Origin: Rhodanobacter sp.
GTDB taxonomy: Bacteria; Pseudomonadota; Gammaproteobacteria; Xanthomonadales; Rhodanobacteraceae
Length of the DNA: 64,000 nt
Assembly: GCA_004298045.1 (NCBI GenBank)
Contig: SCRM01000003.1
Span: forward strand, 1-64,000
Reading direction: 5' to 3'
The notes beneath the pieces were generated by a model, which worked only from the letters and a program-made list of their open reading frames with translations, did not search any database and was not told the DNA's origin. Both the position numbers and the translations under genes were made by a program. Positions 1 to 64,000 of this stretch are shown here, piece after piece (within the stretch, counting starts at the first letter, position 1; every line of letters begins with the position of its first letter).

Positions 1-3000
1 GGCTGCCCTCGTCGTACGCGAACCGTTCGATGCCGCGCCCGCCGCCCTGCCCTCGGGGACCGTGCATGTTGCCGTGCCCACCCTGTCCGCCATGGGGGTT
101 GCGACCGCTGAGGTCCTTGACGATGCGCTCGCCCAGCGCGTTGTAGGCATAGGCCGCCACCGTATTGCCATTCAGCTGCGCTACGCTCAGCCGGTTGCGG
201 TTGTCGTAACCGAGCCCATAGGCGACACCGGCCTCCCTGACCGCGGTGGTATTGCCGTTGGCATCTGCCGCCCGCGTCGCATTGCCGGTAGAGACGAGCT
301 GGTGGGTTCCCGGCTTGTAGCGGTACGCGCCCGTGGCCAGGCCGCTGCCGCGCTTGCTGAGCCGGTCGCCGGTCTGGTTGTAGGTGACGTTTTCCAGCGC
401 GCTGCCGTTGGCCTGGGTGATCGCGGTGAGGCGGTACAGCGGATCGTAGCTGTAGGTTTCGGTCGCCGGATTCGCGCCGGGAGCGTTGCCGATGGCCGTG
501 ATGTTGCCCATCGCATCCCGTGCGGCGTGCAGGCTGAAGGCTGGGCTGGCGAGGTCCGTCAAGCGGTAGTTCGCATCGTAGGTCCGTGTGACGGTTTGCC
601 CGTTACCCAGCTTGTAGCCACTGACCGGACCGAACGGCAGGTAAGTGACGTCGTTCACCGCCGTGACCGCGCCGCCACGCACCGGCACCACTTCGATGGC
701 ACGAATGCGTCCGTCCGCGTCGCGGGTGTAGTTCGCGCGACTGCCATCCGGGTAGCCAAGCGCCCGGAGCCGTCCCGCTGCCGTGTAGGCGTAGTCGACG
801 GTGTCGCTGCCGCTCGACACGATCTGCCGCTTGCGGATGACACGCCCCTGGGGGTCGTAGCAATACACGGTGGTGGTGGCAGCCTCGACGATGCGGGTCA
901 ACCGACCCACTGGAGCCGAACGGGCGCATCCGGTGACACCATTGGCCTCGTCGTAGCGATAGGCCACGTTCTGTGTGTTGTCGGGATAGCCGGCACCCGT
1001 CCGGCGCCCCAGTGCATCGTAGGTGTAGGTCGATGTAACGCCCCTGGCATCGGTGCTGCTGAGCAGGTCGCCTGCCGCATCGAAGCGACGCATGGTTGTG
1101 CCGGTATCCGGGCTGTGCAGCGCAACGGCATCCCCCAAGCCATCGTAATCGTAGCTGGTGACAAGGTCGTCGGGATCGCTGACGCCATTGAGGCGATCCA
1201 ATGCGTCGTAGGCGTACAGGCTCAGGGTGTTCTTTGTCGCCGCATCAGTGCCGTTGTAGTTTTCGATCGTACTGACCAGCCGATCCAGGGCGTCATAGCT
1301 CCGACGCTGCTGCACGCCCAGGCTGTCAGCGCTGTGCACCAGGTTCCCGTTAGCATCGTAGCCGTCGCTGGCACTCGCACTGAACACTGTCCGGTTCAGG
1401 CCATCGACCACCTTCGTCAGTTCACCCCGCATATTGAAGGTGCGGCCGAGCCGGCGGCGTACCGCGTGGTTGCTGTCAAGCACTTGCTCAGCCGTCTTGT
1501 TGCCGGCAGCATCCAAGGTGTATTGAACGCGGTTGCCCAGTGAGTCCGTAATGCCTGTGAGGCGGTGGGCGGCATCATAGGCATACCGGGTAGTGACGTT
1601 ATCCGGATCGATCATGGAAGCGACCGCGCCGTAGGGCGTGTAGGTAAATCGGGTGGTGGCCCCACCCACGCGGCGCGAAGCGAGCCAGCCACGCGGGGTG
1701 TAGGCAAGGTCGGTGTGGACGCCGTTGGGGTCGGTCTGTCGCGTGACGCGACCGTCGGCATCATAGGAGGCGATGGTCGTGACATGCCCCAACGCATCGG
1801 TGATGGTGTGCAGATCGCCGGCCTGATGGCAGGCAGCGCCGGGCGTGCCGCAGTCGACGGCACTGTTGGCCAGGTAGTAGCTGTACCTGGTGACCTGCGC
1901 CACGTCCGTGCGCGGCCCCGTCGAACTCAGCAACAGGCCAATCAGCGGGCAACGCGCATCGTCCACCGCGTCACAATAGGTGTATGTCCAGCGGCGCACC
2001 CCTGCCGGCACGGTGCCCGAGACACTGCACGCATAGCCGCTCGCTGCGCGGTTGCCTGGGTCGATCTCGCAACGGGCCAGGGGTTGGCCGCGAGTGTTGT
2101 AGACCCATTGTGTGGAACTGACGACAGCACCGCTGGCGTCCGCCACGATACGTGTCAGCGGCACCCGCAATGACGTGTTCCAGCGGAGACTGGTGGTGCG
2201 CTGCACAGGCGTACCCGAAGCGTCGACCTGCTGTGCCAGCAAGCCGTTGGCGCCAAAGGCCGTCTTGGTGGTGCTGCCATTGAAGTCCGTCGCGGACGCG
2301 ACGCGACCATTCGCATCAAACGTCGCCGACCGATTGGGCTGTCCGCACTCGGGCCCGCAGGGGGAACTCACCGTGCTCGTATGCATGGAGCCATACGGCG
2401 CAACGAAGTTCAGCGTTGTCTGCGCTCCGGTCGGATACGACACCGTCGTTGTGCCTCCCGCGTTGTAGGCGACCCGCGTTTCTTCGACACCTGATGCCAG
2501 CATCGACAGGACGGCCTGCCCTTGGGCGTTGTAACCGATGCTGGTGTAGCGATTGCCGGCTTCGTCGATGCTGCCCGTCAAGGCGCTGGAAAGATTCGCC
2601 CCGCCTGTAAGCGAGCTTTCGTTGTACACATACCGGTGTGACGTCTTGTCGGGATACGTGACCGACGTCAGATTGCCTTTTGTGTCATGGCCGTAGGCTA
2701 TCACACCACCGTCCGGTTCACGAAGAGCTGTCAACTGCGCGTTGCTGTCGTAGGAAAAGCCCAGCGTCCGCCCATGCGGACCGGTAACCGCAAGCAGCAG
2801 TCCCGGCGCCGGCGCTACGCCGGCAGGGGTGTCGGCCGCACTGTAGGCCAGCGTCGTAACCTGGCCATTCGTGTCCGTCATGGAGAGCAGCTTTCCGTCC
2901 CGGTCATACCCCTCGTGATACCGGGTCGCGGCGTCGAAATAATCCCAGCCGGTGACCGCGCCAGAAGCATCCATCAGCTCCATGAGACGGTCGGAAACAT

Positions 3001-4333
3001 CGGGATCAGGGGTCCACTGGCCCGCGGCCAGGGTGAACTTCAGCTGGCGCCCGTCAGCACGGAAGATCGTGGCAGCTGTCGCTTTGCCGCCGGCGTACTC
3101 GATGCTGCGATCGAAACTGCTGCGCCAGTTCGCACCAACATGGGTCGAAGCAACGGTTGAATCACTGTTGTAGTAGCGATGGAAGCTGAGTGCGCCCAGT
3201 GACAAGTCGCCATCGTCCCGGAATTCATTACCCGTTGCAAGGTTTATGGGATCGCCGGCGCAATTGCACGGCTTGCCGAGGTTCTTCCCCGGGTCATACA
3301 AACTTTGGGCGGCGGGAACGATTGCTATGCTGGTTGGACTAAAGTTGTCATTGAAGAGAGTGAATTTGGACAAGAGGGCGCCGGATTGTACGTCGAACTG
3401 ATAGACCCGGCCGCTCCACATGTCGAGCGCAATGAACGTCTTCTGCTTCGGATCCACCGCTACATAGGACAAGCTGGGATAAGGGCTGTCATTCGCAACG
3501 TACTGTTGAATGACGTGCCCATCCTTGTTCAACCCGTATACGAAATCCTCCCACGTCCCCACCAGCATGTTGCCGTTGTCGATGCCCCGAATGGAATAAA
3601 GCAATTCGTAGGGCGGCTGAGCAGCAGGATCCGGGAATGAATCCACGAGGTTGGGCATTTGGGTGCCCGTGCAGACATTGAACTGCTTTACGCTCTCCCC
3701 CATCGAGGTGTAGCGGATCGTGCACTGGTCGGCGGCCAGATAGGCGTAATCCACCCCAAACCCAGAGGTTGGATCCCACTGAGCAGCGTAGGTTGCCAGC
3801 ACATTACCGCGACCATCAACCTTGAAGATGGGCGCAGGTTTATTCGGTAGGCCATCCGCACCTATATAAGCATTGCCGCTACTGGAGAATACGATTTGAT
3901 TTATGCCGACACTGGCACCGCCATAAGTTCCGCCGAATCCGCCAGCTCGACTGCCATCCCCATTTATCTTCAATACTGTATTGAGAAGTTGCGACGGGTT
4001 GTAGCTACTGCCCGTGATTGGCACATACATATTGCCTATCGAATCGAAAGCCACGCTTGCCGGCCAGGTATTGCCGACACCCAAGTCAAAAGTGTCAAGC
4101 AAAACACCGGTCGAACTGTAATGCCTGATTTGACTATCCCAGTAGTACCCATAACCTGAAGTACCAGTGACAACAACGTCCCCGGCGTGAAAGGGGACTC
4201 CGTCGGCTAGCACTGGTGTTGCGCACACGCTAACCAACGCGGCGACGAATATGCGGAGAACGACTCTATTGACTGATCGAAGCCGACGGACCGCTCTGTC
4301 GACAACTGGGTATACTCGAGTCGAATTGCCCAT
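1..4333 (-). CDS. Secreted RHS/YD-repeat protein (3' end outside window)
   Basis: The minus strand is open from the ATG at 4333 to the window edge, at least 1444 codons, with one consistent frame at every point checked. A strong ribosome site (AGGAGGGG) precedes the ATG. The N-terminus is a Sec signal peptide ending near ALVSVCATPVLA. Residues about 45-350 are a repetitive beta-propeller-like domain (NHL/SMP30 style). The motif GDPINLATGNEF near residue 355 is the usual entry into an RHS shell. Residues about 380-1410 are YD repeats such as YDALDRL, YDANGNL and YDALGRR. A Gly/His-rich insert lies at about 1408-1432, just before FAYDEGS, which resembles the start of the RHS core. RHS proteins form a shell around a variable C-terminal tip that is often a toxin; any tip and immunity gene lie beyond position 1. 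The family call is secure; export route and function are inferred. Confidence 0.9.
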   Translation of the reverse strand, partial: MGNSTRVYPVVDRAVRRLRSVNRVVLRIFVAALVSVCATPVLADGVPFHAGDVVVTGTSGYGYYWDSQIRHYSSTGVLLDTFDLGVGNTWPASVAFDSIGNMYVPITGSSYNPSQLLNTVLKINGDGSRAGGFGGTYGGASVGINQIVFSSSGNAYIGADGLPNKPAPIFKVDGRGNVLATYAAQWDPTSGFGVDYAYLAADQCTIRYTSMGESVKQFNVCTGTQMPNLVDSFPDPAAQPPYELLYSIRGIDNGNMLVGTWEDFVYGLNKDGHVIQQYVANDSPYPSLSYVAVDPKQKTFIALDMWSGRVYQFDVQSGALLSKFTLFNDNFSPTSIAIVPAAQSLYDPGKNLGKPCNCAGDPINLATGNEFRDDGDLSLGALSFHRYYNSDSTVASTHVGANWRSSFDRSIEYAGGKATAATIFRADGRQLKFTLAAGQWTPDPDVSDRLMELMDASGAVTGWDYFDAATRYHEGYDRDGKLLSMTDTNGQVTTLAYSAADTPAGVAPAPGLLLAVTGPHGRTLGFSYDSNAQLTALREPDGGVIAYGHDTKGNLTSVTYPDKTSHRYVYNESSLTGGANLSSALTGSIDEAGNRYTSIGYNAQGQAVLSMLASGVEETRVAYNAGGTTTVSYPTGAQTTLNFVAPYGSMHTSTVSSPCGPECGQPNRSATFDANGRVASATDFNGSTTKTAFGANGLLAQQVDASGTPVQRTTSLRWNTSLRVPLTRIVADASGAVVSSTQWVYNTRGQPLARCEIDPGNRAASGYACSVSGTVPAGVRRWTYTYCDAVDDARCPLIGLLLSSTGPRTDVAQVTRYSYYLANSAVDCGTPGAACHQAGDLHTITDALGHVTTIASYDADGRVTRQTDPNGVHTDLAYTPRGWLASRRVGGATTRFTYTPYGAVASMIDPDNVTTRYAYDAAHRLTGITDSLGNRVQYTLDAAGNKTAEQVLDSNHAVRRRLGRTFNMRGELTKVVDGLNRTVFSASASDGYDANGNLVHSADSLGVQQRRSYDALDRLVSTIENYNGTDAATKNTLSLYAYDALDRLNGVSDPDDLVTSYDYDGLGDAVALHSPDTGTTMRRFDAAGDLLSSTDARGVTSTYTYDALGRRTGAGYPDNTQNVAYRYDEANGVTGCARSAPVGRLTRIVEAATTTVYCYDPQGRVIRKRQIVSSGSDTVDYAYTAAGRLRALGYPDGSRANYTRDADGRIRAIEVVPVRGGAVTAVNDVTYLPFGPVSGYKLGNGQTVTRTYDANYRLTDLASPAFSLHAARDAMGNITAIGNAPGANPATETYSYDPLYRLTAITQANGSALENVTYNQTGDRLSKRGSGLATGAYRYKPGTHQLVSTGNATRAADANGNTTAVREAGVAYGLGYDNRNRLSVAQLNGNTVAAYAYNALGERIVKDLSGRNPHGGQGGHGNMHGPRGQGGGRGIERFAYDEGS

Positions 4334-4411
4334 AACCCCTCCTGGACTTGTATTCCGAATCACTTGACTGCAATTTATCGAGTCAGCAACAGCACACACA
4401 TGTACGCCCGT

Positions 4412-4429
4412 CGTCACCGGCCGGTGACG
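4412..4429. promoter_or_regulatory. 18-bp perfect palindrome upstream of the RHS gene
   Basis: CGTCACCGGCCGGTGACG is a perfect 18-bp palindrome about 80 bp upstream of the RHS start codon. Its position suits an operator, but I could not place a convincing -35/-10 pair beside it and cannot name a binding protein. Confidence 0.3.
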
Positions 4430-4840
4430 CATAATCAGCGCCCATCAAGGCGCTCTGATACCCAAAATCTATCGTCGACACAGGGCAGGCATCATCGAGA
4501 TATGCCCGACCGCTTGTCGCAAATCCCCTTGTCCCCTTGCGCGGGCGCCCTGTCACCCACGTCGGATCGGATTATAAACTCACGAATCCGCACTCCGTCA
4601 ACCAACAGCATCTTGCGAACTTGCAGCTGAGTGAGTTTGCGCAACCCAGCGTGGGCATAACCACTCTTCACCCTTTCCGGCGAAGGACATGTTGGCGGAT
4701 TGAACCGATACACCGGCCGAGGAAGGTGAGGAAGCACGCAGCGCCGGAAATCGCATTCGACCGCGGCGAGCCCGTCGAACTCGCCACAGCGAACGTCGCA
4801 GCAGCGACTGAGGGGGCCTCCGGCCGGCGGCGGCCCTGAA
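4430..4840. other. Gene-poor intergenic stretch
   Basis: About 410 bp between the RHS promoter region and the methyltransferase stop. A short minus-strand frame reads out of the methyltransferase region here, but it has no ribosome site, family motif or plausible start. Base composition is less GC-rich than the flanking genes between about 4440 and 4700. A GC-rich inverted repeat near 4811-4837 could act as a weak terminator for the methyltransferase. I see nothing else that can be supported. Confidence 0.4.
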
Positions 4841-5587
4841 TTACTCCACCCGACCCACGCGCACGAAGAACGGCCAGCGCACCGCACGCTTCCGGTCGGG
4901 ATCACCCCAGGCAACGGCCAGTTCAGGCGCAGCGTTCGCCACCGCGTCGACCCCGGTGCGCTTCGCGTGCCGCTGGGTTGCCGACCACGAGCGGAGGTAG
5001 GCGAGGAACTGGGCAAGGTTCCAGTCGGCGCGCAGCATGAAGCTCGGCGCATCCACCCGCTGATACGGAAACGGCAAGCCTGCATAACCCGCATCCACCA
5101 GTGCGCGCTCGGGTGGCCAATCGGGGCCCAGCGTATCGGTGTAAAGGTGCCGTTCGACGGCATCGACCGCACGGCTCACGCTGCAATTGCCGTAGGCGGA
5201 GATCGCCACGAGTGCGCCGGGTTTCGCCACGCGGCGCACCTCGGCATGGAAGGCCGCGCGGTCGAACCAGTGATACGCCTGCGAGACGCCGATCAGGCTT
5301 GCGCTGCCGGCCGCCAGCGTGCTGTGTTCGGCGGGCTCCACCCGGTAGTCGATGCGTGGATGCGCCGCGGCCTGCGCAATCTGCGCGGCACTGGGATCGG
5401 TGGCGACCACGCGCGCGAAATGCGCGGCAAGGCCCACACTGGCTTGGCCGTTGCCGCAGCCGGCGTCCCAGGCCAGCCCGCGATCCGGTGCCTGCTGTGC
5501 CAACCAGTCGAACCAATCGGCGGGTGGCACCGGGCGGGCGTCGCGATACAGCTCGGCGTGGCCGGAGAAGTGGTCCTTGAATTCCAT
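4841..5587 (-). CDS. Class I SAM-dependent methyltransferase
   Basis: 248 residues starting MEFKDHFSGHAELYRDARP. The SAM-binding motif I is WDAGCGNGQAS near residue 40, followed by an acidic residue at the end of the second strand (VVATDPS). SQAYHWFDRAAF matches the UbiE/methyltransferase type 11 group of small-molecule enzymes. An open frame continues upstream to about 5830, but that stretch lies antisense to the rluE-like gene and has no family similarity, so the ATG at 5587 is chosen. The substrate cannot be read from the sequence. It lies 41 bp downstream of the pseudouridine synthase on the same strand and may be cotranscribed with it. Confidence 0.85.
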   Translation of the reverse strand: MEFKDHFSGHAELYRDARPVPPADWFDWLAQQAPDRGLAWDAGCGNGQASVGLAAHFARVVATDPSAAQIAQAAAHPRIDYRVEPAEHSTLAAGSASLIGVSQAYHWFDRAAFHAEVRRVAKPGALVAISAYGNCSVSRAVDAVERHLYTDTLGPDWPPERALVDAGYAGLPFPYQRVDAPSFMLRADWNLAQFLAYLRSWSATQRHAKRTGVDAVANAAPELAVAWGDPDRKRAVRWPFFVRVGRVE

Positions 5588-5628
5588 GCGCAGACTCCGG
5601 TGACGACAGGTGCCGCGATTATTGCCGC

Positions 5629-6162
5629 TCAGCGCAGCACGCGCGTCTCGCCCGGCGCAAGTCCGTCCAACGCGTAATCGCCGATGCGCACGCGGATCAG
5701 GCGCAGGGTGGGAAAGCCGACCGCGGCGGTCATGCGGCGTACCTGGCGGTTGCGGCCTTCGCGCAGGGTGAGGGTGAGCCAGCTGGTGGGAATGGCCTTG
5801 CGGTAGCGCACCGGCGGCTCGCGCGGCCACAGCCAGCCTGGCTCGGCCGCGGGCTCGGCGTGCGCCGGGCGGGTCGGGCCGTCATTCAATACGACGCCGC
5901 GCGCGAGCGCGGCCAACGCCGCGTCGCCGACAATGCCTTCCACCTGCGCCAGATAGGTCTTCGGCTGCTTGTGGCGCGGGTCGGTGAGGCGGTGCGCGAG
6001 CGCGCCGTCGTCGGTCAGGAGCAACAGGCCTTCGCTGTCGCGATCCAGCCGTCCAGCCGCATAGACGTCTTTTTGCCCGATGTAGTCAGCCAAGGTCGGG
6101 CGCCCCCGCGCGTCGGTGAACTGGCACAGCACGCCGTACGGCTTGTTGAAGGCGAGCAGCAC
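5629..6162 (-). CDS. rluE: RluE-type 23S rRNA pseudouridine synthase
   Basis: 177 residues with the RsuA/RluE family signature: [13 protein letters not shown] at the N-terminus, the catalytic segment [16 protein letters not shown] with its conserved Asp near residue 47, and the C-terminal [20 protein letters not shown]. It lacks an S4 domain and is close in size to RluE, which modifies a uridine in helix 80 of 23S rRNA. Start: a GTG at 6162 puts [10 protein letters not shown] at the N-terminus as in relatives; no ATG fits, and sequence further upstream runs into the NYN gene in another frame. The gene begins 7 bp after the NYN stop, so translational coupling is likely. The exact paralogue (RluE versus RsuA/RluB-like) is a judgement from length and motifs. 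Confidence 0.82.
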
Positions 6163-6169
6163 GGGTGGC

Positions 6170-6832
6170 TCAGAACGGCCGCGGACACACCGACTGCAAG
6201 CCGTCGATGTGCTCGTGCAGGTCGGGGGCGATGCCTTGCCACATCGGATCGAGGATGAAATCGATGCCTTCGCGACGCGCCAGCTTGGCCGCCGGAATGA
6301 AATCGGCGTCGCCGGCAATCAGCACGATCTGATCCACCAGGCGCTTGTAGGCCAGCGCGGCGATGTCGATGCCGATCTTCATGTCGACCTGGGTCTGGCG
6401 CATGTCGGGTTCGTAGTGCTCGTCGCGCAGGTCGGCCCAACGCAGGCTGCCGTCACGCAATTGCTGCAGCGTCGCGGGTTTCAGTTTCCACTCGCCGCGC
6501 TCGGCGAGACGGCCCAGGCGCAGCGCCATCTTGCGCTGGCGGCGCAACTGGTCATGCAGCTCGCGGCGAAAGGCGGCGGCGCCGCTCTTGCCGAAATCCA
6601 CCGCCTCGCCGCTGACCGGGCGTGTCAGGACACGTTCCAGCGGCGGGCAATCGTAGAAAAAGATGCGGTACAGCGATTCACGCGGGCGGTCAAGCGCCTT
6701 CAGGTGTTCGAGCGTCATGCCAAACACGGTCTTGGCGACGGTGCGCGCGTCGCCCGCGTCGCGGTCGCTCCACACCTTGCGGTAGCGGGCAAGAAAAAAG
6801 GCGCCGTCGACGAGTATGGCGGTACGTTGCAT
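6170..6832 (-). CDS. NYN-domain (DUF88/LabA-like) putative ribonuclease
   Basis: 220 residues. The N-terminus [14 protein letters not shown] and the distal [16 protein letters not shown] and [14 protein letters not shown] segments carry the acidic residues expected of the PIN-like NYN fold (Asp in VDG, Asp in VDMKIGID, Asp in GDADF). Such proteins are usually metal-dependent RNases, but the target here is unknown. The middle (about 60-130) is charged and variable. It is immediately upstream of the rRNA pseudouridine synthase, which suggests but does not prove a role in RNA processing. The ATG at 6832 is the natural start. Confidence 0.8.
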
Positions 6833-6976
6833 AGATGGTCCTCACGAACTTTCGGATGGTGGAGCGGCGCGAAACCAGGCGCGCGCGGGCATTTTAGTTG
6901 ATCGACCGCAACGCGCCGTTGATCGCGCCGGCCGCATACTCTCCAACCTCACCGTACATTGCGCCGGAGGCATCGC

Positions 6977-8026
6977 ATGCAAACCCGCCAGCTTGGCCGC
7001 TCTCCGCTCACCGTGACGCCGTTGATGCTCGGCGGCAACGTGTTTGGCTGGAGCGCCGACGAGACCGCTTCGTTCGCCGTACTCGACGCCTTTGTCGCCG
7101 GCGGCGGCAACTTTATCGACACCGCCGACGTGTACTCGGCGTGGGTGCCGGGCCATCGCGGTGGGGAATCGGAAACGCTGCTCGGCAAGTGGCTCGCCAA
7201 AAGCGGCAAGCGCAACCAGGTGCTGATCGCCACCAAGGTCGGCAAATGGGACCAGCACGTCGGGTTGTCGCCGCTCAACCTGCGCACCGCGCTCGATGCC
7301 TCGCTGCGCCGACTCGGCACCGATCATGTGGATCTCTACTTTGCGCATCAGGACGACGCCAGCATCCCCACCGTCGACATCCTCGGCGAGTTTTCGCGCC
7401 TGATCGAAGCCGGCAAGGTGCGCGCCATCGGCGCGTCCAACTTTACCGCCGGGCGCTTCCAGCACGCGCTGGAAACCGCGCGCCAACACCACCTGCCGCG
7501 CTACGAATGCCTGCAGCCGCAGTACAACCTGGTCGCGCGCAAGATCTACGAGAGTGAACTGGCACCGCTGGTGCGTGACGAAGGCGTTGGCGTCACTGCC
7601 TACTCCGCGCTCGCGAGCGGGTTCCTCACCGGCAAATACCGCAGCGCGCGCGACCTTGCGAAGAACTTCGCGCGCGGCGGCAGCGTGCAGCGCTACCTCA
7701 CTCCACGCGGGCTTGCGGTGCTCGCTGCGCTGGATGCAGTGGCGGCGAGCCACCAGGCCACGCCGGCACAGGTGGCACTGGCGTGGCTGCTGACGCGCCC
7801 CGGCATCACCGCGCCGATCGCAAGCGCGACCAGCGTTGCGCAAATGCACGAGCTGCTCGGCGCGCTGACGCTGGAACTCGGCGCAGCGGACATCGCGGCG
7901 CTGGACGCCGCGAGCGCACCGCCTCAGCGTCCGGTGCCGCTGCTGGTGCTGCCAGCCGGGCTGGCCGGCGTGCTGGAAGCCGGCGCCGGGTCGTCGTCCA
8001 GGCTGCTGGGTGCTTCGACGGTGTAA
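6977..8026 (+). CDS. Aldo/keto reductase
   Basis: 349 residues starting MQTRQLGRSPLTVTPLMLGG; GGAGG at 6966-6970 lies 6 bp before the ATG at 6977, so the longer in-frame start at 6959 is rejected. The AKR catalytic tetrad is visible: Asp and Tyr in NFIDTADVYSAW, Lys in LIATKVGKW, His in DLYFAHQDD. The NADPH-binding C-terminal segment includes TAPIASATSVAQMHELLGAL. It looks like a cytoplasmic oxidoreductase of the YajO/Tas-like group; the substrate is unknown. The last 34 codons are Ala/Pro/Leu-rich and overlap the tail of the convergent TraB/GumN gene by 103 bp, so the true C-terminus of one or both proteins may be unusual. Confidence 0.88.
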   Translation: MQTRQLGRSPLTVTPLMLGGNVFGWSADETASFAVLDAFVAGGGNFIDTADVYSAWVPGHRGGESETLLGKWLAKSGKRNQVLIATKVGKWDQHVGLSPLNLRTALDASLRRLGTDHVDLYFAHQDDASIPTVDILGEFSRLIEAGKVRAIGASNFTAGRFQHALETARQHHLPRYECLQPQYNLVARKIYESELAPLVRDEGVGVTAYSALASGFLTGKYRSARDLAKNFARGGSVQRYLTPRGLAVLAALDAVAASHQATPAQVALAWLLTRPGITAPIASATSVAQMHELLGALTLELGAADIAALDAASAPPQRPVPLLVLPAGLAGVLEAGAGSSSRLLGASTV

Positions 8027-9000
8027 CCCTGCGCCGCAAGCTGTGCGAGGTAGCCGTGCGGCGACAGCAGCTCGTCCATCGGCAACATCGCGAAGCTGGT
8101 CGGGTTGGCCGCCAGCGCCTTGCGCGCGACGTCGAGCCATGCCGCGGCGAGGCGAGCCGGGACGTCGTCCAGACCGAGTTCGTGGGCGAAGCCGGCGCGG
8201 ATCAGCGCGTTGACGCAGGCGTCGCGACGATGGCTGTCGGGCAGCGCGCGCAACGCGGCGAGGTCGCCGGTGGCCCAGGCGTTGGCGCGCTCGGTCATTG
8301 CCGGCAGGTCGTGCTCGATCGCGTCGAGCGTGCGGTTGAAGCACTCCATGTCGCTCGGCGCCGCGGCCTTGAACGCCTTGATCGCAGCGCGCGGCTGCTT
8401 GATCTCGACCTGATAGGTCACCGGCATTTCGGCCACGCCATCCTGCTTGGCGAGCGCGGCCACCGTGCCGGGCACGCCGCCGTTCGCGCTGAGGCCGTTG
8501 GCCTTGAGCGCCTTCTTGTACAGCTCCTGCGCCGCAAACAGCGGACGCCAGCGCTCGATGGCGCGATCGCTGCCAAGGTACTTGGCCTTGAGCACCTGCC
8601 AGCGCGCATAGGTCGGCGCGTCCATCACCTGGTCGAGCGTCTTGTCGTCCGGATTCTTGCGCGCGCCGTAGGCGCTGGGCAGCAGGAACAGCTTGCCGAA
8701 GAAGCCGACGTCGGCCTTGATCCTGATCTTCGGTTCGAGCAGCACCGCCTTCGATTGCGCCAGCGCCTGCTGCACATCGCGCGACTCCCACTGCATGCGC
8801 CCCGGCAAGGGCGAAAGCGTGCCCAGCACCCAGAGCACATGATCGCCGCGACTCACCTTCCACAGGCCCGGCCCCGGCACCACGCCGCTGACCACCACCG
8901 GCGCCAGGGTCGGCACGCTGGCCGGCACCGGTGGCGGTGCGGTCTGCGCCATCAGCGGCAAGGTCAGCCAGGCCAGGGACAACCACCATCCGCGTTTCAC
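7924..9000 (-). CDS. TraB/GumN family protein, secreted
   Basis: 358 residues. A GTG at 9000 gives the signal peptide MKRGWWLSLAWLTLPLMAQ and is preceded by GAGGTG six bases upstream; the frame continues further upstream, but without a family-like sequence. The body fits the TraB/GumN family (LWKVSRGDHVLWVLGT near the N-terminus, LLEPKIRIKADVG, DLPAMTERANAWATGD, and a late DELLSPHGYLAQLAAQGY). Members are envelope or periplasmic proteins, often proposed to be metalloproteases; no function is proven. The last 30 or so residues are a Pro/Ser/Ala-rich tail encoded opposite the aldo/keto reductase 3' end. Confidence 0.8.
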   Translation of the reverse strand: MKRGWWLSLAWLTLPLMAQTAPPPVPASVPTLAPVVVSGVVPGPGLWKVSRGDHVLWVLGTLSPLPGRMQWESRDVQQALAQSKAVLLEPKIRIKADVGFFGKLFLLPSAYGARKNPDDKTLDQVMDAPTYARWQVLKAKYLGSDRAIERWRPLFAAQELYKKALKANGLSANGGVPGTVAALAKQDGVAEMPVTYQVEIKQPRAAIKAFKAAAPSDMECFNRTLDAIEHDLPAMTERANAWATGDLAALRALPDSHRRDACVNALIRAGFAHELGLDDVPARLAAAWLDVARKALAANPTSFAMLPMDELLSPHGYLAQLAAQGYTVEAPSSLDDDPAPASSTPASPAGSTSSGTGR

Positions 9001-9076
9001 GTCACGCACCTCGGATCCGGCAACGAAACGCGCCAATGCTGGGCCACCAGGGGTCAACCGTGCTTGAACGCGGATG

Positions 9077-9108
9077 CAAAAAGCCACCGGCCGCGAACGG
9101 CCGGTGGC
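9077..9108 (-). terminator. Rho-independent terminator
   Basis: On the minus strand an 11-bp perfect stem (GCCACCGGCCG and its complement) closes a TTCG tetraloop and is followed by TTTTT. It lies 28 bp downstream of the DUF4156 lipoprotein stop and should end that transcript before the TraB/GumN gene. Confidence 0.9.
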
Positions 9109-9135
9109 CCGGGAATCGATCACCGCAACCGGCGC

Positions 9136-9540
9136 TCAACCGCCCTTGATCGGAAAGGTCTTGGTGGATTGCCCTGCTCCCGGCGCGGGGTTGCTGTTGT
9201 TGTTGCCGGCCGGCTGGATGGCGCGCGAGCCGCACTTGTAGGCGCCCCACGGCTGCTCACCGTCCTTGGGGTCGGCCAGCGGCTTGATGGTGTCGGCGTG
9301 CATGTCCGCCGCCTGGTTGCGCGCCATCACCTGCAGCTCGTCCTGCACCTTGATCTGGTTGCGATCCACCGGGCCGACGCGGTTCATCACCGACACCGTG
9401 ATCTTGCCCAGATCCTGGCATTGCGAAACGTCACCGCTCCACACCGTGCGCACGTTCTGCGAGGCGGGTGTGGGGTTGATGCCCCAGGTGCAGCCGGCAA
9501 GCAGGATCGCGGAAATACACAGCGACAGGGTCTTGCGCAT
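9136..9540 (-). CDS. DUF4156-like lipoprotein
   Basis: 134 residues. Signal peptide MRKTLSLCISAILLAGC with a lipobox (LLAGC), so the mature protein should be lipidated at Cys16. The mature part includes NVRTVWSGDVSQCQDLGKI and an MARNQAADMHADTI segment like the DUF4156 family of small outer-membrane lipoproteins with unknown role. Asn/Pro-rich near the C-terminus. It stands alone between a hairpin shared with the M16 gene and its own terminator at 9077-9108. Confidence 0.8.
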   Translation of the reverse strand: MRKTLSLCISAILLAGCTWGINPTPASQNVRTVWSGDVSQCQDLGKITVSVMNRVGPVDRNQIKVQDELQVMARNQAADMHADTIKPLADPKDGEQPWGAYKCGSRAIQPAGNNNSNPAPGAGQSTKTFPIKGG

Positions 9541-9566
9541 GAATCACTCCGTCTGGTTCGAGGGAA

Positions 9567-9588
9567 GGCCGGGCGCGGGTGCCCGGCC
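9567..9588 (-). terminator. Hairpin after the M16 peptidase gene
   Basis: GGCCGGGC and GCCCGGCC form a perfect 8-bp stem with a 6-base loop in the 60-bp gap after the M16 stop. No T-run follows in either direction, so it is either a weak terminator or a 3'-end stabilising hairpin. Confidence 0.5.
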
Positions 9589-9600
9589 ATCATGCTAACG

Positions 9601-12477
9601 CTACTCGGCAACCGGGTTGCCGTCGGCGTCGAGCACTTGCACCTCGCCAAGGTTCAGCGCACGCACCGGCGCCTCGATCTGCTTGAGGTCGCCCACAATC
9701 ACCCAGGTCAGCGCATCGGGCTTGACCACCTGTTTGATCGCCGCCTCGGCGGCTTCCGGGGTGATCGCTTCCAACCGCGGCTTAAGTGTCCGCACGTAGT
9801 CATCCGGGCGTCCGTACTCGACGATGCCGTTCAGCGCACCCAGCACGGCGGCGGTCGTCTCGTAGCTGCCCGGCAGGGCGCGGATGCGCTGGTCCTTGAC
9901 CTTGGCGATCTCCGCCGCGGTCAGCGGCCTGGCGCCGATCACGGCCCGCGCCTCCTTCAACACCTCGGCGGCCGACGCGGCGGTCTTGTCGGTTTGCACC
10001 GGCGCGTGGAACAGCATCGGGCGCTGGCCCTGCGCGTCCATCAGCATGCTCTGCGCGCCGTAGGCCCAGCGCTTGTCCTCGCGCAGGTTCATGTTGAGGC
10101 GCGAGGTGAAGGTGCCGCCGAACGCACCATTGGCCACGCCCACGGCGAGGTTGTCGGGGGCGCGGGTGGACGGCGCGAGCAGGCCGGCCATGATCAGCGA
10201 CTGCGGCGCATCCTTGCGGTCGATCAGGAATACCCGCGGCCTGGCCTGCGCGGCCACGGTGGCGATGGCCTTGTGCGGCACTGCGCCGGCGGGCGCCTGC
10301 CAGTTGCCGAACGCGGCATCGAGCTGCGGAATGATCGCCGCCAGCGTGGTGTCACCCGCCACCAGGATCTTGACGTTGTCCGGCCGCAGCCAGGTGCGCT
10401 GGTAGGCGCGCAGGTCATCGGCGGTCAACGCCGCAATGCTGGCCTCGGTGCCGGTGCCGGTGAACGGAATGCCGTAGGCGTGGCCGCTGCCGTACAAGAG
10501 CGGCGGCAAGGTGCGCAACGCCAGGCCGACCGGCTGGGTCTTTTCCTGCGCGATGTCGGCCAGCCATTGGCCGCGCACGCGCTCGATGTCGGCCGCCTTG
10601 AACGCCGGGTTGCGCACGATGTCGGCAAACAGCGCAAGCGACGGGGCGAGCTGGTCGTTCAGCGCGTTGAGCGACGCCACGCAGGTATCCAGCCCGCAGC
10701 CGACGCTGGTGATGGCGCCCAGCCGCTGGCGCGCCTTGGCGATCTCCACCGAATCGAGCTTCTGCGTGCTCTCGTTCATCAGGCGCGCGGTGAAACTCGC
10801 GGTGCCCAGCTTGTGGCCCTGGTCGGCGGCGTAGCCGGCGTCGAACAACAAGCGCACCTGGGTCACCGGGATGGTGTGGCGCTCGGCCAGCACCACCTCG
10901 ATGCCGTTGGCCAACCGGCCGCGCTCGATTTTGGGGAAGCTCAGCGCCGGGAAACTCGCCACCGCCGGCACACCCTTGGCGCGATCCACGTCGGATGCCG
11001 TCACCCGGTCAGCGTGCGCGGCCGGAGCCTTGGGCGCCGGCTTGCCGGCCACGGCCGCCAGCGGCTTGACCGCCTTGTCCTCGGCCGCTGGATCAAAGTC
11101 AGGGCCGGCGGGCAATACGGTCAGGAGGTAATCGCCCTTGCCGAGCCAGGCATCGGCCGCGGCCTTGATGGAAGCCGGCGTCGCGGCGTCGGCACGCGCA
11201 AGGTCGTCCTTGTAGGCGCCGGGGTTGCCGCGGTAGACCTGCCCCTCGGCGAGGATCACTGCCTTGCCGCCGAAGCCGCCGACCTTTTCCAGCCCGCGCA
11301 CGAACTGCGCGCGGTTGCCGATCCTGGCGCGCGCCAGCTCGTCGGCGGTCGGGCCTTCCTGCAGGAATTTCGCCAACTCATCGGCAATCGCCGCTTCCAC
11401 CTTGGCCGGATCGACGCCCTGCTTCACGTCGGCCTGGATCTGGAACTGGCTGGCCAGCGCGAACGGGGCGAGGCTCGCCGACACATCGTCGGCCAGCTTG
11501 TCCCGATACACCAGCCGCTGGTACAGCCGCGAGGTCTTGCCGCCACCCAGCACGGTCGAGGCCAGGTCGAGCTGCACCGCGGCATCGGTGCCGAGCTGCG
11601 GCACCACCCAGGTGCGGTAGATGCGCGGCTGCGCCACGTGGTCGTGCTGCACGCCGCGCGTCGATGTTGCCAGCGGCGTGATCCACGGCTGCTGATGCGC
11701 CACCGGCGCACCGGCCGGGATGTCGCCGAAATACTTGAGTGCTTTCTCGCGCGCCTGCGCCACCGTGATGTCGCCGGCCAGCACCAGCGTGGTGTTGGCC
11801 GCACCGTAATTGGCGTGGAACCAGCCCTTCACGTCGTCCAGCGAGGCGGCATTCAAATCCGCCATCGAGCCGATGGTGGTGTGCTGGTAGGGGTGGTTGG
11901 CGGGGTAGGTGTTGGCGAGGATGTTCTCGTCCACGCGACCGTAGGGGCGGTTCTCGCCCTGGCGCTTCTCGTTCTGCACCACGCCGCGCTGGGTGTCGAG
12001 TTCCTTTTGCCCGATCGCGCCGAGCAGATGGCCCATGCGGTCGGATTCCATCCACAGCGCCATGTCCAGCGCGGTGGTAGGCACCGTCTCGAAATAATTG
12101 GTGCGGTCGAACCAGGTGGTGCCGTTCATGTCGGTGGCGCCGGCCAGCTCGAACGGCTGGAAATACGTGCCCTTGTGGTGCTCCGACCCGGAGAACATCA
12201 AGTGCTCGAACAGGTGCGCAAAACCGGTCTTGCCGGCCGGCTCGTCGGCCGAGCCGATGTGGTACCAGATGCTGACCGCGACGACCGGCGCCTTGTGATC
12301 CTCATGCACGATCACGGTGAGCCCGTTGGGCAGGGTGAAGCGGGTGTAGGCGATATCCGGAATCTGCTGCGAAGCAGCTGTTGCATGTGCCATGGTGGCC
12401 TCCGTGGTGACCGGCAGGCTGGCGCCGGCGACACCCAACAGCCCGGCAACCAGCAGGGCAAGGGGTTTGCTACCCAT
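9601..12477 (-). CDS. M16 family zinc peptidase (two-domain, pitrilysin/PqqL-like)
   Basis: 958 residues. The ATG at 12477 has AGGAG 8 bp upstream and opens a signal peptide (MGSKPLALLVAGLLGVAGAS), so the protein is exported, probably to the periplasm. The inverted zinc motif HLFEH is at residues 88-92 (GFAHLFEHLMFSG), with a downstream conserved glutamate expected in the NEKRQGENRPYG region. A second M16 half begins near residue 480 (LANGIEVVLAERHTIPVTQV) and has no HxxEH, as in the usual active/inactive pairing. A Lys/Ala/Pro linker near 455-475 joins the halves. Likely role: degradation of peptides in the envelope. A reading frame upstream of 12477 lacks a ribosome site. Confidence 0.93.
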   Translation of the reverse strand: MGSKPLALLVAGLLGVAGASLPVTTEATMAHATAASQQIPDIAYTRFTLPNGLTVIVHEDHKAPVVAVSIWYHIGSADEPAGKTGFAHLFEHLMFSGSEHHKGTYFQPFELAGATDMNGTTWFDRTNYFETVPTTALDMALWMESDRMGHLLGAIGQKELDTQRGVVQNEKRQGENRPYGRVDENILANTYPANHPYQHTTIGSMADLNAASLDDVKGWFHANYGAANTTLVLAGDITVAQAREKALKYFGDIPAGAPVAHQQPWITPLATSTRGVQHDHVAQPRIYRTWVVPQLGTDAAVQLDLASTVLGGGKTSRLYQRLVYRDKLADDVSASLAPFALASQFQIQADVKQGVDPAKVEAAIADELAKFLQEGPTADELARARIGNRAQFVRGLEKVGGFGGKAVILAEGQVYRGNPGAYKDDLARADAATPASIKAAADAWLGKGDYLLTVLPAGPDFDPAAEDKAVKPLAAVAGKPAPKAPAAHADRVTASDVDRAKGVPAVASFPALSFPKIERGRLANGIEVVLAERHTIPVTQVRLLFDAGYAADQGHKLGTASFTARLMNESTQKLDSVEIAKARQRLGAITSVGCGLDTCVASLNALNDQLAPSLALFADIVRNPAFKAADIERVRGQWLADIAQEKTQPVGLALRTLPPLLYGSGHAYGIPFTGTGTEASIAALTADDLRAYQRTWLRPDNVKILVAGDTTLAAIIPQLDAAFGNWQAPAGAVPHKAIATVAAQARPRVFLIDRKDAPQSLIMAGLLAPSTRAPDNLAVGVANGAFGGTFTSRLNMNLREDKRWAYGAQSMLMDAQGQRPMLFHAPVQTDKTAASAAEVLKEARAVIGARPLTAAEIAKVKDQRIRALPGSYETTAAVLGALNGIVEYGRPDDYVRTLKPRLEAITPEAAEAAIKQVVKPDALTWVIVGDLKQIEAPVRALNLGEVQVLDADGNPVAE

Positions 12478-12651
12478 GGTGATGCTCCTTGTGTGCGGAA
12501 CGCGACAAGCTAGAGCAAAGCGCAAGTTCTTGACAGTGACGATCGACACCCGTGCGGGCAGATTCCGCAGGTCGACCGTACGGCGACCAAGCTGAAGGAA
12601 CCCTGCCGCAGCAATGCGGTCTCCGCCCTGTCTTCCGAACGGAGCGCCACG

Positions 12652-12843
12652 ATGGAACGCGAAACGTTGACCCTGCGCGGGGTGCTGGCCATGGCTGCCA
12701 TCGCCTGCATGCTGGCCCTGGGTTCAATGCTGTGGCTGGGCGCGCCGGCGCCCATCAGCCGTCTCGAGTCGCTGACGGCGAACCATTCCATGCCGACCTG
12801 CGCGCCAGATACCGCCACGTGCTGCGACGCGGCGCGCGGCTGA
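12652..12843 (+). CDS. Small single-pass membrane protein, hypothetical
   Basis: 63 residues with GGAG 8 bp before the ATG and coding-like third positions. A hydrophobic helix covers about residues 10-32 ([19 protein letters not shown]), followed by a short tail with three cysteines ([15 protein letters not shown]). No family recognised. It lies between the divergent M16 gene and trmL, only 31 bp upstream of trmL, and could be cotranscribed with it. It may also be spurious; the ribosome site and membrane helix favour a real gene. Confidence 0.5.
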
Positions 12844-12874
12844 CGCGCGCGGCGCATGCCGCGATAATCGCGGC

Positions 12875-13348
12875 ATGCTGCACGTCATCCTGCATCACCC
12901 CGAGATTCCGCCCAACACCGGCAACGCGATCCGCCTGTGCGCCAACAGCGGCGCCATGCTGCACCTGATCCGCCCGCTCGGCTTCGCACTGGACGACGCC
13001 AAACTACGCCGCGCCGGGCTGGATTACCGCGAGTACGCCGAGCTTGGCGTGCACGACACGCTGGCCGATTGCCTCGCCGCACTGGGCACGCCGCGCGTGT
13101 TCGCGTTCAGCACGCGCGGCCGCGTACGCTACACCGACGCGCACTACGCCGAGGGCGACGCCCTGCTGTTCGGCTGCGAATCACACGGTCTGCCCGACGC
13201 CGTGCTCGACGCCCTGCCCCCGACGCAACGCCTGTGCCTGCCGATGCGCCCGCACAACCGCAGCCTGAACCTCTCCAACGCCGTCGCCATCGCGGTGTAC
13301 GAGGCGTGGCGCCAGCTGGGGTTCGATGGAGCTGGGATTCGGGATTAG
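12875..13348 (+). CDS. trmL: tRNA (cytidine/uridine-34 2'-O)-methyltransferase TrmL
   Basis: 157 residues. It is a small SPOUT enzyme: [19 protein letters not shown], the LHLIRPLGF segment, [10 protein letters not shown] and the knot motif [22 protein letters not shown] are typical of TrmL/YibK, which methylates the wobble ribose of tRNA-Leu. The last residues, GIRD and the stop, are encoded by the beginning of an intergenic repeat (gggattcgggattag), so the C-terminus has been shaped by that element. Confidence 0.93.
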
Positions 13349-13516
13349 GGATACGGGATCGGGAAAGAGCGCCTCGTGGCAAGTCGTGGTGGTCCCGTGG
13401 GTAGGGTTTCGGCCCGACAGGCAATACGCGAAACGCCAGCCGGGTTGAAACCCGACCCACAGAAACGTCGTTCTCGCCACGGCTTGCTGTTGCGAATCCC
13501 CAATCCCGAATCTCGG
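13334..13516. repeat. Mosaic intergenic repeat, copy A
   Basis: The outer arms are GGGATTCGGGATTAGGG (13334-13350) and the near-complementary AATCCCCAATCCCGAATC (13495-13512). Inside, 13397-13418 (a GTGGGTAGGGTTTCGGCCCG block) faces GGGTTGAAACCCGACCCAC (13442-13460), another imperfect inverted pair, with a GCGAAACGCC block between them. The same modules recur at 26630, 33830, 36026, 56433 and 59835. No coding capacity. Confidence 0.85.
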
Positions 13517-13557
13517 CCGGCCCAATCTCCGCCGGCCCTGCCGGCTACAATCGCCGC

Positions 13558-14214
13558 ATGACCGACTCCACCCCCAACGCCTGGCTGCCCGCGTCGTTGC
13601 GCAAGCTGGCCGGGCATGCGCTGGAAACCGCGCTGAACCACGCCCTGGCGCTGGATCCCGATACCCAGCAGAAGCTGGCGGCGCTCGACGGTCGCCGCGT
13701 GCAGCTCGAACTGCGCGGCCCGCAGCTGGCGCTGGGAATCGTCGTGGCCGATGGCCGCCTGCGCGTCGAACCGCCAGCCGCCGAACGCGAATCCGGTGCG
13801 CTGCACGTAGCGGCAACACCGGGCAGCCTCCTGGCCCTGGCATTGCGCCGCGGCGATGACGGCACGGCGCCGGGCAAGGTCGAGATCGCCGGCGACGCCG
13901 ACCTCGCGCGCCGGCTGGAAAAACTCGCCAGCGCGTTCGCGCCCGATTTCGAGGAAGCCTTCGCGCGCAGCTTCGGCGACGTGCTCGGCGTGCCGCTGGC
14001 GCGCGCCATGCGCGACGCGCTCGCGCATGCAAGGGATTCCGCCGAACACCTGGTGGACGACGGCGCAGCGTGGTTGCGTGACGAAGCCCGCATGGCCATC
14101 GCACCGGGCGAAGTCGAAGCGTTCCTCGATGGCGTGGATGCGCTGCGCGAGCGCGGCGAACGGCTCGAGGCGCGTGTTGCGCGCTTGCTGGCGCGCAACG
14201 GGAAAACCGCGTGA
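13558..14214 (+). CDS. ubiJ: Ubiquinone biosynthesis accessory factor UbiJ (SCP2 domain)
   Basis: 218 residues. The N-terminal SCP2-like lipid-binding domain ([20 protein letters not shown], then [19 protein letters not shown] and [14 protein letters not shown]) and a helical C-terminal half with coiled-coil character ([22 protein letters not shown]) match UbiJ/YigP. UbiJ is a cytosolic accessory protein of the aerobic ubiquinone-synthesis complex and partners UbiK. The stop overlaps the ubiB start (GTGA at 14211-14214), so the two genes are translationally coupled. The gene directly follows repeat copy A. Confidence 0.9.
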
Positions 14215-15860
14215 CCCCGCTCGCCGTCGTGCCGCGCCTGCTGCGCGTCGCCGCCGTGCTGCTGCGCTACCGGCTCGACGAGCTGGTCGATGCCACCCAT
14301 CTGTTCCGCCCGTTGAAACTGCTGCGCCCGCTGCTGGGTGCGCCCAGCGTCGACGTGCGGCCGCTCGCGCGCGGTGCGCGCCTGCGCCTCGCGCTGACCG
14401 AGCTGGGGCCGATCTTCGTCAAGGCCGGGCAGGTGCTGTCCACCCGTCGCGACCTGGTGCCGGCCGACATCGCCGACGAGCTGGCGCTGCTGCAGGATCA
14501 GGTGCCGCCCTTCCCCGGCGCGGAGGCGCGCGCCATCGTCGAGCGCGAGCTCAAGGCGTCGGTGCCCACCCTGTACGCGAGCTTCGACGAGCGCGCGCTT
14601 GCCTCCGCCTCGATCGCGCAGGTGCACGCGGCGACGCTGCCGGACGGCCGCGCGGTGGTGGTGAAGGTGCTGCGCCCCGGCATCGACGCCAAGATCGCGC
14701 GCGACGTCGGCCTGCTGCGCTCGCTCGGTGCGCTGGCGCAGCGCTGGCACCCGGAGGCCGACAAGATCCGCCCGCTGGATGTCGTCGCCGAGATCGAGAA
14801 GATGCTCGAGAACGAGCTCGATCTGCAGCGCGAGGGCGCCAGCGCGAACCTCCTGCGGCGCAACTTCGCCGACGGCAAGGATCTCTACGTACCCGAGGTG
14901 CACTGGGAACTCACCGCCGCCCGCGTGCTCACGCTGGAGCGCGTGTACGGCGTCTCCTGCGACGACATCGCCGCGATCGACGCCGCCGGCATCGATCGCA
15001 AGATGCTGGCACGCAAGGGCGTGCGGGTGTTCTACGAGCAGGTGTTCCGCGACAACTTTTTCCACGCCGACGCGCACCCCGGCAACATCTGGATCGACCC
15101 GTCGCGGATCGCCGAGCCGCGCTTCATCGCGCTCGATTTCGGCATCATGGGTTCGCTGCCGGAGGCCGACCAGTACTGGCTGGCGCAGAACTTCATCGCG
15201 CTGTTCGAACGCGACTACGCGCGCATCGCGAAGCTGCACGTCGATGCCGGCTGGATGCCGCGCACGGTGCGGCTGGACGAGCTGGAAGCCGCGGTGCGCA
15301 CCGTGTGCGAGCCGTATTTCACCCGTCCGCTGGCGCAAATCTCGCTGGCCGAACTGGTGGTGAAGCTGTTCCAGACCGCACGCCGGTTCCAGCTGACGCT
15401 GCAGCCACAATTGATCCTGCTGCAGAAGACCCTGCTCAACATCGAGGGCGTCGGCCGCCTGCTCGACCCGGAGATCGACATCTGGGCGGTGGCGCACCCG
15501 GTGCTGAAACGCATCCTGCGCGAGCGCTACAGCCCGCTGCGCACCTTTGGCGAAGTGCGCAAGCGCCTGCCCGAATGGTTCCACATGGCACCGCGCCTGC
15601 CGGGCCTGGTGCACGACGCGCTGGAACAGGCCGCACGCGGCGAGCAGCATTTGCTGGCCGACGTCGAGACCCTCGGCCACCAGAGGAAACTGGTGCGCAA
15701 CCTGATGCGCATGCTCGCCTGCGGCCTGTTCGGCGCGACGATGATCGTCTGCGCCACGCTGCTGTGGGCGCTGGCGCCGCAACACGGTTACTGGTTGCCG
15801 CTAGCCATGGCCAGCCTCGGGCTGCTGGCCTTCGTCTACGGCTGGTCGCACCGCAACTGA
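14211..15860 (+). CDS. ubiB: Ubiquinone biosynthesis regulatory protein kinase-like UbiB
   Basis: 549 residues from a GTG start inside the ubiJ stop overlap. The ABC1/ADCK/UbiB family features are all present: the invariant KxGQ motif ([16 protein letters not shown], about residue 73), the nucleotide-binding Lys ([11 protein letters not shown]), the ExD-type motif ([11 protein letters not shown]), and the catalytic and metal segments [14 protein letters not shown] and [11 protein letters not shown]. Two hydrophobic helices at the C-terminus (about 500-545) should anchor it in the inner membrane. It is an ATPase-like protein needed for ubiquinone assembly. Paired with ubiJ here and functionally with ubiK at 24658. 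Confidence 0.95.
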
Positions 15861-15899
15861 GTTCGTCGGCGCCACCGCAAGCCCATACTCGCAGGAGTC

Positions 15900-15945
15900 C
15901 GTTCGCGGGCGATGCTCTTCGCAAAAAGCCCATCGTCCGCGAGCG
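15900..15945. repeat. Long imperfect hairpin between ubiB and truC
   Basis: CGTTCGCGGGCGATGCTC (15900-15917) pairs with GCCCATCGTCCGCGAGCG (15928-15945) over 18 bp with 4 mismatches and a 10-base loop. There is no T-tract after it on the plus strand, so it looks more like a repeat or transcript-stabilising structure than a terminator. An upstream truC frame start (15912) would fall inside it. Confidence 0.6.
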
Positions 15946-15971
15946 CGCCCCTGCAACAACCCCGCACGCCC

Positions 15972-16697
15972 ATGCCCGCCATCGACATTCTTTATCGGGA
16001 CGACGCCCTGGTCGCCATCAACAAGCCCGCCGGCATGCCGGTGCATCGCTCGCAGATGGTGAACGACGCGCCGCATTACCTGGTGGACGTGCTGCGCGAA
16101 CAGCTCGGCGGCAAGGTGTTGCTGGCGCACCGGCTGGATCGCGCCACCAGCGGCGTGCTGCTCGTTGCGCGGTCGAACGAGGTGGCCGCCGCGCTCGGCG
16201 CGCAGTTCATGCAGCGCACGGTGCACAAGCGCTACCTTGCGGTAGTGCGCGGCTGGCCGGAACCGGCGGAAGGCGTGGTCGACTATCCCTTGCCCGGCGC
16301 GCGTGAAACCGGCCCGCGCCACGACGCACGCACCCGCTACCGGCGCCTGGCCATGGTGGAGGTGCCGATTGCGCTTGGGCGCTATCCGCAGCAACGCTAC
16401 GCGCTGGTCGAGGCCACGCCGGAAACCGGGCGCTTTCGCCAGATCCGCAAGCACCTTGCGCATCTGCACTACCCGATCATCGGCGACTGCCAGCACGGGC
16501 GCAGCGACCACAACCGCCTGTTCAAGCAGCACTTCGCCTGCCACCGCATGCTGCTGCACGCGTGGCAGCTGGAGTTCGCCCACCCGGTGAGTGGCGCGCC
16601 GATGACGCTGCATGCACCGCTGGATGCGGACTTTGCCGCCATCGTCGCGCGCTTCGGCTGGTCGACCGCGCTGCCGCCGCCGTCACACGGTGGCTGA
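15972..16697 (+). CDS. truC: tRNA pseudouridine-65 synthase TruC (RluA family)
   Basis: 241 residues from ATG 15972 (MPAIDILYRDDALVAINKPA). RluA-family landmarks: VAINKPAGMPVHRS, the catalytic block AHRLDRATSGVLLVA with its Asp, and ETGRFRQIRKHLAHLHYPI. The short N-terminus without S4 domain and the closing IIGDCQHGRSDHNRLFK segment are characteristic of TruC. The longer start at 15912 is rejected because it adds Ser/Pro-rich sequence encoded by a hairpin. The last 15 bp overlap the convergent thioesterase gene. Confidence 0.9.
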   Translation: MPAIDILYRDDALVAINKPAGMPVHRSQMVNDAPHYLVDVLREQLGGKVLLAHRLDRATSGVLLVARSNEVAAALGAQFMQRTVHKRYLAVVRGWPEPAEGVVDYPLPGARETGPRHDARTRYRRLAMVEVPIALGRYPQQRYALVEATPETGRFRQIRKHLAHLHYPIIGDCQHGRSDHNRLFKQHFACHRMLLHAWQLEFAHPVSGAPMTLHAPLDADFAAIVARFGWSTALPPPSHGG

Positions 16698-17108
16698 AGC
16701 TTCCAGCGGCGGCACCGCGGTGGGCACGCCGTTCGCGTCCAGCGCAATCATCACGAAACGGCCGGTGGTGCAAATGCGGCGGTCGCCGGTGAGCGGGTCT
16801 TCGGCGGTCACCTCCACTTCCACCTGCATCGAACTGCGACCGACGCCGGTCAGCCGCGCCACCAGCTCCACCAGTTGGCCGGTGCGCACCGGCACGCGGA
16901 AGTTGACCTCCTCCGAACGCGCGGTTACCACCACCCGCCGCGCATGCCGCGAGGCCACGATGAACGCGGCCTTGTCCATCCACGCCAGCACCTGCCCGCC
17001 AAACAGCGTGCCAAGGTGATTGGTGTGGTCGGGAAACACCATTTCCAGCAGGCGGGCTTCGGGCAGGGCTGGAGGCATCGGGCGTGGCCGCAATGGGGAG
17101 ACCTGCAT
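16683..17108 (-). CDS. Hotdog-fold acyl-CoA thioesterase (YciA-like)
   Basis: 141 residues. MVFPDHTNHLGTLFGGQVLAWMD carries the His/Asn/Gly and catalytic Asp pattern of the BFIT/BACH/YciA thioesterases; RSEEVNFRVPVRTGQLVE and TGRFVMIALDANG complete the hotdog domain. It hydrolyses acyl-CoAs in the cytoplasm; chain-length preference cannot be read. The N-terminal MQVSPLRPRPMPPALPEA is not conserved, and the true start could be an internal ATG (MPPALPEAR). It is divergent from the S9 peptidase across about 110 bp. Confidence 0.88.
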   Translation of the reverse strand: MQVSPLRPRPMPPALPEARLLEMVFPDHTNHLGTLFGGQVLAWMDKAAFIVASRHARRVVVTARSEEVNFRVPVRTGQLVELVARLTGVGRSSMQVEVEVTAEDPLTGDRRICTTGRFVMIALDANGVPTAVPPLEASATV

Positions 17109-17221
17109 TGTGCCGGCGCTTGTGGCACCGCGCCAAATCCGCCACCAACCTTTGGCATGGGTGGGCAGCCCGGCATCGGACTAGCATCCGGCGCTGGTGT
17201 GCACGTCGACAGGGTGACGAG

Positions 17222-19564
17222 ATGACAGTGATGACAGGCAAAGCGTGCCTTCCCGGCGCGCTGGTGGCGGGTTTGCTGGCGGCCTCCCCCGGCGCCTTCG
17301 CGCAGGGGCAGACTTTCACCGCGCAGGATTACGCGCGTGCCGAGCGCTTCATGGTCTACGACGCCGCGCCGCTGGTGGACCACGACGTGCAGCGCGTGAA
17401 ATGGCTGGACGCCACCCACTTCTGGTACCGCGACCACGACGCCCGCGGCGACCACGTGATGCTGATGGACACCGCCACCGGCAAGGCCGCGCCGGCGTTC
17501 GACCAGGCCAAGCTCGCCGCCGCACTGGCCAAGGTCACCGGCAAGCCGATGCCGGCGGACAAGGTGCCGCCACGCGGTTTCGATTTCAGCCTGCTGCCCG
17601 ATGGCCGCTATGCCGTGACCCTTGCAGGCAAGCACTACACCTGCGATCTCAAGGGCGCCGGCGAATGCACCGCCAAAGCCGCAGCCAAGAGCGGCGACGA
17701 ACCGGGCATTCTTTCGCCCGACAAGACCCGGCTCGCCTTCGTCCGCGACCACAACTTGTGGGTGCGCGACGTCGCCAGCGGCAAGGAAACCCAGCTCACC
17801 CATGACGGCGTGGCCGATTTCGGCTACGCCACGGACAACGCCGGCTGGATCCACACCAACCGCCCGGTGCTCAACTGGTCGCCGGACTCCAGGAAAATCG
17901 CCACCTACCAGCAGGATCAGCGCGGCGTGGGCGAGATGTACACGGTGAAAACCGAGGTCGGCCACCCGGTGCTGGATGCGTGGAAATACCCGCTGCCGGG
18001 CGATGCGAAGGTGTTCATGATCGAACCGGTGGTGATCGACGTCGCCAAGGGCCAGCTGGTGCGCGTCAAGCTGCCGCCGCAGCAGCGCCTTTCCAGCCTG
18101 TGCGACGACATCAGCTGCAAGAGCGACGGTCACTGGGACGACCTGAAGTGGGCGCCGGACAGCGCGAGCTTCGCCATGGTCAACAGTTCGCGCAACCGCC
18201 AGACCGTGTGGTACCGCGTGGTGGACGCCGCCACCGGCGCGGTGCGCACCGCATTCGACGAAACCGTCAAGACCTATTACGAAAGCGGCCACGGCGAGGT
18301 CAACTGGCAATATCTGCCCACCGCCGATGAGGCCGTTTGGCCGTCCGAACGCAACAACTGGAACAACCTCTACCTCTACAGCCTCAAGACCGGCAAGGCG
18401 CTCCACCCGATCACCACCGGCGACGGCAACGTTGCCGAAGTGCTGCACCTGGATCGCACCGCACGCGAGCTGTGGTTCGTCGGCGTGGGCAAGGTGCCGG
18501 GCGTCAACCCGTACTACCGGCAGTTCTGGAAAGTGAACCTCGACGGTGGCCAGCCGGTGCTGCTCACGCCCGAGGACGCCGACCACACCATCAGCATGGC
18601 ACCCGACGGCAAGACCTTCGTGGACAGCTACTCGACGCCCGTCACGCCGCCGGTCACCGTGCTGCGCTCCAGCGCCGACGGCCACGTCATCGCCACCGTC
18701 GCCAAGGCCGACATCACGCGCCTCAAGGCCGCCGGCTGGGTGCCGCCGGTGCCGTTCACGGTGAAGGCGCGCGACGGCAAGACCACGCTCTACGGGCTGA
18801 TGTTCAAGCCGACGAATTTCGACCCGGCCAAGAAGTACCCGATCATCGACTACGTCTACCCCGGCCCGCAGACCGGTTCGGTGCGCGGACGCAGCTTCCT
18901 GCCCGCGCGCGGCGACAACCAGTCCATGGCGGAACTCGGCTTCATCGTGATCGCACTGGACGGCATGGGCACACCGTGGCGCTCGGCCAGCTTCCACCAC
19001 ACCTGGTACGGCGACATGGGCGACAACACCCTGCCCGACCAGGTGGCCGGCATCAAGGAACTCGCGCAGCGCTACCCGTGGATCGACCTGAACCGCGTCG
19101 GCATCTGGGGCCACTCCGGCGGCGGCAACACCACCGCCGATGCGATGTTCCGCTACCCCGACTTCTTCAAGGTCGGCTGGGCCGAGAGCGGCAACCACGA
19201 CAACCGCGTGTACGAAAACGACTGGGGCGAGAAGTACCAGGGCCTGCTGGTAAAGAACAAGGACGGCAGCACCAACTACGACAACCAGGCCAACCAGGAC
19301 CTCGCGAAGCACCTCAAGGGACATTTGATGCTGGTGCACGGCACCATCGACGACAACGTGCCGATCGAAAGCACCTACCTCGTCGCCCAGGCCCTGATCA
19401 AGGCCAACAAGAACTTCGACATGCTCGTCATCCCCAACGTCCACCACGGCTACGCCGCCGCCACGCCCTACGCCACCCGCCGCCGCTGGGACTACTTCGT
19501 GCAACACCTCGCCGGCAACACGCCGCCGAAGGAGTACGAACTGAAAAAGTGGCCATGGTTCTGA
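17222..19564 (+). CDS. Secreted dipeptidyl-peptidase IV-like S9 peptidase
   Basis: 780 residues. The start at 17222 (MTVMTGKACLPGALVAGLL) opens a signal peptide ending near PGAFAQG; ATG 17231 is also possible, and the longer frame from 17084 lies in the promoter region. The N-terminal part is a DPP IV beta-propeller (about 40-530: KTRLAFVRDHNLWV, LNWSPDSRKIATYQQDQ). The alpha/beta-hydrolase domain holds the nucleophile in GIWGHSGGGNT (Ser632), the Asp in HGTIDDNVP and the His in IPNVHHGY. It should release dipeptides from peptides, often Xaa-Pro, in the periplasm. A strong terminator follows. Confidence 0.93.
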   Translation: MTVMTGKACLPGALVAGLLAASPGAFAQGQTFTAQDYARAERFMVYDAAPLVDHDVQRVKWLDATHFWYRDHDARGDHVMLMDTATGKAAPAFDQAKLAAALAKVTGKPMPADKVPPRGFDFSLLPDGRYAVTLAGKHYTCDLKGAGECTAKAAAKSGDEPGILSPDKTRLAFVRDHNLWVRDVASGKETQLTHDGVADFGYATDNAGWIHTNRPVLNWSPDSRKIATYQQDQRGVGEMYTVKTEVGHPVLDAWKYPLPGDAKVFMIEPVVIDVAKGQLVRVKLPPQQRLSSLCDDISCKSDGHWDDLKWAPDSASFAMVNSSRNRQTVWYRVVDAATGAVRTAFDETVKTYYESGHGEVNWQYLPTADEAVWPSERNNWNNLYLYSLKTGKALHPITTGDGNVAEVLHLDRTARELWFVGVGKVPGVNPYYRQFWKVNLDGGQPVLLTPEDADHTISMAPDGKTFVDSYSTPVTPPVTVLRSSADGHVIATVAKADITRLKAAGWVPPVPFTVKARDGKTTLYGLMFKPTNFDPAKKYPIIDYVYPGPQTGSVRGRSFLPARGDNQSMAELGFIVIALDGMGTPWRSASFHHTWYGDMGDNTLPDQVAGIKELAQRYPWIDLNRVGIWGHSGGGNTTADAMFRYPDFFKVGWAESGNHDNRVYENDWGEKYQGLLVKNKDGSTNYDNQANQDLAKHLKGHLMLVHGTIDDNVPIESTYLVAQALIKANKNFDMLVIPNVHHGYAAATPYATRRRWDYFVQHLAGNTPPKEYELKKWPWF

Positions 19565-19594
19565 GCGCGATCGTTTGATCAAAACCAGCACAAG

Positions 19595-19625
19595 GGCCGG
19601 GGTTCGCACCCCGGCCTTCGTGTTT
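19595..19625 (+). terminator. Rho-independent terminator after the S9 peptidase
   Basis: GGCCGGGG (19595-19602) and CCCCGGCC (19609-19616) form a perfect 8-bp stem with loop TTCGCA, followed by TTCGTGTTTT. It sits 30 bp after the peptidase stop. Confidence 0.85.
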
Positions 19626-19748
19626 TCCCACGCCCTCGCCGGTGGCGGCACAACCGGCGGGGCTTCCGTCCGGGGCAACCATTCCTGCAATCAGCCACTG
19701 ACACTTCCTGCCCCCGGAATGGCCACACCGCGCCGGGGTCGGCTCCAG

Positions 19749-19997
19749 TTACGCCACTCCTGCAGCCAATGGCGCACGCGCCAGGCCGCGAATCTTCTCC
19801 GGCCGATATCCCGACCACGCATCGCCATCGGTTTCGACCACCGGCGCGCTGCGCCAGCCGGCTTCGATGAGGCGCGCACGTTGCGCGGGGTCGGCGGCGA
19901 GGTCGACGGTGGCGTAGGGGATGCCGAGCCGATCCATTTCGTGTTTGGTCTGTACGCATTGCGGACAGCCGGGTTTGGCGTAGACGATGACGTTCAT
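19749..19997 (-). CDS. NrdH-like glutaredoxin
   Basis: 82 residues starting MNVIVYAKPGCPQCVQTK with AAGGAA just upstream. The redox motif is CPQC, and the rest (LGIPYATVDLAADPAQRARL, SAPVVETDGDAWSGYRPEKI) matches the NrdH/glutaredoxin group that reduces ribonucleotide reductase. Placed 38 bp downstream of nrdB, it is most likely the third gene of the nrdA-nrdB operon and its electron donor. The frame extends upstream to about 20039 without a better start. Confidence 0.88.
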   Translation of the reverse strand: MNVIVYAKPGCPQCVQTKHEMDRLGIPYATVDLAADPAQRARLIEAGWRSAPVVETDGDAWSGYRPEKIRGLARAPLAAGVA

Positions 19998-20035
19998 GAG
20001 GTTCCTTGAGTAGATGGGCAGCGTTGCGGGCGGGA

Positions 20036-21151
20036 TCAAAACTCGACGGCAAACACTTCGTCCTGGTCGTCGCGGCGCATCACGCCGACCTTGTATTGCG
20101 CGGTGTCCTCCTCCTGGTTGGACGCCTGGATCTTGCTCATGTCGAGCCAGTTCTCCATGTACTTGAGCGGGTTGGCGTCGACCAGGTCAAAGCCCACGCG
20201 GTCTTCCAGCCCGAAGAAGCGGGCCACGTCGGTGGCGCTATAGCGCACCCAGTCTTTCATCATGTTGCAGGTGACGCCGGTGAGTTCGCGGCCTTCGGAA
20301 AACGCGTAGTCGGTCCACGCCAGCTCGCTTTGCGTCACCTCGTCGATGAGCTGCACGATGCGCTCCCGGCACGCCTCGAAAGCGGCGCGTCCGCGCGCGG
20401 TCGCATACAGCGTGCGCAATACCTCCTTGCCGAATTGCACGTGGATCTCGAACTCGTCCTGGGCAATCTTCTGGATCGCCTTGCCGATCGGCTGGAACAG
20501 GCCGGTGCCTTCGCAGATGCCGAAGGTGACCGCAAACGAGGCCAAGAACTGGATGCGTTCCATGCACAGGATGGCGGCAACGAAGAGGTAGATGCGGTTG
20601 TACGTTTCCTGGTCGTTCGGCGCCACGCCGCGCGCGTAATCGTGGCTGGCGGCCAGGGCGTCGTCGAACACCGCGGCCACGGTCTTGAGCCGGCTCATCG
20701 CCTCTTTCACCGCGAGGATTTCGCCGAGCACGTCATTCGGATTGTCGAAGCTGTTGCGCACGATCTCCGAATAGGTCGCCGCGTGCACGATCTCGTTGCG
20801 GGAAATTTCCATCCACCCCGCCCACGCCTCGCTCGACGTGCAGACCGGCGCCAGCACGGCAATGAACGAGCGCGCGGCCACGCTGTCGGCCTCCCACTGC
20901 CAGGCGAGCGTCTTCACCAGCATGTCGTAGGTGGTCTTGTCGCAGCCCTTGAACTGGACGTTGCACGGCGCGTAGTCGAACTCGTTTTCGTCCCAGTCCT
21001 GCGCCTTGAGCGTCTTGTACAGCTTCCACAGCGCCGGATGCGCCTTGTTGATGGTGTCGAACAGGCCCGGGTCCTCGCCCAGGAGGATTTCCGGATTGGC
21101 GTGGTCGGTCTTGCCGGTGTTGAAAATCTTGGCAGGCAGTGGTGCGTTCAC
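20036..21151 (-). CDS. nrdB: Class Ia ribonucleotide reductase beta subunit NrdB
   Basis: 371 residues from a GTG at 21151 that overlaps the nrdA stop (GTGA). The diiron and radical site is complete: Glu87 (WQWEADS), Glu120 and His123 with the radical tyrosine Tyr127 in NEIVHAATYSEI, then further ligands around ERIQFLASFAVTFG and the C-terminal helices. The presence of the tyrosine points to an oxygen-requiring class Ia enzyme. It forms the alpha2beta2 complex with NrdA to make dNTPs. A longer upstream frame belongs to nrdA sequence read out of frame. It is under the cobalamin riboswitch by position. Confidence 0.96.
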   Translation of the reverse strand: MNAPLPAKIFNTGKTDHANPEILLGEDPGLFDTINKAHPALWKLYKTLKAQDWDENEFDYAPCNVQFKGCDKTTYDMLVKTLAWQWEADSVAARSFIAVLAPVCTSSEAWAGWMEISRNEIVHAATYSEIVRNSFDNPNDVLGEILAVKEAMSRLKTVAAVFDDALAASHDYARGVAPNDQETYNRIYLFVAAILCMERIQFLASFAVTFGICEGTGLFQPIGKAIQKIAQDEFEIHVQFGKEVLRTLYATARGRAAFEACRERIVQLIDEVTQSELAWTDYAFSEGRELTGVTCNMMKDWVRYSATDVARFFGLEDRVGFDLVDANPLKYMENWLDMSKIQASNQEEDTAQYKVGVMRRDDQDEVFAVEF

Positions 21152-23652
21152 AGGGTGCAGCCCTCGCAGGCGGCGGCGCTGATGCTGCCGGCGCGGGCAA
21201 TGGATTTGTCGGAGGCGACGTTGGAGTTGTAGTAGTAGCGGGTTTTCATGCCGTACTTGAACATCGCCAGGTATTGGCCCAGCAGTTCGCTGGAGCCGAC
21301 CTTGGCGTCGTCCTTGATGCGCCGCCACAGGTCGGCGGAAATCGCCTGGTCGGTGAATTTCTGGAAGATTGCGTAGGCGCGGATCATGTCCAGCTCGGAC
21401 ACGTCCCAGGCTGACTGGTACTCGCACGCGTCATCGTCGCTGTCGGGCGCCGCCCAGCGGATGGTGACGTTGCCGTCGGTCTTGGCCAGCGTGGTGTCGC
21501 GCACCGGGTAGATCGAGTTGGGCTGGCCCAGCGCCTTGGATGAGGATTCGCCCGGCATGTAGGCGACGAGGCAGGAGTGGCCGATGCCGCCGTTGGCGAT
21601 GATCTCCCGGCGCAGCGCTTCCCAGTCGTAGCGGTATTCGAACGGCCCGAGCTCGTCCACCGTGCGGTTGTAGCTGTCGATCGGCAGCCAGCCGTCCGGC
21701 CATTTCGTCTTGTGGATCCAGCGCGGCAGGCCGCGCTCACGGCTGATGTGCAGCGAAGCCTTGATCGCGAAATACATGTGCCGCTCGGCGATGCGGTGCA
21801 GTTCCGCGCGGCCTTCCGGCGTGTCGTAGCGCAGGCGCTTGCGCGCCAGGTGCGCGGCCACGCCCATCAGGCCGACGCCGGCGTTCATGCGCGCCTTGGC
21901 GGTGACGCCGACGTGCGGCAGCGTGTACGCACTGTGCTCGATGCAGTAGTCGATCATCCTGAGCGTGAGGTACATCGCCTCTTCGTACGCCGCGTCGTCG
22001 TGCTCGTCGATGCGGTCGTATGCCAGCGCGCCGAGCGAGCACATCGCCACTTCCGGTTCAGCATGCAGCGCAGCGATGTTGGCCACCACGCGGCCGTCGG
22101 CCAGCGCATCGCCCGCCGCCAGCTCGCCGGCAAACGCGGTGCGGCCATCCATGCGGCGCACGGGGGCGTTGAAGTTGAACGTCTCCTGCGCGCCGCCCGC
22201 AAACCCCAGCGTGACGCTGCCCACCTCGTGGTCGGCGTAGAGGTCGCGCATGTCCTCGTAGGCGCGGTTCGGCTCGCAGATCTCCAGGCACAGGTTGCTG
22301 GAGTGGATGGCCTCCTTGAACGGCGTGTGGCGGTTCATCTCATCGATGTTGCCGAGATACGCCACGCCGGTTTCCAGCGCTTCGTTCAGCGCCGTGAGCA
22401 CCAGCTCGCGCGGGCGGAAGTACTGCTTCCTGAACGTGGCGTCGTGTTCCAGCCGCGCGTACTCGCGCGCGAACGCCGCGGCGTCGCCACTGAAGAACAG
22501 CTCGGTGAGCCGCGGCGCGGTGTACACGTTGAACGCGAACGCCTCTTCGTTGCGCGCGACTTTTTGCGCGAACAGGCGATTGGTGAGCAGCGCGTAGTGC
22601 AAATCGCGGTTCTTGCGATCCTCGGTCGAGCGCGGGTTGCGCAGGTAGGCGATGGTTTCCGCCTCGGGGTCGAAACCGGAGTAGTACGAGGTGCACGCGC
22701 CGCCGCGCCCGGCCTGCATGTTGGCGTGCACCGCCTTGCCCAGCGCGGCGAGGTAGGGCAGCTTGCCGTGGTGCTCGATCAGCCCGCCGCGCACCGGGTC
22801 GCCCTTGCTGCGCGTGATGAGGTGCGCGCCGATGCCGGCCGACGCCGCGGTCATGCGGTAGGCGATGTGGTCGCCGATGGCCAGCGAAGCCTCGCTGTCG
22901 CCGGCGACGTACAGGCAGCACGAGGCAAAGCCGCGGTGACGGGTGCCGAGGTTGACGTAGTTGGGCGTGGGCGCCGAGATCGCCTTGTGCGAAAAGCCCG
23001 CGTAGAAACGCCGCACCAGATCGAGGCGTTCGCCCTTCGGGGTGCCCTGCGCCAGCGCCATCGCCATCCGCATGTAGACGAACTGCTGGGTTTCGTACTC
23101 GACGCCGGTGGTGCGGTTCTGCAGCGCGTATTTCTTGCGGATGTAGTGCAGCGCGAAGTGCGGCGTGGCGTAGTCGCGCGCGTGGTCGATGAAGGTCTCG
23201 ATCGCGGCGTAATCGGCATCGTCGTAATCGAGCTGGCGCAGGATGCCGGCGGCGACCATGCGCTGGTGCAGCGCCTTGACGCTGGGTATGGCCGCGCCGT
23301 GGATGGTCTTGTGCAGGTGCGCGGCGTAGAGCCTGCCGGCCATCAGGTAATACGACCAGGTCCCGCGATCCAGGCAATTCTGGATCAACTGCTCCTGCAG
23401 CTGCGCGCTGGTGGCGGTGTCCGGCATCGCGCTGACGGCGCCGATGACGATGCTGCTCCAGTCCACCCGGGCGCCCAGCACGGCAGCGGCCCACTGGCCC
23501 CAGCCGTTGAGTTTTTTCGGCTGATAGGGCTCGCGCCGGCCATCGCGCTTGATGATGGTTTTCAGCATGCCGCGCAACGGCGGCGTGGCGGGCGGGGATT
23601 CGACGACAACCGCCGCGTCAACCGGCGGCGGCAAAAGATCCAGCACTTGCAT
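21148..23652 (-). CDS. nrdA: Class Ia ribonucleotide reductase alpha subunit NrdA
   Basis: 834 residues. MQVLDLLPPPV starts at 23652 after a GGAGAG site. The N-terminal ATP-cone (IIKRDGRREPYQPKKL, about residues 30-120) suggests allosteric activity control. The catalytic centre has the SSNLCLEICEP segment (radical Cys and Glu). The C-terminus ends with a swinging cysteine pair (ACEGCTL) reduced by a redoxin such as the one encoded downstream. It reduces ribonucleoside diphosphates in the cytoplasm. The leader carries a cobalamin riboswitch and a good promoter (24042-24070). This arrangement usually means a B12-dependent class II enzyme exists elsewhere in the genome. Confidence 0.96.
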   Translation of the reverse strand: MQVLDLLPPPVDAAVVVESPPATPPLRGMLKTIIKRDGRREPYQPKKLNGWGQWAAAVLGARVDWSSIVIGAVSAMPDTATSAQLQEQLIQNCLDRGTWSYYLMAGRLYAAHLHKTIHGAAIPSVKALHQRMVAAGILRQLDYDDADYAAIETFIDHARDYATPHFALHYIRKKYALQNRTTGVEYETQQFVYMRMAMALAQGTPKGERLDLVRRFYAGFSHKAISAPTPNYVNLGTRHRGFASCCLYVAGDSEASLAIGDHIAYRMTAASAGIGAHLITRSKGDPVRGGLIEHHGKLPYLAALGKAVHANMQAGRGGACTSYYSGFDPEAETIAYLRNPRSTEDRKNRDLHYALLTNRLFAQKVARNEEAFAFNVYTAPRLTELFFSGDAAAFAREYARLEHDATFRKQYFRPRELVLTALNEALETGVAYLGNIDEMNRHTPFKEAIHSSNLCLEICEPNRAYEDMRDLYADHEVGSVTLGFAGGAQETFNFNAPVRRMDGRTAFAGELAAGDALADGRVVANIAALHAEPEVAMCSLGALAYDRIDEHDDAAYEEAMYLTLRMIDYCIEHSAYTLPHVGVTAKARMNAGVGLMGVAAHLARKRLRYDTPEGRAELHRIAERHMYFAIKASLHISRERGLPRWIHKTKWPDGWLPIDSYNRTVDELGPFEYRYDWEALRREIIANGGIGHSCLVAYMPGESSSKALGQPNSIYPVRDTTLAKTDGNVTIRWAAPDSDDDACEYQSAWDVSELDMIRAYAIFQKFTDQAISADLWRRIKDDAKVGSSELLGQYLAMFKYGMKTRYYYNSNVASDKSIARAGSISAAACEGCTL

Positions 23653-23654
23653 GG

Positions 23655-23677
23655 CGGGCTCTCCGAAGCGAGCCGCG
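23655..23677 (-). promoter_or_regulatory. Possible ribosome-site-sequestering hairpin of nrdA
   Basis: Just before the nrdA ATG the minus strand reads GGCTC, eight bases, then GAGCC, and the Shine-Dalgarno GGAGAG overlaps the 3' arm. A T-tract terminator is not visible between the riboswitch and nrdA, so this small hairpin is a candidate translational expression platform. The stem is only 5 bp and could be chance. Confidence 0.35.
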
Positions 23678-23850
23678 GGCGGATGACCACCGCACGACCT
23701 CACGCGACAAATCCCTGCTCCCGCGCGCAGGACCTGTGGGTGGAACCGCCCCGGGAATGCGCAGCAAGGCCGCCAGCCAGCCGGCGCCCATGCGACGCGC
23801 TTCCCCCGCGGAAGTCGTCACCACGCACCGAAGCACGTTCGCCCCGGTGT

Positions 23851-24034
23851 GCCGGCAGGTCTTCGGACTTGCGGACATGGGCCATGAGGCCCGCCTACTG
23901 GCACCCGCTTCCCGGTTCGAGCGAACCAGTGCATGAGGGTGCGGTCGTTTCCGCTTACCGCTGCGGGGCAGTTCCGGTTTTGCACCGGATTCCCTATTGA
24001 GCCAACCCGGTCACACGTACCGGGCAAGCACCGA
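23851..24034 (-). ncRNA. Cobalamin (B12) riboswitch in the nrdA leader
   Basis: Read on the minus strand, the segment contains in order the hallmark elements of the cobalamin aptamer: CGGTGCTTGCCCGG, GGGAATCCGGTGCAAAACCG, ACTGCCCCGCAGCGGTAAGC, the B12 box GCGGGTGCCAGTAGGC (about 23893-23908), and the closing GTCCGAAGACCTGCCGGC. It begins about 8 bases after the -10 box, and nrdA starts about 200 bases downstream. Binding of adenosylcobalamin is expected to lower nrdAB expression. Element order and near-consensus sequence make the identification firm; the switching mechanism is inferred. Confidence 0.95.
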
Positions 24035-24041
24035 CCGCCAC

Positions 24042-24070
24042 AGCATATCGGCGTCGATGGGTGGCGTCAA
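24042..24070 (-). promoter_or_regulatory. Sigma-70 promoter of the nrdAB operon
   Basis: The minus strand has TTGACG (24070-24065) and TATGCT (24047-24042) separated by exactly 17 bases. Transcription would start near 24035, which coincides with the 5' edge of the riboswitch aptamer. Confidence 0.75.
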
Positions 24071-24085
24071 CCCAACATGTTGGGT
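24070..24085. promoter_or_regulatory. 16-bp perfect palindrome abutting the nrdA -35 box
   Basis: ACCCAACATGTTGGGT is a perfect palindrome whose last base is the first base of the -35 hexamer of the nrdA promoter. It does not resemble the tandem NrdR boxes. It may be an operator, or the 3'-end hairpin of glnB (no T-run follows). Confidence 0.45.
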
Positions 24086-24140
24086 GCGCAGTGCGCCGAC
24101 GCCCGAGTGGCCCCGGGACGACGAGCGCGGCGGCGTGCGC

Positions 24141-24602
<462 letters not shown>

Positions 24603-24657
24603 TCACCCCCCCTTGCCTTTGCCGATACTTGTTCCCGACGAGTTCGAGGCGCCTTCC

Positions 24658-24915
24658 ATGATGGACAGGCTGGATATCGATCAGATGGCACGGCGCCTAG
24701 CATCGTTGGTTCCGCCAGGAGTGGCACAGGCGCAACAGGATTTGCGAGCCAATTTCCACGATGTCCTGGCGCAGGGACTGCGCCGCCTCGACCTGGTCAC
24801 CCGCGAGGAGTTCGAGGTGCAAACCCAGGTGCTGGCACGCACCCGGGCCAAGGTCGACGAACTCGAACGTCGGGTTGCCGAGCTGGAAGCCGCTGCCGCC
24901 GCGCGCGGCGACTAG
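24658..24915 (+). CDS. ubiK: Ubiquinone biosynthesis accessory factor UbiK (BMFP family)
   Basis: 85 residues from ATG 24658 (MMDRLDIDQMARRLASLVPP) or 24661. The C-terminal half is a trimeric coiled coil (REEFEVQTQVLARTRAKVDE, then LERRVAELEAA), the form seen in UbiK/YqiC/BMFP proteins. UbiK associates with UbiJ to support aerobic ubiquinone assembly; ubiJ is also in this window. A strong terminator follows, and comM is next. Confidence 0.88.
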   Translation: MMDRLDIDQMARRLASLVPPGVAQAQQDLRANFHDVLAQGLRRLDLVTREEFEVQTQVLARTRAKVDELERRVAELEAAAAARGD

Positions 24916-24928
24916 CCCCTCTCCCGGG

Positions 24929-24980
24929 AGCCGCCCCCGATCCGTCACCCTCACCCCGAGTACCACGATCGGGGGCGGTT
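24929..24980 (+). terminator. Rho-independent terminator after ubiK
   Basis: CCGCCCCCGATC (24929-24940) and GATCGGGGGCGG (24965-24976) are perfect 12-bp arms with a 24-base loop, followed by TTATTTT. It separates ubiK from comM. Confidence 0.88.
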
Positions 24981-25070
24981 ATTTTCCCGGCCTGCCCCTG
25001 CCCCTGCTCCGGAGTCGCCGATGCACCAGCGTGACCGCGACTTGCTCCGGATCTGCCGCAGCGTGCAGCC

Positions 25071-26570
25071 ATGAGCCTGGCCGTGACGCTCAGCCGCGCG
25101 CAGGAAGGCATCGCCGCGCCGCAGGTGATGGTCGAGGTGCACCTGTCCGGTGGGTTGCCGGCCACCAACATTGTCGGCCTGCCCGAGGCCGCGGTGCGCG
25201 AGGCACGCGACCGCGTGCGCGTTGCCATCCAGAACACCGCCTTTGAATACCCCAGCCGCAAGGTCACCGTGAACCTGGCGCCAGCCGAGCTGCCGAAGGA
25301 CGGCGGCCGCTTCGACCTGCCGATTGCGCTGGGCATCCTCGCCGCCAGCAACCAGGTGCCGCGCGAAAAGCTCGACGACTGCGAATTTCTCGGCGAGCTC
25401 GCCTTGAGCGGCACGCTGCGCGGCGTGCCCGGCGTGCTGCCGGCCCTGCTGCGCGCCCGCGCGCGCGGCCGCCGCGTGGTGGTACCGCGTGCCAATTCCG
25501 CCGAGGCGGCGCTGGTGCCGGAGGTGAACGTGCTGGTGGCTGATACCCTGGCCGAGGTGTGCGGCTGGCTGCGCGGCGCGCAGGAGTTGCCGCCGCCAAC
25601 CGCTGCGACGGTCGACGGCAGTCCGTTCGAGGGACCCGACCTGCGCGACGTGCGCGGCCAGCTCAAGGCACGGCGCGCGCTGGAGATCGCCGCCGTGGGC
25701 GGCCATCACCTGCTGCTGGTCGGCCCGCCGGGCACCGGCAAGACCATGCTTGCCGAACGCCTGCCCGGCATCCTGCCGCCGCTGTCCGAATCCGAAGCGC
25801 TGGAAACCTGCGCCGTGCTGTCGATCGCCGGCCAGCCGACCGACCCCGCCCGCTGGCGCCGCCGCCCGTTTCGCGCACCTCACCACACCGCTTCGGCAGT
25901 GGCGCTGGTCGGCGGCGGATCGCTGCCGCGTCCCGGCGAGATTTCGCTCGCGCACAACGGCGTGCTGTTTCTGGACGAGCTGCCAGAGTTCAGCCGACAC
26001 GTGCTGGAGGTGCTGCGCGAGCCGCTGGAATCCGGCCACATCGTGGTGTCGCGCGCCGCGCGGCAATGCCTGTTTCCGGCGCAATTCCAGCTGGTGGCGG
26101 CGATGAACCCCTGCCCGTGCGGCTACGCCGGCGATCCGCACCGGCACTGCACCTGCACGCCCGACCAGGTGCAGCGCTACCGCTCGCGCATTTCCGGCCC
26201 GCTGCTCGACCGCATCGACCTTGCGGTGGAGGTGCCGCCGTTGCCGCTGTCGGAGATGGACGCGGCGCGCAGCGTCCGCGACGAGGATTCCGCCACCGTG
26301 CGCGCGCGCGTCATCCACGCGCGCCGGCATGCCTTGATGCGCGCCGGCCGGCCCAATGCCGAGATCAACCACCGCGAGCTGGAGCGCGATTGCGCGCTCG
26401 GCCCGGCCGAACGCCGCTGGTACGAACAGGCGCTGGAACGCCTCGGCATGTCGGCGCGCGCCTACCACCGCATCCTGCGAGTCGCGCGCTCGATTGCCGA
26501 TCTCGACGGCGGCGCGGCGACGCTGGAAAAAGAACACCTGGCCGAAGCGCTGCAATACCGGCGGTATTGA
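25071..26570 (+). CDS. comM: Mg-chelatase-like AAA+ ATPase ComM
   Basis: 499 residues from ATG 25071. An N-terminal Lon-protease-like domain (about 1-170: EVHLSGGLPATNIVGLPE) is followed by a Mg-chelatase AAA+ module with Walker A GPPGTGKTM near residue 218, Walker B NGVLFLDELPEF, and the zinc-ribbon-like CPCGYAGDPHRHCTCTPDQV. The C-terminal Mg-chelatase domain ends YHRILRVARSIADLDGG. ComM is a hexameric branch-migration helicase that extends heteroduplex during natural transformation. Its presence is compatible with competence but does not prove it. Confidence 0.95.
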   Translation: MSLAVTLSRAQEGIAAPQVMVEVHLSGGLPATNIVGLPEAAVREARDRVRVAIQNTAFEYPSRKVTVNLAPAELPKDGGRFDLPIALGILAASNQVPREKLDDCEFLGELALSGTLRGVPGVLPALLRARARGRRVVVPRANSAEAALVPEVNVLVADTLAEVCGWLRGAQELPPPTAATVDGSPFEGPDLRDVRGQLKARRALEIAAVGGHHLLLVGPPGTGKTMLAERLPGILPPLSESEALETCAVLSIAGQPTDPARWRRRPFRAPHHTASAVALVGGGSLPRPGEISLAHNGVLFLDELPEFSRHVLEVLREPLESGHIVVSRAARQCLFPAQFQLVAAMNPCPCGYAGDPHRHCTCTPDQVQRYRSRISGPLLDRIDLAVEVPPLPLSEMDAARSVRDEDSATVRARVIHARRHALMRAGRPNAEINHRELERDCALGPAERRWYEQALERLGMSARAYHRILRVARSIADLDGGAATLEKEHLAEALQYRRY

Positions 26571-26629
26571 GCGCACGACGTGAGCGGCCACTCCGGTGCA
26601 CGCGGCGGCGAGGTGGAGCAACCCCGCCG

Positions 26630-26700
26630 CGTGTCGGGCTGAAGCCCAACCCACATCCCAAACCCGACCCCCATCGACCCGGTCGGGCCTCGATTCCACA
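26630..26700. repeat. Mosaic intergenic repeat, partial copy F
   Basis: GTGTCGGGCTGAAGCCCAAC followed by CCACA is the same core as in the other copies (a TCGGGCTGAAGCCC-type stem), followed by CCCGACCCCCATCGACCCGG. It sits in the 271-bp gap between comM and the antiporter gene; the rest of that gap (to 26841) shows no gene. Confidence 0.65.
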
Positions 26701-26841
26701 CGCAACCACAGGATCAAGACCGGACGAGGTCATCCCGCGTCGTCCCGTGAGCCGGATCCGAGCCGGCAGCCGCCGGCGCCGTTGCGCCGGTCGCGCTTTA
26801 CTCACCCAGCCGCGCGTGTTCCGATACCCGGTCGATGACCG

Positions 26842-28644
26842 ATGGACTCCCCGATGACGATTGATCTTGGCCTGATGCTGGCCGGCATGCTCGCGGTCGG
26901 CTTTCTGTGCCAATGGCTGGCGTGGCGGGTGAAATTGCCGGCGATCGTGTTTTTGCTGATTGCCGGCCTGTTGCTGGGCCCGGTCAGCGGCGTGCTCAAC
27001 CCCGATCAATTGCTTGGAAAGCTGCTGTTTCCGCTGGTATCGCTCGCGGTGGCGCTGATTTTGTTCGAAGGCAGCCTGACGCTGCGTTTCGCCGAGCTGC
27101 ACGACATCGGCAGCGCCGTGCGCGGACTGGTGAGCTACGGCGCACTCGCTGCGCTTGGGCTGCTGGCCCTCGCCGCGCATGTCATTGCCGAAGTGACCTG
27201 GCCGATCGCCCTGCTGTTTGGCGCGCTCACCTGCGTCACCGGCCCCACCGTGATCGTGCCGATGCTGCGCACGTTGCGGCCCAACGCCAAAATCGCCAAC
27301 ACCTTGCGCTGGGAAGGCATCGTGATCGACCCGCTGGGTGCGTTGTTCGCGGTGCTGATCTTCGAGGCCGTGGTTTCCCATCAGGAAGGCCACACGATCG
27401 GCGTGTTCCTTGCCACGATCGCCAGCGGAGCCGTTGTCGGCAGCGTTGCCGCGTGGCTGCTCGGCGTCGCGCTGCGACGCGGGCTGATTCCCGAATACCT
27501 GCAAAACTATGGCGTGCTCGCCACCGTGCTGCTGGCGTTCGTCGCCGCCAACACACTCACCCACGAATCCGGCCTGCTGACGGTGACGATCATGGGCATT
27601 GCGCTGGGCAACATGCGCAGCGTGCACATCGACGACATTCTCGATTTCAAGGAAAACCTCACCACCCTGCTGGTGTCGCTGCTGTTCGTGCTGCTGGCTG
27701 CCCGGCTGCCGTGGCCGCTGCCGGGGCACCTGTTGTGGCAGGGCCTGGCGATCTTCGCGGTCGCGCAGTTGCTGATCCGACCACTGACCGTCGCCATTGC
27801 CAGCTTTGGCAGCGCGCTCGATTGGCGCGAGCGCGCGCTGATCGGCTGGGTCGCACCGCGCGGCATCGTCGCCGCCTCGGTGTCGGCACTGTTCGCGCTG
27901 CGCCTGCAGGAGCTTGGCGTGCCGGGTGCGGACGCACTGGTGCCGCTGGTGTTCATCATCATCATCGGCACCGTGATCCTGCAGAGCGCCACCGCGCGTC
28001 CACTGGCGCGCTGGCTCGGCGTGGCCGAACCGGAGCCACGCGGCGTGCTGATCTACGGCGCCGACACCGTGGCACGCGAAATCGGCAAGGCCCTGCACGA
28101 AGCCGGCGTGCGCGTGATGCTGGCCGACGACGATTACGACGGGTTGCGGCGCGCGCGCATGGCTGGGCTGGCCACGTTCTACGGCAGCCCGGCATCCCCG
28201 CTTGCGGAACGCCATCTGGATCTTTCCGGCATCGGCCGCCTGCTGGCGATGACCGTGCACCGCGAACGCAACACGCTGGCCTGCGTGCATTACCGCGAAG
28301 AATTCGGTCGCGACAAGGTTTATCGCCTGCGCGTGCTGGCACCGGAAGAAAACACCGAGCGCGCCGCCCTCACCAACAAGCTGCTCGCCCCGCCGCTGTT
28401 TGCCGACGACATGACGCATGCCCGCCTGATCGACCTGCTGGAGCGCGGTTGGCAGATCAAATCCACCCTCCTCACCGCCAGCTTCGACTGGTCGCAATTC
28501 CTCGCCCAGCATGGCGCGGAAAGCCTGCTGCTGTTCAGCGTGGAGGACAAAGGCGTACTGCACGTCGCCTCGGCCAAGCGCAAGCTGGAGCCAAAAGTCG
28601 GCTGGACGGCGATTGCGCTGGTGGCGCCGGCCGCGAGTGCGTGA
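26842..28644 (+). CDS. CPA1-type cation:proton antiporter with C-terminal TrkA-N domain
   Basis: 600 residues. About 12 hydrophobic helices to residue 390, with the CPA motifs ALTCVTGPTVIVPML and EGIVIDPLGALFAVLIFEAV that hold the ion-binding Asp. A Rossmann-type TrkA-N nucleotide-binding domain follows (GVLIYGADTVAREIGKALHE, about residue 400), then a regulatory tail. It probably exchanges Na+ or K+ for H+ at the inner membrane under nucleotide control. Starts at 26842 or 26854 (MTIDLGLML) are both possible; neither has a clear ribosome site. A perfect hairpin follows the stop. Confidence 0.9.
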   Translation: MDSPMTIDLGLMLAGMLAVGFLCQWLAWRVKLPAIVFLLIAGLLLGPVSGVLNPDQLLGKLLFPLVSLAVALILFEGSLTLRFAELHDIGSAVRGLVSYGALAALGLLALAAHVIAEVTWPIALLFGALTCVTGPTVIVPMLRTLRPNAKIANTLRWEGIVIDPLGALFAVLIFEAVVSHQEGHTIGVFLATIASGAVVGSVAAWLLGVALRRGLIPEYLQNYGVLATVLLAFVAANTLTHESGLLTVTIMGIALGNMRSVHIDDILDFKENLTTLLVSLLFVLLAARLPWPLPGHLLWQGLAIFAVAQLLIRPLTVAIASFGSALDWRERALIGWVAPRGIVAASVSALFALRLQELGVPGADALVPLVFIIIIGTVILQSATARPLARWLGVAEPEPRGVLIYGADTVAREIGKALHEAGVRVMLADDDYDGLRRARMAGLATFYGSPASPLAERHLDLSGIGRLLAMTVHRERNTLACVHYREEFGRDKVYRLRVLAPEENTERAALTNKLLAPPLFADDMTHARLIDLLERGWQIKSTLLTASFDWSQFLAQHGAESLLLFSVEDKGVLHVASAKRKLEPKVGWTAIALVAPAASA

Positions 28645-28646
28645 AA

Positions 28647-28677
28647 CCGGGGTCGGCGTCCAGAGCGCCGACCCCGG
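28647..28677. terminator. Bidirectional hairpin between antiporter and aceA
   Basis: CCGGGGTCGGCG (28647-28658) and CGCCGACCCCGG (28666-28677) form a perfect 12-bp stem with a 7-base loop in the 48-bp gap between two convergent genes. T-tracts are absent, so termination may be Rho-assisted, or the stem may protect both 3' ends. Confidence 0.7.
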
Positions 28678-28692
28678 CGGTGTGCCACGCCC

Positions 28693-29979
28693 TCACGCCA
28701 CCGCGAACTGTGCCTCTTCGGTGGAACCGGTCAACGCGGTCACCGACGACTGCCCCTGCTGGATCGCCTGGGTGACGGCGTCGAAATAGCCGGCGCCCAC
28801 TTCGCGCTGATGCTTGACCGCGGTGAAGCCGCGTTCGGCGGCAGCGAATTCCTTTTGCTGCAGGTCGACGAAGGCACTCATCTGCCGGCGCGCGTAGTCG
28901 TGCGCGAGGTCGAACATGCCGTAGTTCAGGCTGTGGAAGCCGGCCAGGGTAATGAACTGGAACTTGTAGCCCATGCGGCCCAGGTCGTTCTGGAAGTTGG
29001 CGATGGTGGCGTCGTCCAGGTTCTGCTTCCAGTTGAAGCTGGGCGAGCAGTTGTACGCCAGCAGCTTGCCGGGGAACTGCGCGCGGATCGCCTCGGCGAA
29101 GCGGCGGGCGTCGGCCACGTTCGGCTTGCTGGTCTCGCACCAGATGACGTCGGCATACGGCGCGTAGGCCAGCCCGCGGCTGATCGCCTGCTCGATGCCG
29201 GCGCGGGTGCGGAAGAAGCCTTCCACCGTGCGCTCGCCGGTGATGAACGGCGTGTCGTTCGGATCGACATCGGAGGTCAGGAGGTTGGCGCCATCCGCAT
29301 CGGTGCGCGCGACGATCAGGGTCGGCACGCCGCTGACGTCGGCAGCGAGGCGCGCGGCGTTCAACTTGTCGACCGCCTCGCGGGTGGGCACCAGCACCTT
29401 GCCGCCCATGTGGCCGCACTTCTTGACGCTGGCGAGCTGATCCTCGAAATGCACGCCGGCGGCGCCGGCTTCGATCATCGCCTTCATCAGCTCGAAGGCA
29501 TTGAGCACGCCGCCGAAACCAGCCTCCGCGTCGGCCACGATCGGCGCCAGCCATTCGATTGCGTCGTTGCCCTCGGCGTGGTGCAACTGGTCGGCGCGCA
29601 AGAGCGCGTTGTTGATGCGCTTGACCACGTGCGGCACCGAGTTGGCCGGGTACAGCGACTGGTCGGGATACATCTCGCCGGTGATGTTGGCGTCGGCCGC
29701 CACCTGCCAGCCGGAGAGGTAGATGGCCTTGAGCCCGGCCTTGACCTGCTGCATCGCCTGGTTGCCGGTGAGCGCGCCGAGCGCGTTGACGTAGGGCTCG
29801 TCATGCAGCAGCCGCCACAGGCGTTCGGCGCCGTGGCGCGCGAGCGAATGCTCGACCGCGACGGTGCCGCGCAGGCGCGCGACGTCGGCGGCGGTGTAGT
29901 TGCGGCGGATGCCGTTCCAGCGCGGGTTGTTGGCCCAGTCCAAGGTGATCTGTTCGGCGGTCGGCAGGTTGGTTTTCAT
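28693..29979 (-). CDS. aceA: Isocitrate lyase
   Basis: 428 residues from ATG 29979 ([19 protein letters not shown]) with GGAG 9 bp upstream; a longer upstream frame lies in aceB sequence. The catalytic loop [13 protein letters not shown] is present, with the nucleophile Cys188. [16 protein letters not shown] and [15 protein letters not shown] are isocitrate lyase signatures. It cleaves isocitrate to glyoxylate and succinate in the glyoxylate shunt. It is the second gene of an aceB-aceA operon, 37 bp after aceB, divergent from a LysR regulator. Confidence 0.97.
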
Positions 29980-30016
29980 GGCGTGGCTCCAATGGATGGC
30001 GAGGAAAAACGCGCGC

Positions 30017-31615
30017 TCAGGCGAGCTGCCCGTAGGCGGGCAAGGTGAGGAAATCGGCCAGCTGGTCGGCGTGCACCAGCTCGCCAATGAGCTTGGCCGC
30101 GGCATCGGCTTCCGCCGCGCCGGGGTACTGGCTGGCGCGCAGCCGGTGGGTGTGGGCACCGAGCGCGTGGTCGAATAGCGCAAAGTCGATCGGCGCGCCG
30201 TCGTCGAACTCGAGTCCGCCGTGGTGCAGCCACTGCCACAACTGCGCGCGGGCGATCTCGGCAGTGGCGGCGTCCTCCATCAGATGGTGGATCGGCACGC
30301 AGCCGAGGCCGTCCAGCCAGGCGGCGGTGTAGCGCAGGCAGACCTCGACGTTGTTGTCGAAGCCGGCGCGGGTGATGGTGCCGGCGCAGGGCGCGAGGAG
30401 CTGCTCGCGAGTGACGCGCACGTCGTCGCGTTCCACGTCACGCTGGTTCGCCTCGGGCATGTATTCGTCGAAGATCGCCTGCGCCACCGGCACCAGCGCC
30501 GGGTGCGCCACCCAGGTGCCGTCGTGCCCGGCCTTGACCTCGCGCAGCTTGTCGGCGCGCACCTTGGCCAGCGCGGCGGCGTTCGCGGCCTCGTCGCCCT
30601 TGATCGGAATCTGCGCCGCCATGCCGCCCATCGCGAACGCGCCGCGCTGGTGGCAGGTCTGGATCAGCAGCTCCGAGTAGTTCCGGAGGAACGGCACCGT
30701 CATCGCCACCTGGCCGCGCTCGGGCAGCAGGCGGTCACCGTGCCGGCGCAGCGTCTTCAGGTAGGAGAACACGTAATCCCAGCGGCCCGCGTTGAGTCCC
30801 ACGCAGCGCGACTGCAGCGCGTGCAGGATCTCGTGCATCTGGAATGCGGCCGGCAGGGTTTCGATCAGCACCGTCACCTTCATGCTGGCCGGCGGGATGT
30901 CGATCGCGGTCTCGGCGTGGGTCATCACGTCGTCCCACAGCGCCGCCTCCTCCATGCTCTCGAGCTTGGGCAGATAGAAATACGGGCCGCGATCACGCCG
31001 GTGCAGGGTGCGCGCGGTGTGCCACGCGTACAGCGCGAAGTCGACCAGTGCGCCGGCCACCGGCTCGCCATCGACGCTGAAATGCTTGTCGGTGAGGTGC
31101 CAGCCGCGTGGGCGCACCACCAGCACCGCGGGGTTGTCGCCCACCGCGTAGCGCTTGCCCTCGGGCGTGGTGAAGTCGATCTTGCCGGCGACCGCGTCGC
31201 GCAGGTTCACCTGGCCGTCGAGCACGTTGGCGAGGGTGGGCGTGGAGGAGTCCTCGAAATCCGCCATGAACACCTTCGCGCCGGAGTTCAGCGCGTTGAT
31301 TATCATCTTGCGCTCGACCGGCCCGGTGATCTCCACCCGACGGTCGCGCAGCGCCGCAGGAATCGGTCCGACCGTCCATTCGGATTCGCGGATGGCGGCG
31401 GTATCGGCGCGGAAATCCGGCAGCTCGCCGGCGTCCCAGCGCGCCTGGCGTTCGCGGCGCGCGGCGAGCAGTTCGCGGCGGCGGGCATCGAAGCGGCGGT
31501 GCAGGTCGACAAGCAACGCCAGCGCTTCGGGGGTGAGGATCGCGCGCTGGGCGGCGGTCGGGTTGCCGTGGATTTCAACGGCGCTGGCTTCGATGCGTTC
31601 GCGTGGCAAGGCCAT
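30017..31615 (-). CDS. aceB: Malate synthase A
   Basis: 532 residues from ATG 31615 ([17 protein letters not shown]) with GGAG 9 bp upstream. Malate synthase A features: [52 protein letters not shown] (catalytic and Mg ligands), and [16 protein letters not shown]. It condenses glyoxylate with acetyl-CoA to malate in the cytoplasm. With aceA it allows growth on C2 compounds and fatty acids. Probably controlled by the divergent LysR protein at 31754. Confidence 0.97.
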
Positions 31616-31753
31616 GATCGGCTCCGGACTGAAGGACGGCTCGAAGCTAGGCCACGTCAATGTGGTTTGACAAAACAAATGTTTCAATCTTTATTATTGA
31701 CGCCGCACATATCACTCGTAACTCATTGAGCTTGCTGATGAGGAGGCAACGCG
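31616..31753. promoter_or_regulatory. Divergent aceBA / lysR control region
   Basis: 138 bp that is AT-rich compared with its surroundings (for example 31674-31700). On the minus strand TTGTCA and TAGCTT, 18 bases apart, could be the aceB promoter. On the plus strand TTGACG (about 31698) and AGGAGG just before 31754 serve the regulator. A CCAC...GTGG imperfect palindrome (CCACGTCAATGTGG, about 31651-31664) overlaps the aceB promoter and is a candidate LysR site. Confidence 0.55.
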
Positions 31754-32779
31754 ATGCCCGCGAAAATCGTGAAAAACCCGCGTCGCAACGCAGCAAAAAA
31801 ACGGACACATGGGCAGGGCGAAAGCGGCGAGCTGGCCCGCTACTACTACAAAGGCAACCGCCTGAAGCAGCTGCGCGCGTTTGTCGCCACGGTGAAGCTG
31901 GGCACGCTGAGCCGCGCCGCCGAATCGCTGTACCTGTCGCAGCCATCGGTCAGCCTGCAACTACAGGCGCTGGAGCGCGAACTGGGCATGGCGTTGCTGG
32001 AACGCCGCCGCCGCCGGGTGAACCTGACCGATGCCGGCGAGGCGCTGTACGAGCTGGCGCGGCCGCTGGTGGAAGGCTGGGAAACGCTGGATCGCGATTT
32101 CGAGGCCAAGGTGAAAGGGCTGCAGGCCGGCAAGCTGGTCGTCGCCGCCGGCACCTCCACCATCCAGTACCTGCTGCCGGATCTGGTGCGCCGCTATCGC
32201 GAGCGCTACCCCGCGGTGCACCTGCAACTGGCCAACGTCACCGGCAAGGACGGCCTCGCCATGTTGCGCGAGGACAAGGCCGACTTTGCGGTGGGCTCGA
32301 TGCTCGACGTGCCCAACGACATCGCGTGGGCACCGGTACACCACTACGACCCGATGCTGATCGCGCCGCGCGACCACCCGCTCGCCGCGAAGGAGCCGCT
32401 GGAACTGCAGGACCTGTCACCCTACGGCCTGATCCTGCCGCCGCAGCGGCTGTCCACCTATCGCCTGGTCGATCTCGTGTTCCAGCAGAACCAGGTGCCG
32501 TACAAGGTGGCGATCGAGGTCGGCGGCTGGGACGTCATCAAGGAGTACGTCGCGCTCGGGCTCGGCGTCTCCATCGTCACCGGCATCTGCATCACCGACG
32601 CCGACCGCGCGCGCCTCGCCGTGCGCAACATGTCGCGCTGGTTTCCGCAGCGCAGCTACGGCGTGGTGATGCGCAAGGGCAAGTTCCTCTCCGCCGAAGC
32701 ACGCGCCTTCATCGACCTGATCCGGCCGGGGCTGCTGACGTATCGCGATTACGACGAGTCGGGGCAGTCGGCGCGCTGA
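31754..32779 (+). CDS. LysR-family transcriptional regulator of the glyoxylate operon
   Basis: 341 residues. After a basic, unconserved N-terminal extension of about 35 residues comes the winged helix-turn-helix (LKQLRAFVATVKLGTLSRAA, then SLYLSQPSVSLQLQALEREL) and a CysB/CbbR-like effector domain (LVVAAGTSTIQYLLPDLVRR and VAIEVGGWDVIKEYVALGLG). AGGAGG sits 8 bp before the ATG. Divergent placement next to aceBA suggests it controls the glyoxylate shunt; the effector is not evident. Confidence 0.92.
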   Translation: MPAKIVKNPRRNAAKKRTHGQGESGELARYYYKGNRLKQLRAFVATVKLGTLSRAAESLYLSQPSVSLQLQALERELGMALLERRRRRVNLTDAGEALYELARPLVEGWETLDRDFEAKVKGLQAGKLVVAAGTSTIQYLLPDLVRRYRERYPAVHLQLANVTGKDGLAMLREDKADFAVGSMLDVPNDIAWAPVHHYDPMLIAPRDHPLAAKEPLELQDLSPYGLILPPQRLSTYRLVDLVFQQNQVPYKVAIEVGGWDVIKEYVALGLGVSIVTGICITDADRARLAVRNMSRWFPQRSYGVVMRKGKFLSAEARAFIDLIRPGLLTYRDYDESGQSAR

Positions 32780-32795
32780 ACGCGGCCATCACGCT

Positions 32796-33389
32796 TCACA
32801 ACCCGTGATGTTTGCCCTGATACGGCTGGTAAAACGCGCGCAGCCGTTCGGTGTCGGCGGCGAGGTCACCGGTGGTGGGATACAGCGGGCCGAGGTGGAT
32901 GGTCTTGTCGGGGTAGTGGAAGGCCACCGGAAACACTGGCACGCCGGCGCGATGGGCGATGTACCAGAAACCGCTTTTCCACTTGGGCACATGGCGACGC
33001 GTGCCTTCGGGCTCGATGCCGAGCCATAGCTGTTCGTGGTGGCCGAAGCGCTCGATCATCTGCTCCACCACGCCATGGGCAGCGCGGCGCGCAATGGGAA
33101 TGCCGCCAAGGCCGCGCAGCAAGGCGCCAAGCGGCGGGCGAAACAGCTCCTGCTTGGCCATGAACTTGATATCCGCGCCGATGCCGACCTTCACCACAAG
33201 ACCCCAGATGCCGTCCCACCACGAGGAATGCGGCGCGGCGATCATCACCAGCCGGGGCACGTCGGGGAACTCGCCGACCAGGCGCCAGCCGGCAAGGCGC
33301 AACACGCCGCGACAGACCACACGCCGCCAGTTGTCGGCGAGGTGCGGCATCTGCGCCGGCAATTCTTCGGGTGCCGGGATCGGTCGCAT
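32796..33389 (-). CDS. PlsC-like lysophospholipid acyltransferase
   Basis: 197 residues. Acyltransferase motif I is PHSSWWDGIWGL (His-x4-Asp), motif III is GIEPEGTRRHVPKWK, and VPVFPVAFHYPDKT follows. It is shorter than housekeeping PlsC and belongs to the compact COG0204 group, so it is probably a secondary acyltransferase acting on lysophospholipids or related lipids at the inner membrane. The start ATG at 33389 overlaps the arfB stop (TGATG), implying coupling. Confidence 0.85.
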   Translation of the reverse strand: MRPIPAPEELPAQMPHLADNWRRVVCRGVLRLAGWRLVGEFPDVPRLVMIAAPHSSWWDGIWGLVVKVGIGADIKFMAKQELFRPPLGALLRGLGGIPIARRAAHGVVEQMIERFGHHEQLWLGIEPEGTRRHVPKWKSGFWYIAHRAGVPVFPVAFHYPDKTIHLGPLYPTTGDLAADTERLRAFYQPYQGKHHGL

Positions 33390-33811
33390 CAATCGAGATC
33401 CACCCGCCGCGAGCGGTTTTGCTTGAGCCGGCCCCGTTGCTGCTTGCCGGCGAGACGGCGCTCCTTCGAGGCGCGCGTGGGCTTGGTGGCGACGCGCGTT
33501 TCCGGCACCACCTGGGCCGCGCGCAACAGGGCCATCAGACGCTCGCGGGCGTCCTCGCGATTGCGTGCCTGATCGCGAAACCGGCGCGCCTGGATCACCA
33601 GGACCCCGGCGTCGGTCAGGCGCCGGTCACGCCGCGCGAGCACCCGCGCACGCAGCGGCTCGGGCAACGACGGCGAAGCGGCCACGTCGAAACGCAACTC
33701 CACCGCGCTCTCCGTGCGGTTGACGTGCTGGCCGCCCGGGCCGTCGGCACGCAGGAAATGCTCGACCAGCTCGGATTCGGGAATGGACACGCTGTGGCTG
33801 ATCGTCAGCAT
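33389..33811 (-). CDS. arfB: Alternative ribosome-rescue factor ArfB (YaeJ)
   Basis: 140 residues. The GGQ peptide-release motif is in LRADGPGGQHVNRTESAVEL, and the long basic C-terminal tail (KERRLAGKQQRGRLKQNRSR) is the mRNA-channel-binding tail of ArfB. It hydrolyses peptidyl-tRNA on stalled ribosomes without a stop codon. Length equals the family norm. Coupled to the acyltransferase gene downstream. Confidence 0.94.
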   Translation of the reverse strand: MLTISHSVSIPESELVEHFLRADGPGGQHVNRTESAVELRFDVAASPSLPEPLRARVLARRDRRLTDAGVLVIQARRFRDQARNREDARERLMALLRAAQVVPETRVATKPTRASKERRLAGKQQRGRLKQNRSRRVDLD

Positions 33812-33829
33812 GCCTGGAAGTGTACGAGA

Positions 33830-33973
33830 AGCCGGGATTCGGGATAGGGGATTCGAGATTCGGCAGAGCGGATCGCGGCGAACGACAAGGCTCCAGCCAA
33901 CCTGTAAAGGCCGCGGCGCTCGCGCGATGCGACCTTTACGAGTCCCGAATGCCCCATCTCGAATCCCGTAACC
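33830..33973. repeat. Mosaic intergenic repeat, copy B
   Basis: Outer arms are GGGATTCGGGATAGGGGATT (from about 33834) and ATCTCGAATCCCGTAAC (about 33957-33973), the same flanks as copy A. The core differs: GTAAAGGCCGCG (33903) and GCGACCTTTAC (33928) form a separate stem. Lies between arfB and the M1 peptidase. Confidence 0.75.
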
Positions 33974-33977
33974 CCAA

Positions 33978-35945
33978 TCACGGCATCACCAACCCATTGT
34001 TCGCGCGGTCGGCGTCCGGCAGCTTGTGGTCGGGGTCCAGGGTCAGGGTCTTGACCGGCTTGGTGGTGTCCAGCGTGAGCTTGGGCGTGGCGCCGAAGCG
34101 CCAGGTTTCGACCGGCACGCGCACGTCGCGCTGGCTGCCGTCGGCGAAGGCGATGCGCAGCGTGGCCGGCATCACCAGTTTCTGCTGGCTGACGAGGTTC
34201 ACCGTGACGCCCTTGGCGGGGTCGTCGTCCACGTAGCTGGCGCCGGTGATGCCCAGGTCGAGCTGCCAATTGTGGAGGTACCAGCCGCGCCACCACCACG
34301 AAAGGTCCTCACCGGCGGCGCTGTTCATGAAGCGGAAGAAATCGCTCGGCGTCGGGTGGTGGTACGCCCAGGTGCGGATGTAGGCGCGGAACGCGGGGTC
34401 GAAACGGTCCGGGCCGAGGATCTGTTCGCGCAGCAGCACGAGGCCCAGCGCGCCCTTGAAATAGGTCACCGGGTGGCGGTATTTCTCGCTGATCGAGTCG
34501 GCGTGCGCCATCAGCGTGGGCGCGTTCGGGTCGGCCAGGATCGGCAGGATCTCGTCCACCGGGTTGCCGCCCTTGGGCGCGTATTCGCCATCGCGCTTGG
34601 GGCCGTATTTGCCGCCTTCGAACGCATCGGAGAAGTACACGTCGATGAAGGTGTTGAAGCCCTCGTCCATGAACGCGTGGCGGCGCTCGTTGGAGCCGAC
34701 GATCATCGGGAACCAGGTGTGGCCGATTTCGTGCGCGGTGATCCAGAACAGGAACTTGCCGGCGTCCTGGTAGCCGTCGAACACGATGCCGGGGTATTCC
34801 ATGCCGGCGCCGTGGCCGCCGAGATTCACCGCCACCGGCCACGGGTACGGGTACCACTGCTGCGAGAAGTACTCGACTGCGCCCTTGAGAAACTTGGTGG
34901 AGTCATCCCACTTGCCGGTGCCCGCGCCTTCGATCGGGTACACGCTCATCGCCAGCGCGTGCTTGCCGCCCGGCAGGTTGATGCGCGCCACGTCCCACAC
35001 GAACGCGGGCGAGGCGGCAAACGCCACGTCGCGCGTGTGCTCCATGTGGAAGCGCCAGGTGAGCGTACCGCTGTGCGTCGGCCGCGTGGCCGGATCGTTC
35101 ACCTCGTCGGGCCTGCGGATGTAGACCGTGGCGCCGCTCTGCGCGGCCTGCGCGAGGCGCTCGCGCTCGGTTTTCGTCAGCACCTCATTCGCGTTCGTCA
35201 GCTCGCCCGAACCGGCGACGAGGTAATTCCACGGCACGGTGACCGCGTAGTCGATGGTGCCGTATTCGAGATAGAACTCCTGGCCAAGGTACGGCAGCGT
35301 GTCCCAGCCGCGCACGTCGTCGTACACCGCCATGCGCGGGTACCACTGCGCGATCTCGTAGATGTCGCCGTTCTTCGTCGGCGTCACCGCGGTGCGCCCG
35401 CCCCAGGTGCCGGGCACGGTGTAGTGGTAGCGGATGGCGAGCTTGAGCTTGCCGCCATGCGCGGCGAGCGGGGTCGGCAGATCGACCCGCATGCGGGTGT
35501 CGCTGACGAGGTAATGCACCGGCTTGCCGTCGATTTCCACCGCGTCGAGCTGGTAGCCATCAGTGGATCGCCCGGTTTTTTTCGGCCGCGGCGAGGCGAG
35601 CGCGCCGCGCGAATCGCTCTTGTAGATGTTCTGGTCGAGCTGTACCCACAACTCATTGAGCGCATCCGGGCTGTGGTTGGTGTAGGTGATGGTTTCCGCG
35701 CCGGCGAGGCCGTGCGTGGCCGGATCGATCGTGGCGTGGATGGCGTAGTCGGCGCGGTTCTGCCAGAACGCCGGGCCGGGCTTGCCGGCGCCGTCGCGGA
35801 ACGCGTTGGCCGGGTGCGGCAAACTCAGCGGCGCAAACAGCGCCTGCGCGTCGAACTTGGCGTCCTGCGCAGCAGCCGGCAGCGCGACCAGGGCACCCAG
35901 GGTCACCAGCGCGGCGACCACACGGATCGGGCAAAACAGCTTCAT
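33978..35945 (-). CDS. Secreted M1 family aminopeptidase-like zinc peptidase
   Basis: 655 residues. Signal peptide MKLFCPIRVVAALVTLGALV ending near ALPAAAQ. The zinc site is AHEIGHTWF (His405, Glu406, His409) with the third ligand Glu428 in FMDEGFNTF. GGHGAGMEYPGIVF replaces the classical GAMEN substrate motif, as in many bacterial M1 proteins of this type. A conserved DLSWWWRGWYLHNWQLDLGI segment follows. Likely an exported peptidase in the periplasm or outer envelope. Confidence 0.92.
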   Translation of the reverse strand: MKLFCPIRVVAALVTLGALVALPAAAQDAKFDAQALFAPLSLPHPANAFRDGAGKPGPAFWQNRADYAIHATIDPATHGLAGAETITYTNHSPDALNELWVQLDQNIYKSDSRGALASPRPKKTGRSTDGYQLDAVEIDGKPVHYLVSDTRMRVDLPTPLAAHGGKLKLAIRYHYTVPGTWGGRTAVTPTKNGDIYEIAQWYPRMAVYDDVRGWDTLPYLGQEFYLEYGTIDYAVTVPWNYLVAGSGELTNANEVLTKTERERLAQAAQSGATVYIRRPDEVNDPATRPTHSGTLTWRFHMEHTRDVAFAASPAFVWDVARINLPGGKHALAMSVYPIEGAGTGKWDDSTKFLKGAVEYFSQQWYPYPWPVAVNLGGHGAGMEYPGIVFDGYQDAGKFLFWITAHEIGHTWFPMIVGSNERRHAFMDEGFNTFIDVYFSDAFEGGKYGPKRDGEYAPKGGNPVDEILPILADPNAPTLMAHADSISEKYRHPVTYFKGALGLVLLREQILGPDRFDPAFRAYIRTWAYHHPTPSDFFRFMNSAAGEDLSWWWRGWYLHNWQLDLGITGASYVDDDPAKGVTVNLVSQQKLVMPATLRIAFADGSQRDVRVPVETWRFGATPKLTLDTTKPVKTLTLDPDHKLPDADRANNGLVMP

Positions 35946-36025
35946 GATTTACTTCGCAACGTGAGGGCCAGCCCATTATGGAAAGTGCACGCGGCCGGCG
36001 GATAGGCCAAAAGTCACCGCCGTCC

Positions 36026-36050
36026 GTGGGTCGGACTTCAGCCCGACATG
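36026..36050. repeat. Mosaic intergenic repeat, partial copy C
   Basis: The core GTGGGTCGGACTTCAGCCCG, followed by ACATG, is the reverse orientation of the stem core seen in copies D and E. It lies 57 bp upstream of queF, between divergent genes, without the outer gggattc flanks. Confidence 0.65.
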
Positions 36051-36106
36051 TCCTGCGCAGAAGTCGGCCGGCATGAACGCCACCCCGCACCGTCTAAAAT
36101 GCACAC

Positions 36107-36931
36107 ATGCACACTCCCGACCAATCGCAACTCGGCAAGGCCACGGTCTACGCCGACCATTACGACGCCAAGCTGCTGTTTCCGATCCCGCGCGCGCTAA
36201 AGCGCGCCGAGCTGGGCATCCGCGGCAAGCTGCCGTTTCACGGCGTGGACGTCTGGAACGCGTATGAACTTTCGTGGCTCGACCTGCACGGCAAGCCGCA
36301 GGTGGCGGTGGCGGAGTTCCGGTTTCCGGCGACTACGCCCAACCTGATCGAATCCAAGTCGTTCAAGCTGTATTTGAACGGTTTCGCCCAAGAATCACTG
36401 GCCAACCGCAAGGCGCTGCACGCGCTGCTGCAGCAGGATCTCACCACCGCCGCCGGCGACGTGGTGGACGTGACATTGCACGACGCGCGCACCGTGGCGC
36501 AGACATTTGCCGACCTGGCCGGCGACTCCATCGACGGCCTCGCGGTGGCGATCGACGACTACGGCCCGCCGCAGCCCGACTACCTGCGCACGGACACCGA
36601 GGCCGCCGTGGTGGAGGAAACCCTCACCTCGGACCTCCTGCGCTCCAACTGCCCGGTGACTGGCCAGCCCGACTGGGGCAGCGTGCAGATCCGCTATCGC
36701 GGCGCGCCGCTCGACCGCGCCGGGCTCTTGCGCTACCTCGTCTCGTTCCGCACCCACAGCGCGTTTCACGAGCAATGCGTGGAGCGCATCTACACCGACC
36801 TCATGGCGCGCTGCGCACCGGCGATGCTCAGTGTGTACGCGCGCTACACCCGGCGCGGCGGGCTGGACATCAACCCGTTCCGCAGCAGCGAGGCAACCAC
36901 GCCCGGCAACGTGCGCGGCGCGCGGCAATGA
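36107..36931 (+). CDS. queF: NADPH-dependent preQ0 reductase QueF
   Basis: 274 residues, the long (type II, two-domain) form. The substrate motif [16 protein letters not shown] and the catalytic [18 protein letters not shown] are present. It reduces 7-cyano-7-deazaguanine to 7-aminomethyl-7-deazaguanine in queuosine synthesis. The last queuosine step gene, queG, is also in this window (58760). Its stop overlaps the next start (ATGA). Confidence 0.96.
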
Positions 36932-37422
36932 GCACGCGCTGGCTGCTTCCTGCATGCCTCGCCCTGGCGCTCGTCGCCTGCGGCAAGCACGAGGCGCCGC
37001 CGCCCAAGCCTGCGCCGGCACCCGCCAAGTCCACGCCGAAACCGGTGCCACCGCCGGTGGCAACACCCGCGGTACCGGCTTTCCGCGTCACCGCCGTCAC
37101 GCTCGGCACCATGCTCGATGACGCCTACGCGGTCACGCTGCCGACCACGCAGATTCCCGCCACCATCCACACCGTCTACGCCAGCGTCGCCACCACCGGC
37201 AGCACCCGCGGCGCCACGCTCGCGGCCAGCTGGCATTACCTCGAAGGCCAGGATCTTGCGGTCAACGAAACCAGCCAGAAGATCACCACCGACGGCCCGG
37301 CCACGACCGCGTTCAAGCTGTACAACCCGAACCGCTGGCCTGCCGGCTACTACCGCGTGGACATCTTGCTCAACGGCAAGATCGTGGCGCATCGCGCGTT
37401 CGAGGTAATCGAGAAAAAGTAG
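36928..37422 (+). CDS. Lipoprotein of unknown function
   Basis: 164 residues. Signal peptide [18 protein letters not shown] with lipobox LVAC. A Pro/Lys/Ala-rich linker (about 22-55) leads to a compact beta-rich domain ([20 protein letters not shown] to [20 protein letters not shown]). The closing segment resembles lipoproteins that bind or present small ligands, but I do not recognise a named family. Coupled to queF by a 4-bp overlap, though a functional link is not obvious. The stop codon is directly adjacent to the convergent GDPD stop. Confidence 0.8.
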
Positions 37423-38439
37423 TCAGCCGCCATCCGCCGCACGCCGGCCCAGCGCGGGGTCATCGGTAAAAAACGCGTCAATGCCGGCGACGAGATGCGC
37501 GCGGATTTCTTCAATGCTGCCCGCTTCGTTGCGCTGCGCGTCCGCACCATCGCGCAGTGCCGGCGGCAGAAACGCGTTCTCGGGGCGGAACGTCCACACA
37601 TGCACTTCCAGCCCGGCAGCGTGCGCATCGCGCACCAGATGCGTCGGCGCGCCGAGCTTGCCCTCCGCGGTGAGCGGCAGCACCGCGCGCGTCGAGGGAC
37701 CAATTGCATCGGCGTAGCGGGCGATTTCGCGCAACCCTTGCGGCGTGGTCATGGCCGCGTAGTCGAGCGCGCCACCGGCGGCGGCAATGTCATACGGCTG
37801 CGCCGGTGGCGCGTCGAGAAGCTGCAGCAGCCGCACGTTCCGCAACCCGCGACGACGGCGCTCGGTGTCGAGATGACGCAGGTTGGCGGTTTCAAAGGAC
37901 TGGATTTCGACCGGGCCAGCAGCGGGCAGCGCGTTGAGCAACACCTCCTCCATCGCCAAGCCGATGCCGCGGAAATACGTGCCATGCTTGATCTCGGGGA
38001 TCAGCCCCACCGCCCGTCCGCGCGCCGCGCCTGCGGCCTGCGCCAGCGCGGCGATCTCGTCCCACGTCGGCACCGCGTACAGGCCATCGTGCGCGGTGCC
38101 GCGCAGCGCCGGCAGGCGTTCGCGGGCGCGCAGGGTCTTGAGCTCGGCAAGGGTGAAATCCTCGGTGAACCAGCCGGTAACGGCGGCGCCGTCGATCTGC
38201 TTCGTCGTGCACCGCGCGGCAAATTCCGCATGCGCGGCGACATCAGTAGTGCCGGAAATCTCGTTCTCGTGGCGCGCCACCAGCACGCCGTCCTTCGTCA
38301 TCACCAGGTCGGGTTCGATGAAATCCGCGCCGTCGTCGATGGCCCGCGCATACGCGGCCAGCGTGTGCTCCGGCAACCACGCGCTGGCGCCACGGTGCGC
38401 AATGACCGCTACCTGTTTTGCCAGCGGCCGCTCCGCCAT
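37423..38439 (-). CDS. Glycerophosphodiester phosphodiesterase
   Basis: 338 residues. The GDPD catalytic segment is intact: VIAHRGASAWLPEHTLAAYA, then DFIEPDLVMTKDGVLVARHE with the metal-binding Glu and Asp and the second His. It hydrolyses glycerophosphodiesters to glycerol-3-phosphate and an alcohol. The length and the GWFTEDFTLAELKTLRARER segment resemble the periplasmic GlpQ group, yet no signal peptide is visible. ATG 38439 has GGAGG at ideal spacing; 38445 is an alternative. A much longer open frame upstream is antisense to other genes. Confidence 0.9.
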   Translation of the reverse strand: MAERPLAKQVAVIAHRGASAWLPEHTLAAYARAIDDGADFIEPDLVMTKDGVLVARHENEISGTTDVAAHAEFAARCTTKQIDGAAVTGWFTEDFTLAELKTLRARERLPALRGTAHDGLYAVPTWDEIAALAQAAGAARGRAVGLIPEIKHGTYFRGIGLAMEEVLLNALPAAGPVEIQSFETANLRHLDTERRRRGLRNVRLLQLLDAPPAQPYDIAAAGGALDYAAMTTPQGLREIARYADAIGPSTRAVLPLTAEGKLGAPTHLVRDAHAAGLEVHVWTFRPENAFLPPALRDGADAQRNEAGSIEEIRAHLVAGIDAFFTDDPALGRRAADGG

Positions 38440-38526
38440 CGCCATCGCCTCCAGCCCGGAGCCGCCAGCATAGACGCACCCGACTGCGGTTCGTAGGATC
38501 GAGGCACCTCGCGCACGATTCCCGCC

Positions 38527-39198
38527 ATGCCGAAAAAGCCTTCCACCAGCGTCAGCCCCGCCGCCCGCCTCAAGGCGCGCCATCGCGTCATCCGCGACGC
38601 GCAACCCGAGGCGCTGCGCCTGCGCATCCACCGCGCGCTGAGCTGGCTGGCGCGCGCGGAGCGGGAAACGACCGATCACGACGCACGCTTCATCTTCCTG
38701 TGGATTGCGTTCAATGCCGCCTACGCCAGCGAGTTCGGCTTCGAGCAGCGCGAGCGCGAGCAGACGCGCGGTTTCATTGCGCGCTTGCTGCGGCTGGATG
38801 GCGAGCACCGGCTGCACGCGGCGCTGTTCGACCAGTTCACCGGGCCGATCCGCACCCTGATCGACAACAAGTTCGTGTTCGAGCCGTTCTGGCGCGCGTT
38901 GCGCGAGCACGACGGCAGTGGCGCCTGGGAGGCCTCTTTCGCCAAGGCGAAACGGCTGGCGCTGGATGCGGCGATGGCGAACGACACCGCCACGCTGCTC
39001 TCCATCGTGCTCGACCGCCTGTACGTGCTGCGCAACCAGCTGATCCACGGCGGCGCGACCTGGGGCGGCACCACCAACCGCGCGCAGCTCCGGGACGGCA
39101 CCGCCATTCTCGGCACGCTGGTGCCGCTGGTGATCGAGCTGATGCTGGCGGGCACGGACGACGAGGACTGGGGCGGCGTGGCATTTCCCGTGGTGTGA
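38527..39198 (+). CDS. HEPN-domain protein
   Basis: 223 residues, nearly all helical. The HEPN signature RNxxxH is present as LRNQLIHGGATW (Arg169, His174), preceded by LLSIVLDRLYVLR. HEPN proteins with this motif are often RNases or toxin components. No MNT nucleotidyltransferase antitoxin or restriction partner lies next to it, so it is an orphan. It is divergent from the GDPD gene across an 87-bp gap. Function not assignable beyond the domain. Confidence 0.75.
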   Translation: MPKKPSTSVSPAARLKARHRVIRDAQPEALRLRIHRALSWLARAERETTDHDARFIFLWIAFNAAYASEFGFEQREREQTRGFIARLLRLDGEHRLHAALFDQFTGPIRTLIDNKFVFEPFWRALREHDGSGAWEASFAKAKRLALDAAMANDTATLLSIVLDRLYVLRNQLIHGGATWGGTTNRAQLRDGTAILGTLVPLVIELMLAGTDDEDWGGVAFPVV

Positions 39199-39274
39199 GC
39201 GGTACAGGCACCGCGCCCCATAATGCCCGGCGAGCGGTGACGCAAGGTGCGCCGCGCAGCAACCGGGCCAAGGC

Positions 39275-40705
39275 GTGCGCAACCTCGAATCCGACAGCAG
39301 CATCCCGGCACCGGAAATCTCGGCCGAGCGCATGCCCACCGCGCTGGCACACCGCCCGTGGGTGTTCGCCACCATTTCCTTTGCGCTGATGATGATGGCG
39401 ATCGACGCCACCATCGTCGCCACCGCGCTGCACACGCTGCAGCACGACCTGCACGCGTCGATCAACTGGGCCGGCTGGACGATCACCGCATATTCGTTCG
39501 GCTTTTTGCTGATGCTGCCGGTGACCGGCAAGCTGAGCGAGCAGTACGGACGGCGGCGGGTGTTTCTCGCCTCGGTGACCGCGTTCACCGTGGCCTCGCT
39601 GTTGTGCGGGCTGGCCGGCAACATTTACCAGCTGATTGCGCTGCGCGCCGTGCAGGCCGCCGGCGGCGCCGGGTTCACGCCGTCGGCCACCGGCATCGTG
39701 GTGGATTACTTCGGCAAGGAGCGCGACCGCGCGGTGAGCCTGTTCGGCAGCATCTTTCCGATCGGTGCGGTGATCGGGCCGATCTTCGGCGGCTTTTTCG
39801 TCACCTACTGGAGCTGGCGCGGCATTTTCTTCGTCAACGTGCCGATCGGCATCGCGGTGATCGCGCTGTCGCTGCGGTTCATTCCCAAGGATCGCCCGGA
39901 GATCCTGCGCGCGCGCACCCGGCGCGACGTCATCGGCATGGCGCTGCTCGGCGTCGGGTTGGTGGGCGGCATGCTGGCGGTGAGCTATCTGGGCGAACGC
40001 CACGCGCAGCTGCAGCTCGCGGCGTTCTTCGTGCCGGGCGCGATCGCGGTGCTGGCGCTGTGGGGTTTCCTGCGCCACATCCGCCGCACGGCCGACCCGT
40101 TCATTGCGCCGCACATGATCTACGGCCGCGGCTTCGGCGCGGTCAACGCGATCAACGCGCTGTATGGCGGCGTGCGCTCCGGCGCCATCGTGCTGGTGCC
40201 GCTGTACGCCACCGCGCGCTACGGCATCGATGCACTGCGCTCGGGCACGCTGCTGGTGGCGCAGGGCGTGGCGACGTTCGCATTCTCCATCATTGCCGCG
40301 CTGCTGATCCGGCGCACCGGTTACCGCCTGCCGATCTACGTCTGCGGCGTCGCGGTGGCGATCGGCATCGTGCTGTTCGCACTGCCGCCACCGGCCGGCA
40401 TCGCGCCCTACACCTGGCTCGCGGCTACCGCGTTTCTCGTTGGTGCCGGCGGCGGTGGACTCAACCCGGCCAGCCGCAACGCCGGGCTGCAGCTGGAACC
40501 GGAACACGCCTCCACCCTGGCGGCGCTGCGCACGATGGCGCTGCAGATGGGCACCATCACCACCATTTCGCTCGCCACCGCGTGGCTCACCGGGCGCGCC
40601 GACCCGGGCACCGCGCAAGCCTGGGTGTTCGTTGCCGTCGCCGCCGCGCTGGTGGCCGGCCTGCCACTGGTGGCGCGCATTCCCGATCACCGCGGTGCGT
40701 GGTGA
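39275..40705 (+). CDS. MFS exporter, DHA2 (EmrB/QacA-like) family
   Basis: 476 residues, about 14 hydrophobic segments. MFS motif A is GKLSEQYGRRRVFL; motif D1/C-type glycines are in SIFPIGAVIGPIFGGFFVTY. A TM1 acidic residue (MMAIDATIVATAL) is typical of DHA2 drug:H+ antiporters. Likely exports a drug or metabolite across the inner membrane; no partner membrane-fusion protein is adjacent. Start is a GTG at 39275; ATG 39332 (MPTALAHRP) is an equally plausible shorter start. Confidence 0.88.
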   Translation: MRNLESDSSIPAPEISAERMPTALAHRPWVFATISFALMMMAIDATIVATALHTLQHDLHASINWAGWTITAYSFGFLLMLPVTGKLSEQYGRRRVFLASVTAFTVASLLCGLAGNIYQLIALRAVQAAGGAGFTPSATGIVVDYFGKERDRAVSLFGSIFPIGAVIGPIFGGFFVTYWSWRGIFFVNVPIGIAVIALSLRFIPKDRPEILRARTRRDVIGMALLGVGLVGGMLAVSYLGERHAQLQLAAFFVPGAIAVLALWGFLRHIRRTADPFIAPHMIYGRGFGAVNAINALYGGVRSGAIVLVPLYATARYGIDALRSGTLLVAQGVATFAFSIIAALLIRRTGYRLPIYVCGVAVAIGIVLFALPPPAGIAPYTWLAATAFLVGAGGGGLNPASRNAGLQLEPEHASTLAALRTMALQMGTITTISLATAWLTGRADPGTAQAWVFVAVAAALVAGLPLVARIPDHRGAW

Positions 40706-40786
40706 ACACGGCTTGATGCAGCGCAATCGAACGTCGCGCGCACGGCGGCTATGCTGGGGCCTTCAACCGGAACGTGGAGGGACGCG

Positions 40787-41290
40787 ATGGGCGACGAAAC
40801 GATCAAGGTGGGCACCATCCGGCGGCTCGCCGGCGGGGCGTTCGAAGGCAAGCTCTCCCGCGTGTATGAAGGCCACACCCGCGCCGAAGTGTGGAAATTC
40901 CTCACCGTGCCGGCATCGATGGCGCAATGGCTTGCCGCCGGCACCATCGAACTGCGCGTCGGCGGCGCGGTGAACATCGACTTCCACGACAGCGGCGTAG
41001 TGATTGCCAGCCAGGTGACCGAACTCGACCCCGAGCGCGTGCTGACCTACTCGTGGAGCCACGGCAAGGACCCGGAGCGCCCGCTGCGCTGGCAGCTCGA
41101 CGACGACCCGGCCGGCGTCAGGGTCACGCTCACCGTGCACACCCCGGCCAACGAAGACCCTGGCAAGGCCTGCGCCGGTTTCGAAGGCCACCTGGAAATG
41201 CTCGGCGCCGCGCTCGAAGGCGTGCCGATCAAGTTTCCCTTCGACGTGTTCCTCGCGGCGCGCACGGCGTATCGCGGCCAGCTCGAATAA
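40787..41290 (+). CDS. SRPBCC/AHSA1-like domain protein
   Basis: 167 residues from ATG 40787, with GGAGGG before it. The START-like fold is shown by KLSRVYEGHTRAEVWKFLT, MAQWLAAGTIELRVGGAVNI and LTYSWSHG. Such proteins bind hydrophobic ligands or act as Hsp90 co-chaperone relatives; the role here is unknown. Same strand as the cupin and hemerythrin genes that follow, with short gaps, so the three may form one unit. Confidence 0.82.
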   Translation: MGDETIKVGTIRRLAGGAFEGKLSRVYEGHTRAEVWKFLTVPASMAQWLAAGTIELRVGGAVNIDFHDSGVVIASQVTELDPERVLTYSWSHGKDPERPLRWQLDDDPAGVRVTLTVHTPANEDPGKACAGFEGHLEMLGAALEGVPIKFPFDVFLAARTAYRGQLE

Positions 41291-41362
41291 CGCCTTGATG
41301 CCGGTCATGGAGCATCGTGCGGGCGCGCACGATGCTCGAGGCCTCCATCCGGCCAGACCATC

Positions 41363-41728
41363 ATGCTGATCGAATCCATCCGCGCGCTCGCGCAGTTCAG
41401 TCCCGACCACTTCACCCCGGTCACGCTTGCGCGCACCGAGCACAGCGACATGAAAGTCGTCGGGCTCGAAGCCGGACAGGCGATTCCGGTGCACCACCCC
41501 GGCAGCGACCTCACCATGGTGGTGATCGAAGGCGAGGCCACCCTGGTGGCCGGCGATGAGGAACTTGCGCACGCCGGCCCCGGTGCCGTGCTGCACGCCA
41601 AGGCCGGCGAGGCGCGCGGCGTGCATGCGGACACGCGCACCATCCTCGTCATCACCGCCAGCCCGCCGCCCACGCCGGCCGACCACCGCGAGTTGGCCGA
41701 GCACTTCGCCAAGGGCACCTGGCGCTGA
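41363..41728 (+). CDS. Small cupin-domain protein
   Basis: 121 residues forming one cupin barrel: GLEAGQAIPVHHPGSDLTMV carries the first metal-binding histidines, VVIEGEATLVAGDEELAHAG the middle strands, and GPGAVLHAKAGEARGVHAD the second motif. The metal and substrate are unknown. It is followed 57 bp later by a hemerythrin-domain gene. Such cupin-hemerythrin pairs are common in organisms facing nitric oxide or low oxygen, which is a contextual hint only. Confidence 0.82.
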   Translation: MLIESIRALAQFSPDHFTPVTLARTEHSDMKVVGLEAGQAIPVHHPGSDLTMVVIEGEATLVAGDEELAHAGPGAVLHAKAGEARGVHADTRTILVITASPPPTPADHRELAEHFAKGTWR

Positions 41729-41785
41729 CCCGCCACGACAATGCGGGCGCACAATGGCCGGCATCGTCACGCGAGGAAACACTCC

Positions 41786-42250
41786 ATGGACGCCACCACT
41801 CCCAGCAAACTGCTGGCCGTGCAGCACCAGCACATCGACCAGGGCGTTGCCGGCATCGTCGGCGGCAACGATGACACCGCTGCGCTGGCGGCTTCGCTCA
41901 AGCTGCTGCGCCAGCACCTGCACCTGGAGGAAACCGCGCTGTTCCCGCCGCTCGAAGCCGACGGCCTCACCCTGCCGGTATTCGTGATGAAACGCGAGCA
42001 CGGACAGATGTGGCCGCTGATCGCGCGCCTCGAAGCGGCATGCGCGAACGGCGCCACCGCGGAAAGCCTGCGCGCGGATTGCGCCACGCTGCTGCAGCTC
42101 CTCGGCATGCACAATCCCAAGGAAGAGCAGATCGTCTACACCGCCGCGGACCGCTACGAACCCGCGCACCCAGGTACCCCGCTGGTCGCGGCCATGGCGA
42201 AGGCCAAAATGCCGGAAGGCTGGCGCTGCGCGATGGCGCCACGGGGGTAA
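41786..42250 (+). CDS. Hemerythrin HHE-domain protein
   Basis: 154 residues from ATG 41786, with GAGGAAAC upstream; a longer frame start at 41741 is unconvincing. The diiron-binding pattern is visible: QHQHIDQGVAG, LRQHLHLEETALFPPLE, REHGQMWPLIARLE and LGMHNPKEEQIVYTAAD. It probably binds oxygen or nitric oxide, or acts in iron handling. It ends 7 bp before the convergent DNA ligase stop. Confidence 0.88.
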   Translation: MDATTPSKLLAVQHQHIDQGVAGIVGGNDDTAALAASLKLLRQHLHLEETALFPPLEADGLTLPVFVMKREHGQMWPLIARLEAACANGATAESLRADCATLLQLLGMHNPKEEQIVYTAADRYEPAHPGTPLVAAMAKAKMPEGWRCAMAPRG

Positions 42251-42257
42251 CCCCTGC

Positions 42258-43130
42258 TCATTTGCCGCCCGCCTCCGGCGGCGGTCCACCCGGCCGACGA
42301 TGGAGGAACCGCGCAAAACGCGGCAAGCCGTTCCTGGTGTGGCCATTGAAACGGTAGGTCACCCACGCGCCAACGGGCGGCGGCACCGCGCGGTCGGCAT
42401 CGGAAAAGCCAGAGCCAATGGCGAACCGGCGCCCGTCCGGCGTGCGCACTTCCAACGCGCCCATACGCCCCGCCAGCCGCCCCTTGCCCGGCCGGATCGC
42501 CACCACGCGCGCTTCCGCGTCCGCATACGGTTTCAGCTTGAACAGGCCCGCGTTGCGACCCGCCCGGTACGCTGCATCGCCACGATGCAGTACCAGCCCT
42601 TCGCCACCGCGCGCCACCACGCGCCCAAGCTCGGCGTCGAGCTGCGCCGCATCGGCCACGCGGAACTGGCGCACGGCAAGCACCCACGGCGCCCCGATCG
42701 CGGCCACCACCGCGCGGATCGCCGGCACCCGCGCATCGAAACGGCCGCCATGCGCCGGCAGATCGAACACCCGATAACTGATCTCGCGCCATGCGGGATC
42801 GTCCGCCGCCGCGCCGCGCACGATGGCCGACGCCCGCTCGAACCGCCCATAACCCGCCCACAGCTCGCCATCCAGCGGCGTCCGCGGCCAGCCGCGCGTG
42901 AACCAAGCCGGCACGCGCACCACCGTGCCCTCGCGCGTACGCAGGCGTTCACCGTCCCAGTAACCGCGCACGCCGTCGTACTTCTCGCTGACCCAGTAAG
43001 CCGGCAAATCCAGCCCACTGCGATACACATCCACCAATTCCACCGGCGGCCGCGCATTGCCGGCGACGACTGGCGCCAAGCCGCTCCATGCCAGCATGCC
43101 CAGCACCAGCCACCGCATCATTCCGCGCAT
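42258..43130 (-). CDS. Minimal ATP-dependent DNA ligase, exported (Lig E type)
   Basis: 290 residues. The nucleotidyltransferase motif I is SEKYDGVRGYWDGERL with the adenylated Lys; LDGELWAGYGRF is motif III-like, and GGEGLVLHRGD and LFKLKPYADAEARVV are motifs IV and V. An OB domain closes the protein. The N-terminus MRWLVLGMLAWSGLAPVVAG is a signal peptide, the mark of the periplasmic Lig E group, which is linked to uptake of damaged extracellular DNA. Several ATGs (43130, 43121, 43118) are possible. comM is also in the window. Confidence 0.88.
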   Translation of the reverse strand: MRGMMRWLVLGMLAWSGLAPVVAGNARPPVELVDVYRSGLDLPAYWVSEKYDGVRGYWDGERLRTREGTVVRVPAWFTRGWPRTPLDGELWAGYGRFERASAIVRGAAADDPAWREISYRVFDLPAHGGRFDARVPAIRAVVAAIGAPWVLAVRQFRVADAAQLDAELGRVVARGGEGLVLHRGDAAYRAGRNAGLFKLKPYADAEARVVAIRPGKGRLAGRMGALEVRTPDGRRFAIGSGFSDADRAVPPPVGAWVTYRFNGHTRNGLPRFARFLHRRPGGPPPEAGGK

Positions 43131-43244
43131 GCCCGCCGCCCTGCTGAGGAGAGCATCAAATGCTCGAATCGCGTGATGCCAAGCGCCAGCAGTCCAGCAC
43201 CAGATCACCCGTCATCCACGCCGCATCGCGGCGTAGGGCCACCC

Positions 43245-43832
43245 TCACTTCTTCGACACGAACCGGTTGTCGCGGAGGTAGAAGCGCAGGGGTTTGTTGG
43301 CCCATTCGCCGGCGTAGTCCACGCCCACGCGCGCGCGGGTGACAATGGCGATGCGGTGGCGGTGCGGGGGCTCGGCGAGGTAGAGGGTGTTGGCGCACAG
43401 GTCGCGGCCGTAATCGGCGAGGTCGATGGCCATCGCCTTGCACAGGCGGGCGGGGCCATTGGTGGGGCCGGCGAGGTTGGCGACCGGTTCGAGCGCGCGC
43501 AGCAGCACCGCGGTGCCGACGCCCTGGGGTTCGGTGACCACGTTCATGCAGTGGTGCATGCCGTAGACAAAGTACACGTAGGCATGGCCGGGCGGGCCGA
43601 ACATGGCGCGGGTGCGCGGGGTTTCGCCGCGGGCGGTGTGGGCGGCCAGGTCGCCGGGGCCGAGGTAGGCCTCGGTTTCGACGATGCGGCCGATGCGGGC
43701 GACGCCGCCCACCACGTGCACCAGGTACTTGCCCAGGAGCGCGCGTGCCACCACCTTGGTCTTGCGGGCGTAGAAATCGCGCGGCAACTTGCACAGCGCG
43801 CGCGGGTCGAGTGTTTCGGAAGGAGCGATCAC
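43245..43832 (-). CDS. 3-methyladenine (alkyladenine) DNA glycosylase, AAG/MPG family
   Basis: 195 residues from GTG 43832. AAG signatures: ARALLGKYLVHVVGGVARIG, IVETEAYLGPGDLAAHTARG (catalytic Glu region), MFGPPGHAYVYFVYGMHHCM, and GPARLCKAMAID. It removes alkylated and deaminated purines to start base-excision repair. No in-frame ATG fits the family N-terminus; the open frame further upstream crosses the divergent DUF1820 start. It is followed on the same strand by the ligase gene after 114 bp. Confidence 0.9.
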   Translation of the reverse strand: MIAPSETLDPRALCKLPRDFYARKTKVVARALLGKYLVHVVGGVARIGRIVETEAYLGPGDLAAHTARGETPRTRAMFGPPGHAYVYFVYGMHHCMNVVTEPQGVGTAVLLRALEPVANLAGPTNGPARLCKAMAIDLADYGRDLCANTLYLAEPPHRHRIAIVTRARVGVDYAGEWANKPLRFYLRDNRFVSKK

Positions 43833-43914
43833 GGGGCACCATCGTAGTGCGCGGCTGGCGCTGCGCGGTGATTTACGTGATCCTGAGGGCCAGCGGCAAA
43901 CCGGCGTTTTCAAC

Positions 43915-44238
43915 ATGTATCGAGTGAGCTTCATCAATCAGGGCAAGGTGTACGAGGTTTACGTGAAACACGTGAGCCAGCCGGATCTGTACGGCTTCGT
44001 GGCGCTGGAGGATTTCGTGTTCGATACCGGCTCCTCGATCCTGATCGACCCGGTGCAGAAGGCGTTGCAGGCGGAGTTCGAGGGCGTGAAGCGCTCCTAC
44101 GTACCGATGCACGCAGTGATCCGCATCGACGACGTCGAGCAGGCCGGCACGGCGAAGGTGAAGCCGGGTACCGAAGGCGGCAGCGTGGTGACGCCGTTTC
44201 CGCTGTACGGCGGGCCGAAGTCGCGCCCGTCGGATTAG
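43915..44238 (+). CDS. DUF1820 family protein
   Basis: 107 residues from ATG 43915 (MYRVSFINQGKVYEVYVKHV). The opening and the following SQPDLYGFVALEDFVF match DUF1820, a small cytoplasmic family of unknown function in gamma- and beta-proteobacteria, here at its normal length. The final 4 bp overlap the convergent methyltransferase stop. Confidence 0.88.
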   Translation: MYRVSFINQGKVYEVYVKHVSQPDLYGFVALEDFVFDTGSSILIDPVQKALQAEFEGVKRSYVPMHAVIRIDDVEQAGTAKVKPGTEGGSVVTPFPLYGGPKSRPSD

Positions 44239-44870
44239 GAGCGCCGCGCCACCGCGAGGAAAATCGGGTATTCGTGCATGCTGCCGTCGTCGGCCGCGCG
44301 CTGCACCGTGTGTGCAGTGGTGAACTGCGGCTCGGCAAAGCCGGCGTCGCGCAACCAGGTGGCGAAGGTGGCGCGGTCGAAGCCGTGGTGGGCAACACCC
44401 TTGGCTGCGCCGTGGAAGCTGCCGTCTTCGGTGTCGAGATCAGCCAGCGCGACGCGGCCGTTCGGCGCCAGGTGGTCGAACAGCACGCCGAGCAGCGCCG
44501 GCACGTCGGCCACGTGGCGCAGCACCATTGACGCGTAGATGAGGTCGTACCGGTTGGCAGGCATGGCCTGCGGCACGTTGCCGGTGATGACGTCGACGTT
44601 TTCCAGGTGCTTGGCGGCGCACTTGGCGCGCAGCACGTTGAGCATGCCGGCAGAGGCATCCAGCGCCGTTACGCGCGCCAGGTGGCGCGCCATGATGAGC
44701 GTGACCAGCCCGGTGCCGGCACCGAACTCGAGCGCGGTTTCAGTGCCGGCCGGGGCGAGCGCGTTGCGCATCGCGCGGGCGACTTTCTGCGCCATGAAAA
44801 CCCGCTGCGGATCGTTGTCCCACTCGTTGGCGAGCGCGTCGAAGCGCTCCACGTTGGCATCGGGGTTCAT
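44235..44870 (-). CDS. Class I SAM-dependent methyltransferase
   Basis: 211 residues from ATG 44870 with GGAG upstream. MNPDANVERFDALANEWDND opens the protein; motif I is ALEFGAGTGLVTLIM and motif II ends VTALDASAGML. LADLDTEDGSFHG and a catalytic-domain tail follow. Similar to methyltransferases of the UbiE/type 11 group that act on small molecules. Its start overlaps the stop of a 58-residue zinc-ribbon protein (ATGA), so the pair is translationally coupled. Confidence 0.85.
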   Translation of the reverse strand: MNPDANVERFDALANEWDNDPQRVFMAQKVARAMRNALAPAGTETALEFGAGTGLVTLIMARHLARVTALDASAGMLNVLRAKCAAKHLENVDVITGNVPQAMPANRYDLIYASMVLRHVADVPALLGVLFDHLAPNGRVALADLDTEDGSFHGAAKGVAHHGFDRATFATWLRDAGFAEPQFTTAHTVQRAADDGSMHEYPIFLAVARRS

Positions 44871-45043
44871 ACCGTCTCCTGCTCGCCGCGCCGGGTGCCG
44901 CGCAGGCGTTTGCGGGCGCCACAGCGTGGGCATTTCCACACCGGCAGGCGCAGCGGCCGTGCGCCACGGCCGCGCACGGGTGCGGGTGCGACCGTGTCGG
45001 CGACGGTGCCGTCGATGGCGGGCTTCGGGTCATTCATGGGCAT
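44867..45043 (-). CDS. Small zinc-ribbon-like protein coupled to the methyltransferase
   Basis: 58 residues from ATG 45043 (or 45037). An acidic and Pro/Ala-rich first half precedes WKCPRCGARKRLRGTRRG, a single CPxCG knuckle followed by a very basic patch. One CxxC pair could bind zinc as a dimer or bind nucleic acid. No family recognised. The 4-bp overlap with the methyltransferase start supports it being real. It is divergent from the GGDEF gene. Confidence 0.6.
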   Translation of the reverse strand: MPMNDPKPAIDGTVADTVAPAPVRGRGARPLRLPVWKCPRCGARKRLRGTRRGEQETV

Positions 45044-45195
45044 GGGGTGCACCCCGTGGCGGCAGGCCGCAATGGGTCAAGAAGTAACCGGTTTGACGGC
45101 GATTGTCGCTGACCCCGGTCAGCCGGTACCGCCGGCGTGTGCGAAACTTTGCCCACTGTATCGGCGGCGTTGCAAGACCAGGGGGAGCCGCGTTC

Positions 45196-46482
45196 ATGCC
45201 AGCCAAGCCACCACCTGCACCGCCCCCGGTACCAGGGGAAGCGCCCTATCGCCTGCTGCTGGATGAAGTGGGCGCTTTTGTCTACACCACGGATCGGCGC
45301 GGCCGCTACACCTACGCCAACCGGCTGGTGCTCGACCTGCTCGGCCCGGGGTTGCAGCTGGAAGACGTGGTGGGCAAGGCGTTTACCGATTTTGTGGACA
45401 TTGGCGAGACCACGGAAATACGCGCCACCGATCGCCGGGTGCTGGACAACGGCGAGACGATCTGCTGCGAAGAGTCCAACTTCATCCACGCCACCGGCGA
45501 ACTGCGCACATACTGGTCGACCAAGAAGCCGCTGCGCGACCGCGCCGGCGCCATCATCGGCATGCTCGGCATCTCGCACGACATCACGGCAAACAAACGG
45601 CTCGAAGACGCGGTGCGCCAGCAAAAAACGCTGCTCGACACGGTGCTGGAAAACGTCGATGCGCTGGTCTACATGAAGGATGGCCAGCGCCGGTTCGTGT
45701 ACGCCAACCAGCACTTGGCCGACGCGCTTGGCCTGCCGCTGGCGGCGGTGGTCGGCCGCCTCGACACCGAGGTGTTGCCGCGCGCGGCGGCCGACGCGTT
45801 CTGGGCCAAGGACCAGCACATCCTCGCCACCGGCGAGCGTTCGACCAGCGAAGAGGCCTTGCCGGACGCCTCCGGCCAACTGCGCCATTACTGGAGCGTG
45901 GCAGTGCGCGGCATTGGCCCGGACGGTGCACCGGCGGTGATCGGCCTGAGCACCGACATCACCGAGCTGCATACGCTGAAGGAGGCGCTGCAGCAGCAGG
46001 CGCGCAGCGACGGCCTCACCGAGCTGGCCAACCGCCGCTGGTTTTTCGAGCAGGCAGAACAGGTGTTTGCGCATAGCCGGCGCGACCGCCAGCCGCTCAG
46101 CGTGATCGCGCTCGATCTCGACCATTTCAAGGATATCAACGACACCTGGGGCCACCCGGCCGGCGATCGCGTGTTGCAAGCCTTTGCGCGCCGCTGCCTG
46201 GCAGAGTTGCGCTTGGGCGACATCTTTGCGCGCACCGGCGGGGAAGAGTTCGGCATCCTGCTGCCGGCAACCGGACTGGATGCCGCCCGGGAGCTGGCCG
46301 AACGCCTGCGGCGCCTGCATGCCCACGGCGATGCACCGCGCGGGCCGGCGCTGGTCAGCGTCAGCCTTGGCGTGACCAGCATGCTGGAGACCGACGCCAG
46401 TTTCGACGCCTTGTATTCGCGCGCCGACCGCGCGCTGTATCGCGCCAAGGGCGAGGGTCGCGACCGCGTGGCGGTGCTGTAG
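45196..46482 (+). CDS. Diguanylate cyclase with two PAS domains
   Basis: 428 residues from ATG 45196 (GGGGGAG upstream). PAS domain 1 is at about 20-135 (LLDEVGAFVYTTDRRGRYTY), PAS domain 2 at about 145-265 (VLENVDALVYMKDGQRRFVY), then GGDEF at 270-428. The active site is RTGGEEFGILLP, and RLGD lies five residues before GGEEF, the position of the inhibitory I-site. DGLTELANRRWFFEQAE and DLDHFKDINDTWGHPAGD are intact, so it should make c-di-GMP. It has no transmembrane segment and is probably a cytoplasmic sensor; the PAS ligand is unknown. Confidence 0.94.
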   Translation: MPAKPPPAPPPVPGEAPYRLLLDEVGAFVYTTDRRGRYTYANRLVLDLLGPGLQLEDVVGKAFTDFVDIGETTEIRATDRRVLDNGETICCEESNFIHATGELRTYWSTKKPLRDRAGAIIGMLGISHDITANKRLEDAVRQQKTLLDTVLENVDALVYMKDGQRRFVYANQHLADALGLPLAAVVGRLDTEVLPRAAADAFWAKDQHILATGERSTSEEALPDASGQLRHYWSVAVRGIGPDGAPAVIGLSTDITELHTLKEALQQQARSDGLTELANRRWFFEQAEQVFAHSRRDRQPLSVIALDLDHFKDINDTWGHPAGDRVLQAFARRCLAELRLGDIFARTGGEEFGILLPATGLDAARELAERLRRLHAHGDAPRGPALVSVSLGVTSMLETDASFDALYSRADRALYRAKGEGRDRVAVL

Positions 46483-46785
46483 CGCGGGTGCTGGAGACAC
46501 CGGCTGCGGCCGTGGCGCTGCCGCCATCCTGCACGCCGGTTTCGGCCCACGGCGGCGCGGCAGACTGGGAAGCCGCCGCGCAAACCGCCACAAAACGGTG
46601 CTGCCGCGGCCGCTCGACCACCAGCGTCCGGGCTTGCGGGCACACGATCGGCACGCGCGATGCTTGCGTTGGTGCGCTGCCGCACAAAACATCGACCGCG
46701 CCCACATGCTGGCCGCACAAAAAGCCGTAAAAAGGCCGGTTTCGCCTGACTTCCCGCACCTCGCTGCCGTTTGTTGCTCCGCAAA
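46483..46785. other. Intergenic region upstream of the glucokinase operon
   Basis: About 300 bp between the cyclase stop and the operator at 46786. It is GC-rich to about 46680 and then has A-runs (caaaaag, gtaaaaagg) at about 46718-46735 that may be upstream promoter sequence. I see no gene or strong hairpin here. Confidence 0.4.
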
Positions 46786-46801
46786 TTGACAGCGGTGTCA
46801 A
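46786..46801. promoter_or_regulatory. LacI-family operator in front of the glucosaminide locus
   Basis: TTGACAGCGGTGTCAA has perfect 6-bp arms (TTGACA/TGTCAA) around GCGG, the TGACANCGNTGTCA type of site used by LacI-family repressors of sugar genes in Xanthomonadales and Caulobacter. The left arm is also a perfect -35 hexamer. It lies 41 bp before the glucokinase start, and the LacI gene is the last gene of the operon. No second copy was found inside the cluster. Confidence 0.75.
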
Positions 46802-46842
46802 CGGCTCGCAAGCTGAATATGACGGGAAACCAAGGGGAAGCA

Positions 46843-47907
46843 ATGAGCGCGGCAGGCAACCATCCTGCGTCTCGACCGACGGCGGCGGCGACGCCGTTTC
46901 TGGCCACCGACATCGGCGGCACGCATGCCCGCGTGGCGTTGCTGCGGGCGGCGCCCAGCACGGCGCTGGGAGTGGAAACACTGGCCTACGAGGTGCTGGC
47001 TTGCGCGGATTTCCGCGGGCTGGGTGAACTCTTGCAGCGCTTCGTGCAAACCGCCGCGACCACGCCGGTGAAGCACTGTGTGCTGGCCTGTGCTGGCCAG
47101 GTGGTGGGCGACGAAGTGTTGAACGACAACGCCGCGTGGCCGATCCGCCTGAGTGCGGTGCGCCAGGCGCTGGCGTTGGACGAGCTTGCGGTACTGAACG
47201 ATTTCGAGGCGCTGGGGCACGCGATCGGCGGACGCCGGATCGACGCCGCGCGCCTGCTGTGCGGGCCGGATACGCAAACTACCGGCCCGGTGCTGGTGAT
47301 CGGCCCGGGCACCGGGTTGGGCGCCGCGGCCTGCCTCCCGGTTGCCGATGGCTACCGCGTGCTGACCACCGAGGCCGGGCAGATGGATTTCGCGCCGCAG
47401 TCGCTGCGCGAGCGCGCGGTGCTGGCGCAACTGGCGCCCGACGGTGGTTACCTTCCGTGGGAACGGGTGCTGTCCGGCCCTGGCTTGCTCGCCACCTACC
47501 GCGCGCTGTGCGCCAGCGACGGGCGCTCGCCGCAACTGACCACGCCAGAGGCGGTAACGGCGGCCGCGACCCGCCGCACCGACGTCCATGCAGTACAAGC
47601 CGTGGACGTGTTTTGCGCGGCGCTGGGCAGCTTCAGCGGCAACCTCGCGATGACCTTCATGGCCTTCGGCGGCATCTACCTCGCCGGCGGCTTTTTGCAC
47701 TTGATGTTCGATCTGCTCCAGCCCAGCGCGTTTGCCGAGCGTTTCCTGCACGCACGCAGCGTGCGGCCCCTGCTTGAGCGGATGCCGGTGCGGGTGGTTT
47801 CGCACGGCCACCTCGGCGTACTCGGCGCAGCGCGCTGGTACCTGCGCCAATGCGCGCTGCGACCCGGCGCCCAACCCATGACCCCGGCTACCGGAGCGCC
47901 AGCGTGA
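46843..47907 (+). CDS. glk: Glucokinase-family sugar kinase
   Basis: 354 residues from ATG 46843, which has AAGGGGAAG 3-5 bp upstream; ATG 46819 is the alternative. The ATP phosphate-binding loop is FLATDIGGTHARVALL, the catalytic Asp is in LNDFEALGHAIGG, and GPGTGLGAA and GGIYLAGG close the active site. This is the Glk (PF02685) family rather than a ROK kinase. It normally phosphorylates glucose; here, at the head of a probable glucosaminide operon, glucosamine is an attractive alternative substrate (inference). It is 145 bp from the TonB receptor gene. Confidence 0.88.
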   Translation: MSAAGNHPASRPTAAATPFLATDIGGTHARVALLRAAPSTALGVETLAYEVLACADFRGLGELLQRFVQTAATTPVKHCVLACAGQVVGDEVLNDNAAWPIRLSAVRQALALDELAVLNDFEALGHAIGGRRIDAARLLCGPDTQTTGPVLVIGPGTGLGAAACLPVADGYRVLTTEAGQMDFAPQSLRERAVLAQLAPDGGYLPWERVLSGPGLLATYRALCASDGRSPQLTTPEAVTAAATRRTDVHAVQAVDVFCAALGSFSGNLAMTFMAFGGIYLAGGFLHLMFDLLQPSAFAERFLHARSVRPLLERMPVRVVSHGHLGVLGAARWYLRQCALRPGAQPMTPATGAPA

Positions 47908-48052
47908 ACGCGCCGCGTAGCCACCGCCCGGGCCCGACCACTGCGGCACGCAAGCCGTGGCCGCCCCCGTCGCGTTTACCGCCCCCTTTGCACGCACCCA
48001 AACCCGGCCAGTCCAGCCCGACTCAGCCGACACTCATCGAGAGGTAAGGCCC

Positions 48053-51000
48053 ATGTCCACCGATCAACGCAAACGCCCACTTGCGTTTGCCATTTCCATC
48101 GCGCTGTTTGCCGTTGCTGCGGCCGCCACCGCGGCGACGACTCCCACCGATACCACCGACACCCCGGTTGCCAGCGCCCAGGACTCCACCGCGCCAACCA
48201 CTGCCACCACGCCGCCGGCGACCAAGAAAAACCAGCCGGCGAATGCGAAAAACGCGGTGAACTTGTCCGTCGTGAACGTGGTGGGCGTGCGCGCTTCGCA
48301 GATGCGCGCCATCGACCTGAAACGCGAGGCACCGAACATCCAGGACAGCATCACCGCCGAAAGCATCGGCCAGCTGCCGGACGTAACCATCACCGACGCC
48401 CTGCAGCGCATCACCGGCGTGCAGATCAACCGCGATGCCGGCGTCGGCACCTCGGTCGATGTCCGTGGCCTGCCCGAAGTGGGCACCATGCTGAACGGCG
48501 AAGCGTTCATCACCGCCGACCAGATCGACTCGCAGCAGCCCGACTTCACCATGCTGCCGTCAACGCTGTTCCACGGCGTGGATGTCATCAAATCGCCCTC
48601 CGCCAGCACCACCGATGCCGGCATCAGCGGCTCGCTCAACCTGCACACTTTCCGGCCGTGGGATTTGCCCAGCGGCTTTACCTACAGCTACTCGGCCGAC
48701 GGCGAGTACGGGCGCAGCACGCGCAAATGGGGGCCGGAGGCAAACGGCCTGATCTCGTACAACGCGAACGGGCGTTGGGGCCTCTTGATTTCGGCGGATG
48801 TCTCCAACACCACGCGCATGAACGCCAATGAAGGCCTCGACCAGTACGGCGTGGTGTTCAACGGCGAAAACGCCGCCAGCGCCGACAGCTACAACGGTTT
48901 CCTGACACCATGGAATGGCGCGCCGATCCCCTCGCAGATCGTGCAGAACGCCGACGGCAGCGTGGACGTGAACGGCGACGGCAAATCCAACGGTGTGTTC
49001 ATGGGCAGCCAGAACATCGCCCTGTACGACATCACCACCCAACGCAAACGCAAATCCGGCAACATGTCGTTCCAGGCAGACCTGGGCAGCGGCTTCACGC
49101 TGACCAGCGATTTCTTCTACGCGCGCCAGAACCAGCTCGACCGCAACGTCGGCATCCAGTTCAACTCCACCAACTGGCAGGGCGCCACCTACGTGCCGCT
49201 GCAATCGCGCAACACCGGCGCACCGGCGCTCGGCGCCTACGGCACCCCGGATCCAGGCTGGGATGGCATGCAGATCTTCACCACCCAGCGCTACGAGAAA
49301 TGGCCGGGCGACGTGGAATCGTTCTCGCAAGTGACGCGCAAAGGCTCCACCGCGAAGAACTTCAACCTGCAACTGGACTTCGACAACGGCGGCGACTTCA
49401 CCGGCAGCCTGCGCGGCATCCGCGACACCGCCTACCAGTCGAACGTGGAAACCGACCTCAACATCTCCGACTCCGACGGCGCACTGTGGGGCAATGTACT
49501 GATGGATGGCGTCGATCCGAACTCGGTGCCGCCGGGCACGTTCGTCTTCCCCTCGCAACTGGGCGGCAACCGCGTATTCAACGCCAACGGCGTTCCCCAG
49601 AACACCATCCCGATCATCGCCAACCTCGGGAGCCGTCATCTGACGGTAAGCATGCCGCAAACGCTGGCCAACCACTTTGCGGACCCCAACGGCTGGACCA
49701 TGAAGACGCTGGAATCCGGTGGGGACTATGACCGCAGCGTGGGCCTCAGCGCCTTGCGCTTCGACGGCCACTACGATTTCGAGAACGGCATCAAGCTCGA
49801 TTTCGGCGTACGCAACTCGATCCGCAGCGCCGACAACATCGGCTTTACCCTGGTCACCCCGGTGTACGGCGGCATGGGCGCCAGCGACCCGAACGGCTGC
49901 CTGGTGCGCTACGTCGGCGCCGACGTGGTGCTCGACAGCGGCGCCTGCACCGCCGGCAACGACATCGGCTACTTCCGCGCCGGCCCGATCTCGGCACTGC
50001 AACTGGGCGCCACCCCGCCGCCGCTGTCCAGCAACTGGAAGCAATACAACAACCTGCTCGGCTCCGGCATCACGTTCTGGGCGGTCGATCCGCACGCGCT
50101 GGACAACCCCGAGTCGTACTGGCACTCGCTGTATCCGCTGAGCCAGCGGCAGGCGACGCCGGGCCGCACCTGGGCGGTCTGGATGAAGGAAAGCTCGGCC
50201 TACCTGCAGGCTGATTTCAGCGGCACCCTGGGCAACATGCCGTACAGCGGCAACGTCGGCATGCGCGTGATCCGCACCCACCTCGACGTCACCCAGCACC
50301 TGACCGGCGCGCCCGGTTCGTACGGTACCGAGCCGGTGGATGCCGGCACCGAGCTCACCCAGCGGCGCTACAAGGACTACCTGCCGGCCGCGAACTTCGC
50401 GCTCGACCTCACCGACAGCCTGAAGCTGCGCCTGGCGTATTCCAAGAACATGATGCCGCTGAACCTCGGCACCTGGGGCGGCGGGCTGCAACTCGCCTAC
50501 TCGCTGGTGGAAACCCCGCAAGGCCCATTGTTCCGCGTGGCGCAAGGCAACTCCACCGGCAACCCGAACCTCAACCCGTGGCGCTCCACCAACTACGGCG
50601 CCTCGCTGGAGTGGTACATCAACCCGACCAGCATGGTCAGCCTTGCGTTGTTCCGCATCAGCGTGGACAGCTTCATCAAGAACGGCAGCGTCATCAATTG
50701 CACGTTGCCCGACGAGGACGGCGTGGTGCGCAATCATTGCATCACCATCACCGAACCGGTGCAGGGCAGCGGCAACTCCATCCACGGCGCCGAGTTTGAT
50801 TACCGCCAGGGCTTCACTTTCCTGCCCGGCATCCTGTCCAAGACCGGCATCGAGGTGAACGGCACCTACGCGCCGAGCAACTCGGGCGAGAAGGACCTCG
50901 CCGGCCACGAGATTCCGTTCCAGGACAACTCCACGCGTTCGGGCAACGTCATCCTCTGGTACCAGGACGATCGCCTGCAGGCGCGCGTGGCCTACAACTA

Positions 51001-51244
51001 CCGTTCGCGGCGTGCGGTGTCCGACTCGGTCGGCGGCATCACCGGACTGGAGATGTACGAGGCGCCGCAGAAGTACCTGGACGCCTCGGTGTCGTACAAG
51101 ATCAACAAGTACGCGCAGGTGTTCGTGGACGGCACCAACCTCACCAACGAGGACCAGCACTACTACCTGGTGTGGCCCGACCAGCCGGCGCATTCGACGT
51201 TCTCCGAACGCATGTTCATGGTGGGCATCCGCGGCCAGTGGTAA
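48053..51244 (+). CDS. TonB-dependent receptor, Xanthomonas type, for a carbohydrate
   Basis: 1063 residues from ATG 48053 with AGAGGTAAGG upstream. Signal peptide MSTDQRKRPLAFAISIALFA ending near ATAA; then a Thr/Pro/Ala-rich linker (25-75). A TonB-box-like LSVVNVVGVRASQ precedes the plug (QDSITAESIGQLPDVTITDA, then LQRITGVQINRDAG). A long 22-strand type barrel ends with the aromatic terminus MFMVGIRGQW. It should bind an oligosaccharide at the outer membrane and import it with TonB energy. Gene order with GH2 and LacI argues for a glucosamine-containing glycan. A large hairpin follows the stop. Confidence 0.94.
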   Translation: MSTDQRKRPLAFAISIALFAVAAAATAATTPTDTTDTPVASAQDSTAPTTATTPPATKKNQPANAKNAVNLSVVNVVGVRASQMRAIDLKREAPNIQDSITAESIGQLPDVTITDALQRITGVQINRDAGVGTSVDVRGLPEVGTMLNGEAFITADQIDSQQPDFTMLPSTLFHGVDVIKSPSASTTDAGISGSLNLHTFRPWDLPSGFTYSYSADGEYGRSTRKWGPEANGLISYNANGRWGLLISADVSNTTRMNANEGLDQYGVVFNGENAASADSYNGFLTPWNGAPIPSQIVQNADGSVDVNGDGKSNGVFMGSQNIALYDITTQRKRKSGNMSFQADLGSGFTLTSDFFYARQNQLDRNVGIQFNSTNWQGATYVPLQSRNTGAPALGAYGTPDPGWDGMQIFTTQRYEKWPGDVESFSQVTRKGSTAKNFNLQLDFDNGGDFTGSLRGIRDTAYQSNVETDLNISDSDGALWGNVLMDGVDPNSVPPGTFVFPSQLGGNRVFNANGVPQNTIPIIANLGSRHLTVSMPQTLANHFADPNGWTMKTLESGGDYDRSVGLSALRFDGHYDFENGIKLDFGVRNSIRSADNIGFTLVTPVYGGMGASDPNGCLVRYVGADVVLDSGACTAGNDIGYFRAGPISALQLGATPPPLSSNWKQYNNLLGSGITFWAVDPHALDNPESYWHSLYPLSQRQATPGRTWAVWMKESSAYLQADFSGTLGNMPYSGNVGMRVIRTHLDVTQHLTGAPGSYGTEPVDAGTELTQRRYKDYLPAANFALDLTDSLKLRLAYSKNMMPLNLGTWGGGLQLAYSLVETPQGPLFRVAQGNSTGNPNLNPWRSTNYGASLEWYINPTSMVSLALFRISVDSFIKNGSVINCTLPDEDGVVRNHCITITEPVQGSGNSIHGAEFDYRQGFTFLPGILSKTGIEVNGTYAPSNSGEKDLAGHEIPFQDNSTRSGNVILWYQDDRLQARVAYNYRSRRAVSDSVGGITGLEMYEAPQKYLDASVSYKINKYAQVFVDGTNLTNEDQHYYLVWPDQPAHSTFSERMFMVGIRGQW

Positions 51245-51252
51245 CCGCCGTG

Positions 51253-51280
51253 GCGGCGGCGGGCTCGCGCCCGCCGCCGC
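51253..51280 (+). terminator. Strong GC hairpin between receptor and permease genes
   Basis: GCGGCGGCGGGC (51253-51264) and GCCCGCCGCCGC (51269-51280) are perfect 12-bp arms around TCGC, 8 bp after the receptor stop. There is no T-run, so it is more likely an mRNA-processing or partial-termination element that keeps receptor mRNA above the downstream genes. Confidence 0.65.
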
Positions 51281-51327
51281 GCTGACCGGCGGCACGCCGC
51301 CGTCCGCATTCACTCACCAGGATCGTC

Positions 51328-52707
51328 ATGGCTGATACCCAACCCGCCGCCGCAACCGGTTTTCGCCGCTCGATCGGACTGTTCTCCGGCACCGCCATCA
51401 ACATGACCCAGATGTGCGGCATCGGGCCGTTCATCACCATCCCGATCATGGTGGCGACGATGGGCGGGCCGCAGGCGGTGATCGGCTGGATTGCCGGCGC
51501 GATCCTCGCCATGGCCGATGGCCTGGTGTGGGCCGAGCTGGGCGCGGCGATGCCGGGCTCGGGCGGCACCTACGTGTATTTGCGCGAGGCGTTCCAGTAC
51601 CGCACCGGCAAGCTGATGCCGTTTTTGTTCATCTGGACCGTACTGCTGACCATTCCGCTGCTGATGTCCACCGGCATCATCGGCATGGTCGAGTACCTCG
51701 GCTTTTTCTTCCCGCATCTGGGGTGGTGGCAGGTGCATCTCGTCAGCCTCGCCGCCACCGCGCTGGTCACCTGGATGCTGTACCGGCGGATCGAATCCAT
51801 CCGCGCGATCACTATCGCGCTGTGGGTCATCATGCTGGTGTCGGTGATCGGCGTGACCGCCGCCGGGTTTGCGGATTTCAACCCGGCATATGCGTTCGAT
51901 TACCCGCCCGGCGCGTTCGGCAGCCAGTTTTTCGTCGGCCTCGGCGCCGGGCTCATCATCGGCATCTACGACTATCTCGGTTACTTCACCACCGCCTACA
52001 TGGGCGACGAGCTGCGCAACCCCGGCCGCACGATGCCGGGCTCGATCATCATCTCAGTGATCGCGATGATGGTGGTCTATCTCGCGCTCAACGTGAGCGT
52101 ACTCGGCGTGGCGCCGTGGCAGGAGATCGCGCAATCGAAATCGGTGGCCTCGCTGGTGGTGGAGCACAGCTGGGGGCATCTCGCCGCCGCCGGGATGACG
52201 GTGCTGATCATCGTCACCGCGTTCGCCTCGGTGTTTGCCGGCCTCCTGGGCGGTTCGCGCGTGCCCTACCAGGCGGCGCACGAAAAGGTGTTTTTGTCGG
52301 TGTTCGGCAAGCTGCACGCCCGGCACGGGTTTCCGCACGTGGCGCTCTTGACGATGGGCGTGGTGACCGCGATCGGCACGTTCTTCGATCTGGCCGAAGT
52401 GATCAACATGCTGCTGGCGGCCACCATCCTGGTGCAGTCGCTGGCGCAGATCGCGGCACTGGTCGTGCTGCGCAAGCGCCAGCCGGGGCTGAAGCGGCCC
52501 TACCGGCAATGGCTCTACCCGCTGCCGTGCGTGGTCGCGCTGGCCGGCTGGGTGTACGTCTACGCGTCGGCCTCCCGGCTGTCGCTGATCCTCTCCGGCA
52601 CGTGGATCGTCGCCGGCCTCGTCGTGTTTGCGCTGTGGGCGCGACACAACCGTTCGTGGCCCTTCGCGCCAGTGGAAATCCGCGAAGCCTATTTGCAGAA
52701 GGAGTGA
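51328..52707 (+). CDS. APC-superfamily permease in the glucosaminide locus
   Basis: 459 residues with about 12 transmembrane helices. APC features: IGLFSGTAINMTQMCGIGPF (broken TM1 with the Gly-rich substrate loop), ADGLVWAELGAAMPGSGGTY (TM2), and YMGDELRNPGRTMPGSIIIS. Family members normally carry amino acids, polyamines or other organic cations. Its place between a TonB receptor and an exo-glucosaminidase suggests import of a cationic amino sugar such as glucosamine (inference). Only 4 bp separate its stop from the GH2 ATG, and the GH2 ribosome site lies inside this gene's end. Confidence 0.9.
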   Translation: MADTQPAAATGFRRSIGLFSGTAINMTQMCGIGPFITIPIMVATMGGPQAVIGWIAGAILAMADGLVWAELGAAMPGSGGTYVYLREAFQYRTGKLMPFLFIWTVLLTIPLLMSTGIIGMVEYLGFFFPHLGWWQVHLVSLAATALVTWMLYRRIESIRAITIALWVIMLVSVIGVTAAGFADFNPAYAFDYPPGAFGSQFFVGLGAGLIIGIYDYLGYFTTAYMGDELRNPGRTMPGSIIISVIAMMVVYLALNVSVLGVAPWQEIAQSKSVASLVVEHSWGHLAAAGMTVLIIVTAFASVFAGLLGGSRVPYQAAHEKVFLSVFGKLHARHGFPHVALLTMGVVTAIGTFFDLAEVINMLLAATILVQSLAQIAALVVLRKRQPGLKRPYRQWLYPLPCVVALAGWVYVYASASRLSLILSGTWIVAGLVVFALWARHNRSWPFAPVEIREAYLQKE

Positions 52708-52711
52708 AACC

Positions 52712-55426
52712 ATGCAGTTGTCCCCGCTCCACATGCTTGGCTGGCTGGCGGCGTTCGCGCTCGCGCTGCCGGCGGGCGCGCAAACCCCGTACGCGGCCAC
52801 CACAGTCGGCGGCGCCGGTACACGCACTGCCGTGACGCACTGGCAGATCCAGTCCACCGCCAAGGCGCCGTTCGCCGGCACGGACGTCTCTTCCCCCGCG
52901 TTCAAGCCCGCGGCGTGGTATCCGGTGAGCGGGCGTGCCACGGTCATGGCCGGGCTGTTGGAGAACGGCCTGTATCCCGACCTGTTCCACAGCGACAACC
53001 TGCGCGCGGTGCAGTCGCCCGACGCCAACGGCAAGGGCTTTGTGATCCCGTGGTGGTACCGCAGCACGTTCACGCTTGGTGCCCAGGCCGGCCTGCACAC
53101 TCTGCTGCGTGCCAACGGCCTGATCGCCAGCGCCGACGTGTGGGTAAACGGCCAGCAAGTGGCCAACCACGCCGACCTGGCCGGGGCCTACCCGGTGTAC
53201 GAGATCGACGTGACCCACCTCGTGCACGCCGGCAACAACGCCATCGCCCTGCGCGTGCATCCGGCCGACCCGCGCAACAGCCTGTCGATCAGCTGGGTGG
53301 ATTGGAACCCGACCCCGCCGGACAACAACATGGGCCCGTGGCGCGGCGTGGACATCGTGCGCACCGGCGCGGTCGAGCTGCGCTTTGCGCACGTGTCGCC
53401 CAACCTCTCGCTGCCCGACCTGGCGCACGCGGATCTGACGGTGAGCGTCGAGGCGCGCAACCTCGATGCCGTCGCCCGCCGCACGACGATTGCCGGCACC
53501 GTCGCCGGAGTGAAACTCACGCGCACGCTGACGCTTGCGCCGGGGCAGACGCAGACCGTCACCTTCACCCCGCAAACCGATCCGGGCCTGGCGCTCGATC
53601 ATCCGCGCGTGTGGTGGCCCTATGCGATGGGCGCACAGCCGATGTACCAGCTTGCGCTCACGGCCGACGTCGATGGTGCCACCTCGGATACCGCGCAGGC
53701 GAGTTTCGGCATCCGCAGCGTCAGCGCGCACCTCACCGCTGACGGCTACCAGCAGTTCGTCGTCAACGGCAAGCCGCTCCTGATCCGCGGCGGCGGCTGG
53801 GCACCGGACATGTTCCTGCGCGACAACCCGGCGCGCATGGCGGCGGAGTTTGCCTACGTGCGCAACCTCGGGCTCAATACCATCCGGCTGGAAGGCAAGC
53901 TCGAAAACACGCACTTCTACGACCTCGCCGACCGCGAGGGCGTGCTGATCCTCCCCGGCTGGGAGTGCTGCGACAAGTGGGAATCCGCGGCCAAAACCGG
54001 CGGCGCGCCGTGGGATGCGGCCGACACCAAGGTGGCCGCTGCGTCGATGGCCAGCGAAGCACGGCTGCTGCGCAACCATCCGTCGGTGATCGGCTTCCTG
54101 ATCGGCAGTGACCATGCGCCGCCGCCGACGGTGGCGAAGATGTACGTGGACACGCTCCACGCCGAAGGCTGGAACCTGCCGATCGTCGCCGCTGCCGCCA
54201 AGGAAGGCACCGCCGAGACCGGGCCGTCGGGCATGAAGATGGACGGCCCGTACGCATGGATCCCGCCGAGCTACTGGTACGCGGACCAGCTCGGCGGTGC
54301 CTTCGGGTTCGACTCCGAAGTCGGCGCCGGCGCCACCATCCCGCGGCTGGAGGACGTGCAGGCGATGCTCTCGCCACAGGAACAGGAAGCGCTGTGGAAA
54401 TATCCGCAGACGCGGCAGTATCACGCTGCGGAGTCGTGGTCGCCGTTCTCCCGCCTCACGGCGTTCGACCACGCGCTGGCGCAGCGCTACGGCGCACCGA
54501 AAAACCTCGCCGACTACGTGGCCAAGGCGCAGCTCGACAACTACGCCAACACGCGCGCGCAGTTCGAGGCGTTCAATGCGCACATGAACGCCACCAAGCC
54601 CGCCACCGGCGTGATCTACTGGATGCTCAACAACGCCTGGCCCTCGCTGCACTGGCACCTGTACAACTACGCACTGAACCCGGCCGGCGCGTATTTCGGC
54701 GCCAAAAAGGCCAATGAGCCGGTGCATATCCAGTACAGCTATGACACCCGCGGCATCGTGCTGGTGAACCACACGCTCGCCGCGCAGCACCACCTGTCGG
54801 CGCGCATCCGCGTGCGCAATCTCGACGGCAGCGTGCCCTTCGACCGCCACCTGCAAGGTCTCGACCTGGCCGGCAATCACGCCCAACAAGTGCTGGCGCT
54901 GCCCGTGCTCCAGCACCTGTCGCCCACGTATTTCGTCGAGCTGGAACTCGCCGCCGCCGATGGCACGCCGATCAGCCGCAACGTCTACTGGCTGTCGACC
55001 CGGCCCGACGTGCTCGACTGGGCGAAATCCAACTGGTACCTGACGCCCCTCACCCAGTACGCCGATCTGACCGCGCTGCAAACGCTGCCCACCGCAACGA
55101 GCAGCGTGCATGCGAACGTGCAGCGCGAGGGTAACGACGCGCTCGTCCGCGTGACGCTCAGCCTGCCGGCCACGGCCAAATCCGCGGCGCTGTTCCAGCA
55201 CCTGGCGATCAAGCAGGCCGGCGGCGCGCGCGTGCTGCCGCTCACGTGGAGCGACAATGACGTCACGCTGTGGCCCGGCGAAGCGGTAACGTTGACCGCG
55301 CGTTACGCGGCCACCGCCGCCAACGCGCCGGTGGTCGTGGTGGATGGGTGGAACGCCCCCACTCACGAGATTCCGGTAACCGCATCCACCGCCAACAAGG
55401 CAGCCAAGGCAACCCGGCATCCATGA
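52712..55426 (+). CDS. Secreted GH2 exo-beta-D-glucosaminidase-like enzyme
   Basis: 904 residues from ATG 52712 (AAGGAG at ideal spacing). Signal peptide MQLSPLHMLGWLAAFALALP to AGAQ. The order is a GH2 sugar-binding domain (WYRSTFTLGAQAGLHTLLRA), an immunoglobulin-like domain, a TIM barrel from about 355, and a late beta domain (LTWSDNDVTLWPGEAVTLTA). In place of the usual GH2 Asn-Glu acid/base pair it has FLIGSDHAPPP (Asp467), with a nucleophile candidate Glu536 in GFDSEVGAG. A Ser-Asp acid/base with a Glu nucleophile about 70 residues later is the hallmark of exo-beta-D-glucosaminidases. It should release glucosamine from chitosan oligomers in the periplasm. Beta-mannosidase is the main alternative reading. 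Confidence 0.85.
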   Translation: MQLSPLHMLGWLAAFALALPAGAQTPYAATTVGGAGTRTAVTHWQIQSTAKAPFAGTDVSSPAFKPAAWYPVSGRATVMAGLLENGLYPDLFHSDNLRAVQSPDANGKGFVIPWWYRSTFTLGAQAGLHTLLRANGLIASADVWVNGQQVANHADLAGAYPVYEIDVTHLVHAGNNAIALRVHPADPRNSLSISWVDWNPTPPDNNMGPWRGVDIVRTGAVELRFAHVSPNLSLPDLAHADLTVSVEARNLDAVARRTTIAGTVAGVKLTRTLTLAPGQTQTVTFTPQTDPGLALDHPRVWWPYAMGAQPMYQLALTADVDGATSDTAQASFGIRSVSAHLTADGYQQFVVNGKPLLIRGGGWAPDMFLRDNPARMAAEFAYVRNLGLNTIRLEGKLENTHFYDLADREGVLILPGWECCDKWESAAKTGGAPWDAADTKVAAASMASEARLLRNHPSVIGFLIGSDHAPPPTVAKMYVDTLHAEGWNLPIVAAAAKEGTAETGPSGMKMDGPYAWIPPSYWYADQLGGAFGFDSEVGAGATIPRLEDVQAMLSPQEQEALWKYPQTRQYHAAESWSPFSRLTAFDHALAQRYGAPKNLADYVAKAQLDNYANTRAQFEAFNAHMNATKPATGVIYWMLNNAWPSLHWHLYNYALNPAGAYFGAKKANEPVHIQYSYDTRGIVLVNHTLAAQHHLSARIRVRNLDGSVPFDRHLQGLDLAGNHAQQVLALPVLQHLSPTYFVELELAAADGTPISRNVYWLSTRPDVLDWAKSNWYLTPLTQYADLTALQTLPTATSSVHANVQREGNDALVRVTLSLPATAKSAALFQHLAIKQAGGARVLPLTWSDNDVTLWPGEAVTLTARYAATAANAPVVVVDGWNAPTHEIPVTASTANKAAKATRHP

Positions 55427-56436
55427 CCCGTGCCAACATCGACGACGTCGCCCGCACCGCGGGCGTATCCACCAAAACCGTATCGCGAGTGCTGAACAAC
55501 GAGCCCAACGTGCGCGACGCCATGCGCGAGCGCGTACTGGCCGCGGTCGCCACGCTGCATTACCGCCCGCTCACCTCGGCGCGCAGCCTCGCCACCAACC
55601 GCTCGTTCATGATCGGCCTGCTCTACGACAACCTCTCGCCGAGCTACATCATGGAGGTGCAGGCCGGCGTGCTTGCCGCGTGCGAAGCGCAGCGCTACAG
55701 CATGATGGTGCAGCCCCTGGTATCCACCGCCGCGGATTTCGTCGAGCGCGTCGAGGACATCCTCTCGCGCCACCGGCCGGATGGCCTGATCCTCACGCCG
55801 CCGATCACCGACCACCCGCAGCTGCTCGCACGCCTGCGCGCCATGGCACTGCCGTTCGCCTCGATCGCCCCACACCACCCGGGGCACTGCATCGGCGCGA
55901 TGCTGCGCGAACGCGAGGCGGCGGCGGCGATGGTGGCGCATCTGGTCGCGCTTGGGCACCGGCGCATCGCGCACATCCTCGGCGACCCCGAGCACGGCGC
56001 CGGCGTGTGGCGCCTGGCCGGCTTTCGCGACGGCCTGCACGCGGCGCGGCTCAAGGAAAACCCGGCGTGGATGGTTCCCGGCCGGTTCTCGTTCGAGTCC
56101 GGCGTGGAGGCGATGCGCAAGCTGCTTGCGTTGCCGGCCAAACGGCGTCCCACCGCCGTGTTCGCGGCCGACGACGACATGGCCGTGGGCGCGATCTGGG
56201 CCGCGGCCGAAGCCGGCGTGGCCGTGCCCGGCGACATCTCCATCTGCGGTTTCGATGACACCGCCATCGCCACCCAGGTTTGGCCGCCCCTCACCACCAT
56301 CCACCAACCCGTGCGCGACATGGGCCGGCGCGCCACCGAGGAACTGCTGCGTTGCATCCTGGGCAAAGGCGACGCCACCATGGTCGACGTCGGTTACGAG
56401 CTGCGCATCCGCGCGTCCACCGCTGCGCCGGCGTAG
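55423..56436 (+). CDS. LacI-family repressor of the glucosaminide operon
   Basis: 337 residues from ATG 55423, overlapping the GH2 stop (ATGA). The helix-turn-helix is NIDDVARTAGVSTKTVSRVL with the hinge helix YRPLTSARSLATNRS. The periplasmic-binding-like domain runs FMIGLLYDNLSPSYIMEVQA to SICGFDDTAIATQVWPPLTT. It most likely binds the operator at 46786-46801 and is relieved by a sugar or sugar phosphate from the pathway. The stop codon TAG is the start of a dispersed repeat (56433). Confidence 0.92.
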   Translation: MTRANIDDVARTAGVSTKTVSRVLNNEPNVRDAMRERVLAAVATLHYRPLTSARSLATNRSFMIGLLYDNLSPSYIMEVQAGVLAACEAQRYSMMVQPLVSTAADFVERVEDILSRHRPDGLILTPPITDHPQLLARLRAMALPFASIAPHHPGHCIGAMLREREAAAAMVAHLVALGHRRIAHILGDPEHGAGVWRLAGFRDGLHAARLKENPAWMVPGRFSFESGVEAMRKLLALPAKRRPTAVFAADDDMAVGAIWAAAEAGVAVPGDISICGFDDTAIATQVWPPLTTIHQPVRDMGRRATEELLRCILGKGDATMVDVGYELRIRASTAAPA

Positions 56437-56500
56437 GTCGGAATTCATCCCGACACGCTTTTCGCGAAGATCCGTCGGGCTGAGGTCCGACCCACAAGCG
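56433..56500. repeat. Mosaic intergenic repeat, copy D
   Basis: GTAGGTCGGAATTCATCCCG at the left faces CGTCGGGCTGAGGTCCGACC at the right, each containing its own small stem, with CGCTTTTCGCGAAGATC between them. The core TTTCGCGA followed by GTCGGGCTGA is shared with copies A (reverse) and E. The LacI stop codon is inside it. Confidence 0.8.
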
Positions 56501-56516
56501 TCTTGAGGAGTCCCGC

Positions 56517-57335
56517 ATGCCCAGCCAATTCCATTTCATCTCCGGCATGCCGCGTGCCGGCAGTACCTTGCTGGCGGCGGTACTCAACCAGAACCCGCGC
56601 TTTCGCGCCGGCATGACCAGTCCGCTGGCCGACATCCTCGGCGTGGCGCTTGCCGAGGCCAGCGGCAAGAACGATTTCGCGCATGCGGTGACCGACGCAC
56701 AGCGCACCGCGATGCTGCGCGGGCTGGTGCAGAGCTTTTATGCCGACGCACCGGCGGACGGCGTGGTGTTCGACACCAGCCGCCTGTGGTGCAGCCGCCT
56801 GCCGCTCTTGGCCGCCCTGTTTCCGCAGGCCAAGGTCATTGCCTGCGTGCGCCAGTTGCCGTGGGTGCTGGACAGCATGGAGCGCCTGGTGCGCCAGCAG
56901 CCGGTGAACGTGAGCAAGGTGTTCCGCTACGACACCAACACCACCGTGTATTCGCGGGTGGAAGCACTGACCGACCCGCGCGGCATGGTGGGCTTCGGCT
57001 TCCAGGCCACCAAGGACGCGTTCTACGGCCAGTACGCCCCGGGCCACCTGCTGCTGCTCACCTACGAAAGCCTGGTGCGCGACCCGGAGGCGGCCATGCG
57101 CGCGGTGTACCAGTTCCTCGGCGAGCCATGGTTCGCGCACGATTTCGACCACCTCGCCTACGCCGCCGACGAGTTCGACGCCCGCGTCGGCCTGCCCGGC
57201 CTGCACACCGTGCGGCCCAAGCTCGCCGCGGTGGAACGCGCCACGGTGTTGCCGCGCGAAATCTTTGCGCGCTTCCTGCATGAATCGTTCTGGATGGATC
57301 CGAAAAACAACGTCAGCGGGATCCCGGTGATCTGA
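56517..57335 (+). CDS. Sulfotransferase family protein
   Basis: 272 residues from ATG 56517 with GAGGAG upstream. The PAPS 5'-phosphosulfate-binding loop is FISGMPRAGSTLLAAVLNQN, and VIACVRQLPWVLDSMERLVR provides the 3'-phosphate region. LLLTYESLVRDPEAAMRAVY is typical of the Sulfotransfer family. The acceptor is unknown (glycan, lipid or protein). It follows the LacI gene on the same strand but is separated by repeat copy D, so membership of the glucosaminide operon is uncertain. Confidence 0.82.
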   Translation: MPSQFHFISGMPRAGSTLLAAVLNQNPRFRAGMTSPLADILGVALAEASGKNDFAHAVTDAQRTAMLRGLVQSFYADAPADGVVFDTSRLWCSRLPLLAALFPQAKVIACVRQLPWVLDSMERLVRQQPVNVSKVFRYDTNTTVYSRVEALTDPRGMVGFGFQATKDAFYGQYAPGHLLLLTYESLVRDPEAAMRAVYQFLGEPWFAHDFDHLAYAADEFDARVGLPGLHTVRPKLAAVERATVLPREIFARFLHESFWMDPKNNVSGIPVI

Positions 57336-57406
57336 ACCACCATGATGCACCGCGCGTAGGCCAGCTTTGCGCCTGACGCGGCCCAACCATCACCCGCGCG
57401 AAACCG

Positions 57407-57685
57407 TCACTTGAGGTAGCTGCGCAACACGGCAATCAATTCGTCCGCGCCCTGGGCGCGGGCGGCGTTGCCGCGGACACCGGGCGCGGCGACGTGCTCG
57501 CGGATGTGCCCTTCCATCACCTCCACCATCAGGCCCTGGATCGCGCCGCGGATGCCGGCGATCTGGTGCAACACGTCGCCGCAGGCCTGTTCGCCGTCGA
57601 TCGCGCGTTCCAGTGCCTCCACCTGGCCGCGCAGGCGGCGGACACGCGCCAGCAACCGGGGCTTGTCGCGGGTGATGTGGCTCAT
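57407..57685 (-). CDS. RcnR/FrmR-family metal-responsive repressor (RcnR-like)
   Basis: 92 residues from ATG 57685 with GAGG upstream. The helical DUF156 fold is clear: RLLARVRRLRGQVEALERAI and HQIAGIRGAIQGLMVEVM. Metal ligands match RcnR: His3, Cys35, His60 and His64 (MSHITRD, QACGD, EGHIREH). FrmR lacks this full set, so nickel/cobalt sensing is more likely than formaldehyde sensing. RcnR proteins bind DNA without metal and release it on binding. It is divergent from a DMT exporter across 45 bp. Confidence 0.85.
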   Translation of the reverse strand: MSHITRDKPRLLARVRRLRGQVEALERAIDGEQACGDVLHQIAGIRGAIQGLMVEVMEGHIREHVAAPGVRGNAARAQGADELIAVLRSYLK

Positions 57686-57730
57686 GCTCGACCTCGACGT
57701 CATATAGAGTACCTGGGTATAGTACCCGAA
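57686..57730. promoter_or_regulatory. Shared operator-promoter of the repressor and exporter
   Basis: Only 45 bp separate the two start codons. GGGTATAGTACCC (57715-57727) is an inverted repeat (GGGTA/TACCC) of the G-tract/AT type used by CsoR/RcnR proteins. It contains TATAGT (57718-57723), a good -10 box, with TCGACG 18 bp upstream as -35. The -10 lies 7 bp before the exporter ATG, predicting a leaderless mRNA. Confidence 0.6.
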
Positions 57731-58657
57731 ATGACCCGTGACCACGCCTTTCCGCTGTCGTCCGCGATGGCCGCGTTGGCGGCCGCCGCCTTGTTCGGTG
57801 CCAGTACGCCACTGGCAAAGGCATTGCTGCGCGATGTCACCCCGGTGCTGTTGGCCGGCCTGCTGTACCTGGGCAGCGGCCTCGGCCTCACCGTGATCCG
57901 CCTGCTGCGCGACCGTGGCTGGCGCGCGCCCGGGCTGCGCGCCCGCGAGTGGCTGTGGTTGCTGGCGGCTGTCGGCTTGGGCGGCGTGGTCGGCCCGGTA
58001 TTGCTGATGCTCGGCTTGACGCGCACCTCGGCGGCTTCCGCCTCGCTGTTGCTGAACCTGGAAGCCGTGCTGACCGCGGCGATTGCGTGGCTGGTGTTTC
58101 GTGAGAACGCCAACCGCCGCATCGTCTTCGGTTTCACGCTGATCGTGGCCGGCGCGGTCCTGCTTGCGCTGCCGTGGTCGGGCCAGGCACTGCAATTCGG
58201 CCATGGCGCGCTGCTGGTCGCCGGCGCCTGCCTGTGTTGGGCGCTGGACAACAACTTCACCTGCCGGGTGTCGAACTCAGACGCCGTGTTCATTGCCGGG
58301 TTGAAGGGCTGGATCGCCGGCATCGTCAACACCGCGGTCGCACTGTGGATGGGTGCCCAGCTGCCGGCGCCGGCCATCATCGGTTCGGCCCTGGGCGTCG
58401 GCCTGCTCGGTTACGGCGTGAGCCTGGTGCTGTTCGTGCTGGCCCTGCGCGGCGTCGGCTCGGCGCGCACGGGCGCGTATTTCTCGACTGCCCCGTTCAT
58501 CGGGGCCGCCCTCGCCATCCTGGCCTTCGGCGAACACGCCTCGCCGGTGTTCTGGCTGGCCGCCGTCTTGATGGGCGTTGGCGTATGGCTGCACCTCACC
58601 GAACGGCACGCGCATCTCGGCGTGCCCAAACGGCAAGCGTCCACGCCGCGCGCGTGA
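57731..58657 (+). CDS. DMT (EamA) family transporter, probable metal-linked exporter
   Basis: 308 residues from ATG 57731. Two EamA repeats, ten hydrophobic helices: MAALAAAALFGASTPLAKAL opens repeat 1, and ALLVAGACLCWALDNNFTCR opens repeat 2; GAYFSTAPFIGAALAILAFG is the conserved TM9/10 region. DMT proteins move metabolites, drugs or metals. The divergent RcnR-like gene and shared operator suggest metal-induced export (inference). No ribosome site precedes the ATG, in line with a leaderless transcript; ATG 57767 is an alternative start. Confidence 0.86.
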   Translation: MTRDHAFPLSSAMAALAAAALFGASTPLAKALLRDVTPVLLAGLLYLGSGLGLTVIRLLRDRGWRAPGLRAREWLWLLAAVGLGGVVGPVLLMLGLTRTSAASASLLLNLEAVLTAAIAWLVFRENANRRIVFGFTLIVAGAVLLALPWSGQALQFGHGALLVAGACLCWALDNNFTCRVSNSDAVFIAGLKGWIAGIVNTAVALWMGAQLPAPAIIGSALGVGLLGYGVSLVLFVLALRGVGSARTGAYFSTAPFIGAALAILAFGEHASPVFWLAAVLMGVGVWLHLTERHAHLGVPKRQASTPRA

Positions 58658-58759
58658 GCGCGCCCGTTTCGCGCCACTGCCGCTGCCGTTATCCTGCAGG
58701 CGGCGCGACGCTGATGCGCCGCCACCGCTCCGCCCGGAGCCGCAGTCAACCGCACGACC

Positions 58760-59830
<1,071 letters not shown>

Positions 59831-59834
59831 TCGG

Positions 59835-60015
59835 GGATGCGGGATTCGGAAAACCAAAAGCGCTGCGCGAGGACGGCAGCGCTTATGCGGGTCGAACGTC
59901 AGCCCCAAAACGCCTTTCGCGAGATACCTGTCGGGCCGAAGCCCGACCGACAAGAGCTCGCACCTCGCCACAAGCCGCTTCGACGAATCCCCAATCCCGA
60001 ATTCCCAATCTCGGC
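59835..60015. repeat. Mosaic intergenic repeat, copy E
   Basis: Left flank GGGGATGCGGGATTCGG (about 59834) and right flank CGAATCCCCAATCCCGAATT (about 59984-60003) match copy A. The core GCCTTTCGCGAGATACCTG followed by TCGGGCCGAAGCCCGACCG (about 59910-59950) matches copy D. It fills the 190-bp gap between queG and the convergent ABC permease gene. Confidence 0.82.
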
Positions 60016-60020
60016 CGCAC

Positions 60021-60848
60021 TCAACCAGACGTTGCCGCAAACCCCTTCACCAGCTTGTTGAACAGGAGGCCATAGGCAATGGCGAGCGGGATGGCGACGA
60101 TCGCACCGGCGGCCATCAGCGACTGCCAGAAATAGATGTCGCCGCGGATCAGCTCGATCGGCACGCCGGCGCTGACCGTGCGGGCGGCGGTGGAGCTGAC
60201 GAACGAGGCCGCGTAGATGTAGTCGCTGAGCGAGAGCGCAAAGGCGAACACCACGCAGGTGGCAATGCCCGGCATCGCCAGCGGCAGCGAGACGCGACGA
60301 AACGCCTGCCAGCGCGAACAACCATCGGTCATCGCCGCATCTTCCAGGTCGCGCGGGATCGACTTGAAGAACCCGAGCAGCAGCCAGGTGCAGAACGGCA
60401 CCGTGATCGTCGGGTACACCAGCACCAACGCCCACACCGTGTTGGCCGCGTGCGCAAAGCTGATGAGCTGGTAGAGCGGGATGAACAGCAGCGTCGGCGG
60501 AATCAGGTACACCAGAAACACCGCAATGCCCGAGCGCTCGCCCCAGCGCCCGACCAGCCGCGCCAGGCTGTACGCCGCCGGCACTGCCAGCACCAGCGTG
60601 ATGACCACCACCAGCACGCCGATGAACAGTGAGTTCCACAGAAACGTCGGGTAATGCGTGCTGGTGAAGAGATACTCGATGTGCTTGAGCGTCGGCGGCA
60701 GGTTGTAGAGAAACGGATTGTTGTCGACGTTGTAGAGATCGGAATCCTCCTTGAACGCGGTGATCACCATCCACGCCACGGGAAACACCGAGAACAACGC
60801 GAACAGGAACAAACCCAGATAAAAACCCGATTTGCGTACGTAGCGCAT
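60021..60848 (-). CDS. Carbohydrate ABC transporter permease (MalG-like)
   Basis: 275 residues, six transmembrane helices (FYLGLFLFALFSVFPVAWMV first). The EAA loop that contacts the ATPase is EDAAMTDGCSRWQAFRRVSL. It is the second inner-membrane subunit of a type I sugar importer, 9 bp after the first permease gene. The C-terminus GLLFNKLVKGFAATSG is typical of MalG-like proteins that end near GxxKG. Substrate unknown. Confidence 0.93.
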   Translation of the reverse strand: MRYVRKSGFYLGLFLFALFSVFPVAWMVITAFKEDSDLYNVDNNPFLYNLPPTLKHIEYLFTSTHYPTFLWNSLFIGVLVVVITLVLAVPAAYSLARLVGRWGERSGIAVFLVYLIPPTLLFIPLYQLISFAHAANTVWALVLVYPTITVPFCTWLLLGFFKSIPRDLEDAAMTDGCSRWQAFRRVSLPLAMPGIATCVVFAFALSLSDYIYAASFVSSTAARTVSAGVPIELIRGDIYFWQSLMAAGAIVAIPLAIAYGLLFNKLVKGFAATSG

Positions 60849-60857
60849 GGCCGTCTC

Positions 60858-61796
60858 CTAGCGCGTCTGCGAGCGGTAAGCCGCACGCAGCGCCCAGATC
60901 GCACCGGCCAGCAGCACCGGAAACATGAACAATGCAATCGCCGCGCCCTGACTGAGCGCGCCGCCCTCGATGCCTTTTTCATACGCCCAGAACGGCAGAA
61001 GCTGGGTGGCGTAGCCTGGCCCGCCGCGCGTGGTGATCGCCACGATCGCCATGTCGCCAAACACTAGCAGCGCCGCAAACATCGTCGCCACCACCAAGAT
61101 CGGAAACATCGCCGGGATGCTGATCTGGAACAGCGTGCGGAAAATGCCGGCGCCGTCCACCTGCGCTTGTTCGAGGATATCGGCCGGAATCGATACCCGC
61201 CCGGCCAGCACGATCACCGTCGCCAAGGGCAGGATGCGCCACACGTTGATGAGGGTGATCGAGGCGAGCCCGAGCCACTCCTGACCGTAGTAGTAGAGGT
61301 GCATCTGCGGTCCCCAGATCGTGCCGGGGCCAAGCAAACCCAGGTGCCGGAACAGCCAGTCGATCGGACTGAACTGCGAATCGAGCAGCCACAGCCAGTT
61401 GACCGCGGCGAGCGACACCGGCATTGCCCACGGCAGGATGATGAGGATCTGGAACAGCCACTTGCCGCGGAAATCGCGGGCCAGGAGTTCCGACTCGATG
61501 GTGGCGAAGATCAGGATCAGCACCACCGTGGCCACGGTGACGATGACGCTGTTGCGCAGGCCCATCAGAAACTCGGGCTCGTGCACCGCGGCCACGTAGT
61601 TCTGGAAACCGACGAACCCATGCACGCCGGGCGCGCCCACGGTGGCGCTCGCCATGCTGAGCGCGATGGCGATGAAAAACGGCACCGCCACCAGCAGCAC
61701 GATATAGAGCAGTGCCGGCGACAGCATCAGCACGCCCAGCAGGCCCGGCCGGTCGCCCACGCCCAGCCGCGCGTCCGCCTGCGGCACCGCGTTCAT
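60858..61796 (-). CDS. Carbohydrate ABC transporter permease (MalF/UgpA-like)
   Basis: 312 residues with six or more helices (LMLSPALLYIVLLVAVPFFI). The EAA loop is EQAQVDGAGIFRTLFQISIP. GPQMHLYYYGQEWLGLAS is a long periplasmic-side segment. It pairs with the MalG-like subunit. Its start overlaps the ATPase stop (ATGA at 61793-61796), so all three membrane-complex genes are tightly coupled. Confidence 0.93.
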   Translation of the reverse strand: MNAVPQADARLGVGDRPGLLGVLMLSPALLYIVLLVAVPFFIAIALSMASATVGAPGVHGFVGFQNYVAAVHEPEFLMGLRNSVIVTVATVVLILIFATIESELLARDFRGKWLFQILIILPWAMPVSLAAVNWLWLLDSQFSPIDWLFRHLGLLGPGTIWGPQMHLYYYGQEWLGLASITLINVWRILPLATVIVLAGRVSIPADILEQAQVDGAGIFRTLFQISIPAMFPILVVATMFAALLVFGDMAIVAITTRGGPGYATQLLPFWAYEKGIEGGALSQGAAIALFMFPVLLAGAIWALRAAYRSQTR

Positions 61797-62818
61797 GCCG
61801 TCACCCGCAAACCGGTCTTGGCGTCGAACAGGTGCAGCTCGGCGCGCGGCACGGTGAACACGTGGTCGCTGCCCACTTCGAGCGTGGTCACCACCTGCGG
61901 CGACACGTGCGCGATGAATTTCTGCGCGGCTTCGCCCGCGCCCTGCACCGCGTAGATCTGCCAGGTGGAGCCAAGAAACTCCAGCTCGACGATGCGCGCG
62001 GTCACCGCGAACTGGTCGCTCGCCACCGGCGTGCCCGCCCGGCTGACGCCAATGCCTTCGGGGCGAAAGCCGATGATCTTGCCTTCGGCCGCGATCAGGT
62101 TCATCGGCGGGCTGCCGAGGAAGCCGGCGACAAAGGTATCCGCGGGCGCACCGTACAGTTCCTTGGGCGTGCCGACCTGGCGCACGCGACCAGCTTTCAT
62201 CACCGCGATGCGGTCGCCCATGCCGAGCGCTTCGAGCTGATCGTGGGTGACATACACGGTGGTGACCTTGGTGCGGTCATGCAGTTGCCGCAGCTCGCTG
62301 CGCGCCATCGCGCGCACCTGCGCGTCGAGCGAGCTGAGCGGCTCGTCGAACACGTACAGCGCGGGGTCGCGCACCAGCGCACGGGCCAGCGCCACTTTCT
62401 GCTTTTCGCCGCCGGAAAGCCGCACCGGGCTGCGTTCAAGCAGCGCGGTGATGCCCATCGTCTGCGCCGCCTTGGCTACCCGCGCGTCGCGCTCGGCCTT
62501 GGGCACGCCGCGCGCCTTGAGCGGGAAGGCGATGTTCTTCGCCACCGACATGTTGGGGTAGAGCGCGTAGCTCTGGAACACCATCGACACGTTGCGCGCG
62601 CGCGGCGGCAGATGGGTCACATCCTGGTCGCCAATCAGCACTTGCCCGATGGTCGGCGTTTCCAGCCCGGCGATCATGCGCATCGTCGTGCTCTTGCCGC
62701 AGCCGGAGGGCCCGAGAATGGCGAGAAACTCGCCATCGGCCACCGTGAGGTCGATGCCGTCCACCGCGTGTGCGGCGCCGTAATGTTTGTGGATACCGCG
62801 TAATTCCAGCGTTGCCAT
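61793..62818 (-). CDS. Sugar ABC transporter ATPase (MalK/UgpC/MsmK-like)
   Basis: 341 residues from ATG 62818. Walker A GPSGCGKST, Q-loop MVFQSYALYPNMSV, signature LSGGEKQKVALARALV, Walker B LYVFDEPLSSLD and the switch His in VYVTHDQLEAL are all intact. A C-terminal TOBE/OB regulatory domain (about 235-341, FRPEGIGVSRAG) marks the carbohydrate CUT1 group. It powers import by the two permeases encoded downstream. The signature has Glu-Lys in place of the common Gln-Arg. Confidence 0.94.
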   Translation of the reverse strand: MATLELRGIHKHYGAAHAVDGIDLTVADGEFLAILGPSGCGKSTTMRMIAGLETPTIGQVLIGDQDVTHLPPRARNVSMVFQSYALYPNMSVAKNIAFPLKARGVPKAERDARVAKAAQTMGITALLERSPVRLSGGEKQKVALARALVRDPALYVFDEPLSSLDAQVRAMARSELRQLHDRTKVTTVYVTHDQLEALGMGDRIAVMKAGRVRQVGTPKELYGAPADTFVAGFLGSPPMNLIAAEGKIIGFRPEGIGVSRAGTPVASDQFAVTARIVELEFLGSTWQIYAVQGAGEAAQKFIAHVSPQVVTTLEVGSDHVFTVPRAELHLFDAKTGLRVTA

Positions 62819-62855
62819 GAAACTTCCCCGATCAAGGTCGTACACACCGCCCGAC

Positions 62856-62915
62856 GCTGCACACGTGCGCAGCGCTGATTCGGTTTGCGTGATGCGTTGG
62901 TGCGCAACGCGCGGC
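62856..62915. promoter_or_regulatory. Hairpin-rich spacer between binding-protein and ATPase genes
   Basis: GCTGCACACGTGCGCAGC (62856-62873) is an 18-bp palindrome with two mismatching bases around a central CG. GCGTTG and CAACGC near 62892-62908 form another stem. These may be 3' stabilisers that raise binding-protein mRNA over the rest of the operon; the first could also be a LacI-type operator. The gap is 145 bp. Confidence 0.45.
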
Positions 62916-62963
62916 GGCGACGGGTCGTCCTTGGCCGGCCGCCGCCGGCGCGTGCGTGACTAG

Positions 62964-64000
62964 CTACTTCGCCGGTGCCGCCGGGCAGCCGACGTAACCG
63001 TTCGCCTTCCATTTGCTGACGATGGTGCCGACCTGCGCGGCCGTGTCCTTCACCGCCTGCGCGGGCGTTTTCACCCCGCGTACCGCCTGCGCCATCATCG
63101 TGGTCAGCAGATGCGTGTTGTAAACCTCGCTCACCGCCGGGTTGCCGTCGCCGGGATAGCCCGGCCACGCCGTCCACTTCGAGGCGTCACGCAACACCGC
63201 GAGCTTGTTCGGCGGGTTGGAGTGGAACGGATCCACATCCAGCCAGCCGCCCTTGGCCCACAGTTGCGGCACGGTCTTGGGGAACGCCGGGAAGTTGTAC
63301 AGCGCGCTGGCATAGGTGGCCTGGCTGTAGTTGGCGGCAAGGTCGAGCATGAACTTCTTCGCCGCCTGGACGCGCTGCGGGTCCTTCACGTATTTCGGCA
63401 TCACGTAGATGAACCACACGTGCGAGGTCTGATGCACCTCGCCAGTCGGGCCCTTGAGGCCGGGGCTGAAACCGGTGTCGTCCGCATTGGCCTTGTTCGA
63501 CGCCTGCGCCGTGCGATAGAACGAGATCGAGTTCTGGATGTACGACAGCTGCCCGGACACGAAACCCTGGTTGTTCGACGCCGGGTTCCACGCAAATACC
63601 TGCGGGGTCTCCGTCTTCTTGAACAGGTCCACCTGGTACTGCACCGCCTTCACCGTCTGCGGCGAATCCAGCGCCACGTTGCCGCACTTGTCGAACACGC
63701 GGCCACCGAACGACCAGATCAGCGAGCGCGCAAAGAATTCCGAGTCGAGCTCCGGCGACATGCCGACGCCCACCGGGATGCCGGTCTTCTGGAAAATCTT
63801 CTCGCCGCCGGTGATGAGATCCGCATACGTGTGCGGCCCGGTCGGATACCCGGCCTGCTTCCACAGCGACACGCGGTAATCGCCCGGATCGGGCACCCAG
63901 CCGTGGCAGAACCCATACCACTCGTTTTTCACCGACAGGTAGGACTGCGTCTTGCACACCGCCTCTTGCGGGCCAAACGCCTTTTCCGCTGCCGCGTTCA
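62964..64000 (-). CDS. ABC transporter extracellular sugar-binding protein (5' end outside window)
   Basis: At least 345 codons, open to the window edge; the signal peptide and N-terminal lobe lie outside. Family 1 solute-binding features: GYPTGPHTYADLITGGEKIF, DSEFFARSLIWSFGGRVFDK, and VHQTSHVWFIYVMPKYVKDP. It should bind the sugar in the periplasm and deliver it to the permease pair. It is first in the operon as seen here. An in-frame GTG near 63959 is not the real start, since upstream codons (AAAEKAFGPQEA) read as protein. Confidence 0.9.
   Translation of the reverse strand, partial: NAAAEKAFGPQEAVCKTQSYLSVKNEWYGFCHGWVPDPGDYRVSLWKQAGYPTGPHTYADLITGGEKIFQKTGIPVGVGMSPELDSEFFARSLIWSFGGRVFDKCGNVALDSPQTVKAVQYQVDLFKKTETPQVFAWNPASNNQGFVSGQLSYIQNSISFYRTAQASNKANADDTGFSPGLKGPTGEVHQTSHVWFIYVMPKYVKDPQRVQAAKKFMLDLAANYSQATYASALYNFPAFPKTVPQLWAKGGWLDVDPFHSNPPNKLAVLRDASKWTAWPGYPGDGNPAVSEVYNTHLLTTMMAQAVRGVKTPAQAVKDTAAQVGTIVSKWKANGYVGCPAAPAK

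Follow-up and report, generated by a model that had tools for sequence, protein, structure and literature searches.

A putative chitosan-oligomer operon of Rhodanobacter with a candidate APC-family glucosamine importer

The 64,000-nucleotide stretch of Rhodanobacter DNA analysed here (the window) contains what is probably a dedicated, LacI-controlled operon for the use of chitosan oligomers, or of partly deacetylated chitin, in which a permease of the APC family would import glucosamine. As judged from its sequence relatives, its signature residues and its neighbours, the permease is most likely an amino-sugar importer with glucosamine as its substrate. A similar proposal had come from a sequence-only reading of the locus, and the analyses described below support it.

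The host is a soil bacterium of the Rhodanobacter group; transposon fitness libraries exist for Rhodanobacter and Dyella.

Table 1 Features of the operon in the window
Feature	Position	Strand	Details
Palindromic operator TTGACAGCGGTGTCAA	46786-46801	+	41 bp upstream of kinase start
Glucokinase-family kinase	46843-47907	+	354 aa; PF02685, 293 bits
TonB-dependent receptor, Xanthomonas-Caulobacter type	48053-51244	+	1063 aa; TIGR01782 TonB-Xanth-Caul, 487.5 (cut-off 310)
APC-family permease	51328-52707	+	459 aa; PF13520, 141.2 bits (cut-off 27)
GH2, CsxA-type	52712-55426	+	904 aa; Ig_GlcNase PF18368, 92.9 bits (cut-off 26.3)
LacI-family regulator	55423-56436	+	337 aa; PF00356, 67 bits (cut-off 27)
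Sulfotransferase-like gene	56517-57335	+	272 aa; PF13469; last in conserved block

Gene calls and family profiles bear out the operator and the five co-directional genes that the sequence-only reading had described, as well as the tight packing that it had reported at the last two junctions: 4 bp separate the stop of the APC gene from the start of the GH2 gene, and the GH2 and LacI genes overlap by 4 bp. Missing from its gene list were the sulfotransferase-like gene and the GH20 gene that most relatives carry. It had also suggested a search for the same gene order in related genomes, and that order is kept in all 31 relatives that we fetched, with the six operon genes co-directional in 32 of 32 loci (the window counted) and the sulfotransferase-like gene directly after the LacI gene in 31 of 31. 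A GH20 gene lies between the kinase and receptor genes in 22 of the 32 loci; the operon in the window has none. In the window and in all 31 relatives, the conserved block thus unites a TonB receptor, a glycosidase, an inner-membrane carrier, a kinase and a regulator, the make-up of a TonB carbohydrate utilisation locus. Orthologues of the permease (78-89%) occur in 32 of 299 genomes of the order, and orthologues of the GH2 enzyme in the same 32. The sulfotransferase-like gene follows this distribution exactly, with orthologues (72-82%) in the 32 locus-bearing genomes and other matches reaching only 43-55%; this restriction rules out that it is a chance neighbour.

The operator upstream of the kinase gene is beyond chance, both by its rarity and by its conservation. 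Allowing at most one mismatch, TTGACAGCGGTGTCAA has one match in the window (0.03 expected from shuffles), which is also its single match in the 3.26 Mb assembly; the pattern read backwards has four there. Upstream of the kinase gene, the 16-mer recurs with at most one mismatch in 25 of the 31 relatives and with two mismatches in one more (L043), and a separate search located it in L041. In L037, the place to be compared falls at the edge of the fetched stretch, and in 3 of the 31 (L038, L039 and L047) the 16-mer was not found upstream of the kinase gene. Presumably, the site is bound by the LacI regulator of the operon itself.

The GH2 enzyme is, by its scores and catalytic residues, predicted to be an exo-β-D-glucosaminidase of the CsxA type. 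It scores 798 bits against CsxA and 86 bits against the best β-mannosidase, so that the clustering with β-mannosidases that had been named as a possible refutation of the glucosaminidase reading is not observed. Indeed, Asp467 (in IGSD) and Glu536, which had been singled out as glucosaminidase-like from the sequence, align with D469 and E541 of CsxA, the positions that are substituted in CsxA chains in the PDB, and the GSD motif and catalytic Glu are present in all 32 operon copies. Together, scores and motif rule out a β-mannosidase or a β-galactosidase. The similarity to CsxA (PDB 2VZS, from Amycolatopsis orientalis) extends over residues 21-892 and includes the Ig_GlcNase domain; unlike CsxA, the 904-aa candidate, whose N-terminus by eye resembles a signal peptide, belongs to a Gram-negative host and a TonB operon, and the CsxA chain has 1032 aa.

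The kinase passes the PRK12408 glucokinase model (319.5, cut-off 240). It departs from the E. coli type in that Gln180 (TEAGQ) replaces the His of the EGGH motif of E. coli Glk, a residue with a role in glucose binding, and E-x-G-Q is found in 32 of 32 operon kinases. (Note that the genome has three PF02685 genes, which rules out the operon kinase as its sole glucokinase; the kinase of a second GH20 locus is likewise E-x-G-Q, and the third glucokinase keeps EGGH as in E. coli.) We regard the operon kinase as a candidate glucosamine kinase.

The permease has PF13520/PF00324 in common with the amino-acid permeases of APC family 2.A.3 (GkApcT, xCT, LAT and AdiC), resembles them in sequence over most of its chain and passes the PF13520 cut-off; it falls below the cut-off in all 19 NCBIfam models listed, that of FrlA included. 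It differs from family 2.A.3 in forming its own clade, separated from 14 control APCs at 100/100 in a tree of 40 clade rows and 14 of our 20 controls, in its sugar-gene neighbours, and in two signature residues, Pro34 and Asp215, which all 40 clade rows share and each of the 14 controls lacks. These lie in the motifs GIGPF (31-35) and YDYLGY (214-219). As an excerpt of PMC5803215 describes for GkApcT, the carbonyls of Phe231, Ala232 and Ile234 hold the amine of the substrate, and the amides of Thr43 and Gly44 its carboxylate. By motif and alignments, Asp215 occupies the position of Ala232, and Pro34 directly follows the equivalent of Gly44. Amino-acid transporters of the APC family are marked by a small residue at the TM6 substrate position (Ala232 in GkApcT) and, behind the second Gly of the TM1 GxG motif, by an aliphatic one; the permease has neither. 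It is highly improbable that the protein is an ordinary amino-acid or polyamine permease whose location in the operon is incidental: its PF13520 membership would fit, and its solved relatives, except MJ0609 (named uncharacterized), are named amino-acid or polyamine transporters, but the clamp residues for amino acids are changed in 40 of 40, the permease and the GH2 enzyme share one set of 32 host genomes among the 299, and sugar genes repeatedly accompany the clade in several phyla but none of the 20 control loci. Scarcely plausible is the import of a conjugate of sugar and amino acid, such as GlcNAc-asparagine from N-glycans. FrlA, the fructoselysine/psicoselysine transporter, is a precedent, since it too belongs to the APC family and its substrate bears a sugar, and a GH92 gene adjoins one clade APC (L163), with GH125 and GH92 genes near a member of the 36-41% class (L105). 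However, the permease scores 87 bits against the FrlA model (cut-off 800), the substrate of FrlA retains its amino-acid part and Pro34 together with Ile32 would alter the carboxylate site; moreover, the conserved operon genes include no glycosylasparaginase or deglycase, and the operon enzymes would yield free amino sugars. We regard the permease as a candidate glucosamine importer.

The clade, with at least 560 relatives in one scan, has sugar-related neighbours in other bacteria as well. Among 53 distant clade loci, 42 have a ROK gene within 5.5 kb (by a profile derived from 11 ROK proteins encoded at clade loci), 17 a CsxA-like GH2 gene and 4 a NagB-like gene, with at least one of the three at 43, compared with 0 of 20 control APC loci, which were hand-picked rather than random, from five genomes of the window's family, and differ in taxa from the 53. 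The tested neighbours are absent from the other 10 loci, five of which belong to Ktedonobacteria, where gene calling is poor. An independent Pfam scan of the closest neighbours covered 123 proteins at 31 of the 53 loci, after removal of near-duplicates and Ktedonobacteria, and gave 39 ROK and 7 Ig_GlcNase matches; for 80 neighbours of the 20 controls, the best 25 of 94 families contain no ROK or GH2 family and are topped by amino-acid permease families. The NagB-like genes are those of four mycobacterial loci, one of which (L175) was scored against NCBIfam and fell below the cut-off. In Amycolatopsis, Streptomyces and Actinomadura, clade APCs have CsxA-like GH2 genes nearby, in gene arrangements that differ from that of the operon; by motif, 8 of 14 distant GH2 neighbours (Amycolatopsis) carry a WSDNEP variant, which may indicate a different specificity, and 6 (Streptomyces and Actinomadura) carry GSD. 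We lean slightly towards the view that the entire clade, with members in Pseudomonadota, Actinomycetota, Chloroflexota and Verrucomicrobiota, exchanged amino acids for sugars as its substrates through a rebuilt clamp (GxGPF in TM1, YDY in TM6). Within it, one class would serve glucosamine alongside CsxA-type GH2, a second N-acetylglucosamine alongside GH20 and a ROK kinase, and a third a hexose or disaccharide alongside GH35, a PfkB kinase and a GH4 phospho-glycosidase.

Elsewhere in the window's genome, NagA scores above its cut-off. Near it is encoded a protein with two SIS domains that is NagB-II-like but scores below the cut-off of that model. A PF01182 match was rejected as NagB and read as 6-phosphogluconolactonase because it lies between genes that by eye are zwf and edd. 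No PF07786 (NagX-type) gene was found in this genome, which is 95.9% complete. Since NagA and the NagB-II-like protein are present and PF07786 is absent, a direct importer of glucosamine would fill a gap. In the NagX and NagP route, according to an excerpt of PMC9007349, glucosamine is acetylated before uptake; that route serves the same end, bringing periplasmic glucosamine into the cell, but requires a transacetylase, which by PF07786 is absent here, where we propose direct import. The operon likewise shares a LacI regulator (NagR there), a kinase and a TonB receptor with the Xanthomonas NagR/NagQ N-acetylglucosamine regulons, which an excerpt of PMC5343134 describes without an APC protein or a CsxA-type GH2; a likely counterpart of those regulons lies elsewhere in the genome (G000:C13).

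That the permease instead imports N-acetylglucosamine, or both amino sugars, with glucosamine entering otherwise, is unlikely but deserves weight. The GH20 gene in 22 of 32 loci would fit such a substrate equally well, and clade members of the 51-53% class lie with a ROK kinase, a TonB receptor and GH20 (by Pfam in L095, by eye in L093). In 3 of 3 of that class, the APC gene has a PF07786 match no more than about 8 kb away, so that acetylation by the NagX route, as excerpted from PMC9007349, may there be the first step for glucosamine. Against this, the operon in the window lacks GH20, and its invariant enzyme is the predicted glucosaminidase; the genome's other GH20 locus has its own MFS carrier (though one that passes the gluP model and not NagP) and no PF07786 is present; and, among family genomes, 10 of the 32 that carry the locus and 34 of the 44 that lack it have strong PF07786 matches, as raw counts that ignore kinship.

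In the reading that we favour, glucosamine import, the TonB receptor would carry oligomers across the outer membrane and the exported GH2 enzyme would release glucosamine from their non-reducing end, with GH20 in most relatives releasing N-acetylglucosamine as well. Free glucosamine would then pass the inner membrane through the APC permease, the kinase would convert it to glucosamine-6-phosphate, and the NagB-II-like deaminase would convert that to fructose-6-phosphate.

The open-licence literature that we searched yielded no description of an importer of glucosamine from the APC family. If the proposal is true, a dedicated carrier from a family of amino-acid permeases would be an alternative to the acetylation-first, non-PTS route for glucosamine (NagX, as excerpted from PMC9007349), and the annotation of a large APC clade would need correction. 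The clade would also offer a natural example of how an amino-acid carrier of the APC fold turns to sugars, marked by a signature at two sites.

The sequence-only reading had proposed an operon for the use of chitosan oligomers, in which an APC permease would import glucosamine. All five genes were confirmed, in one direction and at the coordinates tabulated here, as were the tight final junctions (4 bp between the APC and GH2 genes, and a 4-bp overlap between the GH2 and LacI genes). Pfam and NCBIfam placed the products in the glucokinase family, the TonB receptors of the Xanthomonas-Caulobacter type, AA_permease_2, GH2 and LacI, and found the exo-beta-D-glucosaminidase Ig-fold domain in the GH2 enzyme. 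When the possibility of a beta-mannosidase was checked with phmmer, the GH2 enzyme scored 798 bits to the known exo-beta-D-glucosaminidase CsxA (PDB 2VZS) and 86 bits to the best beta-mannosidase. The two residues singled out earlier, D467 and E536, align with D469 and E541 of CsxA, precisely the positions at which two PDB chains of CsxA deviate from wild type, and the GSD motif and the Glu are kept in 32/32 operon copies.

Coordinates of the operon and of other features (window numbering unless a locus is named)
Feature	Coordinates	Strand	Remarks
Operator	46786-46801	+	
Kinase	46843-47907	+	
TonB receptor	48053-51244	+	
APC permease	51328-52707	+	
GH2 enzyme	52712-55426	+	
LacI regulator	55423-56436	+	
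Sulfotransferase-like gene	56517-57335	+	PF13469
Sugar-type ABC transporter genes	60021-62818, 62964-63998	-	By eye; downstream of operon; two permeases, an ATPase and one gene running past the window edge
Sulfotransferase-family gene, L115 (G000:C13:52000-71900, window's genome)	14672-15412		PF17784, 208 bits; immediately after GH20
GH92 protein, L163 (Solihabitans)	11619-15917		1432 aa, with F5/8 type C domain; after clade APC

Orthologues of the GH2 enzyme (65-73% identity, the window itself excluded) occur in 32 of 299 genomes of the order, all of one family. In about 20 kb fetched around each of the 31 other loci, the suggested search for the same gene order found kinase, TonB receptor, APC, GH2 and LacI with order and strand kept in 31/31, the kinase of L037 being truncated by the edge of its stretch. 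Among the 299 genomes searched, APC orthologues (78-89%) are confined to the same 32, which also hold the orthologues (72-82%) of a sulfotransferase-like gene that follows LacI in 32/32 loci at a gap of 12 to 621 bp. A GH20 gene lies between kinase and receptor in 22/32 loci, the window being among the 10 without. Neighbouring genes overlap or lie at most 20 bp apart at the receptor/APC junction in 9/32 loci, at APC/GH2 in 17/32 and at GH2/LacI in 30/32.

The operator TTGACAGCGGTGTCAA has a single match in the window (0.03 expected) and, at up to one mismatch, a single and exact match in the 3.26-Mb assembly; because the reversed pattern matches four times in that assembly, the genome-wide count is not proof by itself. 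At this threshold the site stands at no second operon of the genome, which points to a dedicated regulator. Of the 31 relatives, 25 carry the operator upstream of the kinase with no more than one mismatch, one has it with two, and it was seen in one further; it was not found there in L038, L039 and L047, and in one relative the position lies beyond the stretch edge. The best match before the receptor has three to five mismatches, which fits a single transcription unit.

Other matches to the sulfotransferase-like protein share 43-55% identity. Next to such relatives, 8 of 14 loci fetched (L257-L261, L265-L267) encode a very large protein, of roughly 1,700 to 2,600 aa or longer and in some cases truncated by the stretch edge, with a small gene in between in L261; L262 holds fragments of one nearby. 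No large-protein gene was seen near the relative in L256, L263, L264 or L269 of these 14, and L268 gave no gene call. By eye the large proteins look surface or autotransporter-like, and the two genes are candidate protein-sulfation pairs.

Relatives of the APC permease fall into three classes: operon orthologues, a class at 51-53% identity and a class at 36-41%. In the second (three genomes, L093-L095), a divergently transcribed ROK regulator, a ROK kinase (4-bp overlap) and a TonB receptor adjoin the permease; Pfam, run on L094 and L095, assigned ROK to regulator and kinase, the TonB receptor, and GH20 in L095, the GH20 of L093 being assigned by eye. As a PF07786 match also lies within about 8 kb in 3/3, these are probably GlcNAc loci with a NagX-type step. 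In the third class (L096-L107), 12 loci fetched of the places listed and read by eye, with Pfam on L102 and L105, a TonB receptor, a PfkB kinase and GH4 adjoin the permease in 12/12 and GH35 is present in 9/12, in the order TonB receptor-(GH35)-APC-PfkB-GH4; such permeases are probably sugar or disaccharide importers of the same clade, paired with a phospho-glycosidase. GH125 and GH92 come next in line, as Pfam showed for L105 and inspection by eye for some other loci.

A scan of GTDB genomes gave at least 560 APC relatives. Of the best 80 loci, 27 (L124-L150) belong to Rhodanobacteraceae, Pseudoxanthomonas and an unplaced Lysobacterales bin (only APC and GH2 were seen in L134, and L133 stops at a contig end), and 53 come from other groups: Betaproteobacteria, Ktedonobacteria, Actinomycetota and a single Pedosphaera. 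Within 5.5 kb, these 53 have ROK neighbours in 42 loci, a CsxA-like GH2 in 17, a NagB-like protein in 4 and any of these in 43, the ROK profile being built from clade loci; none of the three was found beside 20 control APC genes (from G000, the window's genome, and G283, G039, G095 and G285). Pfam scans, which do not depend on that profile, covered 123 neighbouring proteins (31 of the 53 loci) and, for the 20 controls, 80 neighbours, the control result being read from the first 25 of 94 families. The NagB-like protein of L175 scores 294 bits as glucosamine-6-phosphate deaminase versus 57 as 6-phosphogluconolactonase, below curated cut-offs. Motifs were read in 14 of the 17 GH2 neighbours: GSD in Streptomyces and Actinomadura (6/6 read), and a WSDNEP variant in Amycolatopsis, including A. 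orientalis (L179; 8/8 read).

The 40 clade members are set apart at 100/100 in a 54-row tree, which comprises 28 core members, 3 and 9 from the two other classes, and 14 of the 20 controls; several controls sit on long branches, whose joins may be false. Pro34 and Asp215 are present in 40/40 clade rows; at these positions the controls carry Ile/Leu, apart from one gap, and Ala/Ser/Thr, respectively. Position 32 is Ala in the 51-53% class and Ile/Val in the others. Operon permeases read GIGPF (31/32) or GVGPF (1/32), and YDYLGY (32/32). According to PMC5803215, the amides of Thr43/Gly44 in GkApcT contact the carboxylate, the carbonyls of Phe231/Ala232/Ile234 contact the amine, and changing Asp237 abolishes function. 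By motif, Asp215 corresponds to Ala232 and Phe220 to Asp237, position 220 being Asn in 23/28 core members. Judged from this comparison, the clade permeases may grip the carboxylate less firmly and may have acquired an acidic side chain at the amine site.

Elsewhere in the genome, contig C2 encodes NagA (334 bits, cut-off 226) and a NagB-II-like protein (343, cut-off 430) beside a GntR-type gene (by eye), and a second amino-sugar locus on contig C13 comprises LacI and a TonB receptor (both by eye), an MFS carrier (above the gluP cut-off; NagP 353 versus a cut-off of 625), a glucokinase-family kinase and GH20. The C13 kinase has E-x-G-Q, as do 32/32 operon kinases (TEAGQ 30, TESGQ 1, TEVGQ 1); EGGH is instead found in the genome's third glucokinase and in E. 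coli Glk, and the His of this motif has a role in glucose binding. No PF07786 gene was found in the window's genome. Among the matches listed for 76 family genomes (G285 and G289, absent from the match list, counted as match-free), PF07786, a family broader than NagX, occurs at E <=1e-9 in 10/32 operon-bearing versus 34/44 operon-free genomes (Fisher 1.2e-4, kinship ignored), and with all matches in 17/32 versus 37/44 (0.005, kinship ignored), a hint, no more, that it is rarer where the operon is present.

Two papers describe the NagX route (PMC9007349) and NagQ/NagR (PMC5343134). In the open-licence papers searched, we found no report of an APC-family glucosamine importer. According to PMC3924187, 7/11 families of the APC superfamily deal with amino acids and derivatives, and probable sugar carriers are already known in its SSS family; sugars are therefore not new to the superfamily and, as far as we found, would be new only to family 2.A.3. 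The finding is real, with stronger support than the earlier reading could have had; its novelty likely lies in the permease clade rather than in the operon as such.
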